This document shows, piece by piece, positions 1-64,000 of a DNA stretch of 64,000 bases (position 1 is the stretch's first letter; every line of letters begins with the position of its first letter). Below the pieces are notes generated by a model, which did no database searches, was not told the origin of the DNA, and was given only the letters and a program-made list of their open reading frames with translations. The position numbers and the translations under genes were made by a program. This DNA is from an uncultured Bacteriovoracaceae bacterium (GTDB taxonomy: Bacteria; Bdellovibrionota; Bacteriovoracia; Bacteriovoracales; Bacteriovoracaceae), in contig CALHLC010000019.1 in NCBI GenBank assembly GCA_938034385.1, forward strand, positions 1 through 64,000. Reading direction: 5' to 3'.

Positions 1-144
1 AAGAAAAAAGTAACTAAGAAGAAAAAAGTAACTAAGAAGAAAAAAGTAACTAAGAAGAAAAAAGTAACTAAGAAGAAAAAAGTAACTAAGAAGAAAAAAG
101 TAACTAAGAAGAAAAAAGTAACTAAGAAGAAAAAAGCTACTAAG
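1..144 (+). repeat. 18-bp tandem repeat inside the coding region
   Basis: Seven identical 18-bp units fill positions 1-126, and an eighth with two changes (gct for gta) runs to 144; degenerate units follow to about 162. The unit length is a multiple of three, so slippage changes the number of KKKVTK hexapeptides without breaking the frame. The array probably extends left of the window. Confidence 0.95.
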
Positions 145-486
145 AAGAAAAATACTACCAAAAAGAAAAAGCCTCTTATCCATAAGGTGAAAAAAACTCT
201 TCCAACAAGTGCTCCTTCTAATCAATCAAGTTTTTTATTAGATGAAGAAGAAAAAAAGATAGATAAGTTCGAGCCATTAAAAGAAGAAAATGAAGTCATC
301 CAGGATAACCGTCACAAACTATCAGATGAGTACAACTCCGATGACGAGGCCGATGAGGATCAGTTTGGATATGGATGGGAGTATAACGCAAACTTTGACT
401 CTCCTGAATCAGTTGACGAGGTAGACCCTTTTGATGAGGACGCTCAATATGCTGCAAGTAAAGGAAAATCAAATGCCAAGTCTTAA
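1..486 (+). CDS. Lys-rich repeat protein with acidic tail, 5' end outside the window
   Basis: The reading frame is open from the first base to the TAA at 484-486, so this is the 3' part of a longer gene (161 residues visible). Residues 1-42 are seven perfect copies of the hexapeptide KKKVTK, followed by KKKATK, KKNTTK and another basic stretch. The remaining ~95 residues are rich in Asp/Glu, with runs such as DEEEKK and DDEADED, and the protein ends KGKSNAKS. The GTG at 187 is internal to this frame and should not be taken as the start. A basic repeat block of this kind is typical of histone-H1-like or nucleic-acid-condensing bacterial tails, but no family is recognised and any function is inference. 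The repeat could vary in copy number. The downstream glutaredoxin start lies inside this gene's 3' end, so the two are probably cotranscribed. Confidence 0.8.
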   Translation, partial: KKKVTKKKKVTKKKKVTKKKKVTKKKKVTKKKKVTKKKKVTKKKKATKKKNTTKKKKPLIHKVKKTLPTSAPSNQSSFLLDEEEKKIDKFEPLKEENEVIQDNRHKLSDEYNSDDEADEDQFGYGWEYNANFDSPESVDEVDPFDEDAQYAASKGKSNAKS

Positions 487-721
487 TCTTTACTATTTTG
501 ATAGTTGTCCCTATTGCCAAAAAGTTTTAAGAAAAATAGATCAATTAAGTTTAAAAAATATTCAATTTAGCGATATTCAAAAAAATCCTAAGCATAGACA
601 GAAACTTGTAAGTGACACTGGTCGCCAGACTGTTCCTTGTCTTTATATTGACGGTAAACCTATGCATGAATCAGATGATATTGTTTCGTGGCTAGAGGCC
701 AATAAAGAAAAGCTTTCATAA
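473..721 (+). CDS. Glutaredoxin
   Basis: An 82-residue protein with a CPYC redox motif at residues 12-15 after a short first strand. The cis-proline motif TVPCLYID is at 53-60, with a glutathione-contact-like SDDI at 67-70. This is the complete glutaredoxin/thioredoxin fold at the usual length, expected to be a cytoplasmic glutathione-dependent disulfide reductase. I chose the ATG at 473 over the upstream in-frame ATG at 431: AAGGA lies about 8 bases before it and the protein then starts directly at the first beta strand. It overlaps the preceding gene by 14 bases and lies 4 bases before the HD protein, suggesting one operon. Confidence 0.93.
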   Translation: MPSLNLYYFDSCPYCQKVLRKIDQLSLKNIQFSDIQKNPKHRQKLVSDTGRQTVPCLYIDGKPMHESDDIVSWLEANKEKLS

Positions 722-725
722 AGAG

Positions 726-1997
726 GTGGAAGTAAGAGATCCTATTCACGGTTCAATCCATATTTCTCCATGTGAAGTTCCAGTCATTGAGCACCCTTTC
801 TTTCAAAGATTACGAAAAATCAAGCAACTTGGATTTTCAGATTCAATCTTTCCGGGAGCAACTCATACTAGGTTTATTCATTCCATTGGAGTTATGCATA
901 CTGTAGGTAATGTTTTTGATAAACTCTTTAAATCTAGCAGAAATGCTGAGTATAAAAGACTAAAACAAACTGTAAGGCTAGCTGGTCTCTTACACGACAT
1001 TGGGCACGCCCCTTTAAGTCATTCTACTGAAACTGTAATGCCTCTTATTAGTGAATTAAAAATTCCAAAACGATTATTACATGAAGATGAATCCAAGCAA
1101 GCAACTCACGAACATTATACTATTAAAGCAATTTCAGATAGCTTCTTTACAAGCTCCTTAGATCAAGCAAAAAAAGACTTTGGAGTTGATGAGTTTGCAA
1201 TCGCCGAACTTGTTTCAGGTCAAACTAGCACTCCTGAATATTTCACTATAGAAGGCATCAATTACTTCCCATTACTTCACCAATTAGTCTCAAGTGAAAT
1301 AGACTGTGATCGAATGGATTATCTATTAAGAGATAGTTATTTTTGTGGAGTGAGTTATGGGAAGTTCGATCTTGATTGGATAATTGACAACTTTGAAATT
1401 GCCATTGAATCTAATACTGCTTTTTTAGGTATTTCAGAAAGAGCTCTTACTTCTTTTGATGATTTTCTAATCAGCCGATATCACATGTTTTTAATGGTGT
1501 ATTTTCACTATAGAGCAGTTTGTCTAGAGCAAATGCTTTATCGTTACTTCAAGCATCCTGAAAATGAATATGCAATACCGGCAAGCATAGAACAATACCT
1601 TCAACATGATGATCATTACTTACAAGAAATCTTGAAAAAAAGTGGTAATTTCTGGTCTAAGAAAATCACCAAAAATCATATTCCTGATAAAATCTTTGAA
1701 CGATTTGGAGTAAATGATATAGAGCAAGAAAAGAAAATAGAAGAAATTTTAAAAAGTGAAAGTATTGATTATATAAAATGTGAGTCTCAAGGAAGACTTT
1801 CTAAATATTCAGGGAAAAACTCTTTTTATCCGATAAAAGTTGTAAAGCAGTATAATAAATCAATTATCGATATTTTTAAGGCCACTGATCTTTTCTCACG
1901 CTATTCAACTAACCACAGTGTGACGAGAATTCATTGTTATAAATCAAATTTAAGTAATCTTGCATTAAATAAAATAAATGCGATACTTAAATCATAA
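726..1997 (+). CDS. HD-domain phosphohydrolase (YwfO/dGTPase-like)
   Basis: 423 residues starting with the family-typical VRDPIHG. Metal-binding HD residues are visible as H52 (RFIHSIGVMH), H90-D91 (LLHDIGHAPLSH) and the later SEIDCDRMDYL near residue 195. Members of this HD superfamily group hydrolyse nucleoside triphosphates or related phosphates and are often called dGTPase-like; the actual substrate cannot be read from sequence. The start is a GTG 4 bases after the glutaredoxin stop, with GAGG touching it. Length fits the YwfO type. The next gene begins immediately after the stop, so it belongs to the same transcription unit. Confidence 0.9.
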   Translation: MEVRDPIHGSIHISPCEVPVIEHPFFQRLRKIKQLGFSDSIFPGATHTRFIHSIGVMHTVGNVFDKLFKSSRNAEYKRLKQTVRLAGLLHDIGHAPLSHSTETVMPLISELKIPKRLLHEDESKQATHEHYTIKAISDSFFTSSLDQAKKDFGVDEFAIAELVSGQTSTPEYFTIEGINYFPLLHQLVSSEIDCDRMDYLLRDSYFCGVSYGKFDLDWIIDNFEIAIESNTAFLGISERALTSFDDFLISRYHMFLMVYFHYRAVCLEQMLYRYFKHPENEYAIPASIEQYLQHDDHYLQEILKKSGNFWSKKITKNHIPDKIFERFGVNDIEQEKKIEEILKSESIDYIKCESQGRLSKYSGKNSFYPIKVVKQYNKSIIDIFKATDLFSRYSTNHSVTRIHCYKSNLSNLALNKINAILKS

Positions 1998-2660
1998 GTG
2001 AACAAAGTAATTATTTATATTTTACTACTCGTCAGTTATCTCTCTTTAAATAGAGCGATTGCTCCTGATAATCTTGGGCTTGAATATATAAGAAGTTCTA
2101 AAGACTTAGAAAAACTCATCAAGCACTATCCCGCTACTGCCATTCTTGAGAGGATTATGACCAAGGGATATATCATTAAAACATATTATCAAAAGTATAA
2201 AATTGTTTATGCTCATAGGTCTCCTCGAGATATTATCGTTAGAACAAGAAGACGATTTGCAGAGAGCAGTAAACAGTATGTAGGGATGTCATTATTCAGT
2301 ATAGATGAAGATAAAAAAGTTAGTACCCTTGCTATGCCACCAGGTACAATTTTTTTAAATAATGAAAAGTTTGGACAATGGTATTTTAAAAGCAGTCAGT
2401 ATTTCTGGAAGTTTTATAGGTCCTATAGAAGGCTACCTATTTATTTGGGTTGGGGGAGCTTCAGGCCAAGTAAAGAGTTCTTTGAAACCTCTCAAGTGAA
2501 CAAAAAAGAAAAAAAACCTTTTATGGGACTAGAACAAGAGTTTGGAGCAACAGGCGAGATAACTCTTCAATTTTTGCCAAGATCTCAAAAAAATGAAATC
2601 TTTAACTCTATAAAGTTTGGGAATCTCTTTAAAAAATATCTCAAAACAAACTATAATTAA
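1998..2660 (+). CDS. Exported protein of unknown function
   Basis: 220 residues with a GTG start directly abutting the HD gene's stop. The N terminus (MNKVIIYILLLVSYLSLN) is a short positive end followed by a hydrophobic core, so a signal peptide or single anchor is likely. The mature part is basic and aromatic, with many Arg/Lys-Tyr/Phe pairs such as WKFYRSYRR. I recognise no domain. Its place between a phosphohydrolase and a polytopic membrane protein suggests an envelope role, but that is inference only. Confidence 0.7.
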   Translation: MNKVIIYILLLVSYLSLNRAIAPDNLGLEYIRSSKDLEKLIKHYPATAILERIMTKGYIIKTYYQKYKIVYAHRSPRDIIVRTRRRFAESSKQYVGMSLFSIDEDKKVSTLAMPPGTIFLNNEKFGQWYFKSSQYFWKFYRSYRRLPIYLGWGSFRPSKEFFETSQVNKKEKKPFMGLEQEFGATGEITLQFLPRSQKNEIFNSIKFGNLFKKYLKTNYN

Positions 2661-2662
2661 TT

Positions 2663-3562
2663 ATGGAAGAAATACTAGATAGATTTTTAATTCGAATTAT
2701 TTTTGCTCTTTTTTGCTGTATCATATTGTATGCTTATAAGTACTCTCATTTTCTTTTTTATAGAAGAAGTATAAAGCAAGTTAAAAATGAATTTAACTTA
2801 TTAGAAAACCCTAGTGATACTTTACACTTTTTATCTAGGATCTTAGGTCTTGCAATCATTTTCTCGTTTGTGGAATTCAATAGATTTTTGAGCGTAGAAG
2901 TAAGTCTCATCCATTTAAGTATTGTTTCTCTGACCATTATGATTTCTTACTTGATATCATTGCTCATTATCGAAGCAATTGTTTTACATAAATTTAATTA
3001 CAGAACTGAAATCTTAAAAAATAATAACTTCTCGTACGCTCTCATTATTTTCAGTCTTAATATTTCGACAGCATTTATTATTAAATCAATATTACTACAC
3101 TCACAAAATTCAGTTTTAATATTCTTAACACTCTGGTTATTTGCAATGTGTTTACTTGGCTTAATTGCAAGACTTTTTAACTTTTATTCACGCTTTCAAT
3201 TTAACAGAAATATCTCTCAACAAAGCATTGGAGTTGCCATTTCTTTTGCTTTTTATATTCTTGGAACAACCTACCTCTTATCCAAATCTTTCGACCAACC
3301 ACATATTGAAAAATATTCATATATGTTAAGAATTTTCTTCAAAGTTTTTCTTAGCGTACTCATTGTCCCTGTCTTTATAGCTGCTATTCGATTTATTTTC
3401 TCTCTTAAGATGAAAAAAAACTTAGTTCAAAGCTATATAGAAGATAAAGAAAAATCGATTTCTTATGGCCTCGCCGAAGGCCTAGTGTTTTTGATCTCTG
3501 CAATAATGACGAGCTGGATTGTTTTTAATATTAACCTGACAGGAGTGTTTACTTTTGTTTAG
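2663..3562 (+). CDS. Polytopic inner-membrane protein, possibly DUF350-like
   Basis: 299 residues with about eight hydrophobic segments (near 8-25, 60-76, 80-105, 125-145, 148-172, 187-205, 225-248 and 270-290). Small-residue-rich segments such as SIGVAISFAFYILGTTY and GLAEGLVFLISAIMTSW recall DUF350 (YjfL-type) repeats, but the resemblance is weak. It starts 3 bases after the previous gene. Its 3' end overlaps the convergent MarR gene by 14 bases. Function unknown. Confidence 0.7.
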   Translation: MEEILDRFLIRIIFALFCCIILYAYKYSHFLFYRRSIKQVKNEFNLLENPSDTLHFLSRILGLAIIFSFVEFNRFLSVEVSLIHLSIVSLTIMISYLISLLIIEAIVLHKFNYRTEILKNNNFSYALIIFSLNISTAFIIKSILLHSQNSVLIFLTLWLFAMCLLGLIARLFNFYSRFQFNRNISQQSIGVAISFAFYILGTTYLLSKSFDQPHIEKYSYMLRIFFKVFLSVLIVPVFIAAIRFIFSLKMKKNLVQSYIEDKEKSISYGLAEGLVFLISAIMTSWIVFNINLTGVFTFV

Positions 3563-3989
3563 GCTTTGTTTTTTCTATTAATTCAGTTAAAGAGTTTTGA
3601 ATTTTTAAAAGCTCTATTTCACCTATGTTATTTAAATAAAACTCTTGAACATTATTAATTTCTTCTTTTAGACTCATTTGAAATTTATCACCAAGTTCTG
3701 TAAAAAAAACTCTTTGCTCTCGCCTATCTTTTTCACCTTTTACTTTTTTAACATAACCTCTTTTAACCAACTCATTTATATGACTAGTCATTGTTTGTTT
3801 TTTTAAAAAACACTCTTCACCGATTTCTTTTAAACTTGCTCCTTGTTTATCTGAAATTACGATTAAAATTTCCAAAAAGCTCGGCCTTAAGTCATTAAAA
3901 CCTTTTTCTTGTAATTGCTTCAATAAGGCATGGGAATAAATCCGATAAGAGATTTTCAAAAGAGAGCCAATTTTACCTATTAAATTCAT
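3549..3989 (-). CDS. MarR-family transcriptional regulator
   Basis: 146 residues, the usual MarR length. The winged helix is visible at about residues 38-100: SLKEIGEECFLKKQTMTSHI is the helix-turn-helix, followed by NELVKRGYVKK and the wing with the family signature DRREQRV. Flanking helices would form the dimer. It binds DNA as a dimer, and a 21-bp inverted repeat sits 6 bases upstream of the ATG, so autoregulation is likely. The ligand is unknown. It is a single gene convergent with the membrane protein. Confidence 0.9.
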   Translation of the reverse strand: MNLIGKIGSLLKISYRIYSHALLKQLQEKGFNDLRPSFLEILIVISDKQGASLKEIGEECFLKKQTMTSHINELVKRGYVKKVKGEKDRREQRVFFTELGDKFQMSLKEEINNVQEFYLNNIGEIELLKIQNSLTELIEKTKPKQK

Positions 3990-3995
3990 TTATTC

Positions 3996-4016
3996 CTAAT
4001 ACAGTCACTGTTTTAG
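3996..4016. promoter_or_regulatory. Palindromic operator upstream of marR
   Basis: A 21-bp inverted repeat, CTAATACAGT-C-ACTGTTTTAG, with 9 of 10 arm positions complementary. It lies 6 bases upstream of the MarR start codon and overlaps its AGGA ribosome binding site. Size, symmetry and position fit a MarR dimer site blocking transcription or translation initiation. The assignment is inference from position. Confidence 0.65.
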
Positions 4017-4079
4017 TACAGAGAATGATCTCCATAACTTTAGTCTTAAAATAATACTTATTTCTTGGTGGATTTCAAG

Positions 4080-5174
4080 TTAAAAAATCGTACGAGAGGT
4101 ACTTATTGAATTCACGAAGCCTATGCACATTCCAAATAGTAGCAGACTTGAGCCTCCATAAGACATAAAAGGAAGAGGGAGCCCTACAATGGGTAAAATA
4201 CCAGAAACCATTCCTATATTTACGAAAATATGAGAGAAGAATATTGCAACAACCCCAATAACAAATATTGAGTCAAAAATACGATTGGCATCCTTAGCTA
4301 TAGATATCAATCTATAGAACAACAATGCAAAAAGAATAATTAGAATTACGGATCCAAAAAAACCATGTTCTTCACTAAAAATAGAAAAAACAAAGTCTGT
4401 GTGCTTTTCTGGTAAAAAATTAAGTGAAGCTTGAGATGATTTATTAAAACCTTTCCCCCAAAATAAACCAGAGCCAATTGCAATTTCTGATTGAATTGCA
4501 TTATAACCAGCATCTTTAGCGTCTTCATATGGATTTAGAAAAGTTAAAATTCTTTTTTTCTGATAACTTTTTAATAAAAATGAATACATCAAGATCCCAG
4601 CAAGTAGAATCAAGCCTGCAACTTTAAATATAGATTTCCAATGCAATCCTCTATAGAAAATTATAAATGAATAAATAATTAACAAGATTAAAGAAGTTCC
4701 AAGGTCTGGTTGTTTATAAATCAGAAACATTGGAGGTAAAACGAAAGCAAGAGGCAGTAATGTCTCCTTGAGGCTAACACTTTGATCAGGAGATTTCTCA
4801 GAAAACCATCTCGCCAAAGCAAATATTAAAGAGAGCTTCATAAATTCAGATGGCTGTATTCTTATAGGTCCAATTCCGATCCAGCGCTGAGCTCCCATTC
4901 CTACTTTTCCTAAAACAAGTACTAAAATAAGCAATAAGATATTAAAAAAGAAAATCCAATAAGAATAACGAAGTAAATTATTAGAACTAATAAAGCTAAA
5001 TCCAAATGCAATACTTAGCGAGAGACAAAACCACACAATTTGATAACTAACAAGATAAGACTTACTTTGCCCTTCGGTAATAGAATAAAGATTAAAGATA
5101 CCAATTAAGAAAAGGCCTATCATGCAAAAAATTAAACTAAAATCAAACTTTAATGTTTTTTTTCTTAAACTCAT
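4080..5174 (-). CDS. rodA: RodA, SEDS-family peptidoglycan glycosyltransferase
   Basis: 364 residues, about ten membrane segments. SEDS hallmarks are visible: GAQRWIG at 94-100 and QPSEF at 107-111, QPDLGTS at 155-161, the PEKHTDF motif whose Asp260 matches the essential Asp of E. coli RodA, and the C-terminal LPFMSYGGSS. It polymerises glycan strands from lipid II together with PBP2 in the elongasome. It is the last gene of the mreC-mreD-mrdA-rodA operon; its start overlaps the mrdA stop by 4 bases (ATGA), indicating translational coupling. Confidence 0.97.
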   Translation of the reverse strand: MSLRKKTLKFDFSLIFCMIGLFLIGIFNLYSITEGQSKSYLVSYQIVWFCLSLSIAFGFSFISSNNLLRYSYWIFFFNILLLILVLVLGKVGMGAQRWIGIGPIRIQPSEFMKLSLIFALARWFSEKSPDQSVSLKETLLPLAFVLPPMFLIYKQPDLGTSLILLIIYSFIIFYRGLHWKSIFKVAGLILLAGILMYSFLLKSYQKKRILTFLNPYEDAKDAGYNAIQSEIAIGSGLFWGKGFNKSSQASLNFLPEKHTDFVFSIFSEEHGFFGSVILIILFALLFYRLISIAKDANRIFDSIFVIGVVAIFFSHIFVNIGMVSGILPIVGLPLPFMSYGGSSLLLFGMCIGFVNSISTSRTIF

Positions 5175-7051
5175 TTAATCTTACTCACTAAATTAGGGTG
5201 ATACTTCTCAAGGTAACGTTTTGCAAGATTATAGACAACTGGTCCAGCACTTAAACCTCCATTACAGCCATGCTCGACAATTGCAGCAATCGCTATTTTG
5301 GGATCATCATAAGGAGCAAAACCTGCGAAAACAGCATTATGTCTATATTTATAAGGAAAGTCTTCACACTTCTCATAATGCTCTACTTTCGATTTTGAAA
5401 CAACTTGAGTTGTTCCAGTTTTTCCAGCTAATTTTACCAACTTATCTTTAAACCTTCTCGCTGTTCCTTGTTCATGGTTTACAACTTCATATAAACCACT
5501 TCGTATTTCTCTTAATATATGATCCTCAATATTAATGTTCTTTATCACTTCAGGCTCAAAGGTTTTCACCACTTTTCCTTTGGCATCGATCACTTCACGA
5601 ACAAGAATAGGCTTCATTAATTTCCCCCCATTTGAAATCGCTGCATAAGCATTGGCTAATTGCAAAGTTGTTGTCAAAACAAACGACTGTCCAATAGAGC
5701 AAGATAAAGTTTCTCCTTTATTCCACTTAGTCCCATGAGTTTTTTTCTTCCAAGATCGCGATGGCATTAAACCTGATGTTTCCCTTGCAAGTGAAATACC
5801 AGTTTTCACTCCAAAGCCTAAGAGGTTTGCATACTGAGCTAAGACGTCTATATCTAACTCCAAAGCAATTTTTTGAAAATAGACATTACATGATTCTCGA
5901 ATTGCTTTTCTTAACGAAACATCTCCATGACCACGCTCCTTCCAACAATGATAAGTCCTATTTCCAAGCTTCATACTTCCATTACAATGAAATGAAGTAT
6001 AAGGCGTGACGATTTCTTCTATTAAGCCAGATAAGGCCGTTATAATTTTAAAAGTTGAACCTGGAGAATAATGCTCTTGAATAGTTTTATCGTACAAAGG
6101 TCGGAGAGGATTATTAAGTAAAGACTGCCAATACTTTTTATCTAAACCTCTAGTAAAACTTGATGGTTTGAACGAAGGAGTTGAAAGCATTGTGATAATC
6201 TCACCAGTTTTAACATCTATAGCAACAACTGATCCAACTTTTTCTTTTAATAAATCAGCTGCTAATTCTTGTAGCTCTTTATCAATCGTTATTTTCAAAT
6301 TGTTTCCAGGGACAGATTTAATCGCTTCTACCCCAGAAAAAAAGTTGTCTGTATTTACATATTTTCTTTTTCTACCCAGAGCATCTACTTCAACATATTC
6401 TCGACCATTTTGTCCTCTTAGATCTAAATCAAAAGACTTCTCTATTCCTGCTTGCCCAACGAGATCACCAAGGTTGTAAGCGTAATTATCTCTTTTTTTA
6501 TACTTAGGAAGTTGATCACTATTAATCTCTGAAATATACCCATAAAGATGAGCTCCCATTTCTTCACTTAAATACTCCCTTGAAATAGAAACTTGTACAC
6601 TTATTCCTGGGAATTTTTCTAATTGAGTTTCAATCAGAGCTATCTCTTTATTGCTCAGATTTTTTTTTAAAATAATTGGTCGATAAGCAGGCTCTCCACG
6701 ATATTTACGTATTTTTTTTTGTAGTTCTTCCCTGGATAGATTTAAAACTTTTTCTAGTTTAGAGAATGTTTCATCCTTCTTTTTCAAATACTGTCTCGTT
6801 ACAACTGCATCGAACCGAGGTCTATTATCAACAAGCACTTCATTGTCTCTACTTATAATCTTCCCTCGAGGTGCCCAAACAACCTCAGAACGTAAGCGAT
6901 TTTCAATAGAGTACTTATATAAGATATCACCTCTTATAAATTGTAGATAAAAGAGCCTTAAAATCAAAAGTCCAAATAAAGTTAAAATAATACCAAAGAG
7001 AAAGTCAGCTCTTTCATGATGGAGCTCTACAATTTCTTCTTCATCAAACAT
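5171..7051 (-). CDS. mrdA: Penicillin-binding protein 2 (MrdA), class B transpeptidase
   Basis: 626 residues: a short cytoplasmic N terminus, one membrane anchor at about 17-38, a dimerisation/pedestal domain, then the transpeptidase domain. The active-site motifs are complete: STFK at 332-335 (Ser332 nucleophile), SCN at 387-389 and KTGT at 544-547. It crosslinks peptidoglycan for cylindrical growth, paired with RodA encoded next. The start overlaps the end of mreD by 8 bases. Length and motif spacing are normal for bacterial PBP2. Confidence 0.97.
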   Translation of the reverse strand: MFDEEEIVELHHERADFLFGIILTLFGLLILRLFYLQFIRGDILYKYSIENRLRSEVVWAPRGKIISRDNEVLVDNRPRFDAVVTRQYLKKKDETFSKLEKVLNLSREELQKKIRKYRGEPAYRPIILKKNLSNKEIALIETQLEKFPGISVQVSISREYLSEEMGAHLYGYISEINSDQLPKYKKRDNYAYNLGDLVGQAGIEKSFDLDLRGQNGREYVEVDALGRKRKYVNTDNFFSGVEAIKSVPGNNLKITIDKELQELAADLLKEKVGSVVAIDVKTGEIITMLSTPSFKPSSFTRGLDKKYWQSLLNNPLRPLYDKTIQEHYSPGSTFKIITALSGLIEEIVTPYTSFHCNGSMKLGNRTYHCWKERGHGDVSLRKAIRESCNVYFQKIALELDIDVLAQYANLLGFGVKTGISLARETSGLMPSRSWKKKTHGTKWNKGETLSCSIGQSFVLTTTLQLANAYAAISNGGKLMKPILVREVIDAKGKVVKTFEPEVIKNINIEDHILREIRSGLYEVVNHEQGTARRFKDKLVKLAGKTGTTQVVSKSKVEHYEKCEDFPYKYRHNAVFAGFAPYDDPKIAIAAIVEHGCNGGLSAGPVVYNLAKRYLEKYHPNLVSKIK

Positions 7052-7541
7052 TCTTACCCCAAAGTTTATCTAATAACTTAAAAATAAAAACAGCCGAAAT
7101 GGTAATTACGATACTTGAGAAGAAGTCATGAGAAACTTGAGATTTTAAATACTCCAAATTTGAAAACTTAAAAAAATAAATCACATATCTTACAAAATAC
7201 CATAAAAGATAAAACACAAAAGTTATCAAAATCCGATTTCGTCCACCTTCTAATTGCAAGGTTTCTTTAAAAACTTTAATAATAAATATAAAAAACAATC
7301 CTATAATCGTTTCTAAACTCCAACTCAAAGATGAAAAAAGACTGTGTAACCATTGGATTAATAAAACAAGGTAAGGAGCTATCTCTACTTCAAACTTTAG
7401 ACAGAAATAAAGACAAAAAAGAACAGAGAAATCGAGATTTAATCCTGTCAATGAAACAAAGATAGAACTTGCTAAGATCTCTAAAAAGAGAAAGAGTAAT
7501 ATTGATAAAAATGCATTCTTATTAATATTATTCAAAATCAT
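7044..7541 (-). CDS. mreD: MreD, rod-shape-determining membrane protein
   Basis: 165 residues, almost entirely hydrophobic, with about five membrane segments, the typical MreD size. Sequence similarity to MreD is weak by eye, as is usual for this family, so the call rests on length, topology and its place between mreC and mrdA. It overlaps mreC by 14 bases and mrdA by 8. It would link MreC to the cytoplasmic MreB filament and the elongasome. Confidence 0.88.
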   Translation of the reverse strand: MILNNINKNAFLSILLFLFLEILASSIFVSLTGLNLDFSVLFCLYFCLKFEVEIAPYLVLLIQWLHSLFSSLSWSLETIIGLFFIFIIKVFKETLQLEGGRNRILITFVFYLLWYFVRYVIYFFKFSNLEYLKSQVSHDFFSSIVITISAVFIFKLLDKLWGKNV

Positions 7542-8364
7542 TCTCGTTTAACAAAACTACTACTTCTTCTATTTTACTAAAATCTACAAAAGGTTTACCA
7601 AAGACTTCTTTAGTTAAATCATGCTCGTCTGAGATTACACTTGTAATTGCACCTACTTTGATTCCTTTGGGAAATATATTCCCAAGCCCTGATGTTAATA
7701 TGATTTCATTAACCTGAATATCATCAGAGTTCTTTACGTACTTTATAGAAGTAAGTTCATCCGATATTCCTTCTAAAACACCATGACTACGAGTCAATTC
7801 AAACATTACATCTACTTTATTTTGAAAATCTAGTATTGTTGAAATGTCTGAATAATTGGCTGAAGTATTAATGACTTTCCCTATTAGGCCTTCAGCATTA
7901 ATTACAACAGAGTTTTTAGTCACCCCTTGATTTATCCCTTTATTAATTCTTAATTTTTGATATCGATTAGTGCTATCCCAAGAAATAATTCGAGCTAAAA
8001 CCTTCTTTCTCTCAATTTCTTTGGTAAAATTTAAAAGATTTTTTAAACGAGAGTTTTCTTGTTTAAGTGAACTTAGCTCAAAAACCTTCTTCTTTAATTC
8101 TGCTACTTCTGAACTTAAAAGAGAGTTCTCTTTTTTTACATCGACTAAATTAAAATAGTTTTGTCTAAAATCAGTAACATTGCTTTTGGCTGAAGACATA
8201 GCACTGCTTACAGGCCCTGTGATTTCAACAAATAAGTTATAAAACCAAGATTTTTCAGTAAGAGGTCTCACTCCAAAGCGCCCTAAATGAAAAATACAAA
8301 GGACTAAGACCAACCCTATATGAATATATAATTTTTTATTACTCTTTTCCTCATGGATTTTCAT
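7528..8364 (-). CDS. mreC: MreC, rod-shape-determining protein
   Basis: 278 residues: a short basic cytoplasmic end, one membrane helix (LYIHIGLVLVLCIFHLG), a coiled coil from about 60 to 110 rich in Leu/Glu/Lys, then the beta-barrel periplasmic domain with the family pattern NKGINQGVTKNSVVIN and GLIGKV. It activates PBP2-RodA. I take the ATG at 8364 rather than the preceding in-frame TTG at 8367 because AAGGTG lies 8 bases before the ATG. It heads the operon; mreB is not adjacent, since a divergent gene lies upstream. Confidence 0.95.
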   Translation of the reverse strand: MKIHEEKSNKKLYIHIGLVLVLCIFHLGRFGVRPLTEKSWFYNLFVEITGPVSSAMSSAKSNVTDFRQNYFNLVDVKKENSLLSSEVAELKKKVFELSSLKQENSRLKNLLNFTKEIERKKVLARIISWDSTNRYQKLRINKGINQGVTKNSVVINAEGLIGKVINTSANYSDISTILDFQNKVDVMFELTRSHGVLEGISDELTSIKYVKNSDDIQVNEIILTSGLGNIFPKGIKVGAITSVISDEHDLTKEVFGKPFVDFSKIEEVVVLLNENDFE

Positions 8365-8400
8365 CAAATATTCACCTTAATGATCGATTTTATATACTTA

Positions 8401-8429
8401 ATTATTGACTAGCACTGGAGTTTTGACAA
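8401..8429 (-). promoter_or_regulatory. Predicted sigma-70 promoter of the mreC-rodA operon
   Basis: Reading the minus strand: -35 TTGTCA (8429-8424), a 17-base spacer, -10 AATAAT (8406-8401). Transcription would start near 8394, about 30 bases before the mreC ATG. Predicted from sequence only. Confidence 0.5.
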
Positions 8430-8472
8430 TAAGAGTTAATTTTCTTTTCTCTAACTAAAGTCTATAAGGCAA

Positions 8473-8501
8473 TTGATCTTAAAATCATCTCATATTAGTA
8501 T
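8473..8501 (+). promoter_or_regulatory. Predicted sigma-70 promoter of the ppiD-like gene
   Basis: -35 TTGATC (8473-8478), a 17-base spacer, -10 TAGTAT (8496-8501). The transcript would begin near 8508, which excludes the ATG at 8502 as a start and supports the ATG at 8532. Confidence 0.5.
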
Positions 8502-8531
8502 ATGAGTACATTTTTTTATAAGGATATTAAC

Positions 8532-9998
8532 ATGATTTTCAACTTCTCTGACAAAACAAGTAAATGGTATTATTTTTGCATTTCTCTTGTAGTTCTTATC
8601 ATATTAGGCTTCTTATTTACTGGTTTTGAAAGTATTTCGTTAGCATCAACAAGTGGTGGGATAGCCAAAATCGGTGATGAGGTTGTTAGCATAAGAGAAT
8701 ATCAAAGTGTTTATAATCAACGAGTTAAATTTTTTCAACAATTAACCGGTGGAAAAAATCTCACTAATAAACAAGTTGAACAATTTGGAATTAAAGATCA
8801 AGTTATTGATTCACTTGTTTCACAGAAGGTAATGGTTAGCCTTGCTAAAGAAATAGGTTTAAATGCTTCTAAAGACCAAATCTCTAAAACAATTAAAGAT
8901 CAAGAGGTTTTCCATACTAATGAAAAGTTTGACTTACAAAGATATAAAAATATCTTATCAAGCAATGGTCTAACTCCAACAAGTTATGAAAAAAGCATAA
9001 GAGAAGGAATAATGGTCGAAAGATTTAATAAGCTTTTTGATGGCTTCCCTACTTCAGATAAAGCAATTGAAAAAATCACTTCTTATAGAAATCAAGGATA
9101 TAAAATTGATTTCGTTGAAATGAATTCTTCTGCTCTGACTAAATACATTCAAGTAAAACAATCAGAGGTTGATTCTTTCATTAATGATTCAGCTAACAAA
9201 ACCAAGTTAGAAGAACTCTATAATCGAAATATTAGTGAGTATAAAAAATCAGAAGAGAGAAAAGCTAGACATATCCTTATTAGCATTAACAAAGATATGA
9301 AAGAAGCTGATGCTTTAGCTAAGATCAACGAAATCAAAGCGAAAGTAAATACAGGTAATTTTTCTGAACTTGCAAAACAATATACAAATGATCCAAGTGG
9401 TAAAACCAACGGTGGAGATCTTGGTTGGTTTGGGAAGGGAAGAATGGTTCCACAGTTTGAATCACAAGTCTTTAGTATGCAACCAGGGGATATTTCCAAC
9501 CCAGTTAAGACCAACTTTGGTTATCATATAATTCTTCTAGATGATATTAAAGCTGCTAAAACAACTCCACTTGAGGAAGTAAAAGACAAATTAGCGAAAG
9601 ATTATTTACAAAATAATATGCCTCAAAAACTAGATGCCGTGGTGATAAAAGCTCAAGAGGAATTAAAAAATGCATTTGCTTCAGGTCAAATTGATAGCGT
9701 TGCTAAGAATTATGACTTAGTCGTAAATAAAGACCAAAACTTAAATTTGTTAGAAAGAAAAATCAACCAATCAAACTTAACATTTGAAGAATATAAAAAC
9801 TTAAAAGAAAGTTCGACCAACCTTATTAAAAAAGGTGATCTTTCTTACCTCGTTAAAATAAATGGCCCTCTTTCAGATCTGGCTGATAAAGATAAAAACG
9901 TTAATACTGACAAAAACTATGCTATTGAACTTAGAAAAACATTGATCGAAAAAATGAAAGAAAAGTATGGCGTAAATATTAATAGAAGAGTTCTTTAG
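8532..9998 (+). CDS. ppiD: PpiD/SurA-type membrane-anchored peptidyl-prolyl isomerase chaperone
   Basis: 488 residues. One N-terminal membrane helix at about 12-32 (YYFCISLVVLIILGFLF) anchors it in the inner membrane. A SurA-N-like helical chaperone domain follows at about 45-220. One parvulin domain is at about 244-337, with ARHILISI, GGDLGWFGKGRMVPQFE and NFGYHIILL. A C-terminal helical part completes the PpiD layout, though shorter than E. coli PpiD (623). It would fold secreted and outer-membrane proteins in the periplasm. Start 8532 is chosen because AAGGAT lies 7 bases upstream and the alternative at 8502 overlaps the predicted promoter. It is divergent from mreC. Confidence 0.88.
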   Translation: MIFNFSDKTSKWYYFCISLVVLIILGFLFTGFESISLASTSGGIAKIGDEVVSIREYQSVYNQRVKFFQQLTGGKNLTNKQVEQFGIKDQVIDSLVSQKVMVSLAKEIGLNASKDQISKTIKDQEVFHTNEKFDLQRYKNILSSNGLTPTSYEKSIREGIMVERFNKLFDGFPTSDKAIEKITSYRNQGYKIDFVEMNSSALTKYIQVKQSEVDSFINDSANKTKLEELYNRNISEYKKSEERKARHILISINKDMKEADALAKINEIKAKVNTGNFSELAKQYTNDPSGKTNGGDLGWFGKGRMVPQFESQVFSMQPGDISNPVKTNFGYHIILLDDIKAAKTTPLEEVKDKLAKDYLQNNMPQKLDAVVIKAQEELKNAFASGQIDSVAKNYDLVVNKDQNLNLLERKINQSNLTFEEYKNLKESSTNLIKKGDLSYLVKINGPLSDLADKDKNVNTDKNYAIELRKTLIEKMKEKYGVNINRRVL

Positions 9999-10006
9999 TT
10001 TCGTAG

Positions 10007-10237
10007 ATGGCAGACAAGAACAATAAATTCCCTCAAAACGTAGAAGGAAATTTCTATGTTGATGATCAATGCATTGCTTGTGACGCTTGCGTAATGGAAG
10101 CAGTTAATCACTTCGAAGTGAATGATGACGAAGGTCATGCATTTGTAAAAAAACAACCTCAGACTGAAGAAGAGATAAAAGAATGCATAGAGGCATTAGA
10201 TGTTTGTCCCGTGGAAGCAATAGGAAGAGACGGTTAA
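10007..10237 (+). CDS. Single-cluster ferredoxin
   Basis: 76 residues. Cysteines 22, 25 and 28 (CIACDAC) plus Cys67-Pro68 (DVCPVEAI) provide four ligands for one [4Fe-4S] cluster; Cys60 is an additional cysteine. The usual fourth Cys of a second cluster is replaced, as in monocluster ferredoxins. The C-terminal half is acidic. It is a soluble electron carrier with an unknown partner. It starts 8 bases after the ppiD-like stop and shares a TTAA double stop with the convergent ligase gene. Confidence 0.92.
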   Translation: MADKNNKFPQNVEGNFYVDDQCIACDACVMEAVNHFEVNDDEGHAFVKKQPQTEEEIKECIEALDVCPVEAIGRDG

Positions 10238-11439
10238 CTATTTTTTTTATTCATCTCTAAGTGATAAATCCAGTACATTCCCATTATTGCACTTATTAAG
10301 ACTGCAAAAAACATATGATACATGTGATCAAGAAAGCTCTGGAGTAAAAACACCAAAAAAACAGCAGAGAAGCTTGCTCTGTACAAGTTTTCTTTAATTA
10401 AAAATAAGGATTCATAAAGCAAGAATATAAAAGTTAAGAAAAATAAAGCTCCAAAAATCATTCCTGACTCTGAGCTTACATGCAAAAAAGAATTATGAGC
10501 ATGATCATTATGGTTTTTATATTTAAGATCAAATTTCTCTTTATATTCTCTGCTTACCTCAGGATATCTTTTCAATCCAATCCCCAGTAAAGCATTCTCT
10601 TTGATAATTAAAGAAGCTGTTTTGAACTGATTAATTCTCATTTCGTTTGACCTTGAATTAAAAGCTTGAAAGTATCTAGAAGACGTTTGAGTTGGTGATG
10701 ATATTAAATAGATAAAAAGAAAAACGACTGTACCAGAAAATCCAAGAGAAAAGTAAAAAGCTTTTCTAAAGAAGAAGAACAAGCAAAAAGGACTCATTAA
10801 AATAATTGTGAGGAGTGGGCCCCGGGATTTAGTAAAAAAGACAGTAATTAACAAAATCCCCAAGAGACATAAACTTAAATACATCGGCTTCTTATCTCTG
10901 CTTTCTTGAGACTTATTCAAAGAAGCTTCATTTAAAAAGAAGCACAAGAAAAAAGGATAAATGGTAGATAGAGTATAAGCCAAGCCGCTAATCGTAGTAA
11001 GCCCTTTGGATCTATCTTTAAGTAAAGAATTAACCATCCCTCCATCAACACCCCATGCCTGAATTAAACATGAGATAAAGGCAATGACTATTCCGACTGA
11101 TGCACCAATTAAAGAATACTTATAAATTTTTTCGAATGAAAGAGACTTAGATTTAAATGAATAAAACAACCAAACGACAGCTAATGGAAAAAAATTATGT
11201 CTTAAAATAGAAAAACTTGATGGCTTAATATTAGATTGAAAAATATGAATCAATGAAACTAAGACAATGACTAATGCCGATAGTTTCCATATTTTAAAGC
11301 TCTTTAGATCTAGAGTTGTAATCTTCTTAGTCTTAAGAAGTGAAAATAGTAGTACTATTCCAAGAATTTCAAAAATCCCACCTAGTGAGCGTGAAATAAA
11401 GCTAGCACAAATGGCTAGAGGGATTAAATAACCAATCAA
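10234..11439 (-). CDS. O-antigen ligase/polymerase-family membrane protein (WaaL/Wzy-like)
   Basis: 401 residues with about eleven membrane segments. Family features are the KSRGPLLT motif near residue 205 and the large loop ending NHNDHAHNSFLH, which carries the conserved catalytic His of Wzy_C/WaaL proteins. Such proteins ligate or polymerise undecaprenyl-linked glycans on the periplasmic face. Polymerase and ligase cannot be told apart from sequence. It overlaps the upstream glycosyltransferase gene by 4 bases, so both act in the same glycan pathway, probably LPS core/O-antigen assembly. Confidence 0.85.
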   Translation of the reverse strand: MIGYLIPLAICASFISRSLGGIFEILGIVLLFSLLKTKKITTLDLKSFKIWKLSALVIVLVSLIHIFQSNIKPSSFSILRHNFFPLAVVWLFYSFKSKSLSFEKIYKYSLIGASVGIVIAFISCLIQAWGVDGGMVNSLLKDRSKGLTTISGLAYTLSTIYPFFLCFFLNEASLNKSQESRDKKPMYLSLCLLGILLITVFFTKSRGPLLTIILMSPFCLFFFFRKAFYFSLGFSGTVVFLFIYLISSPTQTSSRYFQAFNSRSNEMRINQFKTASLIIKENALLGIGLKRYPEVSREYKEKFDLKYKNHNDHAHNSFLHVSSESGMIFGALFFLTFIFLLYESLFLIKENLYRASFSAVFLVFLLQSFLDHMYHMFFAVLISAIMGMYWIYHLEMNKKNS

Positions 11440-12179
11440 AGTGTAACTCCATTTTTAATTAATTTAACTCTCTTTATAGCTGCATACCAAACATGGAGAT
11501 AACTTAAATATAAACCTCTATGTCCCCAAAAAATTTTTCTCTTTAAGAAAAGCTGCTTTATAGTTTCAAAAGGAATAATAAATAAAAACTCTAAAAAGCT
11601 AAACTTCTTAGTACTTGCTTGTGCTCTTAATTGAGCATAGTGAGAAAATTTTTTTTTATAAATTTGTGGACTATCATATCCATCGTGTATTAAACGTCCT
11701 GGCATCCAACCATAGTTACTTGGGTTATCTAGAACAATAATTTCATGTACATCAACTTTCTTAATACTCCCTGATCTTTTCCGAAAAAAGCGCAAAGAGC
11801 TCTCTTTTTTCATTAAACTTGGTGGATATTTCCCTAAGAACTTATCCCAACGATGCATATAATAGCCATCAAGAGTTGTAGAACTATTAGAGATTTTCCT
11901 CATGAAATCTTGAGCTTCATTATCAATTCTCTCATCTGCATCTAAGTTCAAGCACCACTCATTCCTACAATGATCTAATGCAAATTGTTTTTGCTTAGAA
12001 TATCCAAGCCAAGATTGCTCTAATAATTTAGTATTAGGAAATTCATTGATTATACTTTTAGTTCCATCATTACTTCCGGAATCAACTACGATCACCTCGT
12101 CAGCAAATCTAACACTCTCGAGACATGAGCGAATAAATTCTTTCTCATTTAAAGTAATAATAAAAACAGATAAGCCCAT
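11436..12179 (-). CDS. Glycosyltransferase family 2, WaaE/KdtX-like
   Basis: About 247 residues. The GT2 fold is clear: SVFIITLNEKEFIRSCLES, then DEVIVVDSGSNDGT at 27-40 and the metal-binding LDADER (Asp80-Ala-Asp82). SKQKQFALDHC and the conserved VHEIIV region are typical of WaaE-type LPS core glucosyltransferases. It transfers a sugar from a nucleotide donor on the cytoplasmic membrane face. The ATG at 12179 is preferred over the TTG two codons upstream. It overlaps the O-antigen ligase-like gene by 4 bases. Confidence 0.88.
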   Translation of the reverse strand: MGLSVFIITLNEKEFIRSCLESVRFADEVIVVDSGSNDGTKSIINEFPNTKLLEQSWLGYSKQKQFALDHCRNEWCLNLDADERIDNEAQDFMRKISNSSTTLDGYYMHRWDKFLGKYPPSLMKKESSLRFFRKRSGSIKKVDVHEIIVLDNPSNYGWMPGRLIHDGYDSPQIYKKKFSHYAQLRAQASTKKFSFLEFLFIIPFETIKQLFLKRKIFWGHRGLYLSYLHVWYAAIKRVKLIKNGVTL

Positions 12180-12200
12180 TACCAATAATTATATGACCCT

Positions 12201-12734
12201 TTATTGAATTCGTACAAAATTCTTTGGCCTATGAAAGTCTAATTTCCCCTCAAGATCTATATTTGAGAAGTACTTTCTTTTCTCCTTTGGTCCTAGACAA
12301 GAAAAAAAGCCTCCATACAAGTAATCTTTTCTTTCAAGCTCCAAGTCATTAAGATTAATTGATAGTTTAACCTCTTTTAATGACTCATCTATTTTAGCTG
12401 TAAATTGATCATGTAATAATGTTTGAAAAATAGCTCTTGGACGAATAATCAGTAAATTTAATCTCTGATTTTTGGGAGAGATTTGCATTTCAATATAAGG
12501 AGATTCAAAATCAAGTTTGCTTTTTCTAAACTGTAAAAAAGCTTCAAATACATCAAATTCCCAAAGCTTCCAGTTTTTAAAACTATCACTATCGGAAAAT
12601 TTTGATGAAACAATCCAATTACCTTTATATTGACTATAATCAAAAACAACTTCTAATAAATTCCCAACAATAGAAGTCGAGACATTTAGCTCGACTTTAC
12701 TATTGGGAAATTCTAAAAGTTTAAATTTGTTCAT
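12201..12734 (-). CDS. Hypothetical protein, possible CBM9-like beta-sandwich
   Basis: 177 residues without a signal peptide. The pattern WEFDVFEAFLQF ... SPYIEMQISPKNQRLNLLI, then YGGFFSCLGP and FHRPKNFVRI near the end, resembles CBM9/DOMON-like domains that start from a D-E/F-L strand pair. The match is weak and judged by eye only. It lies 21 bases upstream of the WaaE-like gene and may be cotranscribed with it. Confidence 0.65.
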   Translation of the reverse strand: MNKFKLLEFPNSKVELNVSTSIVGNLLEVVFDYSQYKGNWIVSSKFSDSDSFKNWKLWEFDVFEAFLQFRKSKLDFESPYIEMQISPKNQRLNLLIIRPRAIFQTLLHDQFTAKIDESLKEVKLSINLNDLELERKDYLYGGFFSCLGPKEKRKYFSNIDLEGKLDFHRPKNFVRIQ

Positions 12735-12786
12735 CTATATTTAGTTTAAACTAGATTTTCTAATGAACCAAACCTCTCAAGGAAAC

Positions 12787-13170
12787 TTAAGATTGATAAT
12801 AATTATTAAACTTCTCAAGTGCCTTTGAAGACGCGACATCAAAGTTAATTGCTTCCCACACAGGATCCCAAGGGTCTATTCCAATATATTCAATATATTC
12901 AGCCGAAGCTATAAAGTATTGACCTTTATAAGTTAGGAGGTATCCACCATTGTTTTTTTGAAAATCTTGGGCTTCTGAATAGATCACAAACCAATGATTC
13001 AAAAAAGGTGATCCTTTTTGATACCAGAATGTATCTAGAGAATCCTTATAACTCTTCCAGTCCGGAAAATCATTCTGTTTTGCAATTAGACTAAGAGCAT
13101 CTTTGAGTTTTAACTTTTTTTCTTTAGATAAAAGTTTAGCTTGTTTTTTGGCTTTTGAGATCGAATTCAT
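12787..13170 (-). CDS. Small protein with Glyoxalase_8-type N-terminal helical module
   Basis: 127 residues. The N terminus (KAKKQAKLLSKEKKLKLK, then DALSLIAKQNDFPDWKSYKD) resembles the helical module found at the end of glyoxalase-superfamily proteins of the Glyoxalase_8 type (pattern AK..AK.L, S..ALELvA...GF.dWn). The C-terminal ~75 residues are aromatic-rich and show no recognised domain. An AAGGAG site lies 6 bases before the ATG. Function unknown. Confidence 0.7.
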   Translation of the reverse strand: MNSISKAKKQAKLLSKEKKLKLKDALSLIAKQNDFPDWKSYKDSLDTFWYQKGSPFLNHWFVIYSEAQDFQKNNGGYLLTYKGQYFIASAEYIEYIGIDPWDPVWEAINFDVASSKALEKFNNYYQS

Positions 13171-13270
13171 AATAACTCCTTGAGATAGCTTGTCGTGTTC
13201 GCTTAGGCCATCAATTTAATTAATATGAAAATGTTTTAAATAACTCGAAGTGAGAATCTCTTTTGCGAAC

Positions 13271-13292
13271 TTAGGCAGCTTCTTCTACCTAA
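13271..13292 (-). other. Inverted repeat, possible hairpin or operator
   Basis: TTAGGCAG and CTACCTAA are separated by six bases. On the minus-strand RNA the eight-base stem pairs fully with one U-G wobble. No T-run follows on either strand, so it is not a standard terminator. It lies between the tRNA-fMet 3' end and the gene at 13170 and may be a processing or regulatory site. Confidence 0.35.
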
Positions 13293-13361
13293 AATTAGAA
13301 TACTCATCAAAAAAAATTAATTCAAGCAGATTATTAAGTCATAAAAGATATATGTTTTGAT

Positions 13362-13438
<77 letters not shown>

Positions 13439-13454
13439 TCATTTTGATTACAAC

Positions 13455-13484
13455 ATCTTACAATTTCAGACTAAATAAGTCCAA
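13455..13484 (-). promoter_or_regulatory. Predicted promoter of the tRNA-fMet gene
   Basis: On the minus strand: -35-like TTGGAC (13484-13479), an 18-base spacer, -10-like TAAGAT (13460-13455), 16 bases before the mature 5' end. A moderate match only. Confidence 0.4.
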
Positions 13485-13569
13485 CTTAAAGATATTCTTT
13501 TTTATCTTAAAAAAGGTCTAAATATTTCTGCTTTCTGCTCGATAAGGACTCTAGTTGGAGGAAAAACGA

Positions 13570-13875
13570 ATGAATGAACTATTAAGAAACACTGAATTTA
13601 TACTAAAGCTAAACCCTACAGGGTTAACTGAACAACACAAAAGACTAATTCGGTACCTTAATATCTATATTCTAAAAAGTTTGGGAGCTAAAGATGAATC
13701 TGAATACTTTCAGTGTACTGAAGATGCATTCAAAATGCTCACTGCCATTGTAAAACAATCTAACTTTAATAATCCAGAATCTGATGTTCCCCATTCAGAG
13801 CAAGCACTTGAAATGAGTCTTGATAGCATCAGAGATCTTATTTATACCAAAGAAACAGATATCTACGATAATTAA
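13570..13875 (+). CDS. Hypothetical small cytoplasmic protein
   Basis: 101 residues, mostly helical by composition, no signal peptide or recognised motif. The ATG at 13570 is chosen because GGAGG lies 7 bases upstream; the TTG at 13555 sits inside that site. Its stop shares a TTAA tetranucleotide with the convergent pseudouridine synthase gene. Function unknown. Confidence 0.75.
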   Translation: MNELLRNTEFILKLNPTGLTEQHKRLIRYLNIYILKSLGAKDESEYFQCTEDAFKMLTAIVKQSNFNNPESDVPHSEQALEMSLDSIRDLIYTKETDIYDN

Positions 13876-14867
13876 AACTTTTTAATTTCTCTTGAGGCCA
13901 CTTCAGAAACTTCTGGAGTTTTCTCAGCGGGCATAGGCATATCTCTAAGATTTAATTTTTCTGTTCTTATTCTTTCATCTCTTTCTTTGATAACTTTTAC
14001 AACGTCGTTATAAGTTTCTTTTCTAAAGATTTGATATTCTTTCCTATCTGCTACTAAGCCTTTACCTCTAAATTTCATTCTTCTTTTTTTAGAAATTGAT
14101 TTCTTCTGAGATACATACTCTGCTTCCTCTACTTTTTTCCCAGACTTATCAACTCCTATTCTTCTTAATATTTCGCTTTTATTTACTATTTGAAAGCATC
14201 CTGGTTGAATTCCATCTATTGATAAATTACCAATTGCAACCCTTCTTAGTTTATCAATAGTCAGATCACACTCCTCACAGATTCTTCTAATCTCTCTATT
14301 TTTTCCTTCTACTAATCTAAATTCTAACCATGTTTTAGTAGGCAATTGCTTTATGACTCTAACCGATAATGGCTTTAGTTCTTCGCCTTTAGATTTAACT
14401 CCATCTCGAATTTTGTGAAGAATATTTTCATTTACCTGACCAAAGACTTTTACTTCATAGACTTTCGTTACTTCATATCTTGGGTGAAGAATCGAGTTTG
14501 CAAAATCTCCATCATTGGTGAGAATCATTAATCCTTCAGATAAATAATCAAGTCTACCTACAGGATAAATTCTGGTATGGATTCCTTTGCATAAATCAAT
14601 AACAGTTCTTCTGCCTTCAGGATCAGAAACTGTAGACATAATAGCTCGAGGCTTATTTAGTAAGATATAAAGTTTATCATTGGCATCTCTATCAATAACA
14701 GCTCCATCTACTTGAACGATATCTTGTCCTGGCGTTACTTTAGTCCCAAGCTCTGTCACTACTTGTTCATTAACAACAACTCGTCCTTCAGTCATAAGTA
14801 CTTCTGCTTTTCTTCTTGAAGTTACTCCACAATCAGCAATAAATTTTTGTAATCTTATAGGTTTCAT
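13872..14867 (-). CDS. rluB: 23S rRNA pseudouridine synthase of the RluB/RsuA family
   Basis: 331 residues. An S4 RNA-binding domain is at about 4-60 (RLQKFIADCGVTSRRKAE) and the catalytic domain at about 65-235, with GRLDYLSEGL carrying catalytic Asp107. A basic C-terminal tail of ~90 residues (KKSISKKRRMKFRG and beyond) extends past the family core. It isomerises a specific uridine in rRNA. The ATG at 14867 has GGAG close upstream; the ATG at 14885 has no ribosome site. It lies 50 bases downstream of scpB, the common scpA-scpB-rluB order, and forms one operon with them. Confidence 0.92.
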   Translation of the reverse strand: MKPIRLQKFIADCGVTSRRKAEVLMTEGRVVVNEQVVTELGTKVTPGQDIVQVDGAVIDRDANDKLYILLNKPRAIMSTVSDPEGRRTVIDLCKGIHTRIYPVGRLDYLSEGLMILTNDGDFANSILHPRYEVTKVYEVKVFGQVNENILHKIRDGVKSKGEELKPLSVRVIKQLPTKTWLEFRLVEGKNREIRRICEECDLTIDKLRRVAIGNLSIDGIQPGCFQIVNKSEILRRIGVDKSGKKVEEAEYVSQKKSISKKRRMKFRGKGLVADRKEYQIFRKETYNDVVKVIKERDERIRTEKLNLRDMPMPAEKTPEVSEVASREIKKF

Positions 14868-14917
14868 TTTTCTCCAATCTGCCATCACGGCCGTTTTGAG
14901 ACTTTTAAACGTGATAT

Positions 14918-16012
14918 TTAAGAGTCTATAGTTTTTAGATTCTCTTTAATAGCATGAAGATCTGAGATTTCAAATTTCTCTTCAGACTCTCCTTCTTTAT
15001 CGGTAATTTCTACATCTTCAGAGTTTTCACTCATCGCATCAAGAACTTCATCAAACTTTTCAGAAAGCTCTTCCCTATTATCAAGAAGTTCATCATCCTC
15101 ATCTATTTCGCTTGAAACAATCTCTCCAGCGGCACTTACATGCTCTTCTAGAATATCAAAGTCAGTTTTGGTTTCTTCTTCCTCTTCAGATTTCTTCTTC
15201 TTTTTAGAGTTAGATTTTAAGCTTGCGATAAATTCCGTTTGCGGGGAAATACCTTTAATCTCTTCTTTTAATCTCTCAAGTTCTTCAATTTCATCAAAAA
15301 CAAATTTATCTTTATCACTCTTTACAAGGTTTTGAATATCTTCAATATCACCAATAGAGTTATCTTGAACTAGTTCTTGAAGATCACTCATTGTTGGGAG
15401 ATCTTCTAATTCTTTAAGATTAAAAAGCTCTAAGAATCCATCAGTTGTTCCATAGGTTGCTGACTTTCCAAGCTCATCAGATTTACCAACAATTTTCAAA
15501 ATAGATTTATCAATAAGGCCTCTTAAAAGGTGACCACTATCAACTCCTCTCATATCATCAATTTCAACTTTTGAGATTGGTTGCTTGAAAGCAACTATCG
15601 CTAGAACCTCTATTGCAAGAGGACTAAGAGTAATCTGAGGAACTTTATGTAATGCTCTAATGACTTTTGAATATTGAGTTTTCGTTCTAAATTGATAACC
15701 CTGAGCTACTTCCATGATATTAATTCCATGTTCATCAGATTCGTATTTAAATTGTAAAGATTCAATGGCTTCATGAATAATTCTAAGTGGTAAGTACTCA
15801 TCTATAGAAGCTTTGATTTTTTTAATTGAGATGGGCTTTTCACTCATAAAGATAAGTGATTCGATTGCTGCCATTACAGTTTGTTCATTTAATCCAGTTC
15901 GCTCTTTCCATAAAGATTGAAGCTCTAAGAGTTCCTTTTCTTCAAGTTCTCTATCCCACGCAATGCTTGGATCTTTATTAGTTTGTTCTATTTCTGATGA
16001 TTCTATACTCAT
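14918..16012 (-). CDS. scpB: ScpB, condensin kleisin-associated protein, with long acidic extension
   Basis: 364 residues. Two winged-helix domains occupy about 40-200 (VMAAIESLIFMSEKPIS; RALHKVPQITLSPLAIEVLA; GRSATYG-like end KSATYGTTDGFLELF). Typical ScpB ends near 190-220 residues; here ~150 further residues follow, with a lysine patch (KKKKKSEEEEE) and mostly Glu/Asp-rich sequence. It works with ScpA and SMC in chromosome compaction. The ATG has AGGA 7 bases upstream. The gap to scpA is 14 bases. Confidence 0.93.
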   Translation of the reverse strand: MSIESSEIEQTNKDPSIAWDRELEEKELLELQSLWKERTGLNEQTVMAAIESLIFMSEKPISIKKIKASIDEYLPLRIIHEAIESLQFKYESDEHGINIMEVAQGYQFRTKTQYSKVIRALHKVPQITLSPLAIEVLAIVAFKQPISKVEIDDMRGVDSGHLLRGLIDKSILKIVGKSDELGKSATYGTTDGFLELFNLKELEDLPTMSDLQELVQDNSIGDIEDIQNLVKSDKDKFVFDEIEELERLKEEIKGISPQTEFIASLKSNSKKKKKSEEEEETKTDFDILEEHVSAAGEIVSSEIDEDDELLDNREELSEKFDEVLDAMSENSEDVEITDKEGESEEKFEISDLHAIKENLKTIDS

Positions 16013-16026
16013 ATATATTCCTAAAA

Positions 16027-16848
16027 TTAATGCATTACTATAGGTTGCTCATCATTTTGAGCAACACCTAAATTATCTTCTTCATCAAAGCCGTCTGCTT
16101 GATTAATATCAAATTCACTTAAATCTTCTTTAATGGTCACATGTATCTCTGAAACATCTTCAGCTTGGAAAACCTCAAGTTTTCTAAGTCTGGCAAGTTC
16201 TAAAATAGAGATAAAAGTCATAACTAAATTATTTAATTGTTTCTCACCCTTTCCTAGAAGATCAACAAATAAGTATTTCTTACCTTTGATAAATAAACCT
16301 TTTAAGCTTTTTAGTTTTTGCTTAATTGAAAATTTATCTTTAGCGATAATTGTAAATTTTCGATTATTTCTTTTCATGACATCCATCATGACATTACTTA
16401 ACACTCCAGAATCCATTTCTTTATATTGAGTTGGAAAGTGAAATTTCTTATCAAGCTTTGGTCTAGTTAAACTCTCATAACCTTTTTTCGGTAAGCTCCA
16501 AAGACCTTCTCCAATTTTTTGAAACTTTTGAAGTTCTTGAAGTTTTAAAATTAATTCTTCTTTTGATTGAATTTGTAATTGCTCATCACCATAGAGCTTT
16601 AAAGTAGCATCTTCATTTACACTTCGATTTGATTTTAAATAAATCAAAGTTGCGGCCATATAAAGATATTCACCAGCAACATCAAAATTTAAATCTTTCA
16701 TTTTATCAATAAATTTTAAATATTGACCTGTGATCTGAGTAAGATCTAGATCTTGAATATCCATTTCTTCTTTTTGAACAAGATATAAAAGTAGAGCTAG
16801 TGGTCCATCAAAATGGTCTAAATGAATAGTAATATCTGTATTTAGCAA
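16027..16848 (-). CDS. scpA: ScpA, kleisin subunit of SMC-ScpAB condensin
   Basis: 273 residues, normal ScpA length. The N-terminal signature DHFDGPLALLLYLVQKEEMDI is followed by ITGQYLKFIDKMK and AGEYLYMAATLIYLKSN, all typical of kleisins that bind the SMC neck. The C-terminal winged helix (VMTFISILELARLRKLEVFQ) binds the SMC head. Translation probably starts at TTG 16848, with GAGG 6 bases before it. It is the first gene of the scpA-scpB-rluB unit. Confidence 0.95.
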   Translation of the reverse strand: MLNTDITIHLDHFDGPLALLLYLVQKEEMDIQDLDLTQITGQYLKFIDKMKDLNFDVAGEYLYMAATLIYLKSNRSVNEDATLKLYGDEQLQIQSKEELILKLQELQKFQKIGEGLWSLPKKGYESLTRPKLDKKFHFPTQYKEMDSGVLSNVMMDVMKRNNRKFTIIAKDKFSIKQKLKSLKGLFIKGKKYLFVDLLGKGEKQLNNLVMTFISILELARLRKLEVFQAEDVSEIHVTIKEDLSEFDINQADGFDEEDNLGVAQNDEQPIVMH

Positions 16849-16891
16849 AATAACCTCAATTAAATGAATCTAATAATATACTAGAGTAATT

Positions 16892-17590
16892 TTATCCTAA
16901 AATCGAGGCAAAGAAAGAAATTATGAAGTTTGCTCCCATCGTAAATGGGGATAAAATCATGCCTAAAATAGGAATTCCCATAAAGCTTAGTATGATTAGC
17001 CCGTAGAAGGCATATACAAGATATTGAGACATTTCTTGATATTTACGAAGCGCGTTGTACCCAAGTTTAGATTCTAGCATTTTTGATCCATCAAAAGGTG
17101 GAACAGGAATTAAATTAAAACCTGCTAAAATGAAATTAATAAGTACTCCATATTGAAACATTTCAATTACTAATGACTTTCGAAGCTCCAAGAAACTTCC
17201 TTCAAATAAATAATTAGAACCAACTTTTGTATAAATTAAGGCCAAAATGAAGGCAAACAATGTTCCTAGGATTAAATTAGAAAGTGGTCCTGCAAAAGCA
17301 ACCCAAAACATACCTTTTTTAATATCACTAAAGTTTCGTGAGTTAATAGGAACTGGCCTGGCTGCTCCTAAGGCAATTCCACCTATGGCCAATAGAACAA
17401 TCGGAACTAAAATAGAATTAATAGGGTCAAGGTGAACGACTGGATTAAAAGTTAATCGACCTGCTTCTTCTGCTGTATTGTCACCAAATTTCTTGGCCAT
17501 CCAGCCATGAGCGTATTCGTGAATAACCACTGCTAATAAAAAACCAGGGGCCATAATTGCGATTTTAAAAACGATTGCTTGAATATCCAT
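16892..17590 (-). CDS. Site-2-protease-family (M50) membrane metalloprotease
   Basis: About 232 residues and six membrane segments. The zinc motif HEYAH is at 24-28 and the third-ligand motif NLIPVPPFDG at 158-167 (Asp166), the full catalytic set of the small M50 group without PDZ domain. It would cleave substrates within the membrane; the substrate is unknown. The ATG at 17590 places HExxH at the family-typical distance; an upstream in-frame TTG at 17629 is possible but has no ribosome site. It is often found next to scpA, as here (43 bases upstream). Confidence 0.9.
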   Translation of the reverse strand: MDIQAIVFKIAIMAPGFLLAVVIHEYAHGWMAKKFGDNTAEEAGRLTFNPVVHLDPINSILVPIVLLAIGGIALGAARPVPINSRNFSDIKKGMFWVAFAGPLSNLILGTLFAFILALIYTKVGSNYLFEGSFLELRKSLVIEMFQYGVLINFILAGFNLIPVPPFDGSKMLESKLGYNALRKYQEMSQYLVYAFYGLIILSFMGIPILGMILSPFTMGANFIISFFASILG

Positions 17591-17637
17591 AACAAATCTA
17601 TAAATATCAAAGTTATAAGCTGCGTGCAAAATTAAAA

Positions 17638-18060
17638 ATGAAAAGAAAAGTTCAAATAGTTATTTTAAGTCAAAATCAAGAAAACAAGCAATTAGAAGCA
17701 TTGGTGTTTAAGACTAATAAGGAGCGAGGCTCTTTTTGGCAAAATGTCACAGGTTCAGTTGATGGAGAGGAGTCATTCTCAGAAGCAGCCATCCGTGAAC
17801 TCATTGAAGAGACTGGAATAAAAACTGAGAATATTAAAAAAAATGTCTTTGATCTTGATTCAGAGTTTTTCTTTATTGATAGAAAGCAGCGTCGTGCTCA
17901 AGAAAAGGTCTATTACTATTTGGGACCAAAATGGGATATCAAGATTTGTGAAGAACATATCGATTTTAAGTGGCTTGTGGCCTCTGAGATACCACGTGAA
18001 CTCTATAAGTATGAATCTAATTATCAGGCATTGATTAAGTCCTTAGAAAAAATTTCCTAA
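17638..18060 (+). CDS. NUDIX hydrolase
   Basis: 140 residues with a perfect Nudix box at 39-61: G39, E45, R53-E54, E57-E58 and G60. The overall pattern (QNVTGSVDGEESFSEAA at the box, FKWLVASEIP near the end) is like NudB-type dihydroneopterin triphosphate pyrophosphohydrolases, but substrate assignment is inference. It is divergent from the M50 gene with about 47 bases between starts. Confidence 0.88.
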   Translation: MKRKVQIVILSQNQENKQLEALVFKTNKERGSFWQNVTGSVDGEESFSEAAIRELIEETGIKTENIKKNVFDLDSEFFFIDRKQRRAQEKVYYYLGPKWDIKICEEHIDFKWLVASEIPRELYKYESNYQALIKSLEKIS

Positions 18061-18120
18061 TTTATTAGCACCATTGATTCTCAGCTCAGTCTTCCGAAAA
18101 ATACTATAGTTATTATTTGG

Positions 18121-18126
18121 GGAGGA
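18121..18126 (+). promoter_or_regulatory. Very strong Shine-Dalgarno site
   Basis: GGAGGA within a purine run GGGGAGGAGAGG, 7 bases from the ATG at 18134. It is among the best anti-SD matches in the window and supports the small downstream gene being highly translated. Confidence 0.7.
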
Positions 18127-18133
18127 GAGGAAC

Positions 18134-18361
18134 ATGTCCGCACACAAGACAAGAGATGAATTTATTGAAAAGAAGATATTATTCCAAAAGATTGGGCCTA
18201 GGTGGTACCTATTTTCAGAGAAGTCTGGCGATATTATCTACTCTGAAATGCCTCTAGGAGTTGACCCTAGAAAGACTAAGCTTGAGCTCTATGACATTAT
18301 TGAAGATCATATGGAAAAAGTTGAAAATTTCGGGAAAAGATCTAAAGAAGTCTCACTTTAA
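18134..18361 (+). CDS. Conserved-looking small hypothetical protein
   Basis: 75 residues, no signal peptide, no cysteine. Notable pieces are KIGPRWYLFSEKSGDIIYSE and PLGVDPRKTKLELYDIIEDH, suggesting a small folded alpha/beta protein. I do not recognise the family. The strong ribosome site upstream makes it likely to be real and well expressed. It is followed 47 bases later by trmB on the same strand. Confidence 0.72.
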   Translation: MSAHKTRDEFIEKKILFQKIGPRWYLFSEKSGDIIYSEMPLGVDPRKTKLELYDIIEDHMEKVENFGKRSKEVSL

Positions 18362-18383
18362 GACTATCTATCCTTTTTAATTC

Positions 18384-18411
18384 CACTTTGAAGTGCTAAA
18401 ATTCCAAAGTG
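18384..18411 (+). other. Stem-loop enclosing the trmB start codon
   Basis: CACTTTG (18384-18390) is complementary to CAAAGTG (18405-18411), with a 14-base loop. The second arm contains the GTG start codon of trmB, and no Shine-Dalgarno match is visible before it. The hairpin could limit initiation; this is a prediction. Confidence 0.4.
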
Positions 18412-19119
18412 CCAAACATAAAAAATTTCGAACATTCATTTAATGAAGACTTCCAATATTCTCATAATAATCCCTATCACGATCGTTTAGAAAAATTCTC
18501 ATCTTTTGTTCTTCGAGATCTCGAACCGGAGAAACTTAAAGGTAAATGGAATCAAGAATGTTTTAAGAATGACTCTCTTCTTAATGTTGAGATTGGAACT
18601 GGCTATGGTCATTTCATGAAAGAGTTTTGTACAGATCATCCAAATGAGAATTTTATTGGAATGGATTATAGATTTAAAAGAAGTTTTAATTTAGCAAAGC
18701 AGCTAAATGACTTAAGTGTTAAAAACTTTAGATACATAAGAGCTAAGGCTGAAAGAATAGATTTTTTATTCTCTCAAGCCGAAGTTGATAAATTATATTA
18801 TTTTTTCCCAGATCCGTGGCCTAAGACCAGGCATCTTAAGAAGCGACTTTTTAAACAACCTTTTTTATCTCACTTAAAAAAAGTGATGAAACCAACGGGT
18901 ACAGTGTATATAAAAACTGATCATGATCAGTATTATGAATGGATGCTCAATCACCTTGAATTAAACTCTGAACTATTTAATATAGAAGCTAACTCTAATG
19001 ATATTCATAAGAGTGAAAACCCAAGTTTTGATTTATTAAAAAAATACCAAACTAAATTTGAAAAAATATTCTTATCCAAGGGCAAGAATATTAATGGGAT
19101 CATCTTAACATGCAAGTAA
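18409..19119 (+). CDS. trmB: tRNA (guanine-N7-)-methyltransferase TrmB
   Basis: 236 residues. The SAM-binding motif EIGTGYGHF is at 61-69, and the TrmB signature FPDPWPKTRHLKKR at 133-146 includes the catalytic-site Asp and the RH(L)KKR loop. It methylates G46 of tRNAs. Translation must begin at GTG 18409 because an in-frame stop lies at 18397 and no other start fits. Its end overlaps dnaG by 10 bases. Confidence 0.95.
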   Translation: MPNIKNFEHSFNEDFQYSHNNPYHDRLEKFSSFVLRDLEPEKLKGKWNQECFKNDSLLNVEIGTGYGHFMKEFCTDHPNENFIGMDYRFKRSFNLAKQLNDLSVKNFRYIRAKAERIDFLFSQAEVDKLYYFFPDPWPKTRHLKKRLFKQPFLSHLKKVMKPTGTVYIKTDHDQYYEWMLNHLELNSELFNIEANSNDIHKSENPSFDLLKKYQTKFEKIFLSKGKNINGIILTCK

Positions 19120-20984
19120 TTGAGTTTAGAGATTATATAAGATCCTTACCTATTTCTCAGATTATCTCTAAGTACATCGATACGAAAAAGCGTGGTCAAA
19201 ACCATGAAGCAGTCTGTCCATTTCACAATGACACAAACCCATCCCTTAAAATTAACGATAATATGGGGATCTATAAATGCTTTGTTTGTGGCGAATCTGG
19301 AGATAGCATTAAGTTTGTTCAGCAATATAGAAACTTAAATTTCATTGAAGGATTAAAAGAGCTCTCTGAGCAATTTAATATCTCTCTTGAGCTTGATGAG
19401 AATAAAAAAGAGCATCCAAAATATGAGCTAGCTAGAAGGATACTAAAAGCTGCTCAAGAAATTTTTTTTAACCTTCCAAGAAAGACTAATAATTTCACCT
19501 TTAGAAATTTTTTGAAACAAAGAGATATAACTCAAAATGCCGCTGAAAAGTTTGGGCTAGGCTATATAAACGATCAAAATATACTCACAAATTTCTTACT
19601 AAAAAAGCAGCAAGAAAAGCCTGATCAGAAAATTATTGATATCGCTTTAGAGATAGGGATAATAAAAAAGAGTAATCAGGGTCTTTATGACACCTTTAGA
19701 AACAGAATTATGTTCCCAATTAGTAACCTTCGCTCCCAAGTGGTTGGCTTTGGATCACGTGCTACAGCGGATAAACAGTTACCTAAGTATTTAAATTCTG
19801 GGGATTCTTTTATCTTTAACAAGTCAAAGCTCTTATATGGACTCAATCTTGCAAAAAAGAGTATTCATGAGTCTGACTCCATCATACTCACGGAAGGATA
19901 TATGGACACTCTGAGCTTACATCAATTTGATTTTAATCAAGCAGTGGCAATCATGGGTATTGCTATGAGTTCTGATAAGGCCAGACAGGTTTGCAATTAC
20001 ACTCAGAAAGTTTATTTAGGCCTAGATAATGATCAAGCTGGATTTATAGCTTCCAAGAGAATCAATGAATCTCTAATGAGACAAAAAGTTATTGCCCTAA
20101 AAATTGATTACTCACCTCATAATGATCCAGATGATTTTTTAAAAGAGATGGGCCGGATTGAATTTTTGAAAAGAATGGAAACGGCAACACCTTTTATTGA
20201 TGAATTATTAGATCTTGAAACTTCAAAAAACTTTGGGGCCAATACTGATTTAAAGATAAAGGCCTTGAATTTAGTGATGGAACTGCTAGCCCCGCTTGAA
20301 AACGACCTGAGAGCTCATGAGAGAGTCATAAAGGCTGCTAAACATTTAGGGTTATCATCTAGTTCTGAGAGTATTATTGAGAAGTATAAAGAATTTTTAA
20401 AAAATTCTAAGAAAAAAGTTTATCAAAACTCTAAATATATAGATCCTAAATCGACAAATAATTCAGAAGAACTCCTTGAACAAGTTCCTCTCTCTGGAGA
20501 ACGCACTGCAACAGTTAGTGAAATTCCATTTTCTCCATGCAAGATTGATACCTGGATTATGCGATCAATATTGCAAATTCCTTCTATTTCCAAGCTGCAA
20601 AGTTTTACAGAAATACTTGATTTTGTTAAAAATATTGAAACGAAAAAATTTGTTTCACATTGGGGATTATTAGAATTAAGCGAAGTAAAAGAAGAATCTT
20701 TAGCAAAAAGTCTACACGAGATTTTTGATAAAGAAGAATTTAGCCAAGAGTTTAAAAACTTTGTCTATGCTACAACATTTTCTTTTACCAAAACTGATAC
20801 TGCAAAGACCAAGCAATATGTGAGCGAATTAAAAAACAAGGTATTAATGGAATCATTAGTTATCGAGAGACAAGTCTTAAAAAATCAAAGATCAACACTG
20901 ATCAAAAAAGAAGACTTAACTATACTTGATCAAAAAATCATGACCATTAGCAAAGAAATATCAGAACTTAAGATTCAAAATTAA
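19110..20984 (+). CDS. dnaG: DNA primase DnaG
   Basis: 624 residues. A CHC2-type zinc finger is visible: Cys36, His39, Cys57 and Cys60. The RNA-polymerase core follows, with [17 protein letters not shown] near 214-230. The TOPRIM domain has EGYMD at 262-266 and the LDNDQAG motif at 305-311. The C-terminal helicase-binding part is present (length normal). It synthesises RNA primers at the replication fork. It overlaps trmB upstream and is followed 16 bases later by rpoD: a macromolecular-synthesis operon without rpsU. Confidence 0.97.
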
Positions 20985-21000
20985 ATTTAAGGAATATAAA

Positions 21001-22731
21001 ATGGCTAGCTTAGACAAATTTTTCAGTTCGCGTGAGTTTAATAAACTCTTAGTGAAGGGGCAGGATCAATCCTACCTAACTCCAGAAGATGTGAATGATT
21101 GTATTCCTGCAAATATTATCGCTCCTTCTGAAGTAGATAAAATTCTAGAAAGAATTGAAGCATCAAAGATTTCAATCCAAGTTGAAGAAATTGAAAAAGA
21201 AGTTTCTCAAACTGATTTGATTGAAGAAACACTGTCAGCTGCTGAGAAAAAAGAATTAAAAGGGTCATCAACAGATCCAGTTAAGCTATATTTAAAGAAA
21301 ATGGGTTCGGTTTCTCTTTTAACAAGAGAAGGTGAAGTTGTTATTGCTAAGGAAATTGAGGAAGGCGAAAAAGAAATCGTTCAATCATGTCTAGCTTCTG
21401 CTCATGCTCTTCAAGAAATTGTAAAATTAAAAGAGAAGATCTTAAGTGCTGAAGATGCTTATGAGTATACAAAAGATTTGGTTAGAGGGCTTGATGATGA
21501 ATCTACAAAGTCCGCTATCACGAAAGTTAAAAATATTATTGTCGCTACTTGTGAGAAGCTTCAAAATCTTATTGAAGGAATCATCAACGAAGATGGAACT
21601 TTAAATGAGATGAGTGTTAATCAAAAAAGTATGTTTGCTGATATATCCGATACTCTTGTTGAATTAACTTTTAATAGAAAAATCATTAATAGCTTTACTG
21701 ACCCAGTTAAGTCTTACTTTTTAAAGTTTAAAGATCTATTTGCTCAGCAAGATAGAATTTATAAATTCTTAGAAGTTAAAACAGAAGCAAAATATAAAGA
21801 AATGCATGAGCGAGTAATGGAAGATGATGCTTATAAGAGAAAGCTAGCTCGTAAGCTCTATACTTCTGATAGTAAAATAGAGCAATTATTTAGAAACCAA
21901 GAAGATATTCTTAGAAAGTTAAAGCGTTTACAAATGGATGCCGGTATGGCCTTTGAAGATATTGAAAAGGTTTATAATATTATCGTTAAAGGTGAAGAAA
22001 AAGCTGACCTTGCAAAAAGTCAGTTAGTTGAAGCTAACCTGAGATTAGTTGTTTCTATCTCTAAAAAATATACAAACCGTGGTCTTCAGTTTTTAGATCT
22101 TATCCAAGAAGGAAATATTGGATTAATGAAAGCAGTTGATAAGTTTGAGTACCGAAGAGGTTATAAATTCTCTACTTATGCCACTTGGTGGATTAGGCAA
22201 GCTATTACAAGAGCTATTGCTGACCAGGGTAGAACAATTAGAATCCCAGTTCACATGATTGAGACTATTAATAAGCTTGCTAGAACTTCAAGACAACTTG
22301 TTCAAGAACTTGGACGAGAACCAACTCCTGAAGAAATTGCCGAGAGAATGGATTTATCAGTAGAGAAAGTTAAGAAAGTATTTAAGATCTCTAAAGAGCC
22401 TATTTCGCTTGAAACTCCTATTGGAGAGGAAGAAGATAGCTCACTTGGGGACTTCATTGAAGATAAGAAGATCATTTCACCACAAGACGCTGTGATGAGT
22501 GTAACGCTTTCTGAGCAGACGAGATCCATTCTTGCGACTCTTACTCCAAGGGAAGAAAAAGTCCTTAGAATGAGATTTGGGATTGGTGAGAAGTCTGATC
22601 ATACACTTGAAGAAGTTGGACAGGATTTCTTTGTTACTAGAGAGCGGATTAGACAGATTGAAGCAAAGGCACTTAGAAAGCTTAGGCACCCTAGTCGGTC
22701 TAAGGTTTTGAAGTCTTATTTGGATAATTAG
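21001..22731 (+). CDS. rpoD: Primary sigma factor RpoD (sigma-70)
   Basis: 576 residues. Region 1.1-like N terminus (acidic, ~1-85), region 1.2 with [20 protein letters not shown], a non-conserved region of moderate size, then region 2 from about residue 345 with [20 protein letters not shown] and the -10-recognition part [17 protein letters not shown], regions 3.0-3.2, and region 4 with the HTH near residue 544 ([20 protein letters not shown]). It directs RNA polymerase to housekeeping promoters. Its TAG stop overlaps the opposite-strand gene at 22728 as a TTAG double stop. Confidence 0.98.
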
Positions 22732-23123
22732 TCGTTATCAAATACTCCTTGAAGAATATTCTCCATACGAGAAGGGAAAAGTGTTTTAGCACTTGATTCT
22801 GGGAGTAAATCGATCATAAGATCAGCGTTAGGGTTTGTTGACTTCGATAAAAGTGCAGAGACTCTAGAGTTTCCATCAAGAATATAAATTTTTCCATTCT
22901 TTTCATAGGCTTGAATTTTTTCAGCGTATAACCAAGGATCATTATCATCAATCATCTTTCCTAAAGATGTCAGCTTTGAATCACTTTGAAGACCTTTTTC
23001 AGTTATTACCACTTTATTCTTTTTAAAAAAGCTCTTATTAATTTTAACTGAGGCAACACAATCAGAAGCATCTACATTTAGATAACTTATAATAAATATA
23101 AATAAGATTTTCAGATAGAACAT
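22728..23123 (-). CDS. Small exported protein with ParB-like motif
   Basis: 131 residues. Signal peptide at about 1-19 ([16 protein letters not shown]), then a compact domain with [19 protein letters not shown] and [12 protein letters not shown] at 81-92. The latter resembles the catalytic DGxxR motif of the ParB/sulfiredoxin fold (pattern viDGhhR..A). ParB-type domains are known as toxin modules in polymorphic secretion systems, but cytoplasmic ParB lacks a signal peptide. A secreted ParB-fold enzyme is therefore inference. The start overlaps the upstream exported gene by 13 bases. No immunity gene was recognised next to it. Confidence 0.75.
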
Positions 23124-23854
23124 TTTATGATGGCTCCATATTTCTTCGAATATTTCTTTTGCAGGAAGTTTGAAACATTTTCAAGTTTCTTACTAATACT
23201 TTTAAGTTTCTTAGCATTTTTCATGCCCCTCACAACCGAGATCGCAACCGCTCCAGTTATAAGTCCTATAACTAAAGACAAACCATATTCAGCGGCTAAA
23301 ATACACAGAGACTTTAAAACCTCTGAGATGTCAATATTGACTAGAGAGTTCTTCCCTGCTTCTAAAATGATAGACAAGTTCCCTGGTATCGCTATTAATG
23401 AATCTCCAACATCTCCTAACTCTGCTTTCATTTTAGATATATTCTCTTTTAAATTAGAGATTGTTTTATTTCTATATTCAGCATCATTAAAAAATTCTGT
23501 AAAGTATGAGAATAACTTCTGCAGCTCTTCCTCTTCTTCAAACTTTTCATTAATAAGATAAGCAGCAGGACATAGAGCAAAATATAGGCACTCAAAAAAG
23601 GAGTCTGGAGCCAATTTTTTTAACTCTTTCTTGGTTGCCTCGACCACTTTCCCTGCTCCAACTAAGAAACCACTTACTTCTTTTTTTTGTTTTTGATACA
23701 AACCTTCTATGCAATCAAAGAACATATTACTTGTTTGTACTGTCGCTTGTTTATCAAAGTAACTCTCAAAAGACTCTTGAGCACCTGAGTTACAATTTGC
23801 ATATAAATTGCCTGAACAAAGAAGAAAAAGAATTAAAGGTAGGTACTTTAGCAT
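23111..23854 (-). CDS. Exported helical protein of unknown function
   Basis: 247 residues with a clear signal peptide (LLCSGNLYA before Asn20-Cys21). The mature part is alpha-helical and rich in Glu/Lys, with cysteine pairs near the N terminus (CNSG, FFDCIEG, CLYFALC). One hydrophobic helix lies at about 187-212 (LSLVIGLITGAVAISVV), and a very basic amphipathic end follows (MKNAKKLKSISKKLE). Such a tail with a membrane helix is seen in pre-toxin linkers of polymorphic toxins; no homologue can be named. It overlaps the ParB-like gene downstream and both are cotranscribed. Confidence 0.72.
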   Translation of the reverse strand: MLKYLPLILFLLCSGNLYANCNSGAQESFESYFDKQATVQTSNMFFDCIEGLYQKQKKEVSGFLVGAGKVVEATKKELKKLAPDSFFECLYFALCPAAYLINEKFEEEEELQKLFSYFTEFFNDAEYRNKTISNLKENISKMKAELGDVGDSLIAIPGNLSIILEAGKNSLVNIDISEVLKSLCILAAEYGLSLVIGLITGAVAISVVRGMKNAKKLKSISKKLENVSNFLQKKYSKKYGAIIKCSI

Positions 23855-23946
23855 TATCTTTTATTGTAGATCATTTATTCATTCCAGACTCAAGGGAAAA
23901 AATTTCCGACTCTATCTCTTTAAGATTAACTTCAAGAGTTTATTTC

Positions 23947-25533
23947 TCACAAGGAAAAGTAAATCGGAGCCCCAGGTCCAACAGGCAACCCTAATATAAA
24001 CACCCAAAAATAGAAAAATAGACTCCATGTCACTACAAAGAAAAGTGAATATGGGAGCATTGTACTGATCAAAGTTCCAATACCGAGTTTTTTATCAAAC
24101 TTTAACGCAAATGAGAAAATCAATCCAAAATAACTCATCATAGGAGTTATAATATTAGTACTGGAATCCCCTATCCTATAAGCAGCTTGAATAATCTCAG
24201 GGGAATACCCAAGCAACATAAGCATAGGTACAAATATTGGTGCAGTGACGGCCCATTGAGCAGAAGCAGAACCAAGCATTAAGTTAACAAAACAACATAA
24301 TATAATAAAAAGAAAAAAGACACTTGGACCTGTTGCTCCAAGGTTTTGCAATAGACCAGCACCATAAACGGCAAAAATTGTACCTAAATTTGTCCAGTTA
24401 AAAAATGCAATGAATTGAGCAGCAAAGAAAACTAAAACAAGGTAAAGACCTAGTCTTTCCATGGCTAAAGTCATTCCCTTGATCACATCTTTATCATTTT
24501 TGATTGAGCCTGTTATTTTTCCAAAAACAATTGATGGAATTAAAAAGAAAATAAAAATCCAAGCTATAATCCCTTTAAAAAATGGTTTCGCTTGTTTCAC
24601 AAAATTTGTATTCGCAGCCGCATTTGGATCTCGCAAGACTCCATTTTCCGGAATAACTGTTAGAGCAGCAACAATACCAAGAAGACCTATTGTTACTATC
24701 GCCCACTTTAAACCTTTTAATTCTTTTTTACTTAATGGTTTTAGGGCCTCAGTTGTATCAATATCATCATCTGCAAATTCTGAGTCATATTTCCCAAGGT
24801 TTGGTTCAACAATTTTTTCAGTCACAAAAGTTGCAATTGCAGCGATAAGAAAAGTAGAGGCGGCCATGAAGTAGTAATTACAAATATCACTCACTTCATA
24901 ATCAGCACTAATTAGTTTTACCGATTCATTTGTAATTCCTGCTAACAAAGGATCAAGTGTTCCAACAAATAAGTTGGCAGAATACCCTCCTGAAACTCCG
25001 GCAAATGCAGCTGCCATTCCAGCTATTGGGTGGCGGCCTTTAGATAAAAAGATATATCCACCTAATGGAATCAAAACGACATAACCTAGCTCTGAAGCAG
25101 TGTTAGAGATAATTCCAGCAAGTACAACAATAAATGTTACTAATTTATCTGGAGCCTTTAATACAATTCTTCTAATAAAGGCCGTTAAAAGTCCTGAATA
25201 TTCAGCTACTCCTACGGCTAACATTGCAACTAATACAGTTCCTAGAGGAGCAAAATTTGAAAAGTTTTTAACAAGGTTCAAAAATATTTTTCTTATTCCT
25301 TCTCCATTTAATAAACCAACAGCTTTAATAAGCCCATCAGGACTTCGTCCTTTAGATCCCACAGGCCTTGGGTCTATGACACTTAATTCGAAAAACTCAA
25401 AAAGTTGAGAAGAAAAAAGTACAAGACCACAAAAAATTGCAAAAAGTGTAACAGGATGTGGGAGTATATTCCCGAGTGTTTCTACAGTTTTTAAAAACTT
25501 GCTAAATATTCCGGTATTTTTTTTTGTGGTCAT
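23947..25533 (-). CDS. AbgT-family transporter (p-aminobenzoyl-glutamate or related)
   Basis: 528 residues, about eleven membrane segments. Family features: an N-terminal cytoplasmic stretch then GNILPHPVTLFAIF, NFAPLGTVLVAMLAVGVAEY, NTASELGYVVLIPLGG, and MLGSASAQWAVTAPIFVPML followed by GDSSTNIITPMM. AbgT proteins import aminobenzoyl-glutamate or, like MtrF/YdaH, export antimetabolites such as sulfonamides. No abgAB hydrolase genes are adjacent, so direction is open. The gene has its own predicted promoter and is divergent from the SNF2 helicase. Confidence 0.92.
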   Translation of the reverse strand: MTTKKNTGIFSKFLKTVETLGNILPHPVTLFAIFCGLVLFSSQLFEFFELSVIDPRPVGSKGRSPDGLIKAVGLLNGEGIRKIFLNLVKNFSNFAPLGTVLVAMLAVGVAEYSGLLTAFIRRIVLKAPDKLVTFIVVLAGIISNTASELGYVVLIPLGGYIFLSKGRHPIAGMAAAFAGVSGGYSANLFVGTLDPLLAGITNESVKLISADYEVSDICNYYFMAASTFLIAAIATFVTEKIVEPNLGKYDSEFADDDIDTTEALKPLSKKELKGLKWAIVTIGLLGIVAALTVIPENGVLRDPNAAANTNFVKQAKPFFKGIIAWIFIFFLIPSIVFGKITGSIKNDKDVIKGMTLAMERLGLYLVLVFFAAQFIAFFNWTNLGTIFAVYGAGLLQNLGATGPSVFFLFIILCCFVNLMLGSASAQWAVTAPIFVPMLMLLGYSPEIIQAAYRIGDSSTNIITPMMSYFGLIFSFALKFDKKLGIGTLISTMLPYSLFFVVTWSLFFYFWVFILGLPVGPGAPIYFSL

Positions 25534-25565
25534 AAATTCATCTTTTTTGTTTGATTTAGTACTTT

Positions 25566-25594
25566 TTAATATAAGCTTTAAGGTAAACTTTCAA
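25566..25594 (-). promoter_or_regulatory. Predicted promoter of the AbgT-family gene
   Basis: On the minus strand: TTGAAA (25594-25589), a 17-base spacer, TATTAA (25571-25566). It lies 33 bases before the start codon. Prediction from sequence only. Confidence 0.45.
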
Positions 25595-25645
25595 GAGAAG
25601 TGATTGATTGAACTAAAATGACCAATATACAATTGTTTTGATTGG

Positions 25646-25654
25646 TGATATACT
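25646..25654 (+). promoter_or_regulatory. Predicted extended -10 promoter of the SNF2 gene
   Basis: TGATATACT at 25646-25654 is an extended -10 (TGnTATAAT type), 29 bases before the start codon. No good -35 box is seen, as is usual for extended -10 promoters. Confidence 0.4.
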
Positions 25655-25683
25655 GAATCTTTGGAACTAAACAAGAAGATTTT

Positions 25684-28600
25684 ATGATCACTAGCATACC
25701 TCACATCATTGAAAGTGAGCTCTTGAAATATTTTTCTCGAAGAGAACTTCAAGTTGGATTAAGAAATCTTGATAGAAGTGAATTTCAATGCTCGTTTCAT
25801 AAAGGAAATTTTCCAAAAAGTTTTATTGCGACTGGCCTTCAGCTTGGTCATCCGATTTATAATATAAAAGTCCAAAAAAGAATTGCAGCTAAAGAACTAG
25901 TCTCAAGTTGTAATTGTGTTAAAGGGAAAAAAAATCAGACTTGTGAGCATAGTGTTGCATTTTTACTTCACTATCTTTTAAATTATACAGACCTGACTGA
26001 ATTTAATACTGAAACTGGAAATCAAGATCCGGATATTGCCCATGCTCAATTTGTTGGGAAAGTTGTCAAATCAGGCAATAAACTTGTCAACTCAAATTAT
26101 AAACATTTCTCTCAAATTAAGTATAAATTAAATAATGATCAAATCATTGATTATCCTAAGTTTATTGAAACAGATAATATAAAATATCTTTTTCACTTAT
26201 CATCTCCAGTAATTATTAAGAATCATGTTGAGCCAATCTCTCCAATTCTTATGTCCTACTCTGACGTAAAAGAACAAAGCAGTATTTCTATCTTTGAATC
26301 AAAGTATTTATTTAACTGGGACAGTGGTGAGCTTATAAAAGCACATCCCCTTTTATCTAGTATCTTTTCTCAAATAGAAGAAATGAATCATTTCATTCAA
26401 CCTTGGTTTATCACGACGGCATTGGCCTCAGAGGTTAGAGAGTTTTCTAAGTTAAAAATAAATTCATTCCCAGTTGATTTTAATAAAGCCGTAGAGCCCA
26501 AGGTTCACTTTAGTATAGAGGAGCAATCTCAATACTCTCTTAAGGTAAAACTGTTTTTCTCTATTGAAGGCAAACATTACCTTCCTCAATTTTTAAAAAA
26601 TGTTTGTAATGGCTTCGGAGTACTAAATAACTTTGAGTCTAAAGTCGAGTTAAAGAGTTTCTTAGAAAACTTCTTTAAGAATGATGAAAAGTATAAAAGC
26701 TTTTTAATGACTTTAAAATCCAAAGAGAGTCATGAGAAAGCATTTGATCTTCTTGCTAGTAACGATGAGATTTATGACTTAGTTCAAAATGATCAAGAGT
26801 ACCTTTTAATAAAGTACGACTTTAAGTTAATTAAAAGCATTTTAAATTCTGTATTAGAAAACCTTGATGAACATACATATTTCAGTTCTCGATTTATTCA
26901 AGAAGAACAATCTTTAAACTTTCATTATCTAAAAGGTAAAAACCAATCAGTACTGCTTGATTTATTAAAAAAGTTTAAAGATCAAGACATTATTCTTACC
27001 TATCTTGATAAAAAAGTCCGAACATGGACTTCTGGAATTAAATTTAATAGAAATAAATCTTCAACCAACTGGTTTGATATAGATATTGATTTAACTCAAG
27101 AAGATTTCAATCTTATTAAAGATTTTAATCCTGAGGCTCAAGCTCTAGAAAATGAACAAGAGCTAGTCCTTCTAAATGATGACGAAAAAAATTATATCAG
27201 ATTTGTAAAAAAATACTTAAAAGAATCTAAAAAAGATCCAAATCACAAATTAAAATATAATTTAAAATTTAATAGATGCAGGTTGTTTGATATTTATCAT
27301 CTATATAATTATTCAGGAGATGATCTATTAACAGAAGAAGAGCTTGATACTTGTAATAAACTGATGAATGTTGAAAATCTTCCTCCTTTTGACTTCCCTG
27401 AACAATTAAATGGAACTCCTCGGGAATACCAAAGAACAGGTTTTCAGTGGATAAGGCTATTATATGATTTGAAACTTGGAGCATGTCTTGCCGATGATAT
27501 GGGTTTAGGGAAAACCTTCCAAACTATTTCCTTTCTACAAAGTATTATTCACGAAGTCGATCGAGTTTTAATCGTAACACCCGTCTCTATTCTTGCTAAC
27601 TGGGTTCAAGAGTTTGAGAAATTTTCAGATATGAAGCCTACCCTTTTTTACGGCAAGGATAGATCATTTAGTAAAGATGATAAGATCATTATCACAAGCT
27701 ATGGCTTAATGAGAAAAGAGGCTGAAGAACTTCTCTCAAAATATGAATGGGACGTCTTTATTATGGACGAGGTCCAAAAATTAAAGAACTATAAATCTCT
27801 TGGGTCTAAAGCTTCTAGAATGATTAACGCTAACTATAGATTATGCCTAACTGGTACACCTGTAGAGAATGATCTCTCAGAATTTTATAATATTATAGAC
27901 CTTGCTATCCCTGGAATCTGGGGAGAGGCTTCACAAATAAATAGCTTTAAAAGAAGTAAAGATGCACGATTTATCGCTCGAGATATAGCAAAGCCATTTA
28001 TCTTAAGAAGGACCAAGAAAGAAGTTTTGCATGACCTGCCTGATAAAATTGAACAAACGGTTTATTTGAATTTCTCTTCTGAAGAAAAAGATAATTACAA
28101 AGCAACTCTTGAGAGAATAAGAAAAGAGATTTTAGACAACCAAGACAATAAGAAATACATTAAAGTTTTAAATAATATTTTGAATTTAAGACAACTTTGC
28201 TTATGGCAAAATACTGATGAGAACTTCTACTCTTCTAAGATTGATTATCTTGTTAATAATTTAGAACAAATTATTTCAGATAATGGACAAGTGTTAGTCT
28301 ACTCTCAATTTACTCGATATTTAGATCTAATCGAAAAAAGGTTGAATGAACACAAGTGGAGTTTTTCAAGACTAGATGGGTCTTACTCGCTAAAAAAACG
28401 AGAGGCCCAAATAAAGTTATTTAAAGAAGGAAAAAATAAAATTTTTCTTATCAGCTTGCAGGCCGGAGGGTTAGGTCTGAACTTAACTGAAGCCAATTAT
28501 ATTTTCTTAATGGATCCTTGGTGGAATCCTGCAGTTGAGAGCCAAGCTGTCGATAGAGCTCATAGAATTGGTCAAGAAGCTGTTCTTACTGTCTATAGGC

Positions 28601-28749
28601 CCATAATTAAAGACTCTGTAGAGGAAAAAGTTTTGGCGCTACAGCAAAAAAAGAAAGAACTCTTTGATGATTTATTAAACCCAGAAGCATCTGGTGACTT
28701 CTCAGGAAAAATCACTTTAGAAGATTTTCAAATGCTTCTTTCTGAATAG
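25684..28749 (+). CDS. SWIM zinc-finger plus SNF2-family helicase
   Basis: 1021 residues. A SWIM finger lies at about 76-89 (Cys76, Cys78, Cys87, His89). A long middle region of ~470 residues is followed by the SNF2 ATPase: DDMGLGKT at 604-611 (Walker A), DEVQ at 695-698 (a DExx box with Gln), [11 protein letters not shown], and the helicase C part ending [20 protein letters not shown] with motif VI. Bacterial members (RapA-like/HepA-like) remodel protein-DNA complexes. The start codon at 25684 follows AAGAAG. It is possibly cotranscribed with gmhA, 17 bases downstream. Confidence 0.93.
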   Translation: [1021 protein letters not shown]

Positions 28750-28766
28750 TTCGATATACTCAGTAC

Positions 28767-29384
28767 ATGAAGTTACAATTCTCAGACTTAATTACTAGAT
28801 ACCCACATTTAGCTCCTCTAGAAGCCGATATCGTTCAGGTTATTAATATTCTTGAAGAGACATTTAGAGCTGATAAAAAATTACTTACAGTAGGAAATGG
28901 AGGCTCGTCAGCTGATGCTGAACATCTATGTGGAGAATTACAAAAAGGGTTTCTTCTAAAACGACCTTTATCAGCTGCAGATAAATCAATGTTTCAAAAC
29001 TCCTACCTTGCTGATCACCTACAAGGAGGATTTCCTGCAATGTCTTTATCAACGATGCATGCTTCTATTAGTGCATTCTCTAATGATGTCGATCCCCTAC
29101 TTGCTCATGCCCAACAAGTTTGGTCGCTTGGTAAAAGAGATGATACCTTGATTGCTTTTTCAACATCAGGTAATTCTAAAAATGTTTGCCACGCTTTAGA
29201 GGTAGCAAACACTAAAAACTTAAATACCATTGCTTTTACTGGATCTAAAGAAAGTGAATGTTCTAAGCTTGCTGACTTAACAATCATGGCTCCATCAACA
29301 ATTACTCACGAAGTTCAAGAAATGCATCTTCCTATTTATCATGCAATTTGTATTGAAATAGAGAGAAGGTTTTTTAACTCTTAA
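28767..29384 (+). CDS. gmhA: Phosphoheptose isomerase GmhA-like SIS protein
   Basis: 205 residues. The SIS-domain motif NGGSSADAEHLCGE is at 44-57, with a second conserved block STSGNSKNV near 131-139 and EVQEMHLPIYHAICIEIE at the end (metal-binding His). GmhA converts sedoheptulose 7-phosphate to heptose 7-phosphate, the first step of LPS inner-core heptose synthesis. No gmhB/hldE genes are adjacent here. DiaA-type members of the family look similar, so that alternative remains. Its TTAA stop is shared with the convergent ABC transporter gene. Confidence 0.85.
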   Translation: MKLQFSDLITRYPHLAPLEADIVQVINILEETFRADKKLLTVGNGGSSADAEHLCGELQKGFLLKRPLSAADKSMFQNSYLADHLQGGFPAMSLSTMHASISAFSNDVDPLLAHAQQVWSLGKRDDTLIAFSTSGNSKNVCHALEVANTKNLNTIAFTGSKESECSKLADLTIMAPSTITHEVQEMHLPIYHAICIEIERRFFNS

Positions 29385-31072
29385 CCCTGTAATTGATAAA
29401 GATTAAAATATTTATTTTTTGATGAGATTAACTCTTCATGAGTTCCCGATTCAATAATACCACCATTTTCTAGGTAATAGATCTTATCATAATTTCTAAT
29501 TGAGCTTAAACGATGAGACACATTGATAATTGTTTTATTAAGCCTCAGTAAGTTTTCTTGAATTTTAAAATCTAGATTATTATCAAGGGCAGATGTTCCT
29601 TCATCTAGAATAAGGATAGGGCTATCTTGATAGATTGCTCGGGCCAAAACTATTCTTTGAGCTTGTCCTCCAGAAAGCGATGCTCCTTTTGAACCAACAA
29701 TAGTTTGTTCTGCATGCTCAAGTTCACTAATAAAAGAATCAATCTCAGCAAAGCATAGAGATGACCTGAGTTTTTCTTGGTTTAAACTTCTTCCTAAAGT
29801 AATGTTTTCTTCTATCGTTGTATTAAATAGATATGGAGTTTGGGGAATATAAGAAAATAAATTTCTGAATTCATGAAAATCTCCTTGGGAAATATTTTTA
29901 CTTCCTATAAATACATCTCCTAGTTCTGATTCTAAAAACTTCAAAACTATTTTGATCAGTGTAGATTTCCCGGAACCCGAAGGACCTACTAAAGCAATTT
30001 TGCATCCCTTAGATATTTCTAAGTTTATATCTTCTAAGATTTTCTCCTCGTAAGAAAAACCTACCTTCTCTAAACGAATATTATCATTTTCAACCTTCTG
30101 TGTATTTAAAATCTCTGTATCATCTTGACCTAGAAAGTTATAAACTCGATCTCCTGATACTGACCAGGTTCTGTAGTTAATTAAAGATTTAGTGAAATTT
30201 CTAATCGGATCAATTAATATTGCGAGGCTTGAAATAAAGCTCATTAAACTTCCTGCACTCATTGAACCTTCATTAATATTTAGCACTCCAAAATATAAGA
30301 TTAAACTAAAAACAAAAAGACCTATCAACTCTACGAAAGGATTAATAAATTCGATGAGGTAAGATAAAACATTTACTTTTTCTAAGTATTTCTTTTGAAT
30401 TTTTTGAAATCTTTTCAAAATATAACCATAGAGATTTGAAACTCGAATAAACTTATTCCCATCAAGATATTGTGTAAACTCTGATGAAATACTTGAACTT
30501 AAAGTTCTAACAGAACTTCCTAGCTTTTTAGATTTCTTACTTACAGAGCTTAAGATCAGTGCATAGATAGGAATGACCAAAATACAAATCATCGTTAATT
30601 GAACACTATGATAGAGAAGCACAAAGACTAGACAGAAAATAGAGATAAAGTCTTTCATGATATCAAATAAAACTTTATTGATATTTGTATAAATACTTAT
30701 ATCGTTTACAACAATGTTTAAAATATCTCCTCTGTTTTTTTCTTCTAACTGAGAAGGAGTCATACTTAAAATTTTCTTTAATGTAGAACTTCTGAGATTT
30801 GATGCAACCTTCTCGATTGAGGTTTTTAATCCATAACCATTAAAATATCTAAAGAGATAATTAAGAAATGCTAAGCCAAGCAAAAGAAAGCAGAGATTTA
30901 GAATACTTGAAAGAGGAGTTCCTTTTTTTAAGCCTTCATCGATTAATGGTTTGATTAAAAATGCTTGGGCCGCTTTGACTAGTCCCAGAGGGAGACCAAG
31001 TAAAAAATAAAATAAGAACTTATTTTTCTCTGGACCTAGTGTGTTTAATACTCTGAAGAATTCTTTTTTCAT
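29381..31072 (-). CDS. MsbA-like ABC exporter (half-transporter)
   Basis: 563 residues: six membrane helices in the N-terminal ~310, then a nucleotide-binding domain. Walker A (GPSGSGKST) is at 363-371, the Q-loop SYIPQTP, the signature LSGGQAQRIVLARA, Walker B ILILDEGTSAL and the H-loop NVSHRLSS. Such half-transporters flip lipid-linked or hydrophobic substrates; MsbA flips lipid A-core. The substrate is not proven. A possible 28-residue membrane peptide is encoded 6 bases upstream. Confidence 0.9.
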   Translation of the reverse strand: MKKEFFRVLNTLGPEKNKFLFYFLLGLPLGLVKAAQAFLIKPLIDEGLKKGTPLSSILNLCFLLLGLAFLNYLFRYFNGYGLKTSIEKVASNLRSSTLKKILSMTPSQLEEKNRGDILNIVVNDISIYTNINKVLFDIMKDFISIFCLVFVLLYHSVQLTMICILVIPIYALILSSVSKKSKKLGSSVRTLSSSISSEFTQYLDGNKFIRVSNLYGYILKRFQKIQKKYLEKVNVLSYLIEFINPFVELIGLFVFSLILYFGVLNINEGSMSAGSLMSFISSLAILIDPIRNFTKSLINYRTWSVSGDRVYNFLGQDDTEILNTQKVENDNIRLEKVGFSYEEKILEDINLEISKGCKIALVGPSGSGKSTLIKIVLKFLESELGDVFIGSKNISQGDFHEFRNLFSYIPQTPYLFNTTIEENITLGRSLNQEKLRSSLCFAEIDSFISELEHAEQTIVGSKGASLSGGQAQRIVLARAIYQDSPILILDEGTSALDNNLDFKIQENLLRLNKTIINVSHRLSSIRNYDKIYYLENGGIIESGTHEELISSKNKYFNLYQLQG

Positions 31073-31077
31073 CTCAA

Positions 31078-31164
31078 TTAAAATGAAATCATTGATAAGA
31101 GGATATGAGTCATCAAGACAGCAAGGAAGAACAAAAATATATAGATGAAATTATCTTTTAGCAT
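31078..31164 (-). CDS. Possible 28-residue membrane peptide upstream of the ABC exporter
   Basis: A short ORF reading MLKDNFIYIFLFFLAVLMTH then a hydrophobic end, with one membrane helix. It ends 6 bases before the ATG at 31072, a spacing typical of coupled genes. No convincing ribosome site precedes it, so expression is uncertain. It may be a leader peptide or a subunit-like microprotein, or a chance ORF in AT-rich DNA. Confidence 0.35.
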   Translation of the reverse strand: MLKDNFIYIFLFFLAVLMTHILLSMISF

Positions 31165-31271
31165 TTGATTAGAATATAGATGAGATAAAAGATTTTAGCT
31201 ATTTAAGGTCGTTCAAAAACAATACTTATTTAAACTGGATGAAGCTACTTAAATCATTAATAATTATTGGT

Positions 31272-32042
31272 ATGTATAAAACTATTATTTGTGACCTTGA
31301 TGGAACTATTTACCTAGATAATCACCTTATTGAAGATGTTCAATCTGAAATCCAAAGACTTCAATCAATAGGAACTACTTTTCATTTTCTTACGAATAAT
31401 ACTTCTCGAAGCTTAGAGCATTATGTAAAAAAAATTCAAACGCTGGGTATAGAAACTTCACAAGAGTATGTCCATAACCCTACTCTTGTTTCTTCAAATT
31501 ACTTAAAGGAAAAGTTTGGAGAGAACTCAAAAGCCTTTGTTTTAGGCACTAATGAGTTTAAAGCTGATTTAGAAAAATATGCGAAAGCACAAATCATCAA
31601 TAAAAATCCTGATTATGTTCTCGTCGCTTTTGATATGAACCTTGAGTATAATAAGTTACGTAAAGCATGCTCTTATATCTCTAAAGGAGTTCCTTTTTAC
31701 CAAACTCATATAGACAACTTTTGCCCAAGTGAAGAAGGCCCCATGCCAGATTGTGGAGCCATTTGTGAAATGATTTACCTTACTACAAAGATAAGGCCAA
31801 TTAAAAATTTTGGAAAGCCAAGTCCGGAGATGATTAGATATTTTAAAACAATCATAAATACTAAGGAGACCTTTGCATTTTTAGGTGATCGTCTCAATAC
31901 AGATATTATTATTGGCAAAAAGCTTGGTGCACATACTATATTTGTTGAATCTGGGGCTGATAAAACCAATATGATTAAAGATTGTGAAATCCAGCCTGAT
32001 GAAATCTTTAAAAGTACGAGTCAATTCTTAAAGACTTTATAA
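31272..32042 (+). CDS. HAD-IIA phosphatase (NagD-like)
   Basis: 256 residues. Catalytic motif DLDGTIY at 8-14, motif II FLTNNTSR, motif IV GDRLNTDIIIGKKLGA. A HAD subclass IIA cap lies between. These enzymes dephosphorylate sugars, nucleotides or glycolytic side products; the substrate is unknown. I prefer the ATG at 31272, which places DxDGT 8 residues from the start; the in-frame ATG at 31239 would add 11 residues. It lies opposite the next gene with only a 4-base gap. Confidence 0.88.
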   Translation: MYKTIICDLDGTIYLDNHLIEDVQSEIQRLQSIGTTFHFLTNNTSRSLEHYVKKIQTLGIETSQEYVHNPTLVSSNYLKEKFGENSKAFVLGTNEFKADLEKYAKAQIINKNPDYVLVAFDMNLEYNKLRKACSYISKGVPFYQTHIDNFCPSEEGPMPDCGAICEMIYLTTKIRPIKNFGKPSPEMIRYFKTIINTKETFAFLGDRLNTDIIIGKKLGAHTIFVESGADKTNMIKDCEIQPDEIFKSTSQFLKTL

Positions 32043-32046
32043 TTTT

Positions 32047-33360
32047 TTACTGCCCAGAAGCTGTAATAACTGTGTAGATTGTTTTTAAAATAATTCTAAG
32101 ATCTAACCATAAAGACCTATTTTTAACATAATATAAATCATACTGAAGCTTTTTTAGAGTATCTTCTTCTGAGAATCCATATCTATAATTTACTTGGGCC
32201 CAGCCTGTAACTCCAGGTAAGACTAAATGTCTAAAATCATAATATGGTGACAAATTTTTTAATCTCGATTTAATGATTTCTGGCCTTTCTGGCCTTGGCC
32301 CAACAAGACTCATTTCACCTTTTAAAATATTATATAATTGAGGTAGCTCATCTATTCTAGTCGCTCGTAAAAACTTACCTAGCTTTGTAATCCTGCTATC
32401 TTCAGGTGTAGCCCACTTTGCTCCATTAGATTCAGCATTTACAACCATTGTTCTAAGCTTAAAAATGGTGAATATTTTCCCTTTTTTTCCAACTCTTTCT
32501 TGGGAATAAAAAATAGGTCTTCCTTCAAGTATCAGCTGAAGAGCTCCAAATATGAATAAGAGAGGTAGTGCTATCATTGTTACACATAACCCTCCCAATA
32601 TATCGAAAACTCTCTTTATAAAATCCCTCTGTACTTCAAGCTCTTTACCTAATTTTTCAAGAAGCCAATAACTATTCATAGCATTTAGAGAGATCTTTCC
32701 TGTAACTTCCTCATAGAAGCTAGCCAAGTCATAAAAAGCAATGTTTTTTTTTACACAGAGATCTAAATATTTCTTTAAATTATCATTGCTCTCAACGACA
32801 TTATTATCTATTACAGTGATATCAACTTTTGTATTATCTAAAATGTTAATATCTAATTGCTCTGATATTTTCACTAGATTAAGTCCTACCAAAGGAGTTT
32901 TTTTCAGCTCTTGTCTTAACTCTTCAAAGTTGGATTTTGTAATAATAATCACATCTTTAAAAAAACTATTATTTGTAAGACTTTTTATAATAAATCGTCG
33001 GCCCAAATAAAGTAGAACCAAAGCTGTTAATGTAAAGACAATCATATTAATTTTTGGACTAATCCCAAAGCTCTTAAAAAAATAAAAGAAGATAAATGAG
33101 ATAATGGTATTTATGTTTACTCCTTGTAACAAAGAAACAGCGAGTCCCTTAATTTTCAAAAATCGAAGACTATATAGACCTTGTATGTAAAAAACAATTA
33201 ACCATAGAGGGAATAGAAAAGTGAATGCATATAAATGTTTTTCTAAAAACGGATAATCCAGCTGGAAGTCATTAACTAAAAAAGTAGTTATAATTATACT
33301 TAAATATAAGATCACTAAATCCGCAAATAAGATAAAAAATAACTTTAAATTTTTCTTCAT
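32047..33360 (-). CDS. Polyprenyl-phosphate sugar-1-phosphate transferase (WbaP/WcaJ type)
   Basis: 437 residues. Four to five membrane helices, then a nucleotide-binding-like middle region, and the PNPT catalytic domain: KRVFDILGGL, SQERVGKKGKIFTIFKLRTM and DELPQLYNILKGEMSLVGPRP. It transfers a sugar-1-phosphate from a nucleotide sugar to undecaprenyl phosphate, starting repeat-unit or capsule synthesis at the inner membrane. It marks the left edge of the polysaccharide region and stands apart from the genes to its right. Confidence 0.93.
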   Translation of the reverse strand: MKKNLKLFFILFADLVILYLSIIITTFLVNDFQLDYPFLEKHLYAFTFLFPLWLIVFYIQGLYSLRFLKIKGLAVSLLQGVNINTIISFIFFYFFKSFGISPKINMIVFTLTALVLLYLGRRFIIKSLTNNSFFKDVIIITKSNFEELRQELKKTPLVGLNLVKISEQLDINILDNTKVDITVIDNNVVESNDNLKKYLDLCVKKNIAFYDLASFYEEVTGKISLNAMNSYWLLEKLGKELEVQRDFIKRVFDILGGLCVTMIALPLLFIFGALQLILEGRPIFYSQERVGKKGKIFTIFKLRTMVVNAESNGAKWATPEDSRITKLGKFLRATRIDELPQLYNILKGEMSLVGPRPERPEIIKSRLKNLSPYYDFRHLVLPGVTGWAQVNYRYGFSEEDTLKKLQYDLYYVKNRSLWLDLRIILKTIYTVITASGQ

Positions 33361-33500
33361 ATCTGTGCTTATTCTATTGTATTGTAGGAAAGATCTCTAA
33401 TTAAAAGAGGTAGTCTTTTTTTATTTAGACACTTTAATTCTCTTTTCCTTCTCAAAAGTCTTGAAAAGATACAAGCGACGAGCTAACTTCAAAGGTTTAT

Positions 33501-34454
33501 ATGACAAAAATTTGCGAATACTTTCAAGGTAATAGGAATACTCAATTTTCTATTGAAATACTCCCCCCTGTTAAAGGGCAAAGTATCAATGATTTGTATA
33601 AAAAGATAAGCCCTTTAATGGAGTTTAAACCTAAGTTTGTCGACGTTACTTATCACAGGGAAGAATACGTTTATAAAGAATGTCCAGGTGGCTTACTCGA
33701 CAAAAAAGTTATCAGAAAACGTCCAGGAACTGTTGGGATTTGTGCTGCTATTATGAATAAATTTCAAGTAGAAACAGTCCCACATATTATTTGTGGAGGA
33801 TTTAGCAAAGAAGAAACGGAAAACGCCCTTATTGATTTAAATTTCTTAGGGATTAATAATGTTTTAGCTTTACGAGGAGATGCCATAAAAAGTGAACAAA
33901 GGTTTCACCCTCACCCAGAAGGTCATCCTTATGCACTGAATTTAGTAGAACAGGTTAAGGACCTTAATGACGGTAAATATTTAGATGAGAACCTCAAAGG
34001 CTCGCCTACTAATTTTTGCATTGGTATTGCTGGTTATCCAGAGAAACACTTTGAAGCTCCTAATATGCAAAGTGATATTTATTACCTAAAGAAAAAAATT
34101 GAAGCTGGAGCGAGTTATATTATTACTCAAATGTTTTTTGATAATAAAAAATATTTCGACTTTGTAGCAAAGTGCAGAGAAGAAGGAATTACAGTTCCAA
34201 TTATTCCTGGCCTGAAACCCTTAACTAGCCTGAAGCAATTAATAACCCTACCTAGCTATTTTTACATAGATATTCCCGAAGAACTTCATAAAGAAGTGAT
34301 GAGTTGTACTAACCCAGATGAAGTTAAAGCAGTAGGAATAAAGTGGTGCATTCAACAATCTCAAGAACTTAAAGCCGCAAATGTTCCATGTTTACATTAT
34401 TATTCTATGGGTCGATCTACTCATATTGCCAAAATAGCTAAAGAGATTTTCTGA
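33501..34454 (+). CDS. metF: 5,10-methylenetetrahydrofolate reductase MetF
   Basis: 317 residues. Features: the N-terminal SIEILPPVKG, DVTYHREEY, ALRGDA, GYPEKHFEA followed by the DIYYLKKKIEAGASYIITQMFFD substrate-side region. MetF makes 5-methyl-THF with FAD and NADH for methionine synthase (metH is at the other end of the window). The first polymerase gene starts 6 bases later, so metF is apparently cotranscribed with polysaccharide genes. No S-box or other riboswitch was seen upstream. Confidence 0.95.
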   Translation: MTKICEYFQGNRNTQFSIEILPPVKGQSINDLYKKISPLMEFKPKFVDVTYHREEYVYKECPGGLLDKKVIRKRPGTVGICAAIMNKFQVETVPHIICGGFSKEETENALIDLNFLGINNVLALRGDAIKSEQRFHPHPEGHPYALNLVEQVKDLNDGKYLDENLKGSPTNFCIGIAGYPEKHFEAPNMQSDIYYLKKKIEAGASYIITQMFFDNKKYFDFVAKCREEGITVPIIPGLKPLTSLKQLITLPSYFYIDIPEELHKEVMSCTNPDEVKAVGIKWCIQQSQELKAANVPCLHYYSMGRSTHIAKIAKEIF

Positions 34455-34460
34455 CAGAAT

Positions 34461-35588
34461 ATGAAAAAAGTCTTTATCTATCTTGCTGGCAAAATTGCTA
34501 ATATTCTTAGTAAACTCAATAGACTCTTCTTGATAAAAAAAAGAGTCTATCTAATGCATCATCAAGACCTTTCAAACTTACTTCCCTTGATAAACAACAA
34601 AGAAGAAATCATTTATTTTTCGCTTAGATTTGATGACTCCGAAATCAACTCTATCCCTGGAAATCATAAGCTTTATAGTCTAAGAAACAAAATCAACTAT
34701 CTTTCTTTGTTTTTCCGACTCTCTTTTTATGAAAAAATTATATTAAATGATTCAACTAACCCTATAGGTGTTATTAGCTTCAGTCCCAAACAAAAGATCA
34801 TTCAATTATGGCATGCCTGTGGGGCATTTAAGAAGTTTGGTCATGAGTCTCATCACAATAAAGAAAAAAATGAAGACCTTTTCAAAATGTATTCTAAATA
34901 CACTTCGATAATTGTTAGTTCTGATGAAATACGACAATGTTATGCAAAAAGCTTTTCAGTTAGCAAAGACAGGGTCTTAGCTTTAGGCTTGCCAAGGACC
35001 GATATTTTTTACAACGATGAAGAAATCCTAAAAGCTCAATCAAGTTTTTATTCAATGTTTCCTTCTTTTGCAGGCAAAGAAGTTATTTTATACGCACCTA
35101 CTTTCAGACAATCCAATAAAAGTAATCATTATAAAATGATGAATACAATCTCTGTTGTTTCAAAAAACCTTTCAAGTAACCAAGTTCTCATTTATTCCTT
35201 ACACCCGTTTGAAAAAAAACATATTATAAATAGTCTTGATGAAGATTCCAATTTTACCAATAAGCCCATCTCTACTCAAGATCTTCTTCTTATAGCAAGC
35301 TCTTTAATTACTGACTACTCTAGTGTTATTTTTGATTATTGCTTATTAGACAAACCAATGTTTTTCTTTCCTTATGACCTTGATTCTTATGAGTCAAAAC
35401 AACGTGGATTCTACTATCCTTATTCCGACTTAGCTCCTGGACCAATTTGTTTTGATACAAAATCTCTTTCAAAAGCAATCTCCTTAAATGAGGACTACTC
35501 ATTAAAAAGAAAGATCTTTAAGGAAAAATTCATGTCTGCATGTGATGGGTACTCAACACAGAGACTAGAGAGTCATATTCTAGTTTGA
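34461..35588 (+). CDS. CDP-glycerol/ribitol-type polyol phosphotransferase (TagB/TagF-like) 1
   Basis: 375 residues. Glyphos_transf features: LWHACGAFKKFG with the catalytic His, LYAPTFRQS, YSLHPFE and ITDYSSVIFDY near residue 285-292. These enzymes transfer glycerol-phosphate or ribitol-phosphate from CDP-polyols onto an acceptor, as in teichoic acids and some Gram-negative capsules. It overlaps the second copy by 4 bases. Substrate specificity (glycerol or ribitol) is not visible, but the CDP-ribitol-synthase-like gene next to it favours ribitol. Confidence 0.88.
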   Translation: MKKVFIYLAGKIANILSKLNRLFLIKKRVYLMHHQDLSNLLPLINNKEEIIYFSLRFDDSEINSIPGNHKLYSLRNKINYLSLFFRLSFYEKIILNDSTNPIGVISFSPKQKIIQLWHACGAFKKFGHESHHNKEKNEDLFKMYSKYTSIIVSSDEIRQCYAKSFSVSKDRVLALGLPRTDIFYNDEEILKAQSSFYSMFPSFAGKEVILYAPTFRQSNKSNHYKMMNTISVVSKNLSSNQVLIYSLHPFEKKHIINSLDEDSNFTNKPISTQDLLLIASSLITDYSSVIFDYCLLDKPMFFFPYDLDSYESKQRGFYYPYSDLAPGPICFDTKSLSKAISLNEDYSLKRKIFKEKFMSACDGYSTQRLESHILV

Positions 35589-36712
35589 AGAATAAAAACA
35601 AGTACACTTCTGTTCGTTTAAAGCAATTTTCTCAGGGGTTTCTCTTTTCTTTCCTGTCTCTTTTTTTAAATCGAAAAAAAAGAATTATTTTCAACAGCAG
35701 CTACAACGATCGATTTAATTTCAATTCAAAATATCTTTTCTTATATTATTTAGAAAACAGAAAAGATATAAAAGTATATTTCGTTGTTAACGATAATAAA
35801 TTGAGAAGAACTTTATCTCTAAAGTATGGAGATTTCTTCATTAGGAACAAAACACTCAAAGAAAAAATTTTCATTTTACAATCCTCTATCTGGGTTACAT
35901 CTACAATGGAGACCCCCATTCTAGGTTTCTTTTACAAGTTTAGGAGATATGTTCTCCATCTAAGCCATGGAGTTGTATTCAAGAATGCTGGTGTAAGTGA
36001 AAACAACACTTCTATTTTAAAAAAAACTTACTACTTCATTATTCGATCAAATTTCACTCAATATCTAGCTACATCTCAAAATTTAGCTAAAGCGACAGCA
36101 AAGGTTTATGGAACCTCTAGTAAGCATATTTTAATAGCAGGAATGCCTAGAAATGATGTTATTTTAAATGACTCTCGAGAAAAAAGATCGTTTCTTTACG
36201 CTCCTACCTGGAGACCTTTCAGTAAACAGTATCCTCTCCCTTGTCATCCTTCTCAAGAACATCTACTCCTTGAGTTTTTAGAAGACAATAATATTTCTCT
36301 CTATATACGGCATCATCCATATTTTGAATTGGACAATTACAATTATAGCTCTTCTTCCATCATAAATTTTGATTCTTCTGTTTGCTCAGATCTGTCTTTG
36401 AGTTTAAATAAATTTCAAGGAATAATTACTGACTACTCAAGCTTATTTATCGACGCATTGCTCCTCGAAACCAATCTTGCCTTTTATGATTATGATTATG
36501 AGCTATTTAATGAAAAAGTGGGCTTTTTGTTTGATTACCATAAATCTATTCCTGGTCCACAGGTCACTAATATAGAAGAGCTAAAGAAATTCTTCATATC
36601 TTCTCTAAATTACGAAGGAACACAAAAAAGACAAGATCTCAAAAAGTTTTTTTTCGATGATACTAGTGGAAGATATAGCGAGAAACTCTCTAATTTGCTA
36701 GACTCAAAATAA
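35585..36712 (+). CDS. CDP-glycerol/ribitol-type polyol phosphotransferase (TagB/TagF-like) 2
   Basis: 375 residues, a diverged paralogue of the preceding protein with the same motif order: LHLSHGVVFKNAG (His), LYAPTWRP, IRHHPYFE and ITDYSSLFIDAL. The TTG start overlaps the previous stop. In such pairs one enzyme often primes and the other polymerises; that division is inference. The next gene supplies a likely CDP-activated polyol. Confidence 0.87.
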   Translation: MKNKNKYTSVRLKQFSQGFLFSFLSLFLNRKKRIIFNSSYNDRFNFNSKYLFLYYLENRKDIKVYFVVNDNKLRRTLSLKYGDFFIRNKTLKEKIFILQSSIWVTSTMETPILGFFYKFRRYVLHLSHGVVFKNAGVSENNTSILKKTYYFIIRSNFTQYLATSQNLAKATAKVYGTSSKHILIAGMPRNDVILNDSREKRSFLYAPTWRPFSKQYPLPCHPSQEHLLLEFLEDNNISLYIRHHPYFELDNYNYSSSSIINFDSSVCSDLSLSLNKFQGIITDYSSLFIDALLLETNLAFYDYDYELFNEKVGFLFDYHKSIPGPQVTNIEELKKFFISSLNYEGTQKRQDLKKFFFDDTSGRYSEKLSNLLDSK

Positions 36713-36730
36713 TCATAAAAGGATATTATT

Positions 36731-38086
36731 TTGGAATCTAATATTGCCATCATATTAGCTGGAGGGTCAGGTTCTCGTTTTGACTCCAATACTCCCAAAC
36801 AGTTTTTAAAACTAGCCGGAAAACCGATTATTATCCACACATTAGAAAAGTTTCAAAACCATCCACAGATAGATCAAATTGTTATTGTTTCTCACGAAAC
36901 CTATATTGAAGACTTTGAGGAACTCGTCATTAAGTACAAACTGGAAAAAGTAAAAAAAGTTGTTCCAGGAGGAGCAACACGTCAAGAGTCTTCTCACCAG
37001 GGACTCCTCGCATGCTGCCCTAAAAAAACAAAAAAAGTTCTAATTCATGATGGCGTACGACCATTTGTTAGTGACGAAATCATTTCAAATTGTATTGCTG
37101 AATTAAGCTCACAAGATGCTATTGATGTTGCAATAGCTTGTGCTGATACAATAATCAAAGTATCAGAAGGCTTCATTGAATCTATTCCAAAACGAGAGTT
37201 TCTAATGCGGGGCCAAACTCCCCAAGGTTTCAACTTTTCCAAAATATTAGAAGCTCATACAAAATACTTAGAAAATAAAAGCTTTCCAGTCACAGATGAT
37301 TGCGGTCTTTATCGTAATTTCTTCTCAGATAAAATCAAAATAATTAAGGGCGAACAAAAAAACATTAAAATAACTTATCCCGAAGATTTAGTCCTTGCAG
37401 AAAAGCTTTTCCAGCTAAATAAGAGCAACGTAACTTTAGCACGTCTTGAAAACTTAAAAGATAAAACAATCGTTGTTTTTGGTGGAAGTAGCGGTATAGG
37501 ACAAGCCATCTCTTCTCTTGCAGAGCAAAATGGAGCAAAAGTATTTTCAACCTCTAAAAGTCAAGGAGTTGATATTACAAAACCTAAAAATGTTCAACCC
37601 TATCTTGATGAAATAAGCAAAGAGACACCAATTGATATAATAATTAATACTGCAGGGATACTTGAAAAAGATCACCTTAAGGATCGTAACTACAATAATA
37701 TCAATGAAGAAATTTCAATCAACTACCTAGGAAGCATTGTCATTGCCAAAGAGTCTTACGAACACCTCAAGAAAGCAAATGGCCACCTTCTTTTATTTAC
37801 CTCAAGCTCCTACACCAGAGGTCGAGCTGGCTATAGCATTTACTCATCAACTAAAGCAGCGATAGTAAATCTTGCTCAGGCAATTTCCGAAGAATACCTA
37901 GATTCTCAAATAAAAGTAAATGTCATCTGTCCCGAAAGAACTAAAACTCCAATGAGAACAAAAAACTTTGGCGTTGAACCAGAAGGTTCATTAATGGACC
38001 CACTCGAAGTTGCAAAAATCTCTCTGTCTACTGTTCTTTCTAGTTTTACAGGTTTAGTAATAGATGCCAAAAGAACTAATAAGTGA
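36731..38086 (+). CDS. Fused cytidylyltransferase plus short-chain dehydrogenase (CDP-ribitol synthase-like)
   Basis: 451 residues. N-terminal IspD/TarI-type cytidylyltransferase at about 1-230 with ILAGGSGSRF, TPKQF, DGVRPFV and TDDCGLY. The C-terminal SDR domain at about 240-450 has GGSSGIG at about 251-257 and the YSSTK active site near 370. Bifunctional proteins of this type in Haemophilus type b capsule loci make CDP-ribitol from ribulose 5-phosphate and CTP. The TTG start has AAAAGGA 6-7 bases upstream. Neighbours TagF-like 1 and 2 would use the product. Confidence 0.88.
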   Translation: MESNIAIILAGGSGSRFDSNTPKQFLKLAGKPIIIHTLEKFQNHPQIDQIVIVSHETYIEDFEELVIKYKLEKVKKVVPGGATRQESSHQGLLACCPKKTKKVLIHDGVRPFVSDEIISNCIAELSSQDAIDVAIACADTIIKVSEGFIESIPKREFLMRGQTPQGFNFSKILEAHTKYLENKSFPVTDDCGLYRNFFSDKIKIIKGEQKNIKITYPEDLVLAEKLFQLNKSNVTLARLENLKDKTIVVFGGSSGIGQAISSLAEQNGAKVFSTSKSQGVDITKPKNVQPYLDEISKETPIDIIINTAGILEKDHLKDRNYNNINEEISINYLGSIVIAKESYEHLKKANGHLLLFTSSSYTRGRAGYSIYSSTKAAIVNLAQAISEEYLDSQIKVNVICPERTKTPMRTKNFGVEPEGSLMDPLEVAKISLSTVLSSFTGLVIDAKRTNK

Positions 38087-39207
38087 ATTTAGTTCACTAC
38101 GGTCTCTATAATAAGTACTTTTACTTCCTAGCTAAAATAACCCGTAATCTCGCTAATCATATAAGATTATTTTTTTTTGATTTCACTCCCATTTCTACTC
38201 CACCTCTAGTCTCTGTTGTTATCCCCTTTTACAATGAAGAAAAACACTTCATTGCTTGTATCGAAAGTGTTCTTTCTCAAACCTATTCAAACATTGAATG
38301 TCTAGTGATAGATGATGCATCGACCTCTACATCTCAACTTAAAGCAATCAAGAAAAAATACACTGATAAAATTAAGTTTTTCTCTCACCCGTACAACAAA
38401 GGTCTCTCTGCCGCGAGAAACACTGGTATCAAGAACGCCGAAGGTAGTTATATAACTTTTTTAGATGCTGACGACATTTTACTAAAATCATCTATCTCGA
38501 GACGAGTCATTGATTTAATGAATAATTCAGACCCACTCGTGATAGGGAGCTTTGGTTTTTCAGCTCATGTAAAAGAAAATTTTTCTCCCTTAGCATATTT
38601 GTTAAATTATTATGGAATCAAGAGACAAGTTAAATCTTTAGAAAATTGTAAGCTTTATGTTCCTTTCCCGGTTCACTCCCCCTTATTAGATAAAAAAATT
38701 TTTTCGACCTTCAGCTTTGATGAAAGCTTAATATTTGGAGCAGAAGATTGGCATTTCTGGAATGAATTATTGATTAATGATTATAAGTTTATAAGTAGTG
38801 GGTATGTATCTGGACTCTATCGTCAGAAAAAATCTAGCATGCTCAGGTCTAACTCAGAAGAAAGGTTTAAAATAGCTCTTACTCTAATTCAATCTGCCTA
38901 TAATCGAGGAAGAGAACTAAACTTCTCCCACTTCAATGAAAAACTACTTAACAGAGCACAGCTAGAGAGACTTATTTTTAATTACTGCTTTAGTTTTTTA
39001 AAAGGCAATCAAAAATCAGCTCAAAACTTACTGAATTCCTTCAAAGGAAACTTCAAACTTAAAAAAACCATGAGAGAAAAAAAAGTTCTTTACCTGATAG
39101 GCCTTGCTGTTTGCAGATTCAAAGTAAGTAGTTATTCAAAGACAGATAAAGATCTTCAACGTTTAATTCATACCATTTATTCTGCTCTTCAAAACAGATT
39201 CAACTAA
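38083..39207 (+). CDS. Glycosyltransferase family 2
   Basis: 374 residues. GT2 domain: VSVVIPFYNEEKHF, CLVIDDAS, GLSAARNTGIKNAEG, and LDADD with the metal-binding Asp residues; GAEDWHFWNELL is the acceptor-side loop. The GTG start overlaps the CDP-polyol synthase stop by 4 bases. A second, similar GT2 lies at 48381. Its 3' end overlaps the convergent CMP-synthetase-like gene by 45 bases. Confidence 0.88.
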   Translation: MNLVHYGLYNKYFYFLAKITRNLANHIRLFFFDFTPISTPPLVSVVIPFYNEEKHFIACIESVLSQTYSNIECLVIDDASTSTSQLKAIKKKYTDKIKFFSHPYNKGLSAARNTGIKNAEGSYITFLDADDILLKSSISRRVIDLMNNSDPLVIGSFGFSAHVKENFSPLAYLLNYYGIKRQVKSLENCKLYVPFPVHSPLLDKKIFSTFSFDESLIFGAEDWHFWNELLINDYKFISSGYVSGLYRQKKSSMLRSNSEERFKIALTLIQSAYNRGRELNFSHFNEKLLNRAQLERLIFNYCFSFLKGNQKSAQNLLNSFKGNFKLKKTMREKKVLYLIGLAVCRFKVSSYSKTDKDLQRLIHTIYSALQNRFN

Positions 39208-39840
39208 GTCCCAATCTTCTTGCTCATCAATATCTAAAGCTTCAATTTTATTAAGCTCAAAGAAGCATGGTTTACTTCCTATTCTTTTTTTTCCATTTGA
39301 TAAAAATGATTCTTTGGAGAAAATGAAAAAATTTGAATTCTCTTCATACAAAGGTTCTAAATCCTGAGTCCTAATGAGCTCATTGGGGTCATGGTTTACT
39401 GGCACGATATTTTTATCATACAACCTAGTCTGTAGTCTTGTTACTGAAAACATTGAATCGAATTCTTGAGACTTCTCTGAGATTTTTTTTATTGCATTTT
39501 TTATACTATTAGATTTCAAAAGAGGATTTGTTGAGTGAGTTTGAAAATAATAATTGGCTTTTATTGAAGCCATATCATATTCAATAATTTTATTCATTGA
39601 AACATAGTCACCTTGTAAGTCTACAGGCCTATCAAGACAAACGACTTCAGGAAAGTTTTTAAGAACATCACTTTTTATCTTCTCTGAATCAGTATTAATC
39701 ACAATTTTTGAAAAACAATTAGAATCTAATAATGAATTCACCACATAATGGTACAAAGGAATCCCATTCATGAGCCTTAAATTCTTATTCGGAACTCTTT
39801 CAGAGTTTCCCTTCATGGGAACTAATGCAACTATATTCAT
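39163..39840 (-). CDS. Acylneuraminate cytidylyltransferase-like (CMP-sugar synthetase)
   Basis: 225 residues. The signature LVPMKGNSERVPNKNLR at 6-22 is that of NeuA/KdsB-like synthetases; TDSEKI and the end DIDEQEDWDLVE are also typical. These enzymes activate alpha-keto acids such as sialic acid or Kdo as CMP derivatives. No sialic acid synthase (NeuB) is encoded nearby. It is the last gene of the six-gene operon 43736-39163 and overlaps its upstream gene by 4 bases. Confidence 0.85.
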   Translation of the reverse strand: MNIVALVPMKGNSERVPNKNLRLMNGIPLYHYVVNSLLDSNCFSKIVINTDSEKIKSDVLKNFPEVVCLDRPVDLQGDYVSMNKIIEYDMASIKANYYFQTHSTNPLLKSNSIKNAIKKISEKSQEFDSMFSVTRLQTRLYDKNIVPVNHDPNELIRTQDLEPLYEENSNFFIFSKESFLSNGKKRIGSKPCFFELNKIEALDIDEQEDWDLVESVLKSRINGMN

Positions 39841-40751
39841 ATGTTAAGCTCTTTAATTAAATTATGAACACTCATTAAGCCTTGTTTCTCTACATTATCA
39901 ATAGTTCTTGAAGCAATATGAGGAGTAATAAATATATTCTCCAATCTCAAAAGAGGATCATCTTCCAAGCAAGGCTCTTCATACCATACATCTGTTAGAT
40001 AAGCTCTAATCTCTCCAGTGTTTAATAAACTCTCCAATCCAGATTTATTTACAATATGGGCCCTTGAAGTATTTACTAATATTAAGTCTTTTGAGGTTTT
40101 TAAGTTTTCTACATTCAATAAGTTTCGAGTGGATTCATTCAAAGGTACATGAATACTTATTATATCAAAGAGAAAAAGGTCACGAAGACTTTCAACTTTA
40201 TTCATTCCTTCGCAACTGGCTACATAAGGATCATAAAAAGAGACTCTTATATTAAATGCCTTTGCTCTTTTAGCAACTTCTTTACCAATTTTTCCTAATC
40301 CTAAAATAAGAAGAGACTTTTGTTTTAAATCAAAGCCAGTTTTTCTAGACCACCTCCCTGCTCCCGTCTCTTTAAACGAGTAGGGAATATTTTTAGCGTA
40401 ACTCAACAAAAGGGCAAAAACATGTTCAGCAACAGTTTCATGATTAATCCCCAGACAGTTCACCACTTTAATCTCTCGTGCTTTAGCAGCATTTAAGTCT
40501 ACTTTGTCTAAGCCTACTCCATATTTAGATAAAACTTTTACATTTGCTTGTTCTAATTCTTTAAGTACTGTCGAAGAATATTCATCGTCTCCACATACAA
40601 CTCCATCATATTTATTCCATTGAACTTTTAATAACTCCTCTTCTGACAAAGGACCACGCAAGTAATCAACAGAAGTGAATGTCTTTTCAAGAAGGTTTTT
40701 ATGTTCTCCTTCGTTATCTTGGAAAGATGTAGAAGTTACTAAAATATTCAT
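39837..40751 (-). CDS. D-isomer-specific 2-hydroxyacid dehydrogenase
   Basis: 304 residues. Rossmann motif LGLGKIGKEVAKRA, the dehydrogenase signature LVNTSRAHIVN, and WYEEPCLEDDP followed by TPHIAS with the catalytic His. It reduces or oxidises a 2-keto/2-hydroxy acid with NAD(H); annotation as phosphoglycerate dehydrogenase would be too specific. It overlaps both neighbours by 4 bases in the six-gene operon, so it acts on an acid intermediate there. Confidence 0.88.
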   Translation of the reverse strand: MNILVTSTSFQDNEGEHKNLLEKTFTSVDYLRGPLSEEELLKVQWNKYDGVVCGDDEYSSTVLKELEQANVKVLSKYGVGLDKVDLNAAKAREIKVVNCLGINHETVAEHVFALLLSYAKNIPYSFKETGAGRWSRKTGFDLKQKSLLILGLGKIGKEVAKRAKAFNIRVSFYDPYVASCEGMNKVESLRDLFLFDIISIHVPLNESTRNLLNVENLKTSKDLILVNTSRAHIVNKSGLESLLNTGEIRAYLTDVWYEEPCLEDDPLLRLENIFITPHIASRTIDNVEKQGLMSVHNLIKELNI

Positions 40752-41389
40752 AATTGACTTAACTTTTGTTGAAAGTTTGTGAAATCATCTATTCTCATCA
40801 CAGCATCTCCAAAATCATTTTCATTGTAATCATGGTTCACTACTATGAAATGAAAATTGAATTTTTTTGCTGCTTTATAGTCTGAGTTTGCATCTCCGAT
40901 AAAAACTGTTTCGGAGGGATTCAAGGTATGATCAAGAAGTATTTCCTCAACCCACTGAATTTTGGACCGAGGAGACCCATAAACTGAATCGAAGTATTGA
41001 GTTAAGTCTTTCCTTTCAATAATATCATTCATTTCATTATGGGGAGTGCCTGAAATAACCCAGTTCTTATAAGTGTTAGAGTGAGATTTCAAAAAGTCTT
41101 CGAGCCCTTTTGTTAAACTTCCAGCTATCACTTTTTCTTTCACAAAACTTGAATATTCATGAGCAAGTTTTTCTATTTGAATCTCATTTATTTCTTTATT
41201 TAAATATTCTTTATGCCATTTTTTAAATTTCTCATAACGACTTACCCCTCCCATCGAATAATGATCTTTTTCTACCTGGACGGCAGTCTTCTCTCCAAAC
41301 TTCATATAAACTTCATAAAAACCTTTACCTTTCAAAGGTACTGAATCAACAAAGACTCCATCAAAGTCCCATAAGATATTTTTAATCAT
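40748..41389 (-). CDS. HAD-superfamily phosphatase
   Basis: 213 residues. HAD motif I DFDGVF at 8-13, motif II VISGTPHNE, motif III Lys in SKIQW and motif IV FIGDANSDYKAA, with a helical cap as in phosphoglycolate-phosphatase-like enzymes. It probably removes a phosphate in the operon's pathway. The ATG at 41389 is chosen for AAGG 7 bases upstream; it overlaps the cyclase stop by 8 bases. Confidence 0.85.
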   Translation of the reverse strand: MIKNILWDFDGVFVDSVPLKGKGFYEVYMKFGEKTAVQVEKDHYSMGGVSRYEKFKKWHKEYLNKEINEIQIEKLAHEYSSFVKEKVIAGSLTKGLEDFLKSHSNTYKNWVISGTPHNEMNDIIERKDLTQYFDSVYGSPRSKIQWVEEILLDHTLNPSETVFIGDANSDYKAAKKFNFHFIVVNHDYNENDFGDAVMRIDDFTNFQQKLSQL

Positions 41390-42050
41390 GTTCAACCTTC
41401 GCAAAAACGGTTGCAGGTGCTCCATCTCCTTGGAATAGCCTCAAAGGAGAAACAATCATTTTTGAAATTTTTGATGACTTTGATAAGTTGGTGAGATCAA
41501 GATCTTCGAGAATCAAAATCTTGTGATCTTTTAAAAATTCTTTATGAACCTCTCTCCCTAGTTCCCTATTCTGAAAATTTGTTAAAGAGATAGAGTCAAA
41601 ACCAATAAGTCGAAGTTGAGGGAAGATTGATTTTAAGTGAGAGGCTACACCTTTATTAAAACCAGGTCCATTTTTCCAATACTTCTCAGAGCTTCGTTCG
41701 TGACAATAATGAGACTTTATAATCAATGCTTCTATTTTCTCACTTTGATCAAACTTAAAGTCATTGGGCTCAAATAACTTATTCTCTCTTTCTAGTAACG
41801 AAAAATCATAAAATAAAACAGTCTTAAAAATAAAATCATTTGGTTTATATTCAGAAGCTGTTGCTCCTTCCTTATCAAAGTGAAATGGAAAATCTAAATG
41901 CGTGCCAAAATGTGTAGGCATGGAAAACTCTGTATTATTACTGGTATCACCACAACACATCTGCCTAGTTTTTGAAATTTTTATTCTATCTCCATCTCCA
42001 TAACCAGAAATGGTATTACTTAATTCATAAGACAGAAAGTTCCAACTCAA
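41382..42050 (-). CDS. Cyclase-family hydrolase (kynurenine-formamidase fold)
   Basis: 222 residues. The PF04199-type metal motif HFGTHLDFPFHF is visible near residue 47-58, with a further SHYCHERS-type region. These manganese/zinc enzymes hydrolyse formamides, lactones or cyclic intermediates. It overlaps the epimerase gene by 4 bases and the HAD gene by 8. In this operon a lactonase or formamidase step is plausible, but the substrate is unknown. Confidence 0.8.
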   Translation of the reverse strand: MSWNFLSYELSNTISGYGDGDRIKISKTRQMCCGDTSNNTEFSMPTHFGTHLDFPFHFDKEGATASEYKPNDFIFKTVLFYDFSLLERENKLFEPNDFKFDQSEKIEALIIKSHYCHERSSEKYWKNGPGFNKGVASHLKSIFPQLRLIGFDSISLTNFQNRELGREVHKEFLKDHKILILEDLDLTNLSKSSKISKMIVSPLRLFQGDGAPATVFAKVEHD

Positions 42051-42979
42051 TGGATATCCTCATTTGAATCAGTCGTTAATAATCCAAATTTTTCTTGAAC
42101 GTCAGGATGTAACGACTGATGAATTTCTCCTAAAAGGTTTATAAGTCCCTGACCGAGATCAACTTGTGGGTTTGCAATTAATTTTTTTCCAAATTTAGGA
42201 CTAAACGAATAAGGAGACAGCTTATAGTGAGTCTTCGCTTTTTTCTCATGATAGTTTATTTTCACTTTATTTTGTAACATTTCTGAAACCATCGATAGTA
42301 AATCAGAGTATTTAATAGTGGTTGGGCCTGTTAAAATAATATTTTGATTTGAGAAGTTATCACCTAAAACCTGAACACTCATCTTTGAAGCATCAAAGAC
42401 ATGAATGAACTCTCTTCTTTCATCTCCTTTACCTCCATAGTTTATTTCTTGTTGAGTGAGCGCATCTTCACAAATTCTATACAAACTATTTCTTCTATCT
42501 GTTCTTGGTCCATACAGTGATCCATAACGTAAGATCACATAGTTTAGCCCAAACTCTTCATGATAAGTTTCAATAAGCCCTTCACATGCTTGCTTACTTA
42601 CTCGGTAAAAAGAACCTGAGTCTGAATAAACATAAGCTGAACTTGCAAAGACAAGCTTTTTAACATCGGCTTCTTTACAAGCTTCTAAAACATGTGCTGT
42701 CCCAAAAACATTAATTTTAACTGTATCAACGGGTCTAGAGTTACATTCATCAATATCAGCAATACCTGCCATATGATAAACATAATCCATTCCTTTTATG
42801 GCATTTCTTAAGGCTTGTTCATCCAAGATACTGCCTATAATTTCTTGCTGGTCACCCCTTTTATATGGACTGGTTTTATGATCAAAGATTGTAACCTTGT
42901 GACCGGCTTCACTCAGCGCATCTGCAACGTGGCTTCCTAAAAATCCAGAACCACCAATAACTAATGTTTTAAATTTCAT
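42047..42979 (-). CDS. NAD-dependent epimerase/dehydratase (extended SDR)
   Basis: 310 residues. N-terminal VIGGSGFLGSHVADAL (GGxGFxG), active-site YRVSK, and the RYGSLYGPR region are typical of nucleotide-sugar epimerases/dehydratases. Substrate not determined. It overlaps the aldolase end by 11 bases and the cyclase start by 4; it belongs to the six-gene operon. Confidence 0.88.
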   Translation of the reverse strand: MKFKTLVIGGSGFLGSHVADALSEAGHKVTIFDHKTSPYKRGDQQEIIGSILDEQALRNAIKGMDYVYHMAGIADIDECNSRPVDTVKINVFGTAHVLEACKEADVKKLVFASSAYVYSDSGSFYRVSKQACEGLIETYHEEFGLNYVILRYGSLYGPRTDRRNSLYRICEDALTQQEINYGGKGDERREFIHVFDASKMSVQVLGDNFSNQNIILTGPTTIKYSDLLSMVSEMLQNKVKINYHEKKAKTHYKLSPYSFSPKFGKKLIANPQVDLGQGLINLLGEIHQSLHPDVQEKFGLLTTDSNEDIH

Positions 42980-43736
42980 TTCTCAATACCTTTTTCATCT
43001 CTTCTCTAGCACGATCACCAAGAAAGAAAAAATCTATACTAAAGGCCAAAAAAGTATAGCCTTCTTTGATTTTTTCATTAAGATATTTTGCTTCAGACTT
43101 AATCACATGAAAACCCAAAGGTTTTTTATATTTAAAGCATGCTGCTTTAACCTTCTCTAGAGCTTCTTTTACATCGTCTCTCTCATATTCTCCTGGGTAG
43201 CCCATAGAAGCCGACAAATCGTATGGTCCAACCAGGGTTCCATCTACACCGGGGACTTGTAAAATCTCCTCAATATTTCTCACTGCATCAATGTGTTCAA
43301 TCTGAGTTATAAGCACTGAATTTTTCTGATTTGATTCTTTATATTCTACGAAGCTAGTTCCATAATTTTGGGCCCTGTAAAGACCAACTCCACGAGTTCC
43401 TATCGGAGGATACTTTGTGTAGGAAACTGCCCTCCTAGCTTCTTCTGCAGTTTTTATCATGGGAACAATAATTCCCTCAGCTCCAGAGTCCATCACCCGC
43501 TTAATAATTAGCTCATTATTACCGCCCACTCTCACCAAGGGAGTACAGCCCTTTGCTTGAGCAGTAGCGATTAAGGTTTTAGCTGTTTCTATGCTCGTGC
43601 TCGTATGCTCCAAATCTATAACTAACCATTCAAAGCCTGCTGAAGACATAATCTCGACAACATCTGGGTGAGCTATTGATATCCATGAACCTATAGATAG
43701 TTTATTATTAGACAATTTTTCTTTAAGTGTATTCAT
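42969..43736 (-). CDS. HpcH/HpaI-type class II pyruvate aldolase
   Basis: 255 residues. Family features: SIGSWISIAHPDVVEIM, FEWLVIDLEHT, the RGVGLYRAQ motif and QIEHIDAVRNIEEIL, then GTLVGPYDLSASMG with metal ligands. These enzymes reversibly condense pyruvate with an aldehyde, making or breaking 2-keto-3-deoxy acids. It is the first gene of the operon. In a CMP-sugar context the synthetic direction is suggested, but a degradative direction is equally known. Confidence 0.9.
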   Translation of the reverse strand: MNTLKEKLSNNKLSIGSWISIAHPDVVEIMSSAGFEWLVIDLEHTSTSIETAKTLIATAQAKGCTPLVRVGGNNELIIKRVMDSGAEGIIVPMIKTAEEARRAVSYTKYPPIGTRGVGLYRAQNYGTSFVEYKESNQKNSVLITQIEHIDAVRNIEEILQVPGVDGTLVGPYDLSASMGYPGEYERDDVKEALEKVKAACFKYKKPLGFHVIKSEAKYLNEKIKEGYTFLAFSIDFFFLGDRAREEMKKVLRNEI

Positions 43737-43803
43737 TTATTTCTCTATTTTTATTGAGTATAACTTTATATAACATATTTAGGCTAAGAAAGAGAAAAAT
43801 TTA

Positions 43804-45180
43804 ATGATATTTAGCACAATTCAATTCACATTTATCTTCTTGCCAATTGTTGTAGTGTTGTATTTTTTCTTACAAAAACGAAGCCAAACAATATCTAAAT
43901 ACTTCTTAATATTAAGTTCTTTATTTTATTACTCTTATTGGAATTGGAAGTATTTATGGGTCATTCTCTTATCAGTACTATTTAACTTCCTTATAGGTCG
44001 TAAACTTCATAAAAGTCCGAAGAAATCGATTTTAAGCTTTGGAGTAATAGCTAACCTCTCTTTTTTAGCATATTTTAAATATTTTAACTTTTTCATAGAT
44101 AATCTTAACTACATTACAAGATCAGATTTGCAATTTGGAAAAATCGCTCTACCTTTAGCTATTTCTTTTTTCACCTTCCAACAGATTGCATATATCGTAG
44201 ATATTTATAGAAATAATAACATCAAATACAAGTTGATAGATTACTCTCTTTTCGTGGTCTTCTTCCCCCAACTTATAGCTGGTCCAATTGTTCACCACAA
44301 AGACCTAGCACCTCAATTCAAAGGTAAGAATATAGCTTTTAACTGGGATAATTTATATTTTGGTTTCTCTATTTTCGTAATCGGCTTAACAAAAAAAATG
44401 TTGATTGCTGATAATCTATCTAAATATGTTGCTAATGTTTATGACAAGAAAGTTCAACTTTTTTCTTTCTATGAAAGCTGGGTCGCTACTCTAAGTTATA
44501 CTTTCCAATTATATTTTGACTTTAGTGGTTACTCAGACATGGCTATCGGTATCGCTCTCATGCTTGGAATTCATTTACCATTAAATTTTGATTCTCCCTA
44601 TAAATCAAAGAACATTATAGAATTTTGGAGAAAATGGCATATTACCCTTTCTAGTTTTCTAAGAGATTATCTTTACATTCCTCTCGGTGGTAATAGAAAT
44701 GGCAAACTCAGAAAAAACGTCAATCTCCTAACAACAATGCTCCTAGGAGGATTATGGCATGGAGCAGGCTGGAATTTTATAATTTGGGGAGCCCTACATG
44801 GCCTTTACCTCGTTATAAATAATTTCTGGCGTCAAATTTATAAAGGCAATTCCAAGCTTTACACCCTTTGCTCTGTTTCTTTAACATTTTTAGTAACTAT
44901 TTTTGCTTGGGTCTTCTTTAGAGCTAAAACCTTTGACCAAGCTATTAATATACTCAATAGCATGACACGTGACTTCTCAGGGTTACATTTAGGCTCAGAG
45001 ATATATATTCTCTTTCTTGTTGCACTGATTACTTTCCTTGCTCCAAACACTCAAGAAATTCAGAAATTCAAAAAATCAAAGTTTCACTTTATAATAACCT
45101 TGATCTGCTCTCTACTTTCTTTTTACTTACTTCTGTTTAATTCTAACCAAGTTCACGAGTTCCTATATTATGACTTCTAA
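43804..45180 (+). CDS. MBOAT-family membrane O-acyltransferase
   Basis: 458 residues and about eleven membrane segments. The AlgI/DltB-type pattern WRKWHITLSSFLRDYLYIPL near residue 274 and GLWHGAGWNFIIWG near 316 include the catalytic His. It probably acylates a secreted polysaccharide at the inner membrane. An SGNH-like partner gene overlaps its end by 11 bases, as in alginate and D-alanyl transfer systems. Confidence 0.92.
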   Translation: MIFSTIQFTFIFLPIVVVLYFFLQKRSQTISKYFLILSSLFYYSYWNWKYLWVILLSVLFNFLIGRKLHKSPKKSILSFGVIANLSFLAYFKYFNFFIDNLNYITRSDLQFGKIALPLAISFFTFQQIAYIVDIYRNNNIKYKLIDYSLFVVFFPQLIAGPIVHHKDLAPQFKGKNIAFNWDNLYFGFSIFVIGLTKKMLIADNLSKYVANVYDKKVQLFSFYESWVATLSYTFQLYFDFSGYSDMAIGIALMLGIHLPLNFDSPYKSKNIIEFWRKWHITLSSFLRDYLYIPLGGNRNGKLRKNVNLLTTMLLGGLWHGAGWNFIIWGALHGLYLVINNFWRQIYKGNSKLYTLCSVSLTFLVTIFAWVFFRAKTFDQAINILNSMTRDFSGLHLGSEIYILFLVALITFLAPNTQEIQKFKKSKFHFIITLICSLLSFYLLLFNSNQVHEFLYYDF

Positions 45181-46240
45181 AAGAAACTTTACACTTTCTA
45201 TTTTTTTATCATTTCTTATGTGTTTTTTATTCGCTAGTTTAAACTATATTGTTGACCCTTTTCAATATTTCAGAAAAAGTTCCCTCCTAAATAACGAGTA
45301 CCATAAAAATCAACGATTCCAAGTACCCGGGATGATTAAAAATATTAACTCTTCAAATTTTGTTATTGGAACTTCAATGGGTGAAAACTTTGAAACACAG
45401 AGAATAGATAAAGAGTTAAATTGGAACAACACACTAAGACTTTCTGTTTCGGGTATTATGCCATCTTCTCAAAAAATATTATTAAACTTTTTGAATAGAT
45501 CTCGTAAAGTAAATAATATAATAATGGATTTGCATTGGTATTTAGCTGAATTAGATCCGAATAAGAAAAATTCAACATATGATTTTCCGCAGTATTTATA
45601 TTCTGACTCTCTATGGGGAAAAATTAAATATCTTATAAATAGTGGGGTTCTTAAAGAGTCAACAAACCTTCTCTTGAAGCACAAAAGCGACTTCAAAGTA
45701 AGGAACAAACTGAATAATTGGATGAACGATAAAGTTTTTGCCAATTATACTAAGGATAACAATCTTATTCTCTTATCTAAGAAACTGACTAGTCAAAACA
45801 ACAAGATTACAGTTAAGTCTCAAACATTCCAATATCCTAGTTTTGAAAAAAATCTTTTCCCGTTTTTACAAAACAATCCCAATATAACGTTTTATCTCTT
45901 TCTACCTCCATATTCTACCTGGCACTATAAAACAATAAAAGACCAAGACTTTCTCTTGAGACTTGTTTTTTTTAGATCATATCTTACTCAAAAGCTTCAG
46001 GGGTTAAAAAATGTTAAACTTTTTGCTGTTGATGAAAACTTCTCAATTGTAAATAATCTAGCTAATTACAAAGATTATGGACACTTTAGAAACTCCGTCA
46101 ACAAGTACATTATTCATTCAATAAAGAACTCAAAGCATCAAATCGACTCAAGTAATATTAAAGTTCATATGGAAAAATTCATTCAAAATATAAATGCATA
46201 TGAAAAAGTTCTAATTAGTAAGCCTTATATTTATCCTTGA
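45170..46240 (+). CDS. SGNH-like membrane-anchored partner of the MBOAT protein
   Basis: 356 residues. N-terminal membrane anchor (LSIFLSFLMCFLFASLNYIV), then an extracytoplasmic domain. FVIGTSMGENF (Ser in block I position) and YKDYGHF near residue 300 (Asp-x-x-His) match the catalytic Ser/Asp/His of SGNH/DltD/AlgX-like proteins. Such proteins hand the acyl group to the polymer in the periplasm. Assignment rests on motifs and the 11-base overlap with the MBOAT gene. Confidence 0.72.
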   Translation: MTSKRNFTLSIFLSFLMCFLFASLNYIVDPFQYFRKSSLLNNEYHKNQRFQVPGMIKNINSSNFVIGTSMGENFETQRIDKELNWNNTLRLSVSGIMPSSQKILLNFLNRSRKVNNIIMDLHWYLAELDPNKKNSTYDFPQYLYSDSLWGKIKYLINSGVLKESTNLLLKHKSDFKVRNKLNNWMNDKVFANYTKDNNLILLSKKLTSQNNKITVKSQTFQYPSFEKNLFPFLQNNPNITFYLFLPPYSTWHYKTIKDQDFLLRLVFFRSYLTQKLQGLKNVKLFAVDENFSIVNNLANYKDYGHFRNSVNKYIIHSIKNSKHQIDSSNIKVHMEKFIQNINAYEKVLISKPYIYP

Positions 46241-46278
46241 GATTTTCTTAGAAAACAATATACAAAACAAAGAACTCT

Positions 46279-47181
46279 TTACTTAAAACAAACTAATAAA
46301 GATTTTTCCTTCGTATTATAATAGCGGCTACCATCTTTTTTCTTCCTCCCAGGAATTTCAACAACTTTAGAGAAACCACTCGTCAGCATAATTTCCACTA
46401 ATGCTTTTCTATCACACCTCATTTCTAGAAGTTTTCTCACATTACCTTCTGCCAAGGTCACTTGATCCTTATGAAGATAGATGACCCCATTATCTCCTCT
46501 AAATCTCTTGGGTTCTTCAAACACTGGTGTATCAGATTCAAGAATACATACTTCGTTTGTAATTTCATACAAATTCCGAGCAAAAAGAAACGGGTTTTCT
46601 AGATGGTAAATAATCCCTAGAGCAAATACTATATCGTATTTTTTATCTAATAAATCAGACCAATATGGAAGAGCAAGATCAATTCGTCCAAGTCTTACAC
46701 TTGAATCAGCTACTTTTTTATAAGCATGGATTTTTTGAAACCTTTCAATACCCAAAAGACTTAATTCAAAACAATCAATACTCTTCAATCCTTTTTCTAG
46801 GTAGTGAAACGAAACGAAACCTTCGGAACATGCTAAATCAACAGCGCTCTTTTTTGATAAATCTTTATCTATTCCAAACTTTACTAAAGCATCATCAATC
46901 ATCTCAAGCATTGCTTCTACTCTTTTAGAGTAGGCATCATATAACTGTTTACTACCTTTTAAAAAGTCCATTTCATGATGGTGTCGCCACCTGTTTTCTT
47001 TAAGCATCCAACTCTGAATGTCTGTTAAGCTTTCTGCTGAAAACTTTTTTTCATCAAACCATTCTACTTGTTTATCTTTTTGATTAAATTCTGAGAGCCC
47101 AACCCTATAAAGTTCATGATCCTTCCAGTCAGACCTTCTATGTGTGGTAAATGATGAATCATTGTTAAATAAGTTAAACAT
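46279..47181 (-). CDS. Class I SAM-dependent methyltransferase
   Basis: 300 residues. SAM motif I DLACSEG at 115-121, followed by DIVFALGIIYHLENPF as motif IV. It resembles DUF1698/CmoB-like methyltransferases of polysaccharide loci. Target unknown; sugar O-methylation is the likely role from context. It stands alone on the minus strand between plus-strand genes. Confidence 0.83.
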   Translation of the reverse strand: MFNLFNNDSSFTTHRRSDWKDHELYRVGLSEFNQKDKQVEWFDEKKFSAESLTDIQSWMLKENRWRHHHEMDFLKGSKQLYDAYSKRVEAMLEMIDDALVKFGIDKDLSKKSAVDLACSEGFVSFHYLEKGLKSIDCFELSLLGIERFQKIHAYKKVADSSVRLGRIDLALPYWSDLLDKKYDIVFALGIIYHLENPFLFARNLYEITNEVCILESDTPVFEEPKRFRGDNGVIYLHKDQVTLAEGNVRKLLEMRCDRKALVEIMLTSGFSKVVEIPGRKKKDGSRYYNTKEKSLLVCFK

Positions 47182-47274
47182 ACTCTCTCCTTAATTTCAG
47201 AGATTATTTCATAAATACAGCTCTTAGAAAACAATCTCTATAGCATCTCAAATCAAGGCCGAAAACATTTTGAT

Positions 47275-47349
47275 CTATAAGGTAATAGCCAGTAATACTC
47301 GGTGCGTTACCGCTTTGGAGGCTGCTTTCACCTTTAAATCACTAATACT
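47275..47349 (-). pseudogene. Possible decayed coding fragment in a 284-bp gap
   Basis: The 284-base gap between the two methyltransferases carries no intact gene. On the minus strand one short stretch reads KAASKAVTHRVLLAITL between two in-frame stops (before 47346 and at 47277-47275), which resembles the first helix of DUF2061 (pattern KA.sWRv..tldT). The identification is weak and by eye. Confidence 0.25.
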
Positions 47350-47465
47350 TCCCTACTAAAGCTTCCTTTCAAGTAAAAATGGCAACAATCCTAAAAATTT
47401 AATATTAATTATTTTTAAATTTTGATAAAAATATATATTCAAAACAATAAACTGGAGCAGTATAA

Positions 47466-48362
47466 ATGCAACATGATAGCTTTTTAGATAATAAATATTG
47501 GAATGATTTAAAGTCAAAATCTTCAATAGCAGGAATAACTCTAGATGAAAAAGTCACTCCTAAAGATTTTGAGCTATATGGTGACAGACTAGCACAAAGA
47601 CAAATTGATATGTTTGTAAAGTCTGGAGCAAAAGATCTAAACACCTTATCTATTTTAGATATTGGTTGTGGAATGGGCAGGATATTAAAACCATTTTCTC
47701 GCCAATTTGCAAAAGTTACAGGTGTCGACATTAATGAAAAGATTCTCGAAGCAGCTAAAATATATACTGAAAACCCATCGAACATTGAAACTGTTCAAAA
47801 CGATGGCAGGACAATCCCCTTTCCTGAGAACTCATTTGACTTAGTTTATAGTGGAGGAGTCTTACAACATATTCCAGATATCAATGTAATCATGGGATAT
47901 TTCGAGGAAGGCTTAAGGGTCTTAAAACCAAATGGATTGTTAAACTTCAGCTTTCAAGTTTGGATGACCTCAAGACAAGGAGGAGTTAATGGTGACAGGA
48001 TGGGAGCTCAAATAAGAGCTACCGACATAGAAGATATTTTAAAGAAAACTGGAAATAAATTAGTAAATATTTACCATGACCCCAAAGACCCATTCCCACA
48101 TTACAATGTAGTCATAAAGAAGTGTACGCCTTCCAAAGGCAAAGAAAACATTCAAATAAACTCCAAACTATCCGGATCTATCAAACCTGAAGTGGTTACA
48201 GAGATGTCGGTACGAACAGGTATTTTTGAAGACCTTCCTTCGTACCAAAACTTACGAATGCATTGGGCCAATGGTCCTTCAAAAAAAATAACATTCTTTA
48301 AGCAAAGTAATACTTTCAATAATTATCTTTTCAAAATAAAGAAAAAACTTTTCTCGATTTAA
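47466..48362 (+). CDS. Class I SAM-dependent methyltransferase
   Basis: 298 residues. Motif I ILDIGCGMGR at 63-72, then TGVDINEKILEAA and LVYSGGVLQHIPD, the typical small-molecule methyltransferase order. A TGGAG site lies 8 bases upstream. Its likely target is a sugar or polyol of the polymer. A GT2 gene follows 18 bases later, suggesting a joint unit. Confidence 0.87.
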   Translation: MQHDSFLDNKYWNDLKSKSSIAGITLDEKVTPKDFELYGDRLAQRQIDMFVKSGAKDLNTLSILDIGCGMGRILKPFSRQFAKVTGVDINEKILEAAKIYTENPSNIETVQNDGRTIPFPENSFDLVYSGGVLQHIPDINVIMGYFEEGLRVLKPNGLLNFSFQVWMTSRQGGVNGDRMGAQIRATDIEDILKKTGNKLVNIYHDPKDPFPHYNVVIKKCTPSKGKENIQINSKLSGSIKPEVVTEMSVRTGIFEDLPSYQNLRMHWANGPSKKITFFKQSNTFNNYLFKIKKKLFSI

Positions 48363-48380
48363 TTCTATAAATACTAATAA

Positions 48381-49481
48381 ATGAAACCTATCAAAAAGTA
48401 TTTAAAACTGCGCATAAAAACTCTTTATCGCTTTTTACAAAATCTCAAATGGATTCTTGCTAAAAAAGACCTTCCAGAAATTTCGATAATTATTCCGTAT
48501 TACAATGACAATCTAGATTTTGTTAATTCATGCTTAAAAAGTATTAAGTTCCAATTCTACAAAAACATCGAGATCCTGATAATTGATGACTTTTCAAAAG
48601 TCGAAAGCGTCAACAAGTTAAAAAAAATAATCCCTTCCAATGCCAGAGTAATTTCACATCTAAAAAACAAAGGCCTTTCTGCTGCTCGAAATACAGGGCT
48701 AAAAAACGCACAAGGTGATTATATTTTATTTTTAGATGCCGATGATATGATTCATGCGTTTGCTCTCTACAATTTGGCAAGAGGTCTCATTACAAGACCA
48801 GAAAATTCAAAATTAATAATTGGATCTTACGGAAGAAATACCGCTTTATACCCTTACCAATCAGCTTTCATCAAATTCCTCATAGGATTTCAATATATTC
48901 TAAATAGAGGAACTCTTAGTTTTGTAAACGTTGCCGGCTACTTACCATTTAATATTCATGCATGCCTTTTAGATAGAAAAATGTTAATAGATAATAATTT
49001 TCACTTTAATGAAAACATGCTTGATGGAGCTGAAGATTGGGAGTTTTGGTATCACTTAATGCGAGGAGGATACACATTTTCTGACTCTAAATCATATGCA
49101 GGGATTTATAGGCAACGTGAAAAAAGCATGTCAAGAAGTAAAGCTCTTTTGCATTTCAATGAAAGTTATCAGCTCATTGAAAAATCCTTTACTCAAGATA
49201 CATCCTCAAAAGTATTTCAAGAACCTTGGTTTAAGTATACCGAGCTCAATCTAAAGGTCTCTAGATGTATCAGAGAACTAACAGTTAGTTTTCTTCAAGA
49301 AAATCTAGGCAACATTAATCTTTGGAATTATATTGATAGAAAACATTCGTCATATATTGAAAACTATTTAGATATAGATAAGTACGTACAAGAAGGAATT
49401 TCTAAATTTCATTGCTCTAAAAAAGTATCTGACTTAAAAGACATACAACTCATTCAAAAAATAAGAGATAATATTTTTTAG
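48381..49481 (+). CDS. Glycosyltransferase family 2
   Basis: 366 residues. Motifs: ISIIIPYYNDNLDF, ILIIDDFS, GLSAARNTGLKNAQG, LDADDM, and GAEDWEFWYHLM followed by YRQREKSMSRS. The same blocks in the same order occur in the GT2 at 38083, so the two are paralogues. It adds a sugar to the growing unit. Its stop shares TTAG with the convergent methyltransferase. Confidence 0.88.
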   Translation: MKPIKKYLKLRIKTLYRFLQNLKWILAKKDLPEISIIIPYYNDNLDFVNSCLKSIKFQFYKNIEILIIDDFSKVESVNKLKKIIPSNARVISHLKNKGLSAARNTGLKNAQGDYILFLDADDMIHAFALYNLARGLITRPENSKLIIGSYGRNTALYPYQSAFIKFLIGFQYILNRGTLSFVNVAGYLPFNIHACLLDRKMLIDNNFHFNENMLDGAEDWEFWYHLMRGGYTFSDSKSYAGIYRQREKSMSRSKALLHFNESYQLIEKSFTQDTSSKVFQEPWFKYTELNLKVSRCIRELTVSFLQENLGNINLWNYIDRKHSSYIENYLDIDKYVQEGISKFHCSKKVSDLKDIQLIQKIRDNIF

Positions 49482-50632
49482 CTCTTAGTCTTAAATAAAC
49501 GTCTTAAATAATTGGCAATACGAATTTCTTTTCTGTGTTTTAACAATTTCCCTTCAAGTTCTTTAACTTTCTCTTGAGTCTTTTCAAGTCTAAAGCGATC
49601 TTTTCTCAGAGATGAAATTTTTTCAATTTGAAAAGTTTGATAGAAGGGAAAAATTCTTTCTTGTAGGGCCTGAAAACCATCTTCTTCATTTTTCAGTCTT
49701 AATTTCGGAAGAGTTTTATCTATATAAAACCTTGATGGCCAATAATCAGAGATTACGTCTTTTTTGTATTCTCCGGTATATTGAATCAACATTCTGACAT
49801 GTGAATCAGACTTTATAACTCTAAACCCCTCGGACTCAATCATATTTCTAAGAGTAAGGTTACTAAAATTAAAAATATGAGCAATAGTAAAAAATCTCTG
49901 TAACTCTAGTCCATAATTATGATAATTTTGGAAATGTCCAAAAAGGCTTGGTACTTCAAGGTAAACATACCCTTCTCTTTTCAATCTATTTTTCAAGGTT
50001 TTAAGATACTTTTTAGGGTCTATGATATGTTCAAAAACATGACTAAGTATTATAAGATCAAACTTTTCCTCAATGTGAACATCATCAATTCCACCATGGA
50101 ATACTCGTTCTTTGCCGAGAGCCTTATTAATTTTTGAAACTAGTTTTGAATTATAGTCACAACCAAATATAGTCATTGAGTCAAACTGATGATTTATATC
50201 ATCATTAAAATATTTTATTAAATCTCCCGTACCGCAACCAACATCAAGAATAGAGATTTGTTCTTCTAGTATTTCATCTAAAAATAAAAAAATATTTCTA
50301 CATTGATCTTTATTATATAAGTGCTCTGGAGCTTCAACTCCATAATTAATAGGAACATAAAATTCATCATAAAAAACTTCTAAGCTTTTTTGATCAAATA
50401 TTGGAGATGAAGAGATTAATCCACAATCTCGACACAATAAAGATTTGACAGATAAACCATGACGATCATACTCAGAAAGTATGTCAAAACTAGTTCCCTT
50501 ACATTGATAGCAATCACTTCTAGTTATTAATTTTAACTTTCCATGACTAATTGAATCTTCTAATTTAGACAAAAATTTTACTTGTAAATCATTTAAAACG
50601 ATTGAATGCGTTTGATTAAAAAATGCTTCCAT
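49478..50632 (-). CDS. Zinc-ribbon class I SAM methyltransferase
   Basis: 384 residues. A zinc-binding N-terminal unit at 41-70 (Cys41, Cys44, Cys67, Cys70), then a SAM domain with SILDVGCGTGDL near 127 and HVFEHIIDPKKYL. A Lys/Glu-rich coiled coil ends the protein. Zinc-ribbon plus SAM domain is the layout of sugar C-methyltransferases, though the last C-terminal domain of that class is not obvious. It is convergent with the GT2. Confidence 0.82.
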   Translation of the reverse strand: MEAFFNQTHSIVLNDLQVKFLSKLEDSISHGKLKLITRSDCYQCKGTSFDILSEYDRHGLSVKSLLCRDCGLISSSPIFDQKSLEVFYDEFYVPINYGVEAPEHLYNKDQCRNIFLFLDEILEEQISILDVGCGTGDLIKYFNDDINHQFDSMTIFGCDYNSKLVSKINKALGKERVFHGGIDDVHIEEKFDLIILSHVFEHIIDPKKYLKTLKNRLKREGYVYLEVPSLFGHFQNYHNYGLELQRFFTIAHIFNFSNLTLRNMIESEGFRVIKSDSHVRMLIQYTGEYKKDVISDYWPSRFYIDKTLPKLRLKNEEDGFQALQERIFPFYQTFQIEKISSLRKDRFRLEKTQEKVKELEGKLLKHRKEIRIANYLRRLFKTKS

Positions 50633-50753
50633 TTATGTACAGTTCTCTATCTCTAATAAGGTTTTTCATCGATAATATAATACAAATATTGAAAAAAAAG
50701 TAGACCTCAGAAATTTAAGTTAAAATCAAATCAACCTATTAACTAGTTTTAAT

Positions 50754-51539
50754 TTAGAGCCTTTCTCTTAATTGCCCTTCTTCTCTAGAGATTCTTGATA
50801 TTAATAGCAAGGTTAGTAAAATTTGCACTGCAAAGAAGGCCAACACGTAAAACTCTCCATTCGTTTGCTCTGCAGAATAAAAGTAATATCTAACTTTTTC
50901 TATTAAGATATATACAAAATTAAACTCTAAAAACTTTAATTGAGAAAAAACAGAAGGAACAGGGATAATAACCCCGCTTAAGAACATCATATATTTGAAA
51001 AAGATATTTAAAACATTCTTTAAATCACGAATGTAGCAATAAAAAACCGACAAGAAAACACCTATGCTTAGACCTAAGATGGCAAAGGGGAAAAATGATA
51101 AAGGGAGAAGTATAAACTCAAAAGAAGACAAGCTTGAATACTTTAACGCTAAAAAGAACATCAATGGTAAGCGTACTAAAAAAGTTACAAAAGGTTGTCC
51201 AAGAGCTGCAATATAAATAGGAGTAAAAGGAATTTTCTTTTTCTTTAAAATACCTTTATTATCCACAGGAGCACTCATTACGCCCAATGTACTACCTGAA
51301 AAAACTTCCCAAAATGTTATTCCAAAAACGACATAAAATGCTCGCGGCATTTGGTCTGAACTTTTAAGAAACCCAATCTCTTGCAAGAATATATATAAAA
51401 GAATGGGAATCAATGGAGTTATAATTACCCAAACCCACCCCAAAATATTATTCCGTGAAGAACTTTTAATATTTTTAAGAAAACTATAGAAAATAAAACT
51501 TCTATACCTTAGGAGTTCTAAAATCACTGGCTTAAACAA
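50754..51539 (-). CDS. ABC-2 type polysaccharide exporter permease (Wzm/TagG-like)
   Basis: 261 residues, six membrane segments. The N terminus (LLRYRSFIFYSFLKNIKSSS) and LGWVWVIITPLIPILLY are typical of Wzm/KpsM/TagG permeases, which pass undecaprenyl-linked polysaccharide through the inner membrane. The TTG start follows directly after the ATPase stop, with GGAG just before, so both subunits are coupled. Confidence 0.9.
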   Translation of the reverse strand: MFKPVILELLRYRSFIFYSFLKNIKSSSRNNILGWVWVIITPLIPILLYIFLQEIGFLKSSDQMPRAFYVVFGITFWEVFSGSTLGVMSAPVDNKGILKKKKIPFTPIYIAALGQPFVTFLVRLPLMFFLALKYSSLSSFEFILLPLSFFPFAILGLSIGVFLSVFYCYIRDLKNVLNIFFKYMMFLSGVIIPVPSVFSQLKFLEFNFVYILIEKVRYYFYSAEQTNGEFYVLAFFAVQILLTLLLISRISREEGQLRERL

Positions 51540-52763
51540 TTAGTTCTCCTCTTTTTTTGGTTCTTCTTTAAATGAACATAATGCAACTCCATGAACTCTT
51601 GCATCAAAGCCACTTATTTCAAAAGGCTCTAAAATTTTTCTTACCAAATACTCTGATTTAAGTGTTAAGATAAAACAAGAATCAATTGGTCCAGAATTAA
51701 ATATATTATGAATTTTAAGCAACTGACCTTTTTTTAACACTGATACTGACAAGTCACACGAATCATATTCAGAGCTAATCGAAGAAATATTTATATTATC
51801 TCTCCAAAAGGGCATTGAAAAAACAAGGTCTTTCCCACAGTCTACAAGTAAGGTAGCTTTGAAAAATAAATAAATTGGTTCGTTTTTTGAAAAAACCTTT
51901 CGCGGAGTTAAGAACTCATCACACCAGAAAACTTCTAAATCTGAGACTATTTCATTGTTATGAAAATCTTCTCCGAGGTTAGGATTCTTTAATATCTCTT
52001 TCTCATCTCGAGCTTCAGATTTCCGATATAAATTAATCGCTTTCTGAACATCACCGTCAAAAACAATAGTTCCTCTATCAAAGAGTAAGGCTCGAGTACA
52101 AAATAATTTCACTGTCTGTAAATTATGACTTACTAAAACAACTGCCGCATCTTTTCTGATCTCATTGATCTTCCTCAGACATTTCTGTCTAAATCTAAAA
52201 TCTCCAACAGATAACACTTCATCTACAAGCAAAATATCTGGGTTAGCAAAGATAGCAGCTGAAAATCCTAAGCGCGCCTTCATTCCTGAACTATATTTCT
52301 TAACAGGAAAATCAATAAATTCATTCAACTCAGAAAACTCTATAATTTCATTAATCAAGAATTCTCTATCTTTTTTTTTCAAATTCGGGATCATAGAGAC
52401 AGCAAATAGTAAATTCTCTCTCCCTGTCAGATCGTAATGAAACCCTGCACCTAGTTCTATTAAAGCTTGTATTTTCCCATTTACTTTCACACTGCCTTCA
52501 CTGGGGTCATATAATCCATTTATTATTTTTAAGAGAGTACTCTTGCCTGCTCCATTTCTTCCAATTAAGGCAATCGCTTCACCTTTTTTGATAGAAAAAG
52601 AAATCTCTTTCAAAGCTGTGAAGTGATTCGCTTCTTTTGATATTGCTTTTTTTTTTACAATACCTAAAATCCGAAGAACCGTCTTTGCAAGTTCTCGTAC
52701 TACATTTTTTTTTTCAGATTTCTCAAAAAATTTACTTACTTCATTGACTTCAATTAGATTCAT
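51540..52763 (-). CDS. ABC polysaccharide exporter ATPase with C-terminal binding domain (Wzt-like)
   Basis: 407 residues. ATPase domain at about 47-265: Walker A GRNGAGKST at 68-76, signature KYSSGMKARLGFS, Walker B ILLVDEVLSVGD. The C-terminal ~140 residues are beta-rich, as in Wzt proteins, where this domain recognises the terminal modification of the O-polysaccharide. This fits the methyltransferases in the locus as chain-end modifiers. The start shares one base with the DUF115 gene stop (TAATG). Confidence 0.92.
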   Translation of the reverse strand: MNLIEVNEVSKFFEKSEKKNVVRELAKTVLRILGIVKKKAISKEANHFTALKEISFSIKKGEAIALIGRNGAGKSTLLKIINGLYDPSEGSVKVNGKIQALIELGAGFHYDLTGRENLLFAVSMIPNLKKKDREFLINEIIEFSELNEFIDFPVKKYSSGMKARLGFSAAIFANPDILLVDEVLSVGDFRFRQKCLRKINEIRKDAAVVLVSHNLQTVKLFCTRALLFDRGTIVFDGDVQKAINLYRKSEARDEKEILKNPNLGEDFHNNEIVSDLEVFWCDEFLTPRKVFSKNEPIYLFFKATLLVDCGKDLVFSMPFWRDNINISSISSEYDSCDLSVSVLKKGQLLKIHNIFNSGPIDSCFILTLKSEYLVRKILEPFEISGFDARVHGVALCSFKEEPKKEEN

Positions 52764-53647
52764 TAGAACAAACTCTCAAATTCTACCCTATCAAAAATCT
52801 CCAATTTCCCACCTACAGTAGCATTAAAGATTTTTCTCCCACTGGTTTCATAAATGGTTTTTTGTAATTGATAATTCTTCATTACATTTTCTAATTTGGG
52901 ATCGTGCCATTTCTTCCCTTTACCAAAATAATCAGGGTGAAAGTGGTTGGGATCATCTTCTGTAGAAGTAATATTAGCCCCTTCAACTATTGCTGATTTA
53001 GGAATATCATAAGAAAAATCCATTCCTATAAGGTAGACTTCGGTAAAACCCATATAATAAGCTAACTGCAAATTAATCATTGTCACCGATTGACCACAAA
53101 ATGCTTGTAGTGAAAAATCTGTTGAGAATTGGGGGACTTCAAAGTTTGAGCTCTTAGATTCATAGAAGCTCCTGTTCATTCTAAAGAAACTTGTATTTTT
53201 TCTATTGGTTATCTTTTCATAATAATCAATAGGAAAAAATCGATGTATCTTAGGCTCAAATAAATTTATTCTCTCTAAGTTATCATTTATTACATGAGAA
53301 TCCTCAACCATATAAAAACTAGGTCTATAGCCCGAAGAGTCAGTTTTATAAAAAATTCCATTAACAGCAAAAGAGTATTCATGATCTAACTTTGAAAGGT
53401 CTATCCTATTTAATGAAGGTCCATTTCCAACAATGAAGCATCGCTTATTTTTATACTTATTTTTAAACTCTCTAATTTTAGAGATATCAGGAGACTTTAT
53501 ATTATACCTTACTTCATGAAGGTAGCTATTAGATAAAATCCCAGTTCGTTGACAGTGCTTAATACTCGCCATATCAAATAGCATCTTGGATCCACCCAAT
53601 CGAAAGTACTTAATCGCTTTTTTAGTCTTATGAATAATTCGTTTCAT
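52763..53647 (-). CDS. MptE/DUF115-like protein, possible CMP-sugar transferase
   Basis: 294 residues. Near the centre-left lies FIVGNGPSLN (71-80), and later INLQLAYYMGFTEVYLIGMD. DUF115/MptE-like proteins share this GNGPSL motif and GF.eVyLiG.D pattern with bacterial sialyltransferases (GT42, Cst-I type), as I recall them. A transferase using the CMP-activated product of the operon at 39-44 kb is a reasonable inference; the family annotation as pterin kinase would be misleading here. It overlaps the ATPase gene by one base. Confidence 0.75.
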   Translation of the reverse strand: MKRIIHKTKKAIKYFRLGGSKMLFDMASIKHCQRTGILSNSYLHEVRYNIKSPDISKIREFKNKYKNKRCFIVGNGPSLNRIDLSKLDHEYSFAVNGIFYKTDSSGYRPSFYMVEDSHVINDNLERINLFEPKIHRFFPIDYYEKITNRKNTSFFRMNRSFYESKSSNFEVPQFSTDFSLQAFCGQSVTMINLQLAYYMGFTEVYLIGMDFSYDIPKSAIVEGANITSTEDDPNHFHPDYFGKGKKWHDPKLENVMKNYQLQKTIYETSGRKIFNATVGGKLEIFDRVEFESLF

Positions 53648-53701
53648 GAGAAGTTAATATATCTCAGGATTTATAAATTGAATATCATCTACTCTTGATA
53701 C

Positions 53702-54676
53702 TCACTGCATTATCTTTTTTTCCCACTCATAAGCGGATCTGACAATTAAAGAAATATCTGTAAACCTTGGCTTCCAATTGAAAGCATCTTTTAGCTTGGA
53801 GCTTTCAGCGATGAGACAACCTACGTCCCCTGGCCTTCGCGGAGCTTCCTTGACTAAGAAATCATTTTGAGAAACATTTTTAAACTCTTTGATAACCTCT
53901 TTCACAGAAAACCCTTGAGAATAGCCACAATTAAACAACTCTGATTTCCCTCCAGCCAAAAGGTACTTCAACCCTAGAACATGAATATCAGCAAGATCCT
54001 CAACATGAATATAATCTCTCACTCCTGTACCATCTGGAGTATCATAGTCAGTTCCAAAGATTGATAAATACTCTCTTTTCTTAATTGCAGCTTCTGCACA
54101 AACCTTCATTAAATGAGTTGCATTTCGCCCTCTTAAACCTAGCTCTCCACAACTACCTGCACCGGCGACATTAAAGTATCGAAAAACAACATGCCTTAAG
54201 TCTGAAGCTCTAGATATGTCTCTAAGCATATCCTCACTCATTAACTTAGAGCTTGCATAAGGGTTTATAGGACTAACTGGGTCTATTTCACTAACTATAT
54301 TTTTATCTGTACTTCCATAAACTCCTGCAGTTGAAGAGAAAATAAATGCTTTTACATTTTCCTCAGCACACTTCTTCATCAGTTTAAAAGAGTTTACAGT
54401 ATTATTTTCATAATATTTCAAGGGGTTTTCTACACTTTCAGGAACGACTACACTACCAGCAAAGTGGAGAACTCCTTCTATCTCATTTTTAAAAGCTTCA
54501 TCTAAAACAGAATCATCTCCTATATCTCCTTCAATAAATTCTCCAAATTTAACTGCTTCTTTAAACCCATTGGATAAATTATCAACAACGATGACTTCAT
54601 AACCTGATTGTCCAAGATGTTTTACAACATGTGACCCTATATAGCCTGCACCACCAGTGACTAAAATCTTCCCCAT
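53702..54676 (-). CDS. galE: UDP-glucose 4-epimerase GalE
   Basis: 324 residues. GGAGYIGSHV at 8-17, FSSTAGVYG, active-site YASSK near 140, and RYFNVAGAG. It interconverts UDP-Glc and UDP-Gal (or the GlcNAc forms). Length is normal. GalU upstream supplies UDP-Glc, so both feed the locus. Confidence 0.93.
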   Translation of the reverse strand: MGKILVTGGAGYIGSHVVKHLGQSGYEVIVVDNLSNGFKEAVKFGEFIEGDIGDDSVLDEAFKNEIEGVLHFAGSVVVPESVENPLKYYENNTVNSFKLMKKCAEENVKAFIFSSTAGVYGSTDKNIVSEIDPVSPINPYASSKLMSEDMLRDISRASDLRHVVFRYFNVAGAGSCGELGLRGRNATHLMKVCAEAAIKKREYLSIFGTDYDTPDGTGVRDYIHVEDLADIHVLGLKYLLAGGKSELFNCGYSQGFSVKEVIKEFKNVSQNDFLVKEAPRRPGDVGCLIAESSKLKDAFNWKPRFTDISLIVRSAYEWEKKIMQ

Positions 54677-54820
54677 TTGAAATACCTTCTTTAAATATTA
54701 ATTCCTTAATTAAATCTCATAGATACTATAAAAGAAAATTTAACCTGGCTACTTGCACAAGAATATTGCTAAATAGTTTAATACTAACTCATATGTCAAA
54801 ATGACATAGACGAGGCTTCT

Positions 54821-54960
54821 ATGAAAACAGTTCTTTTAGCTGATGACTTTGGCTCCAGACTTAGTGAGTTTGTATAATCAATACTCAAGCCAATGGTTGC
54901 GATAGGAAGAAGCCTATCCTTTGGCATATCATTAAGTCTCAGCATGCATTAAAACTTTAA
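54821..54960 (+). pseudogene. Remnant of glucose-1-phosphate cytidylyltransferase (rfbF type)
   Basis: An N-terminal fragment of about 45 codons remains. The frame reads MKTVLLADDFGSRLSEFV, then a TAA at 54875-54877, then SILKPMVAIG. A one-base shift near 54908-54910 leads to KPILWHIIKSQHALKL and a final stop at 54958-54960. Intact family members read MKAVILAGG-GTRLSEE-T...KPMVEIGGKPILWHIMK, so both the stop and the frameshift, and the loss of the nucleotide-binding GG (now DD), mark decay. The remaining ~200 codons are missing. It lies in the gap between galE and galU, against their direction. Confidence 0.82.
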
Positions 54961-54972
54961 TCGATTTACTCT

Positions 54973-55845
54973 TTAAGAATATTTTTTTATTTTTTCTGCC
55001 ATTATCTCAAGTACTTTTTCTTTCATGGCTGGCTTATTTAATGAAAACTCTAAAGTCGCATTTAAACAGCCTAATGGCGTACCTGTATCGAACCTTTCCC
55101 CTTCGAGTAAACAAGCATAAAAATTTTCGTTTTTAGCTTGAGCATTAATAGCATCAGTTAATTGATACTCTCCTTGAACCCCAGTTGCTGAATTCTTTAG
55201 AAAATTAAAAATATCATAATTGAAAATATACCTGCCAGGAACAATAAGATTGGATGGAGCCTCATCTAAATTTGGCTTTTCAACCATACCTAAAATTTTA
55301 TATGTTTTTTCACTTAAAACTTCAGCATCAATAACTCCATAATTTTGAACTTCTTCGTTTACCACTTCCACAACGCCTAAAGTTGGTCCTTGATATTGAT
55401 TAGCCACCTGACAAATCTGATGGAGAGCAGGCTTGTCTGAGTAAATAATTTCATCTCCTAGTAAAACAGCGAACAGTTCACTTTTCAAAATGTGCTTACT
55501 ACTGAGATTTACTGCATGTCCCAAGCCCAATTGTTCTTCTTGAATAACTTCAACTACTTCTACTTTACGAGGTAACTCTTTAATCAAATCAATTAAATCT
55601 TCTCTACCTTTATTTTCAAGAAACTTCTCTAATTCATAATTTCTTTTAAGATAATTTATTATAGATTGTTTGTTTTTAGAGTTTATAAAAATTAGCTTTT
55701 CAACACCTGAATCAACCGCTTCTTTGATAGCATAATGAATAATAGGAACATCTACTAAAGGAATCATTTCTTTGGGTATAACTTTCGTTACAGGCAAGAA
55801 CCTAGTCCCCTTCCCTGCCACAGGAAAAACAGCTGTTTTTATCAT
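54973..55845 (-). CDS. galU: UTP-glucose-1-phosphate uridylyltransferase GalU
   Basis: 290 residues. FPVAGKGTRFLPVTKVIPKE at 7-26, VPIIHYAIKEA, EEQLGLGHAV, GDEII and GRYIFNYDIF are all typical. It makes UDP-glucose for surface glycans. It has its own start region and is 296 bases from galE, with the rfbF remnant in between. Confidence 0.95.
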   Translation of the reverse strand: MIKTAVFPVAGKGTRFLPVTKVIPKEMIPLVDVPIIHYAIKEAVDSGVEKLIFINSKNKQSIINYLKRNYELEKFLENKGREDLIDLIKELPRKVEVVEVIQEEQLGLGHAVNLSSKHILKSELFAVLLGDEIIYSDKPALHQICQVANQYQGPTLGVVEVVNEEVQNYGVIDAEVLSEKTYKILGMVEKPNLDEAPSNLIVPGRYIFNYDIFNFLKNSATGVQGEYQLTDAINAQAKNENFYACLLEGERFDTGTPLGCLNATLEFSLNKPAMKEKVLEIMAEKIKKYS

Positions 55846-55980
55846 TTAAATCCTCTAAAAACTCTTTCTTATTACTACAGATATATCATTAACTTTGCTA
55901 ATTAGTAAATCATATGGATTCAGGTCATATTTCATCTTTTTAAGCTATACTTCTAAGACCAAGGATCATAAATTTAATAG

Positions 55981-56724
55981 GTGAATAACTTTATAAAGCA
56001 AGCTAAGAAAGGGATTTTGGAATTATTATCAGGGCCAATAGAAGATGTTGATCTAAATATCTCTAAGTTTTTAAAATCTTTAGCACTCTCTCATGATCTT
56101 TATTCTAACTATTCATTTTATTCTGAAGAACAACAAAGTTCTCAATTAGAGGCACCTCTTCTTTTACTAGATCCAATCGATGGTACAAGAGAGTTTAGGG
56201 CCAAGATTCATGAATGTTGTGTTAGCCTCTCTTTTTTAACATCGTTTAAGCTCAACGATCAAAAAAACATTCACTGGATATGGAATTTTTTTAATGATGA
56301 TGAAGTTTTGTTTTATGATAATGCATTTAAAGTTAATTCCTTCTCATCTAGAAATATTCAAAAGAGCAAAAAGTTATTAACTTTTATCTCCAGAAGTGAT
56401 TATGAAAAATATGATCTCTCAAGTTTTTCTTATGATAATATTCAAATCGAGCCTGTGGGAAGTATTGCATATAAGTTAGCTCTGATGAATGCAGGACTTT
56501 GTGACTTTATTATTTCTTTATCTAATAAACATATCTGGGATATTTGTGCTGGGTCAATGTTACTTTCTTTGAAAGGTTATCAACTTTATATAAATAGTTC
56601 AGAGCAGACTCAACTAAATGATAAGTTACTAGCAGGCCCAATGTATTGGATAAAAGATAAAAGTCATAAAAACCTTATAGAAGGCCTGATAAAAGAAATA
56701 CAACATCGTAAGTTAAGAATGTGA
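55981..56724 (+). CDS. Inositol-monophosphatase-family phosphatase (CysQ-like)
   Basis: 247 residues with a GTG start. Metal-binding motifs: YSEE at 47-50 and DPIDGTREF at 64-72, then HIWDICAGSMLL near 185. CysQ hydrolyses 3'-phosphoadenosine 5'-phosphate and related compounds; other members act on inositol or sugar phosphates, so CysQ is a working name. Its 3' end overlaps the convergent recQ by 12 bases. Confidence 0.85.
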   Translation: MNNFIKQAKKGILELLSGPIEDVDLNISKFLKSLALSHDLYSNYSFYSEEQQSSQLEAPLLLLDPIDGTREFRAKIHECCVSLSFLTSFKLNDQKNIHWIWNFFNDDEVLFYDNAFKVNSFSSRNIQKSKKLLTFISRSDYEKYDLSSFSYDNIQIEPVGSIAYKLALMNAGLCDFIISLSNKHIWDICAGSMLLSLKGYQLYINSSEQTQLNDKLLAGPMYWIKDKSHKNLIEGLIKEIQHRKLRM

Positions 56725-58554
56725 TCTGATGATTTGAAGAAAATCTTTACTGTATTGCTCACACTTTCGTTGTCCGACTCCATTAACCATTAAAAACTCA
56801 CTTTTATCTCTTGGTAGAAGCTGACACATATCATGTAAGCTCTTATCTGAGAAAATAATATAAGGAGGAACTCCTTTGTCAGAAGAGAGGCTTTTCCTTA
56901 AGCTTCTTAATTCTTCGAATAAATCACCTCTTCCATGGTTCACTTCTGCTAACTTATTTCTTTTTTTATTCTTATTAGAGTCATTGTCTTTTTTATTTCT
57001 AATATAGAGATTTTTCTCACCTTTTAAAATCTCTGAACTTTTTGCGGTCAAACAAAGGTTTCTATATTCCCAGTTTTTTATTGCAATATAACCAGAACTC
57101 AACAATTGCCTCAGTAATCTGTTCCAATAGGTTTTAGGTTTATCTGATCCAATACCATGAACTGAAAGTTGATCATGTCTTCTCTCAAGTACTTTCGAGT
57201 TTTTACTACCTCTTAAAACTTCAATTAAATAATTAGCACCAAAGATTTGACCCGTTCTATAGATACATGAAAGTATTTTTTGAGCATTTTCAAGAGCATC
57301 AACCTTATCAACTGGATATAAACATACATCACAGTTTCCACACGCTTGTTGAGCCTCTTCTTCAAAGTAACTCAAAAGATAATTTCTTCGACAGTTAGTC
57401 GTTTCACACAGCGTGAGCATTGAATCAAGTTTTGATCTTGCTGATTTTTTATAAGTTTCACTCGCCTCAGTCATTTCTAACATTTGAGATAACTTAATCA
57501 CATCTTGAAATCCATAGATCATCCAAGCACTCGATTCAATACCATCCCTACCTGCTCGACCAGTTTCTTGGTAATAACTCTCAATACTTTTAGGTAAATC
57601 TAAATGGGCCACAAACCTTACATCTGGTCTATTAATTCCCATACCAAAAGCGATGGTCGCAACAATAATCACACATTCTTCAGTATTAAATAAATCCTGA
57701 GCCTTAGCTTTCACGCTAGAGCTTAATCCAGCATGATAAGCATGAGCATTATGTCCAAGTTTTTGAAGATCTTTAGTGATCTTTTCTACTTTTTTTCGAG
57801 ATAAACAATAGACTATACCGGTCTGTCCTGAGTGATTAGCTTTAATAAATTCATCTAATTGCTTTAACTCATTCACTCTATCTGTAATAGTATAAGTAAT
57901 ATTAGAGCGATCAAAAGAGGAAACAAACTTTTCATGATCACTCTTGAACTTGAGCTGAGTAACTATATCATTTCTAGTTCTTGAATCAGCTGTAGCTGTT
58001 AAAGCAAGAAAAGGTACATCCGGAAAATAATCTTTCAATTCTCCTAGTCTAATATAATCTTTTCTAAACTCATGCCCCCATTGAGAAACACAGTGAGCTT
58101 CATCTATAGCAATTAAAGAAATATTAAGACCTTTGAAAAAATCTAATAAATAGTTTGATAAAACTCCTTCGGGAGAAACATAAACAATCTTTACTTCTCC
58201 GTCACAAATTTTCTCTTCAATAATTTCTTTTTCATTCCAACTTAATTCAGAGTTCAAATAACAAGCAGGTATTCCATTTTCACTCAATTGAGTGACCTGA
58301 TCTCTCATTAGTGAAATAAGAGGTGAAATAATAATTGAGATTCCTTCAAAGTATAGAGCAGGTAATTGATAGCAGACAGACTTCCCACCACCAGTGGGCA
58401 TTACACCTAAAACATCTCTACCCTCAATCACAGACTCAATGATCATTTTTTGATGTAAACGAAAATCAGAATGACCAAACTTTTCTTTTAAAATATTTTT
58501 TAATTTTTCAGCTTTCAAATTATGAATAACTATATCAGATTTTATGATATTCAA
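56713..58554 (-). CDS. recQ: ATP-dependent DNA helicase RecQ
   Basis: 613 residues. Walker A MPTGGGKSVCYQLP, DEAH box IDEAHCVSQWGHEFR, motif VI YYQETGRAGRDG. A RecQ-Ct zinc cluster (CRRNYLLSYF and CGNCDVC), winged-helix domain, and an HRDC domain at the end (SLHDMCQLLPRDKSEFLMVN). It unwinds DNA in recombination and repair. Its 5' end overlaps the aminotransferase stop by 20 bases, linking a repair gene to a sugar-pathway gene. Confidence 0.96.
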   Translation of the reverse strand: MNIIKSDIVIHNLKAEKLKNILKEKFGHSDFRLHQKMIIESVIEGRDVLGVMPTGGGKSVCYQLPALYFEGISIIISPLISLMRDQVTQLSENGIPACYLNSELSWNEKEIIEEKICDGEVKIVYVSPEGVLSNYLLDFFKGLNISLIAIDEAHCVSQWGHEFRKDYIRLGELKDYFPDVPFLALTATADSRTRNDIVTQLKFKSDHEKFVSSFDRSNITYTITDRVNELKQLDEFIKANHSGQTGIVYCLSRKKVEKITKDLQKLGHNAHAYHAGLSSSVKAKAQDLFNTEECVIIVATIAFGMGINRPDVRFVAHLDLPKSIESYYQETGRAGRDGIESSAWMIYGFQDVIKLSQMLEMTEASETYKKSARSKLDSMLTLCETTNCRRNYLLSYFEEEAQQACGNCDVCLYPVDKVDALENAQKILSCIYRTGQIFGANYLIEVLRGSKNSKVLERRHDQLSVHGIGSDKPKTYWNRLLRQLLSSGYIAIKNWEYRNLCLTAKSSEILKGEKNLYIRNKKDNDSNKNKKRNKLAEVNHGRGDLFEELRSLRKSLSSDKGVPPYIIFSDKSLHDMCQLLPRDKSEFLMVNGVGQRKCEQYSKDFLQIIRSHS

Positions 58555-59614
58555 GAACCGATTCTATGACTTTTTTCTGATCTGAGATTTCCAAATATGG
58601 ATGCATTGGCAGACTAACAACTCTATCAGATGCTCTTTGAGAGTTTTCAAAATTTAAATGGTAAAAACTTTCAGCTTCATATACAGGTTGTTTATTTAGA
58701 GGACTTGGATAATGGACAGCAGTCGGGATTGATTTAGAACTCATAAATTCTCTAAACTTTTCTCTATTATCAACCTCTATAGTAAATTGAGCATAGACAC
58801 AAGTATTATGCTCTTCAACATGCATAATTTGTACTCCTTCTAGCCCCTCATAGTATCTTTTAGCAACCAATTGTCTTTGCTTAACCTCTTCTGGAAAAAT
58901 TTTCAACTTTTCTTCAATGACAGCTGCTTGAATACTATCGCACCTTCCATTTATTCCAATACGTGTATGATGATATCTTTTTTCAGAGCCGTGTTCTTTC
59001 AACTCTCTTATAGCTAATGCGTGGCTACTATTATTAGTAAATAATGCTCCCGCATCTCCATAAGCTCCTAAAGGCTTAGCTGGAAAAAAACTAGTTCCAC
59101 CAAAGCTTGATAATCCACAAGACATTTTATTTTTATAAGTTGCACCAAAGCTTTGTGCGCCATCCTCAATAATAGGCAAACCAAACTGTTCTAATTGATC
59201 TATATCAACACATTGTCCATAAAGGCTTACCGGCATAATGGCTTTTGTTTTTTTAGTTATAAGACTCTCAACCTTAGAAATATCCATTAAGTAAGTTTTT
59301 GGATCAATATCGCAAAAAACCGGTGTTGCTCCAGCAAGGTTTACGACTTCACTTGTAGCATAAAAACTAAAAGCTGGGACTATAACCTCATCACCCGCTC
59401 CAATTCCAAGTGCAAGTAAAGGTAAAAAAATAGCATCTGTCCCACTGGCCAATAAAACACAATGATCTACTCCTACAAACTGAGCCAGCTTCTTTTCACA
59501 ACTTTTAACCTCTGGGCCATTTATATACATCCCATGTTCAAGAACTGTATGAATTCTATCCTTTATATCTGATTCGATTTTTCTATATTGTGTATTGAGA
59601 TCAATAAATTTCAT
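58535..59614 (-). CDS. DegT/DnrJ/EryC1/StrS-family PLP aminotransferase
   Basis: 359 residues. The PLP-binding Lys180 is in FFPAKPLGAYGDAGA, with the cofactor Asp in IIEDGAQSFGA at 149-159 and SGTDAI at 57-62. Such enzymes aminate keto-sugar nucleotides, giving amino sugars for surface polysaccharides. Substrate cannot be assigned. It lies at the right end of the polysaccharide region. Confidence 0.92.
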   Translation of the reverse strand: MKFIDLNTQYRKIESDIKDRIHTVLEHGMYINGPEVKSCEKKLAQFVGVDHCVLLASGTDAIFLPLLALGIGAGDEVIVPAFSFYATSEVVNLAGATPVFCDIDPKTYLMDISKVESLITKKTKAIMPVSLYGQCVDIDQLEQFGLPIIEDGAQSFGATYKNKMSCGLSSFGGTSFFPAKPLGAYGDAGALFTNNSSHALAIRELKEHGSEKRYHHTRIGINGRCDSIQAAVIEEKLKIFPEEVKQRQLVAKRYYEGLEGVQIMHVEEHNTCVYAQFTIEVDNREKFREFMSSKSIPTAVHYPSPLNKQPVYEAESFYHLNFENSQRASDRVVSLPMHPYLEISDQKKVIESVLEYHKI

Positions 59615-59676
59615 TCTATTATCCTTTAAATTTTAAAACATTTTAGCATGAATGATTTAAATTGAATAATAGCTCA

Positions 59677-61449
59677 TTATTTTAACTTTTTATTATCTTT
59701 TCCCTTTTCTTCTTCTGACTCTCCATCATCTTCTTTAGGGGGAAACTTCCCTTTAGCAAAAAAGATCCCATACTTATTTTTTGAAACTTCTCCCGATTCA
59801 GGCAAGGAATATTTCATATTTTTAATATTCCCAATAAAGTTTATCTCTCCTGTTTTATCAAAATGTGTTTTTATTATATAAAACTTTTCATTGCTGACAG
59901 ATTTATATTCAACTTTACTAATCTCCACTCTTCGATCCAACATTCCTTCAAGGTCTTCACTCTTTCTATCTTTAGTTAGAATTATTGGACGATAAGAAAC
60001 TAAATCCTCGGGATCTTTTAAAGAAATAGTCACCTCAGAGATATCATTGTTAAAAAAATCTTTAATGTAGAAGTTTAATTTTCCTCTTTCAATATTTTTG
60101 GTACATGTAAATACAAGTTTATCAACAGAAGAAAGTGATATTGGATATAAAGCACTTACTTGACCTTCGGCTAAACCTCCACAATTATAAGATCCAAGTC
60201 CTTCAAACTTATATTCGAAAACGCTTCTCTTTAAGTCTGACTTATCAATCTTTATTTTAAAATTACTACTAGAGGTTCTTGTTTGAAAATTTGACATCAG
60301 TTGGGATTCACCAACATATCTAAAACTAAAACGAGGAGGGCTTGCAACTTCTGGTAAATTTAAATCTATTTCTATTTCCAACAAGTCACTTTTAACTTTT
60401 TCATTGGCCAGTCTTATCATTTCACCTTCAATTAAAAAAATAGATCCATCCTTCATTAGCTTTTTAGAAACATCATATGTACTGTTTCCACTAATTGTTT
60501 CATAGTCTTTCTCTATGCCTGCAGTTTCTAAGTTTTCAAATCTTGGCTTGATAGCACATATTAAAGATTCTCCATTCATTGATTCTAACTTTGATTTCAA
60601 ATATACATAACTACTAGAGTACTTCTTACAAATTTCTCGTTTGTGTTCAATCTCTAATGGGCATCCTTGACTAAAGGGCTTTCCAGATAATTCTATACAA
60701 GAGTTTCCATCTTTGGTTTCACCTTCATCAATATTTTTCACCCCATCATTATCAAAATCGGCTTCATTAAATTGTTCTTTGCTACACCCATTTGCAAGGT
60801 CTACTTCCTCTGCTCCTTCTGGTGTAGCTGGACATTTATCTTTATCATTTTCGACCCCATCATTATCAATGTCATCAGGGTTTGTATTATCTGCAAGATC
60901 TTCCTCTGAGCAACCTGTCTCGGGATCAACTGTTTGGCCTGGCTTCGTTCCAGGACAACTATCATCATTGTTCAAGACTCCATCTCCGTCTAAATCCATT
61001 AACTTATTCCATTCCTCTAATGAACAGCCAAATTTATGAATCTCCACTCCTTCAGGAGTACTTGGACAAAGAGTATCAATTTCATCTGGAAATCCATCAC
61101 CGTCAGAGTCAATTTCAACTTCAGCGGCTTCAACTTCTCCAACCCAATACATTTGTGATTCAGCAGCTCTTCTTTCTAGGATGATATTTTTGGAACTATC
61201 TGTTGGATCTTCTATTATTTTTTGACTTTGATAATCACAGCTCCCTACGATACATTCAGGTCTATGATCAACGCAGACAATTAAGTCATCTACAAGTAAA
61301 TTAAGAGAGGAATAATAATCTTTTCCAGTTAACTCCTGGCAAGATTTTGCTTTTGCACTACTAATACAACTTGCATTCTCATCTCCACACCTATCCTTAC
61401 TGCATGAAAAAATACTTAAAAGAGTTAGTACCAATATAAATGAACGCAT
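59677..61449 (-). CDS. Lipoprotein with thrombospondin type 3 repeats
   Basis: 590 residues. Lipobox LSIFSC gives acylation at Cys16, followed by a Cys-rich stretch. At about 111-245 lie four calcium-binding TSP3-like repeats: DSDGDGFPDEID, DLDGDGVLNNDD, DIDNDGVENDKD, DFDNDGVKNIDE, each followed by a CP or C residue. The second half is beta-rich and unknown. A surface or periplasmic calcium-stabilised envelope protein is likely. The ATG has GGGGGGAAGGA upstream. The C terminus is Lys/Glu rich. Confidence 0.85.
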   Translation of the reverse strand: MRSFILVLTLLSIFSCSKDRCGDENASCISSAKAKSCQELTGKDYYSSLNLLVDDLIVCVDHRPECIVGSCDYQSQKIIEDPTDSSKNIILERRAAESQMYWVGEVEAAEVEIDSDGDGFPDEIDTLCPSTPEGVEIHKFGCSLEEWNKLMDLDGDGVLNNDDSCPGTKPGQTVDPETGCSEEDLADNTNPDDIDNDGVENDKDKCPATPEGAEEVDLANGCSKEQFNEADFDNDGVKNIDEGETKDGNSCIELSGKPFSQGCPLEIEHKREICKKYSSSYVYLKSKLESMNGESLICAIKPRFENLETAGIEKDYETISGNSTYDVSKKLMKDGSIFLIEGEMIRLANEKVKSDLLEIEIDLNLPEVASPPRFSFRYVGESQLMSNFQTRTSSSNFKIKIDKSDLKRSVFEYKFEGLGSYNCGGLAEGQVSALYPISLSSVDKLVFTCTKNIERGKLNFYIKDFFNNDISEVTISLKDPEDLVSYRPIILTKDRKSEDLEGMLDRRVEISKVEYKSVSNEKFYIIKTHFDKTGEINFIGNIKNMKYSLPESGEVSKNKYGIFFAKGKFPPKEDDGESEEEKGKDNKKLK

Positions 61450-61619
61450 AATCCTTCCCCCCGGTTAGATTCTTATATTTTAAAAGAAGTACGTAGGTGC
61501 TAGAGAGTCAAATAGCATAAAACTAATAATTTCAAGTGCTTAAATATTATAAAAATAATAATGAATGCCTACAAAAGTGCTCATATCGATATTTAAGTTG
61601 ATTTTTTTGTACTAGATAT

Positions 61620-64000
61620 TTATAAATTATTTTGCAACCATTTATGGTTTACTTCAATTGATTCATCTCTTCTTAAAGAGAGGTCTTTTAATTGATCTTC
61701 TCCTATCATCCCGACATTAAAATATCGTGATTGAGGATGAGAGAAATACCAGCCTGAGACACTTGACCCTGGTGTCATTGCCATCGACTCGGTTAGTTCA
61801 ACCCCTATCGCTTCTTTAGAGTTAAGCAACTTAAAGATTTTCTCTTTTGATCTATGATCAGGGCAAGCGGCATATCCTGGAGCAGGCCTAATACCTTGAT
61901 ATTTTTCTCGAATAAGTTCTTCCTTACTAAGATCTTCTTTGCAATATCCCCAATAGTCAGTTCTTACAAGTTCATGAAGTTTTTCAGCATAAGCCTCAGC
62001 AAGTCTATCAGCTAAGGCCTTAACCATAATAGAATTATAGTCATCTCCATCTAGCTCATATTCTTTAGCAATATCATCTCCCTCTGATCCCGAGGTAACA
62101 ACAAACATTCCTATAAAATCTTCCTTGGGAGAGATGAAATCAGCAAGGCATAAGTTCTTTGAATCAGATTGAGTCATTTTCTTTTGCGCCCTAAGCATGT
62201 GAAAAGTTTCCTGACACTTATCTAAAACAATATCTTCTGCTTGAGAATGAGCGTTATAAAATCCAATTACAGCTTTAGGAGTAAGCAGCTCTTCACTGAT
62301 AATTCGATCAAGAATTATATGTGCATCAGCCAATAACTTCTTTGCCTCTTCTCCGTAAACTTTATCTTCTAAAATCTTAGGATAAGTCCCCCTCATTCTC
62401 CATGTCATAAAAAAGGGAGACCAATCAATATATGGAACTAGTTCATTTACCTTTATATCATCAATAACCCTAGATCCTAAAAAGCTAGGTTGGTCTGGAG
62501 TATATTTTTCCCAATCTATTTTTATTTTATTCTCTCTCGCTTGATCAAAGCTTAGAAGCACTTGAGTCTCCTTACTAGCAAGATATTTTATTCTCATCTG
62601 CTCATAAGATTGTTTTGTTTCTAAAATGAAATTCTCACTCTTATCTATACTTAATATATCACTTACTATCGGAACTGATCGAGACGCATCTACGACGTGA
62701 ACGACTGAACTAGTAATACTAGGATCTATCTTAACTGCCGTATGAATTTTAGAAGTTGTTGCTCCTCCAATTAAAAGAGGAGTTTTTATTTTTCTTCTCT
62801 CCATTTCTTTTGCGACAAAAACCATTTCATCTAAAGAAGGAGTTATCAGCCCACTTAATCCAATAATATCAACATCTTCTTCTTGTGCTTTCTCAAGGAT
62901 TTTATCACAAGTCACCATGACTCCAAGATCAATGACATCATAATTATTACAAGCAAGTACAACACCAACTATATTTTTCCCAATATCATGAACATCACCT
63001 TTAACAGTCGCTAATAAAATCTTTCCTTTTTTCTTCACCGCTTTCTTAGATGCATCATTTAAATAAGGTTCCAAGACCATCACTGATTTTTTCATGACTC
63101 GTGCACTCTTTACAACTTGAGGCAAAAACATTTTCCCGGCACCAAAAAGATCACCCACAACACTCATCCCACTCATTAAAGGACCTTCAATCACTTTAAT
63201 AGGTTCAACATACTTCTCCAGGGCTTCCATCGTGTCAGCTTCAATATGATCAATAATCCCTTTCACTAGAGCATGCTCTAATCTTTTCTCAAGACTAAGT
63301 TGTCTCCATTCATCATTTTTCTTCCCAAGTTTTTTTTCTTGAGTTAACCCTTGGGAAAATTCAACTAAATTCTCAGTAGCATCGGGATTTCTATTAAAGA
63401 GAACATCATCAACTTTTTCTAATAAATCTTTTGGAATATCTTCATAAACTGTAATCATATTAGGATTTAATATCCCCATATCCATTCCAGCTTTAGTAGC
63501 ATGATAAAGAAAGGAAGAATGCATCGCTTCTCTTACAACATTATTTCCTCTAAAAGAAAAAGATAAATTACTAACTCCTCCACTTACTTTAGCATGTGGA
63601 AGGTTTGCTTTTATCCAGCGACAAGCATTTATAAAATGAATAGCATAATCATTATGTTCCTCTATTCCTGTTCCTATTGCTAAAATATTGGGATCAAAAA
63701 TAATTGCTTCAGGAGGAAATTTCACTTTTTCAACTAAAACTTTATAGGCCCTTTCACATATCTCAATTTTTCTATCAAAAGTATCAGCTTGTCCTTGTTC
63801 ATCAAAGGCCATCACTATGACATTTGCTCCATATTTCTTGACCAGTTCAGCTTTTTCTATAAATTCTTTCTCACCTTCTTTTAAGGAGATAGAATTTACA
63901 ACACCACGGCCTTGTAAACACTTAAGGCCTTCTTCTATGACTTCCCACTTTGAAGAATCCACCATAATTGGAATCTTACTTATATCTGGTTCACTACCAA
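61620..64000 (-). CDS. metH: Cobalamin-dependent methionine synthase MetH, 5' end outside the window
   Basis: The frame runs open to the window edge; the M at 63965 is internal (the preceding codons spell SKIPIM). About 790 residues are visible: the pterin-binding domain ([24 protein letters not shown]), the cap domain, the B12-binding DVHDIGKN with its cobalt-ligand His, and the activation domain with [12 protein letters not shown]. The homocysteine-binding domain should be upstream. It makes methionine from homocysteine using methyl-THF, the product of MetF at 33.5 kb. Confidence 0.96.

Follow-up and report, generated by a model that had tools for sequence, protein, structure and literature searches.

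A six-gene operon from a Bacteriovoracaceae bacterium that probably makes a CMP-activated ulosonic acid without NeuB or KdsA

Which acid is activated by an operon that begins with a pyruvate aldolase and ends with a NeuA-like CMP-acid synthetase, and how could it be made where no NeuB/KdsA-type PEP-condensing enzyme is encoded? The question is raised by a contig of an uncultured Bacteriovoracaceae bacterium (CALHLC010000019.1, assembly GCA_938034385.1), of which a stretch of 64,000 nucleotides, hereafter the window, was analysed. An earlier note on this DNA had proposed that the operon is devoted to a CMP-activated acid and relies on a pyruvate-type aldolase, NeuB/KdsA-type enzymes being absent from it. 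Our analysis confirms that no such enzyme lies in the operon and supports the proposal. We consider it probable that the six genes make a CMP-activated 2-keto sugar (ulosonic) acid for surface polysaccharide without NeuB or KdsA.

All six open reading frames are present on the minus strand, at the positions given before, in a surface-polysaccharide region. The first gene encodes an HpcH/HpaI-type class II pyruvate aldolase (ALD, 42969..43736; Pfam PF03328, 1.6e-38). It is followed by an extended SDR of the NAD epimerase/dehydrogenase family (EPI, 42047..42979; PF01370, 1.6e-46), a cyclase-family metal hydrolase with a TTG start (CYC, 41382..42050; PF04199, 1.3e-12), a HAD phosphatase (40748..41389; PF13419, HAD_2, 1.4e-17), a D-2-hydroxyacid dehydrogenase (DH, 39837..40751; PF02826, 2-Hacid_dh_C, 1.4e-42) and, as last gene, the NeuA-like CMP-acid synthetase (CMPS, 39163..39840; PF02348, CTP_transf_3, 7.1e-31). 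These Pfam matches and the conservation of catalytic residues bear out all six family assignments. The mechanically predicted reading frame of the HAD gene extends to 41425, the HAD motif favouring the ATG at 41389, and the 3' end of CMPS shares 45 bases with a convergent glycosyltransferase gene. The five junctions indeed overlap by 11, 4, 8, 4 and 4 bases. Translation may be coupled, as had been deduced from this. Overlap was rejected as evidence in itself, since a third (11 of 33) of the remaining same-strand gene junctions listed for the window overlap too; five consecutive overlaps form the longest run. The same set of six genes recurs, in unchanged order, in another genome of this genus (L015).

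The nearest solved relatives of ALD are GarL (1dxe) and HpaI (4b5s), and 76 of 206 residues aligned with GarL are identical (37%). ALD carries the catalytic His and Arg and the metal-binding Glu/Asp of class II pyruvate aldolases: in an alignment that includes GarL, His44, Arg69, Glu147 and Asp173 are shared by 95% or more of 41 pathway aldolases. Its bit scores are about half or less of the cut-offs of the HpaI, GarL and RhmA models. The HAD enzyme has the DxD nucleophile motif, Lys and Asp of its phosphatase family (D8, D10, K143, D166 and D170), the first four being shared by 93% or more of 58 sequences. In DH, whose nearest solved relative is phosphoglycerate dehydrogenase 1wwk, the catalytic Arg-Glu-His (R230, E259, H278) is preserved in 93% or more of 60 sequences.

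CYC has kynurenine formamidases as nearest solved structures, and the metal-binding motif of PF04199 hydrolases, HxGTHxDxPxHF, is conserved in 25 sequences. An indication of its role comes from a survey of 84 loci anchored on EPI. CYC was found in 20 of these and a 6-phosphogluconolactonase (PGL) in 14, never both together (Fisher p 0.018), while 50 loci have neither. At least eight CYC/PGL exchanges are required on the EPI tree, and PGL fills the very operon slot of CYC in L092 (Marinimicrobia) and in L095 (Flavobacteriaceae), where the contig stops after HAD. The PGLs of L025 and L095 score above the TIGR01198 cut-off, that of L092 below it. Because 6-phosphogluconolactonase takes the place of CYC interchangeably, CYC is most likely a sugar-lactone hydrolase. 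The lactone chemistry suggested before, opening or closing, is thereby refined to hydrolysis of a sugar lactone. The earlier note had DH reduce a keto group. No evidence was found for this, and a better fit is oxidation of the 2-hydroxy acid expected from lactone hydrolysis; DH could nevertheless work as a reductase.

EPI shows conserved YxxxK and GGxGFxG motifs with invariant Y125 and K129. Its AlphaFold model (pLDDT 89) matches the fold of NDP-sugar 4-epimerases, with Z 35.4 to 4zrm, in a search in which epimerases and dehydrogenases are not told apart by fold. The sequence is also closest to NDP-sugar 4-epimerases; LegB is the top NCBIfam match, far under its cut-off, and no NCBIfam equivalog cut-off is reached. 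Given this likeness in sequence and modelled fold, EPI may epimerise rather than oxidise.

The nearest solved structures of CMPS are CMP-NeuAc synthetases, and D205 is conserved in the 12 window-type sequences. CMPS falls under the cut-offs of the known types: its best nonulosonate model is PseF, with 100.5 bits against a cut-off of 205.7 for the equivalog, and the kdsB model gives 27.3 bits against 155.2. At most loci with ALD the synthetase belongs to a KdsB subfamily, passing the NCBIfam cut-off in the two tested; the identity of these pathway enzymes with the Kdo KdsB of the host genome is no more than 24-32%. ALD is accompanied by a KdsB-like or window-type synthetase in 42 of 42 loci and by a third, NeuA-like type, CMPS2, in none (p 3e-8). 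CMPS2 accompanies the same core at loci without ALD (L064, L069, L070, L071, L072, L087 and L104).

The host genome (2.67 Mb, 99% complete) has no match to NeuB (PF03102). A single KdsA exceeds the cut-off, at C17:37240, where it forms part of a separate KdsB-PyrG-KdsA-KdsC cluster and thus stands beside its own KdsB and KdsC. Kdo synthesis by the operon of the window was therefore rejected, the host having a full Kdo cluster elsewhere. Two isolate genomes with this kind of operon, Nitrosomonas marina Nm71 and Desulfovibrio piger, have no KdsA over the cut-off, no NeuB and no WaaA. Their operons carry a KdsB-like synthetase instead of the NeuA-like type of the window, and it is the sole strong CTP_transf_3 match in either genome. 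Since neither KdsA nor NeuB is detected in them, the substrate of this synthetase does not come from a detectable PEP-condensing enzyme.

The search for the same gene set in other genomes, which the earlier note had proposed, was successful: the module occurs in more than 80 loci of many phyla. Two Flavobacteriales (L089 and L093) have the order CMPS-ALD-EPI-CYC-HAD-DH, with one methyltransferase gene inserted in L089. An Acuticoccus plasmid carries consecutive ALD-CMPS-DH-HAD-EPI, and several Desulfovibrio loci have ALD-EPI-KdsB-HAD without an adjacent DH. Blastn of the operon against plasmids gave no match, nor did a scan of viral contigs with the cyclase. No description of this gene set was found in the open-access literature.

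From these data we infer a route, including its substrates, the order of its steps, the direction of both dehydrogenases, the entry point of the aldolase and the origin of its aldehyde. The SDR would oxidise a sugar phosphate to a lactone, which the cyclase-family hydrolase would open to a sugar-acid phosphate. DH would then oxidise the 2-hydroxyl, giving a 2-keto acid, and the HAD enzyme would remove the phosphate. ALD would use pyruvate, or a substituted form of it, in an aldol reaction that yields the final 2-keto-(3-deoxy) acid, to be coupled to CMP by the NeuA-like enzyme. A pyruvate aldolase requires an aldehyde acceptor. The weak point of the route is how core and aldolase connect: the oxidative core as drawn yields no such acceptor, and the two might make two halves or two different residues. 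Against the route also count the epimerase-like sequence and fold of EPI, the 50 loci with neither CYC nor PGL, the Desulfovibrio loci lacking an adjacent DH, and the KdsB-like type of the synthetase in the two genomes devoid of detectable KdsA and NeuB. Hydroxypyruvate as ALD donor, formed via phosphoglycerate oxidation, was not adopted since it leaves the SDR and the lactonase without a role.

It could be that the core alone makes a 2-keto aldonic acid for the synthetase, with ALD in a side role or altering the acid, for instance by exchange of a three-carbon end. This gives each core enzyme one use and agrees with the many loci where core and CMPS2 occur without aldolase, an ALD homologue remaining undetected by genome-wide search in 10 of 11 such genomes. 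We nevertheless regard it as unlikely, as the constant pairing of ALD with particular synthetases argues that the aldolase shapes the acid in operons of the window type. A somewhat smaller chance is given to two linked pathways, in which aldolase and synthetase make a 3-deoxy-ulosonic acid while SDR, DH, hydrolase and HAD enzyme make, or modify, another sugar of the same polymer. The ALD-KdsB pair does lie apart from the DH/EPI/CYC/HAD group in L017, L074, L084 and L101, but all parts stand in a single run in the window, in L015, L020, L025, L089 and L093, and on the Acuticoccus plasmid.

That EPI is an ordinary 4-epimerase acting on a nucleotide sugar, within a variant nonulosonic acid pathway, would suit its fold, its closest sequences and the sub-threshold LegB match. 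This is improbable in view of the missing NeuB of the host, the lack of a place for a lactone-type hydrolase or a 2-hydroxyacid dehydrogenase in the known pathways, and three loci with DH and cyclase where a classical SDR is present in place of EPI. Slightly more improbable still is an alternative Kdo route, with ALD joining pyruvate and D-arabinose (5-phosphate). The KdsB-subfamily synthetases and the undetected KdsA of N. marina and D. piger would be explained by it; yet WaaA is equally undetected there, almost no Kdo2-lipid A genes were found in N. europaea in a published survey (PMC3087551), the pathway's KdsB-like enzymes are distant from the host's Kdo KdsB, and the host combines a full Kdo set with a NeuA-like synthetase in the window.

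As to the use of the acid, an MptE-like protein (52763..53647, minus strand; PF01973, 1.3e-23) weakly matches the GT42 sialyltransferase CstII (E 0.012), and homologues of it are found next to the module at L074 and L092, and some 5 kb distant at L072. It is a candidate transferase for the CMP-activated acid, as a lead only; its structure model (pLDDT 41) was too poor for a fold search. The divergent neighbour of the operon is an MBOAT O-acyltransferase gene with a downstream partner (43804..46240, plus strand; PF03062, 2.4e-36). An MBOAT gene directly follows the operon in L093, and the association is weak.

Our broader proposal is tentative and has somewhat less than an even chance of being right: a widespread, horizontally mobile and hitherto undescribed pathway would use a class II pyruvate aldolase in place of NeuB/KdsA, combined with a Zwf-Pgl-like oxidative module, to make a new CMP-ulosonic acid for the surface glycans of many phyla. 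In N. marina, D. piger and similar organisms it would be the sole CMP-ulosonate route detected. If so, many bacteria, scattered in their distribution, produce a charged surface sugar in a way missed by current annotation, which gives these genes such names as aldolase/citrate lyase family protein, phosphoglycerate dehydrogenase and acylneuraminate cytidylyltransferase. It would also explain why KdsB-like enzymes occur in genomes where KdsA is not detected, point to a sugar to be sought in glycans of Nitrosomonas and Desulfovibrio, and provide an example of an anabolic pyruvate aldolase that can be put to the test.

The closest known systems each share part of this scheme. Catabolic HpcH/HpaI aldolases (GarL, HpaI, RhmA/YfaU) have the fold family and catalytic residues of ALD, which differs by its biosynthetic setting and its limited identity to GarL. 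Zwf and Pgl, at the start of the pentose phosphate pathway, perform the chemistry hinted at by the CYC/PGL swap, sugar-phosphate oxidation followed by 6-phosphogluconolactonase, whereas here the candidate dehydrogenase is an extended SDR within a CMP-sugar operon. The Kdo pathway (KdsD, KdsA, KdsC, KdsB) has the same 2-keto acid logic, a HAD phosphatase and then a CMP transferase, and a KdsB-like synthetase is found in most related loci; unlike it, the operon has a class II pyruvate aldolase where PEP-using KdsA stands, and additional oxidative genes. The sialic, legionaminic and pseudaminic acid pathways likewise end in a NeuA-like CMP synthetase (CTP_transf_3) in a surface-polysaccharide region, but in the window a pyruvate aldolase, a lactone-type hydrolase and a D-2-hydroxyacid dehydrogenase replace their NDP-sugar and PEP steps.

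The earlier note described six genes on the minus strand at 39163-43736, coding in order for an HpcH/HpaI aldolase, an extended SDR of the epimerase family, a cyclase-family hydrolase, a HAD phosphatase, a D-2-hydroxyacid dehydrogenase (DH) and a NeuA-like CMP synthetase. Genes, order and junction overlaps (11, 4, 8, 4 and 4 bases) are as it gave them, and all six family assignments were borne out by Pfam. Curated NCBIfam equivalog cut-offs were reached by none of the six proteins, which thus represent known superfamilies but no named enzyme. Conserved catalytic residues are found in the aldolase (His44, Arg69, Glu147, Asp173), SDR (Y125, K129), cyclase (motif HxGTHxDxPxHF), HAD (DxD, K143, D166) and DH (R230, E259, H278), and the synthetase has the conserved D205. 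Since 11 of the 33 other same-strand junctions in our gene list of the window also overlap, the overlaps support an operon, yet overlap per se is unremarkable.

The phylum was searched using 98 genomes and the cyclase as query. The six-gene order, which the earlier note had proposed to look for in other genomes, recurs identically in one congener (L015), and more distant genomes of the phylum show looser groupings such as aldolase, KdsB-like synthetase (KdsB being the Kdo CMP synthetase), DH, cyclase, epimerase and HAD (L020). Loci L017, L019 and L023 lack the epimerase and have a classical SDR alongside DH and either a cyclase or a remote match to one. In L017 (6077-10153) and L019 (5981-10059) DH and cyclase are accompanied by a GmhA-like isomerase, a classical SDR and a 3-dehydroquinate-synthase-like enzyme, a grouping that suggests another module variant.

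When GTDB genomes were scanned with an alignment of the epimerase, at least 80 loci were obtained, the matches listed including Betaproteobacteria, Desulfovibrio, Campylobacterota, Bacteroidota, Chloroflexota, Omnitrophota, Elusimicrobia, Alphaproteobacteria and archaeal records. Of the 84 epimerase-bearing loci listed, phylum loci included, 58 contain DH, 59 HAD and 42 the aldolase; the cyclase is present in 20 and 6-phosphogluconolactonase (PGL) in 14. The synthetase is KdsB-like in 40, window-type in 11 and of another NeuA-like type (CMPS2) in 21; these counts depend on the 8 kb flank and the epimerase bait. The flavobacterial locus L093 has the gene set of the window with the synthetase shifted to the front (synthetase-aldolase-epimerase-cyclase-HAD-DH), and L089 adds a single methyltransferase gene behind the synthetase. 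A contiguous run of aldolase, window-type synthetase, DH, HAD and epimerase on an Acuticoccus plasmid (L122), where NCBI names are generic only, indicates that the gene set is also plasmid-borne.

Marinimicrobial locus L092 reads synthetase-aldolase-epimerase-PGL-HAD-DH, and L095 (Flavobacteriaceae) follows this order as far as HAD, where the contig ends. The PGLs of L025 and L095 score above the curated 6-phosphogluconolactonase cut-off; the L092 match is sub-threshold. Cyclase and PGL co-occur in none of 34 loci (Fisher p 0.018, among the 84 listed), and at least eight swaps are seen on the epimerase tree. That an unrelated gene has repeatedly taken over the slot is good evidence that both enzymes do the same work. 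What a PF04199 metal hydrolase and a Pgl have in common chemically is the hydrolysis of lactones (esters), hence the substrate is probably a lactone made by the SDR, probably of a sugar phosphate. The Acuticoccus run has neither gene, and the small Dabb-family protein after its epimerase (9951-10274) could be a third replacement. The Nitrosomonadaceae loci L025, L033 and L028 have, at about 3.8-5.2 kb, a conserved protein divergent from the operon, possibly a glycosyltransferase, with no Pfam match in L025.

All 42 aldolase loci have a KdsB-like or window-type synthetase and none has CMPS2 (Fisher p 3e-8, 84 loci listed), and an aldolase homologue was not detected anywhere in 10 of 11 genomes in which CMPS2 serves the core of SDR, lactonase, DH and HAD. 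The aldolase thus goes with the kind of acid activated. The KdsB-like enzymes of the pathway share a median 52% mutual identity and have 24-32% identity to the Kdo KdsB of the window's genome. In two loci without aldolase, L016 (8853-10654) and L060 (about 5.2-7.0 kb), transketolase is split into genes for its N and C halves, which lie among or adjoining cyclase, DH and epimerase.

That the synthetase would activate a product of NeuB or KdsA, the PEP-condensing enzymes of nonulosonic acids and Kdo, was weighed on genome searches. The window's genome (2.67 Mb, 99% complete) does contain one KdsA over cut-off, within a KdsB-PyrG-KdsA-KdsC cluster on a different contig (PyrG and KdsC named by sequence reading), so that Kdo is served by its own synthetase; NeuB was found nowhere in this genome. 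The window synthetase is therefore unexplained by a NeuB product and dispensable for Kdo. A second NeuA-like CTP_transf_3 protein is encoded outside the window near the contig end (C19:109949; L112 17624-18352). The strongest support for the central idea of the earlier note, a CMP-activated acid built via a pyruvate aldolase without a NeuB/KdsA-type enzyme, comes from Nitrosomonas marina Nm71 and Desulfovibrio piger, though the synthetase there is KdsB-like and not window-type. Both have this operon type; genome searches gave no KdsA over cut-off, no NeuB and no WaaA, and in each the KdsB-like enzyme of the operon is the one protein to match CTP_transf_3 strongly. The synthetase substrate must thus have a source other than detectable NeuB or KdsA, for which the adjoining aldolase is the natural candidate. 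In N. europaea, lpxK alone of the Kdo2-lipid A set was found in a survey, and for Nitrosospira multiformis lpxA alone is cited (PMC3087551).

The neighbourhood is one of surface polysaccharides, with family 2 glycosyltransferases and an ABC-type polysaccharide transporter (50754-52763), the latter recognised by sequence reading. At 34461-38086 two CDP-glycerol-type glycerophosphotransferases (PF04464) precede an IspD-SDR fusion similar to ribitol-5-phosphate cytidylyltransferase/reductase pairs, which suggests a polyol-phosphate polymer in a Kdo-making organism. An MBOAT O-acyltransferase and a downstream protein without Pfam match (43804-46240) diverge from the operon across 67 bases. An MBOAT gene is also the next one 3' of the operon in L093. 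An MptE-like protein (52763-53647) is no more than a candidate for the module's transferase: homologues adjoin the module in two loci (L074, L092) and lie about 5 kb off in a third (L072), and the match to GT42 sialyltransferases (CstII) is marginal (E 0.012). Domains of the MptE type are found in Maf flagellin glycosyltransferases that use CMP-nonulosonates.

In the most economical scheme the SDR would convert a sugar phosphate to a lactone, cyclase or PGL would open it to a sugar-acid phosphate, DH would yield the 2-keto acid phosphate and HAD the 2-keto acid; at some stage, and with some aldehyde, the aldolase would add or exchange a pyruvate unit, so that the synthetase would meet a 2-keto-(3-deoxy) acid. 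The main counter-evidence to an oxidative SDR is its modelled structure (pLDDT 89), with NDP-sugar 4-epimerases as nearest folds (Z 35), a fold that is no discriminator of epimerase and dehydrogenase. The product of the module is very probably a CMP-activated acid made with no PEP synthase; this particular scheme is favoured with moderate confidence, and the exact step order is tentative. No description of the gene set was found in the open-access literature, the domain of our search. The gene set is classed as a variant of CMP-ulosonate biosynthesis that stands outside the NeuB and KdsA pathways, their defining enzyme having been looked for in the operon without being found.
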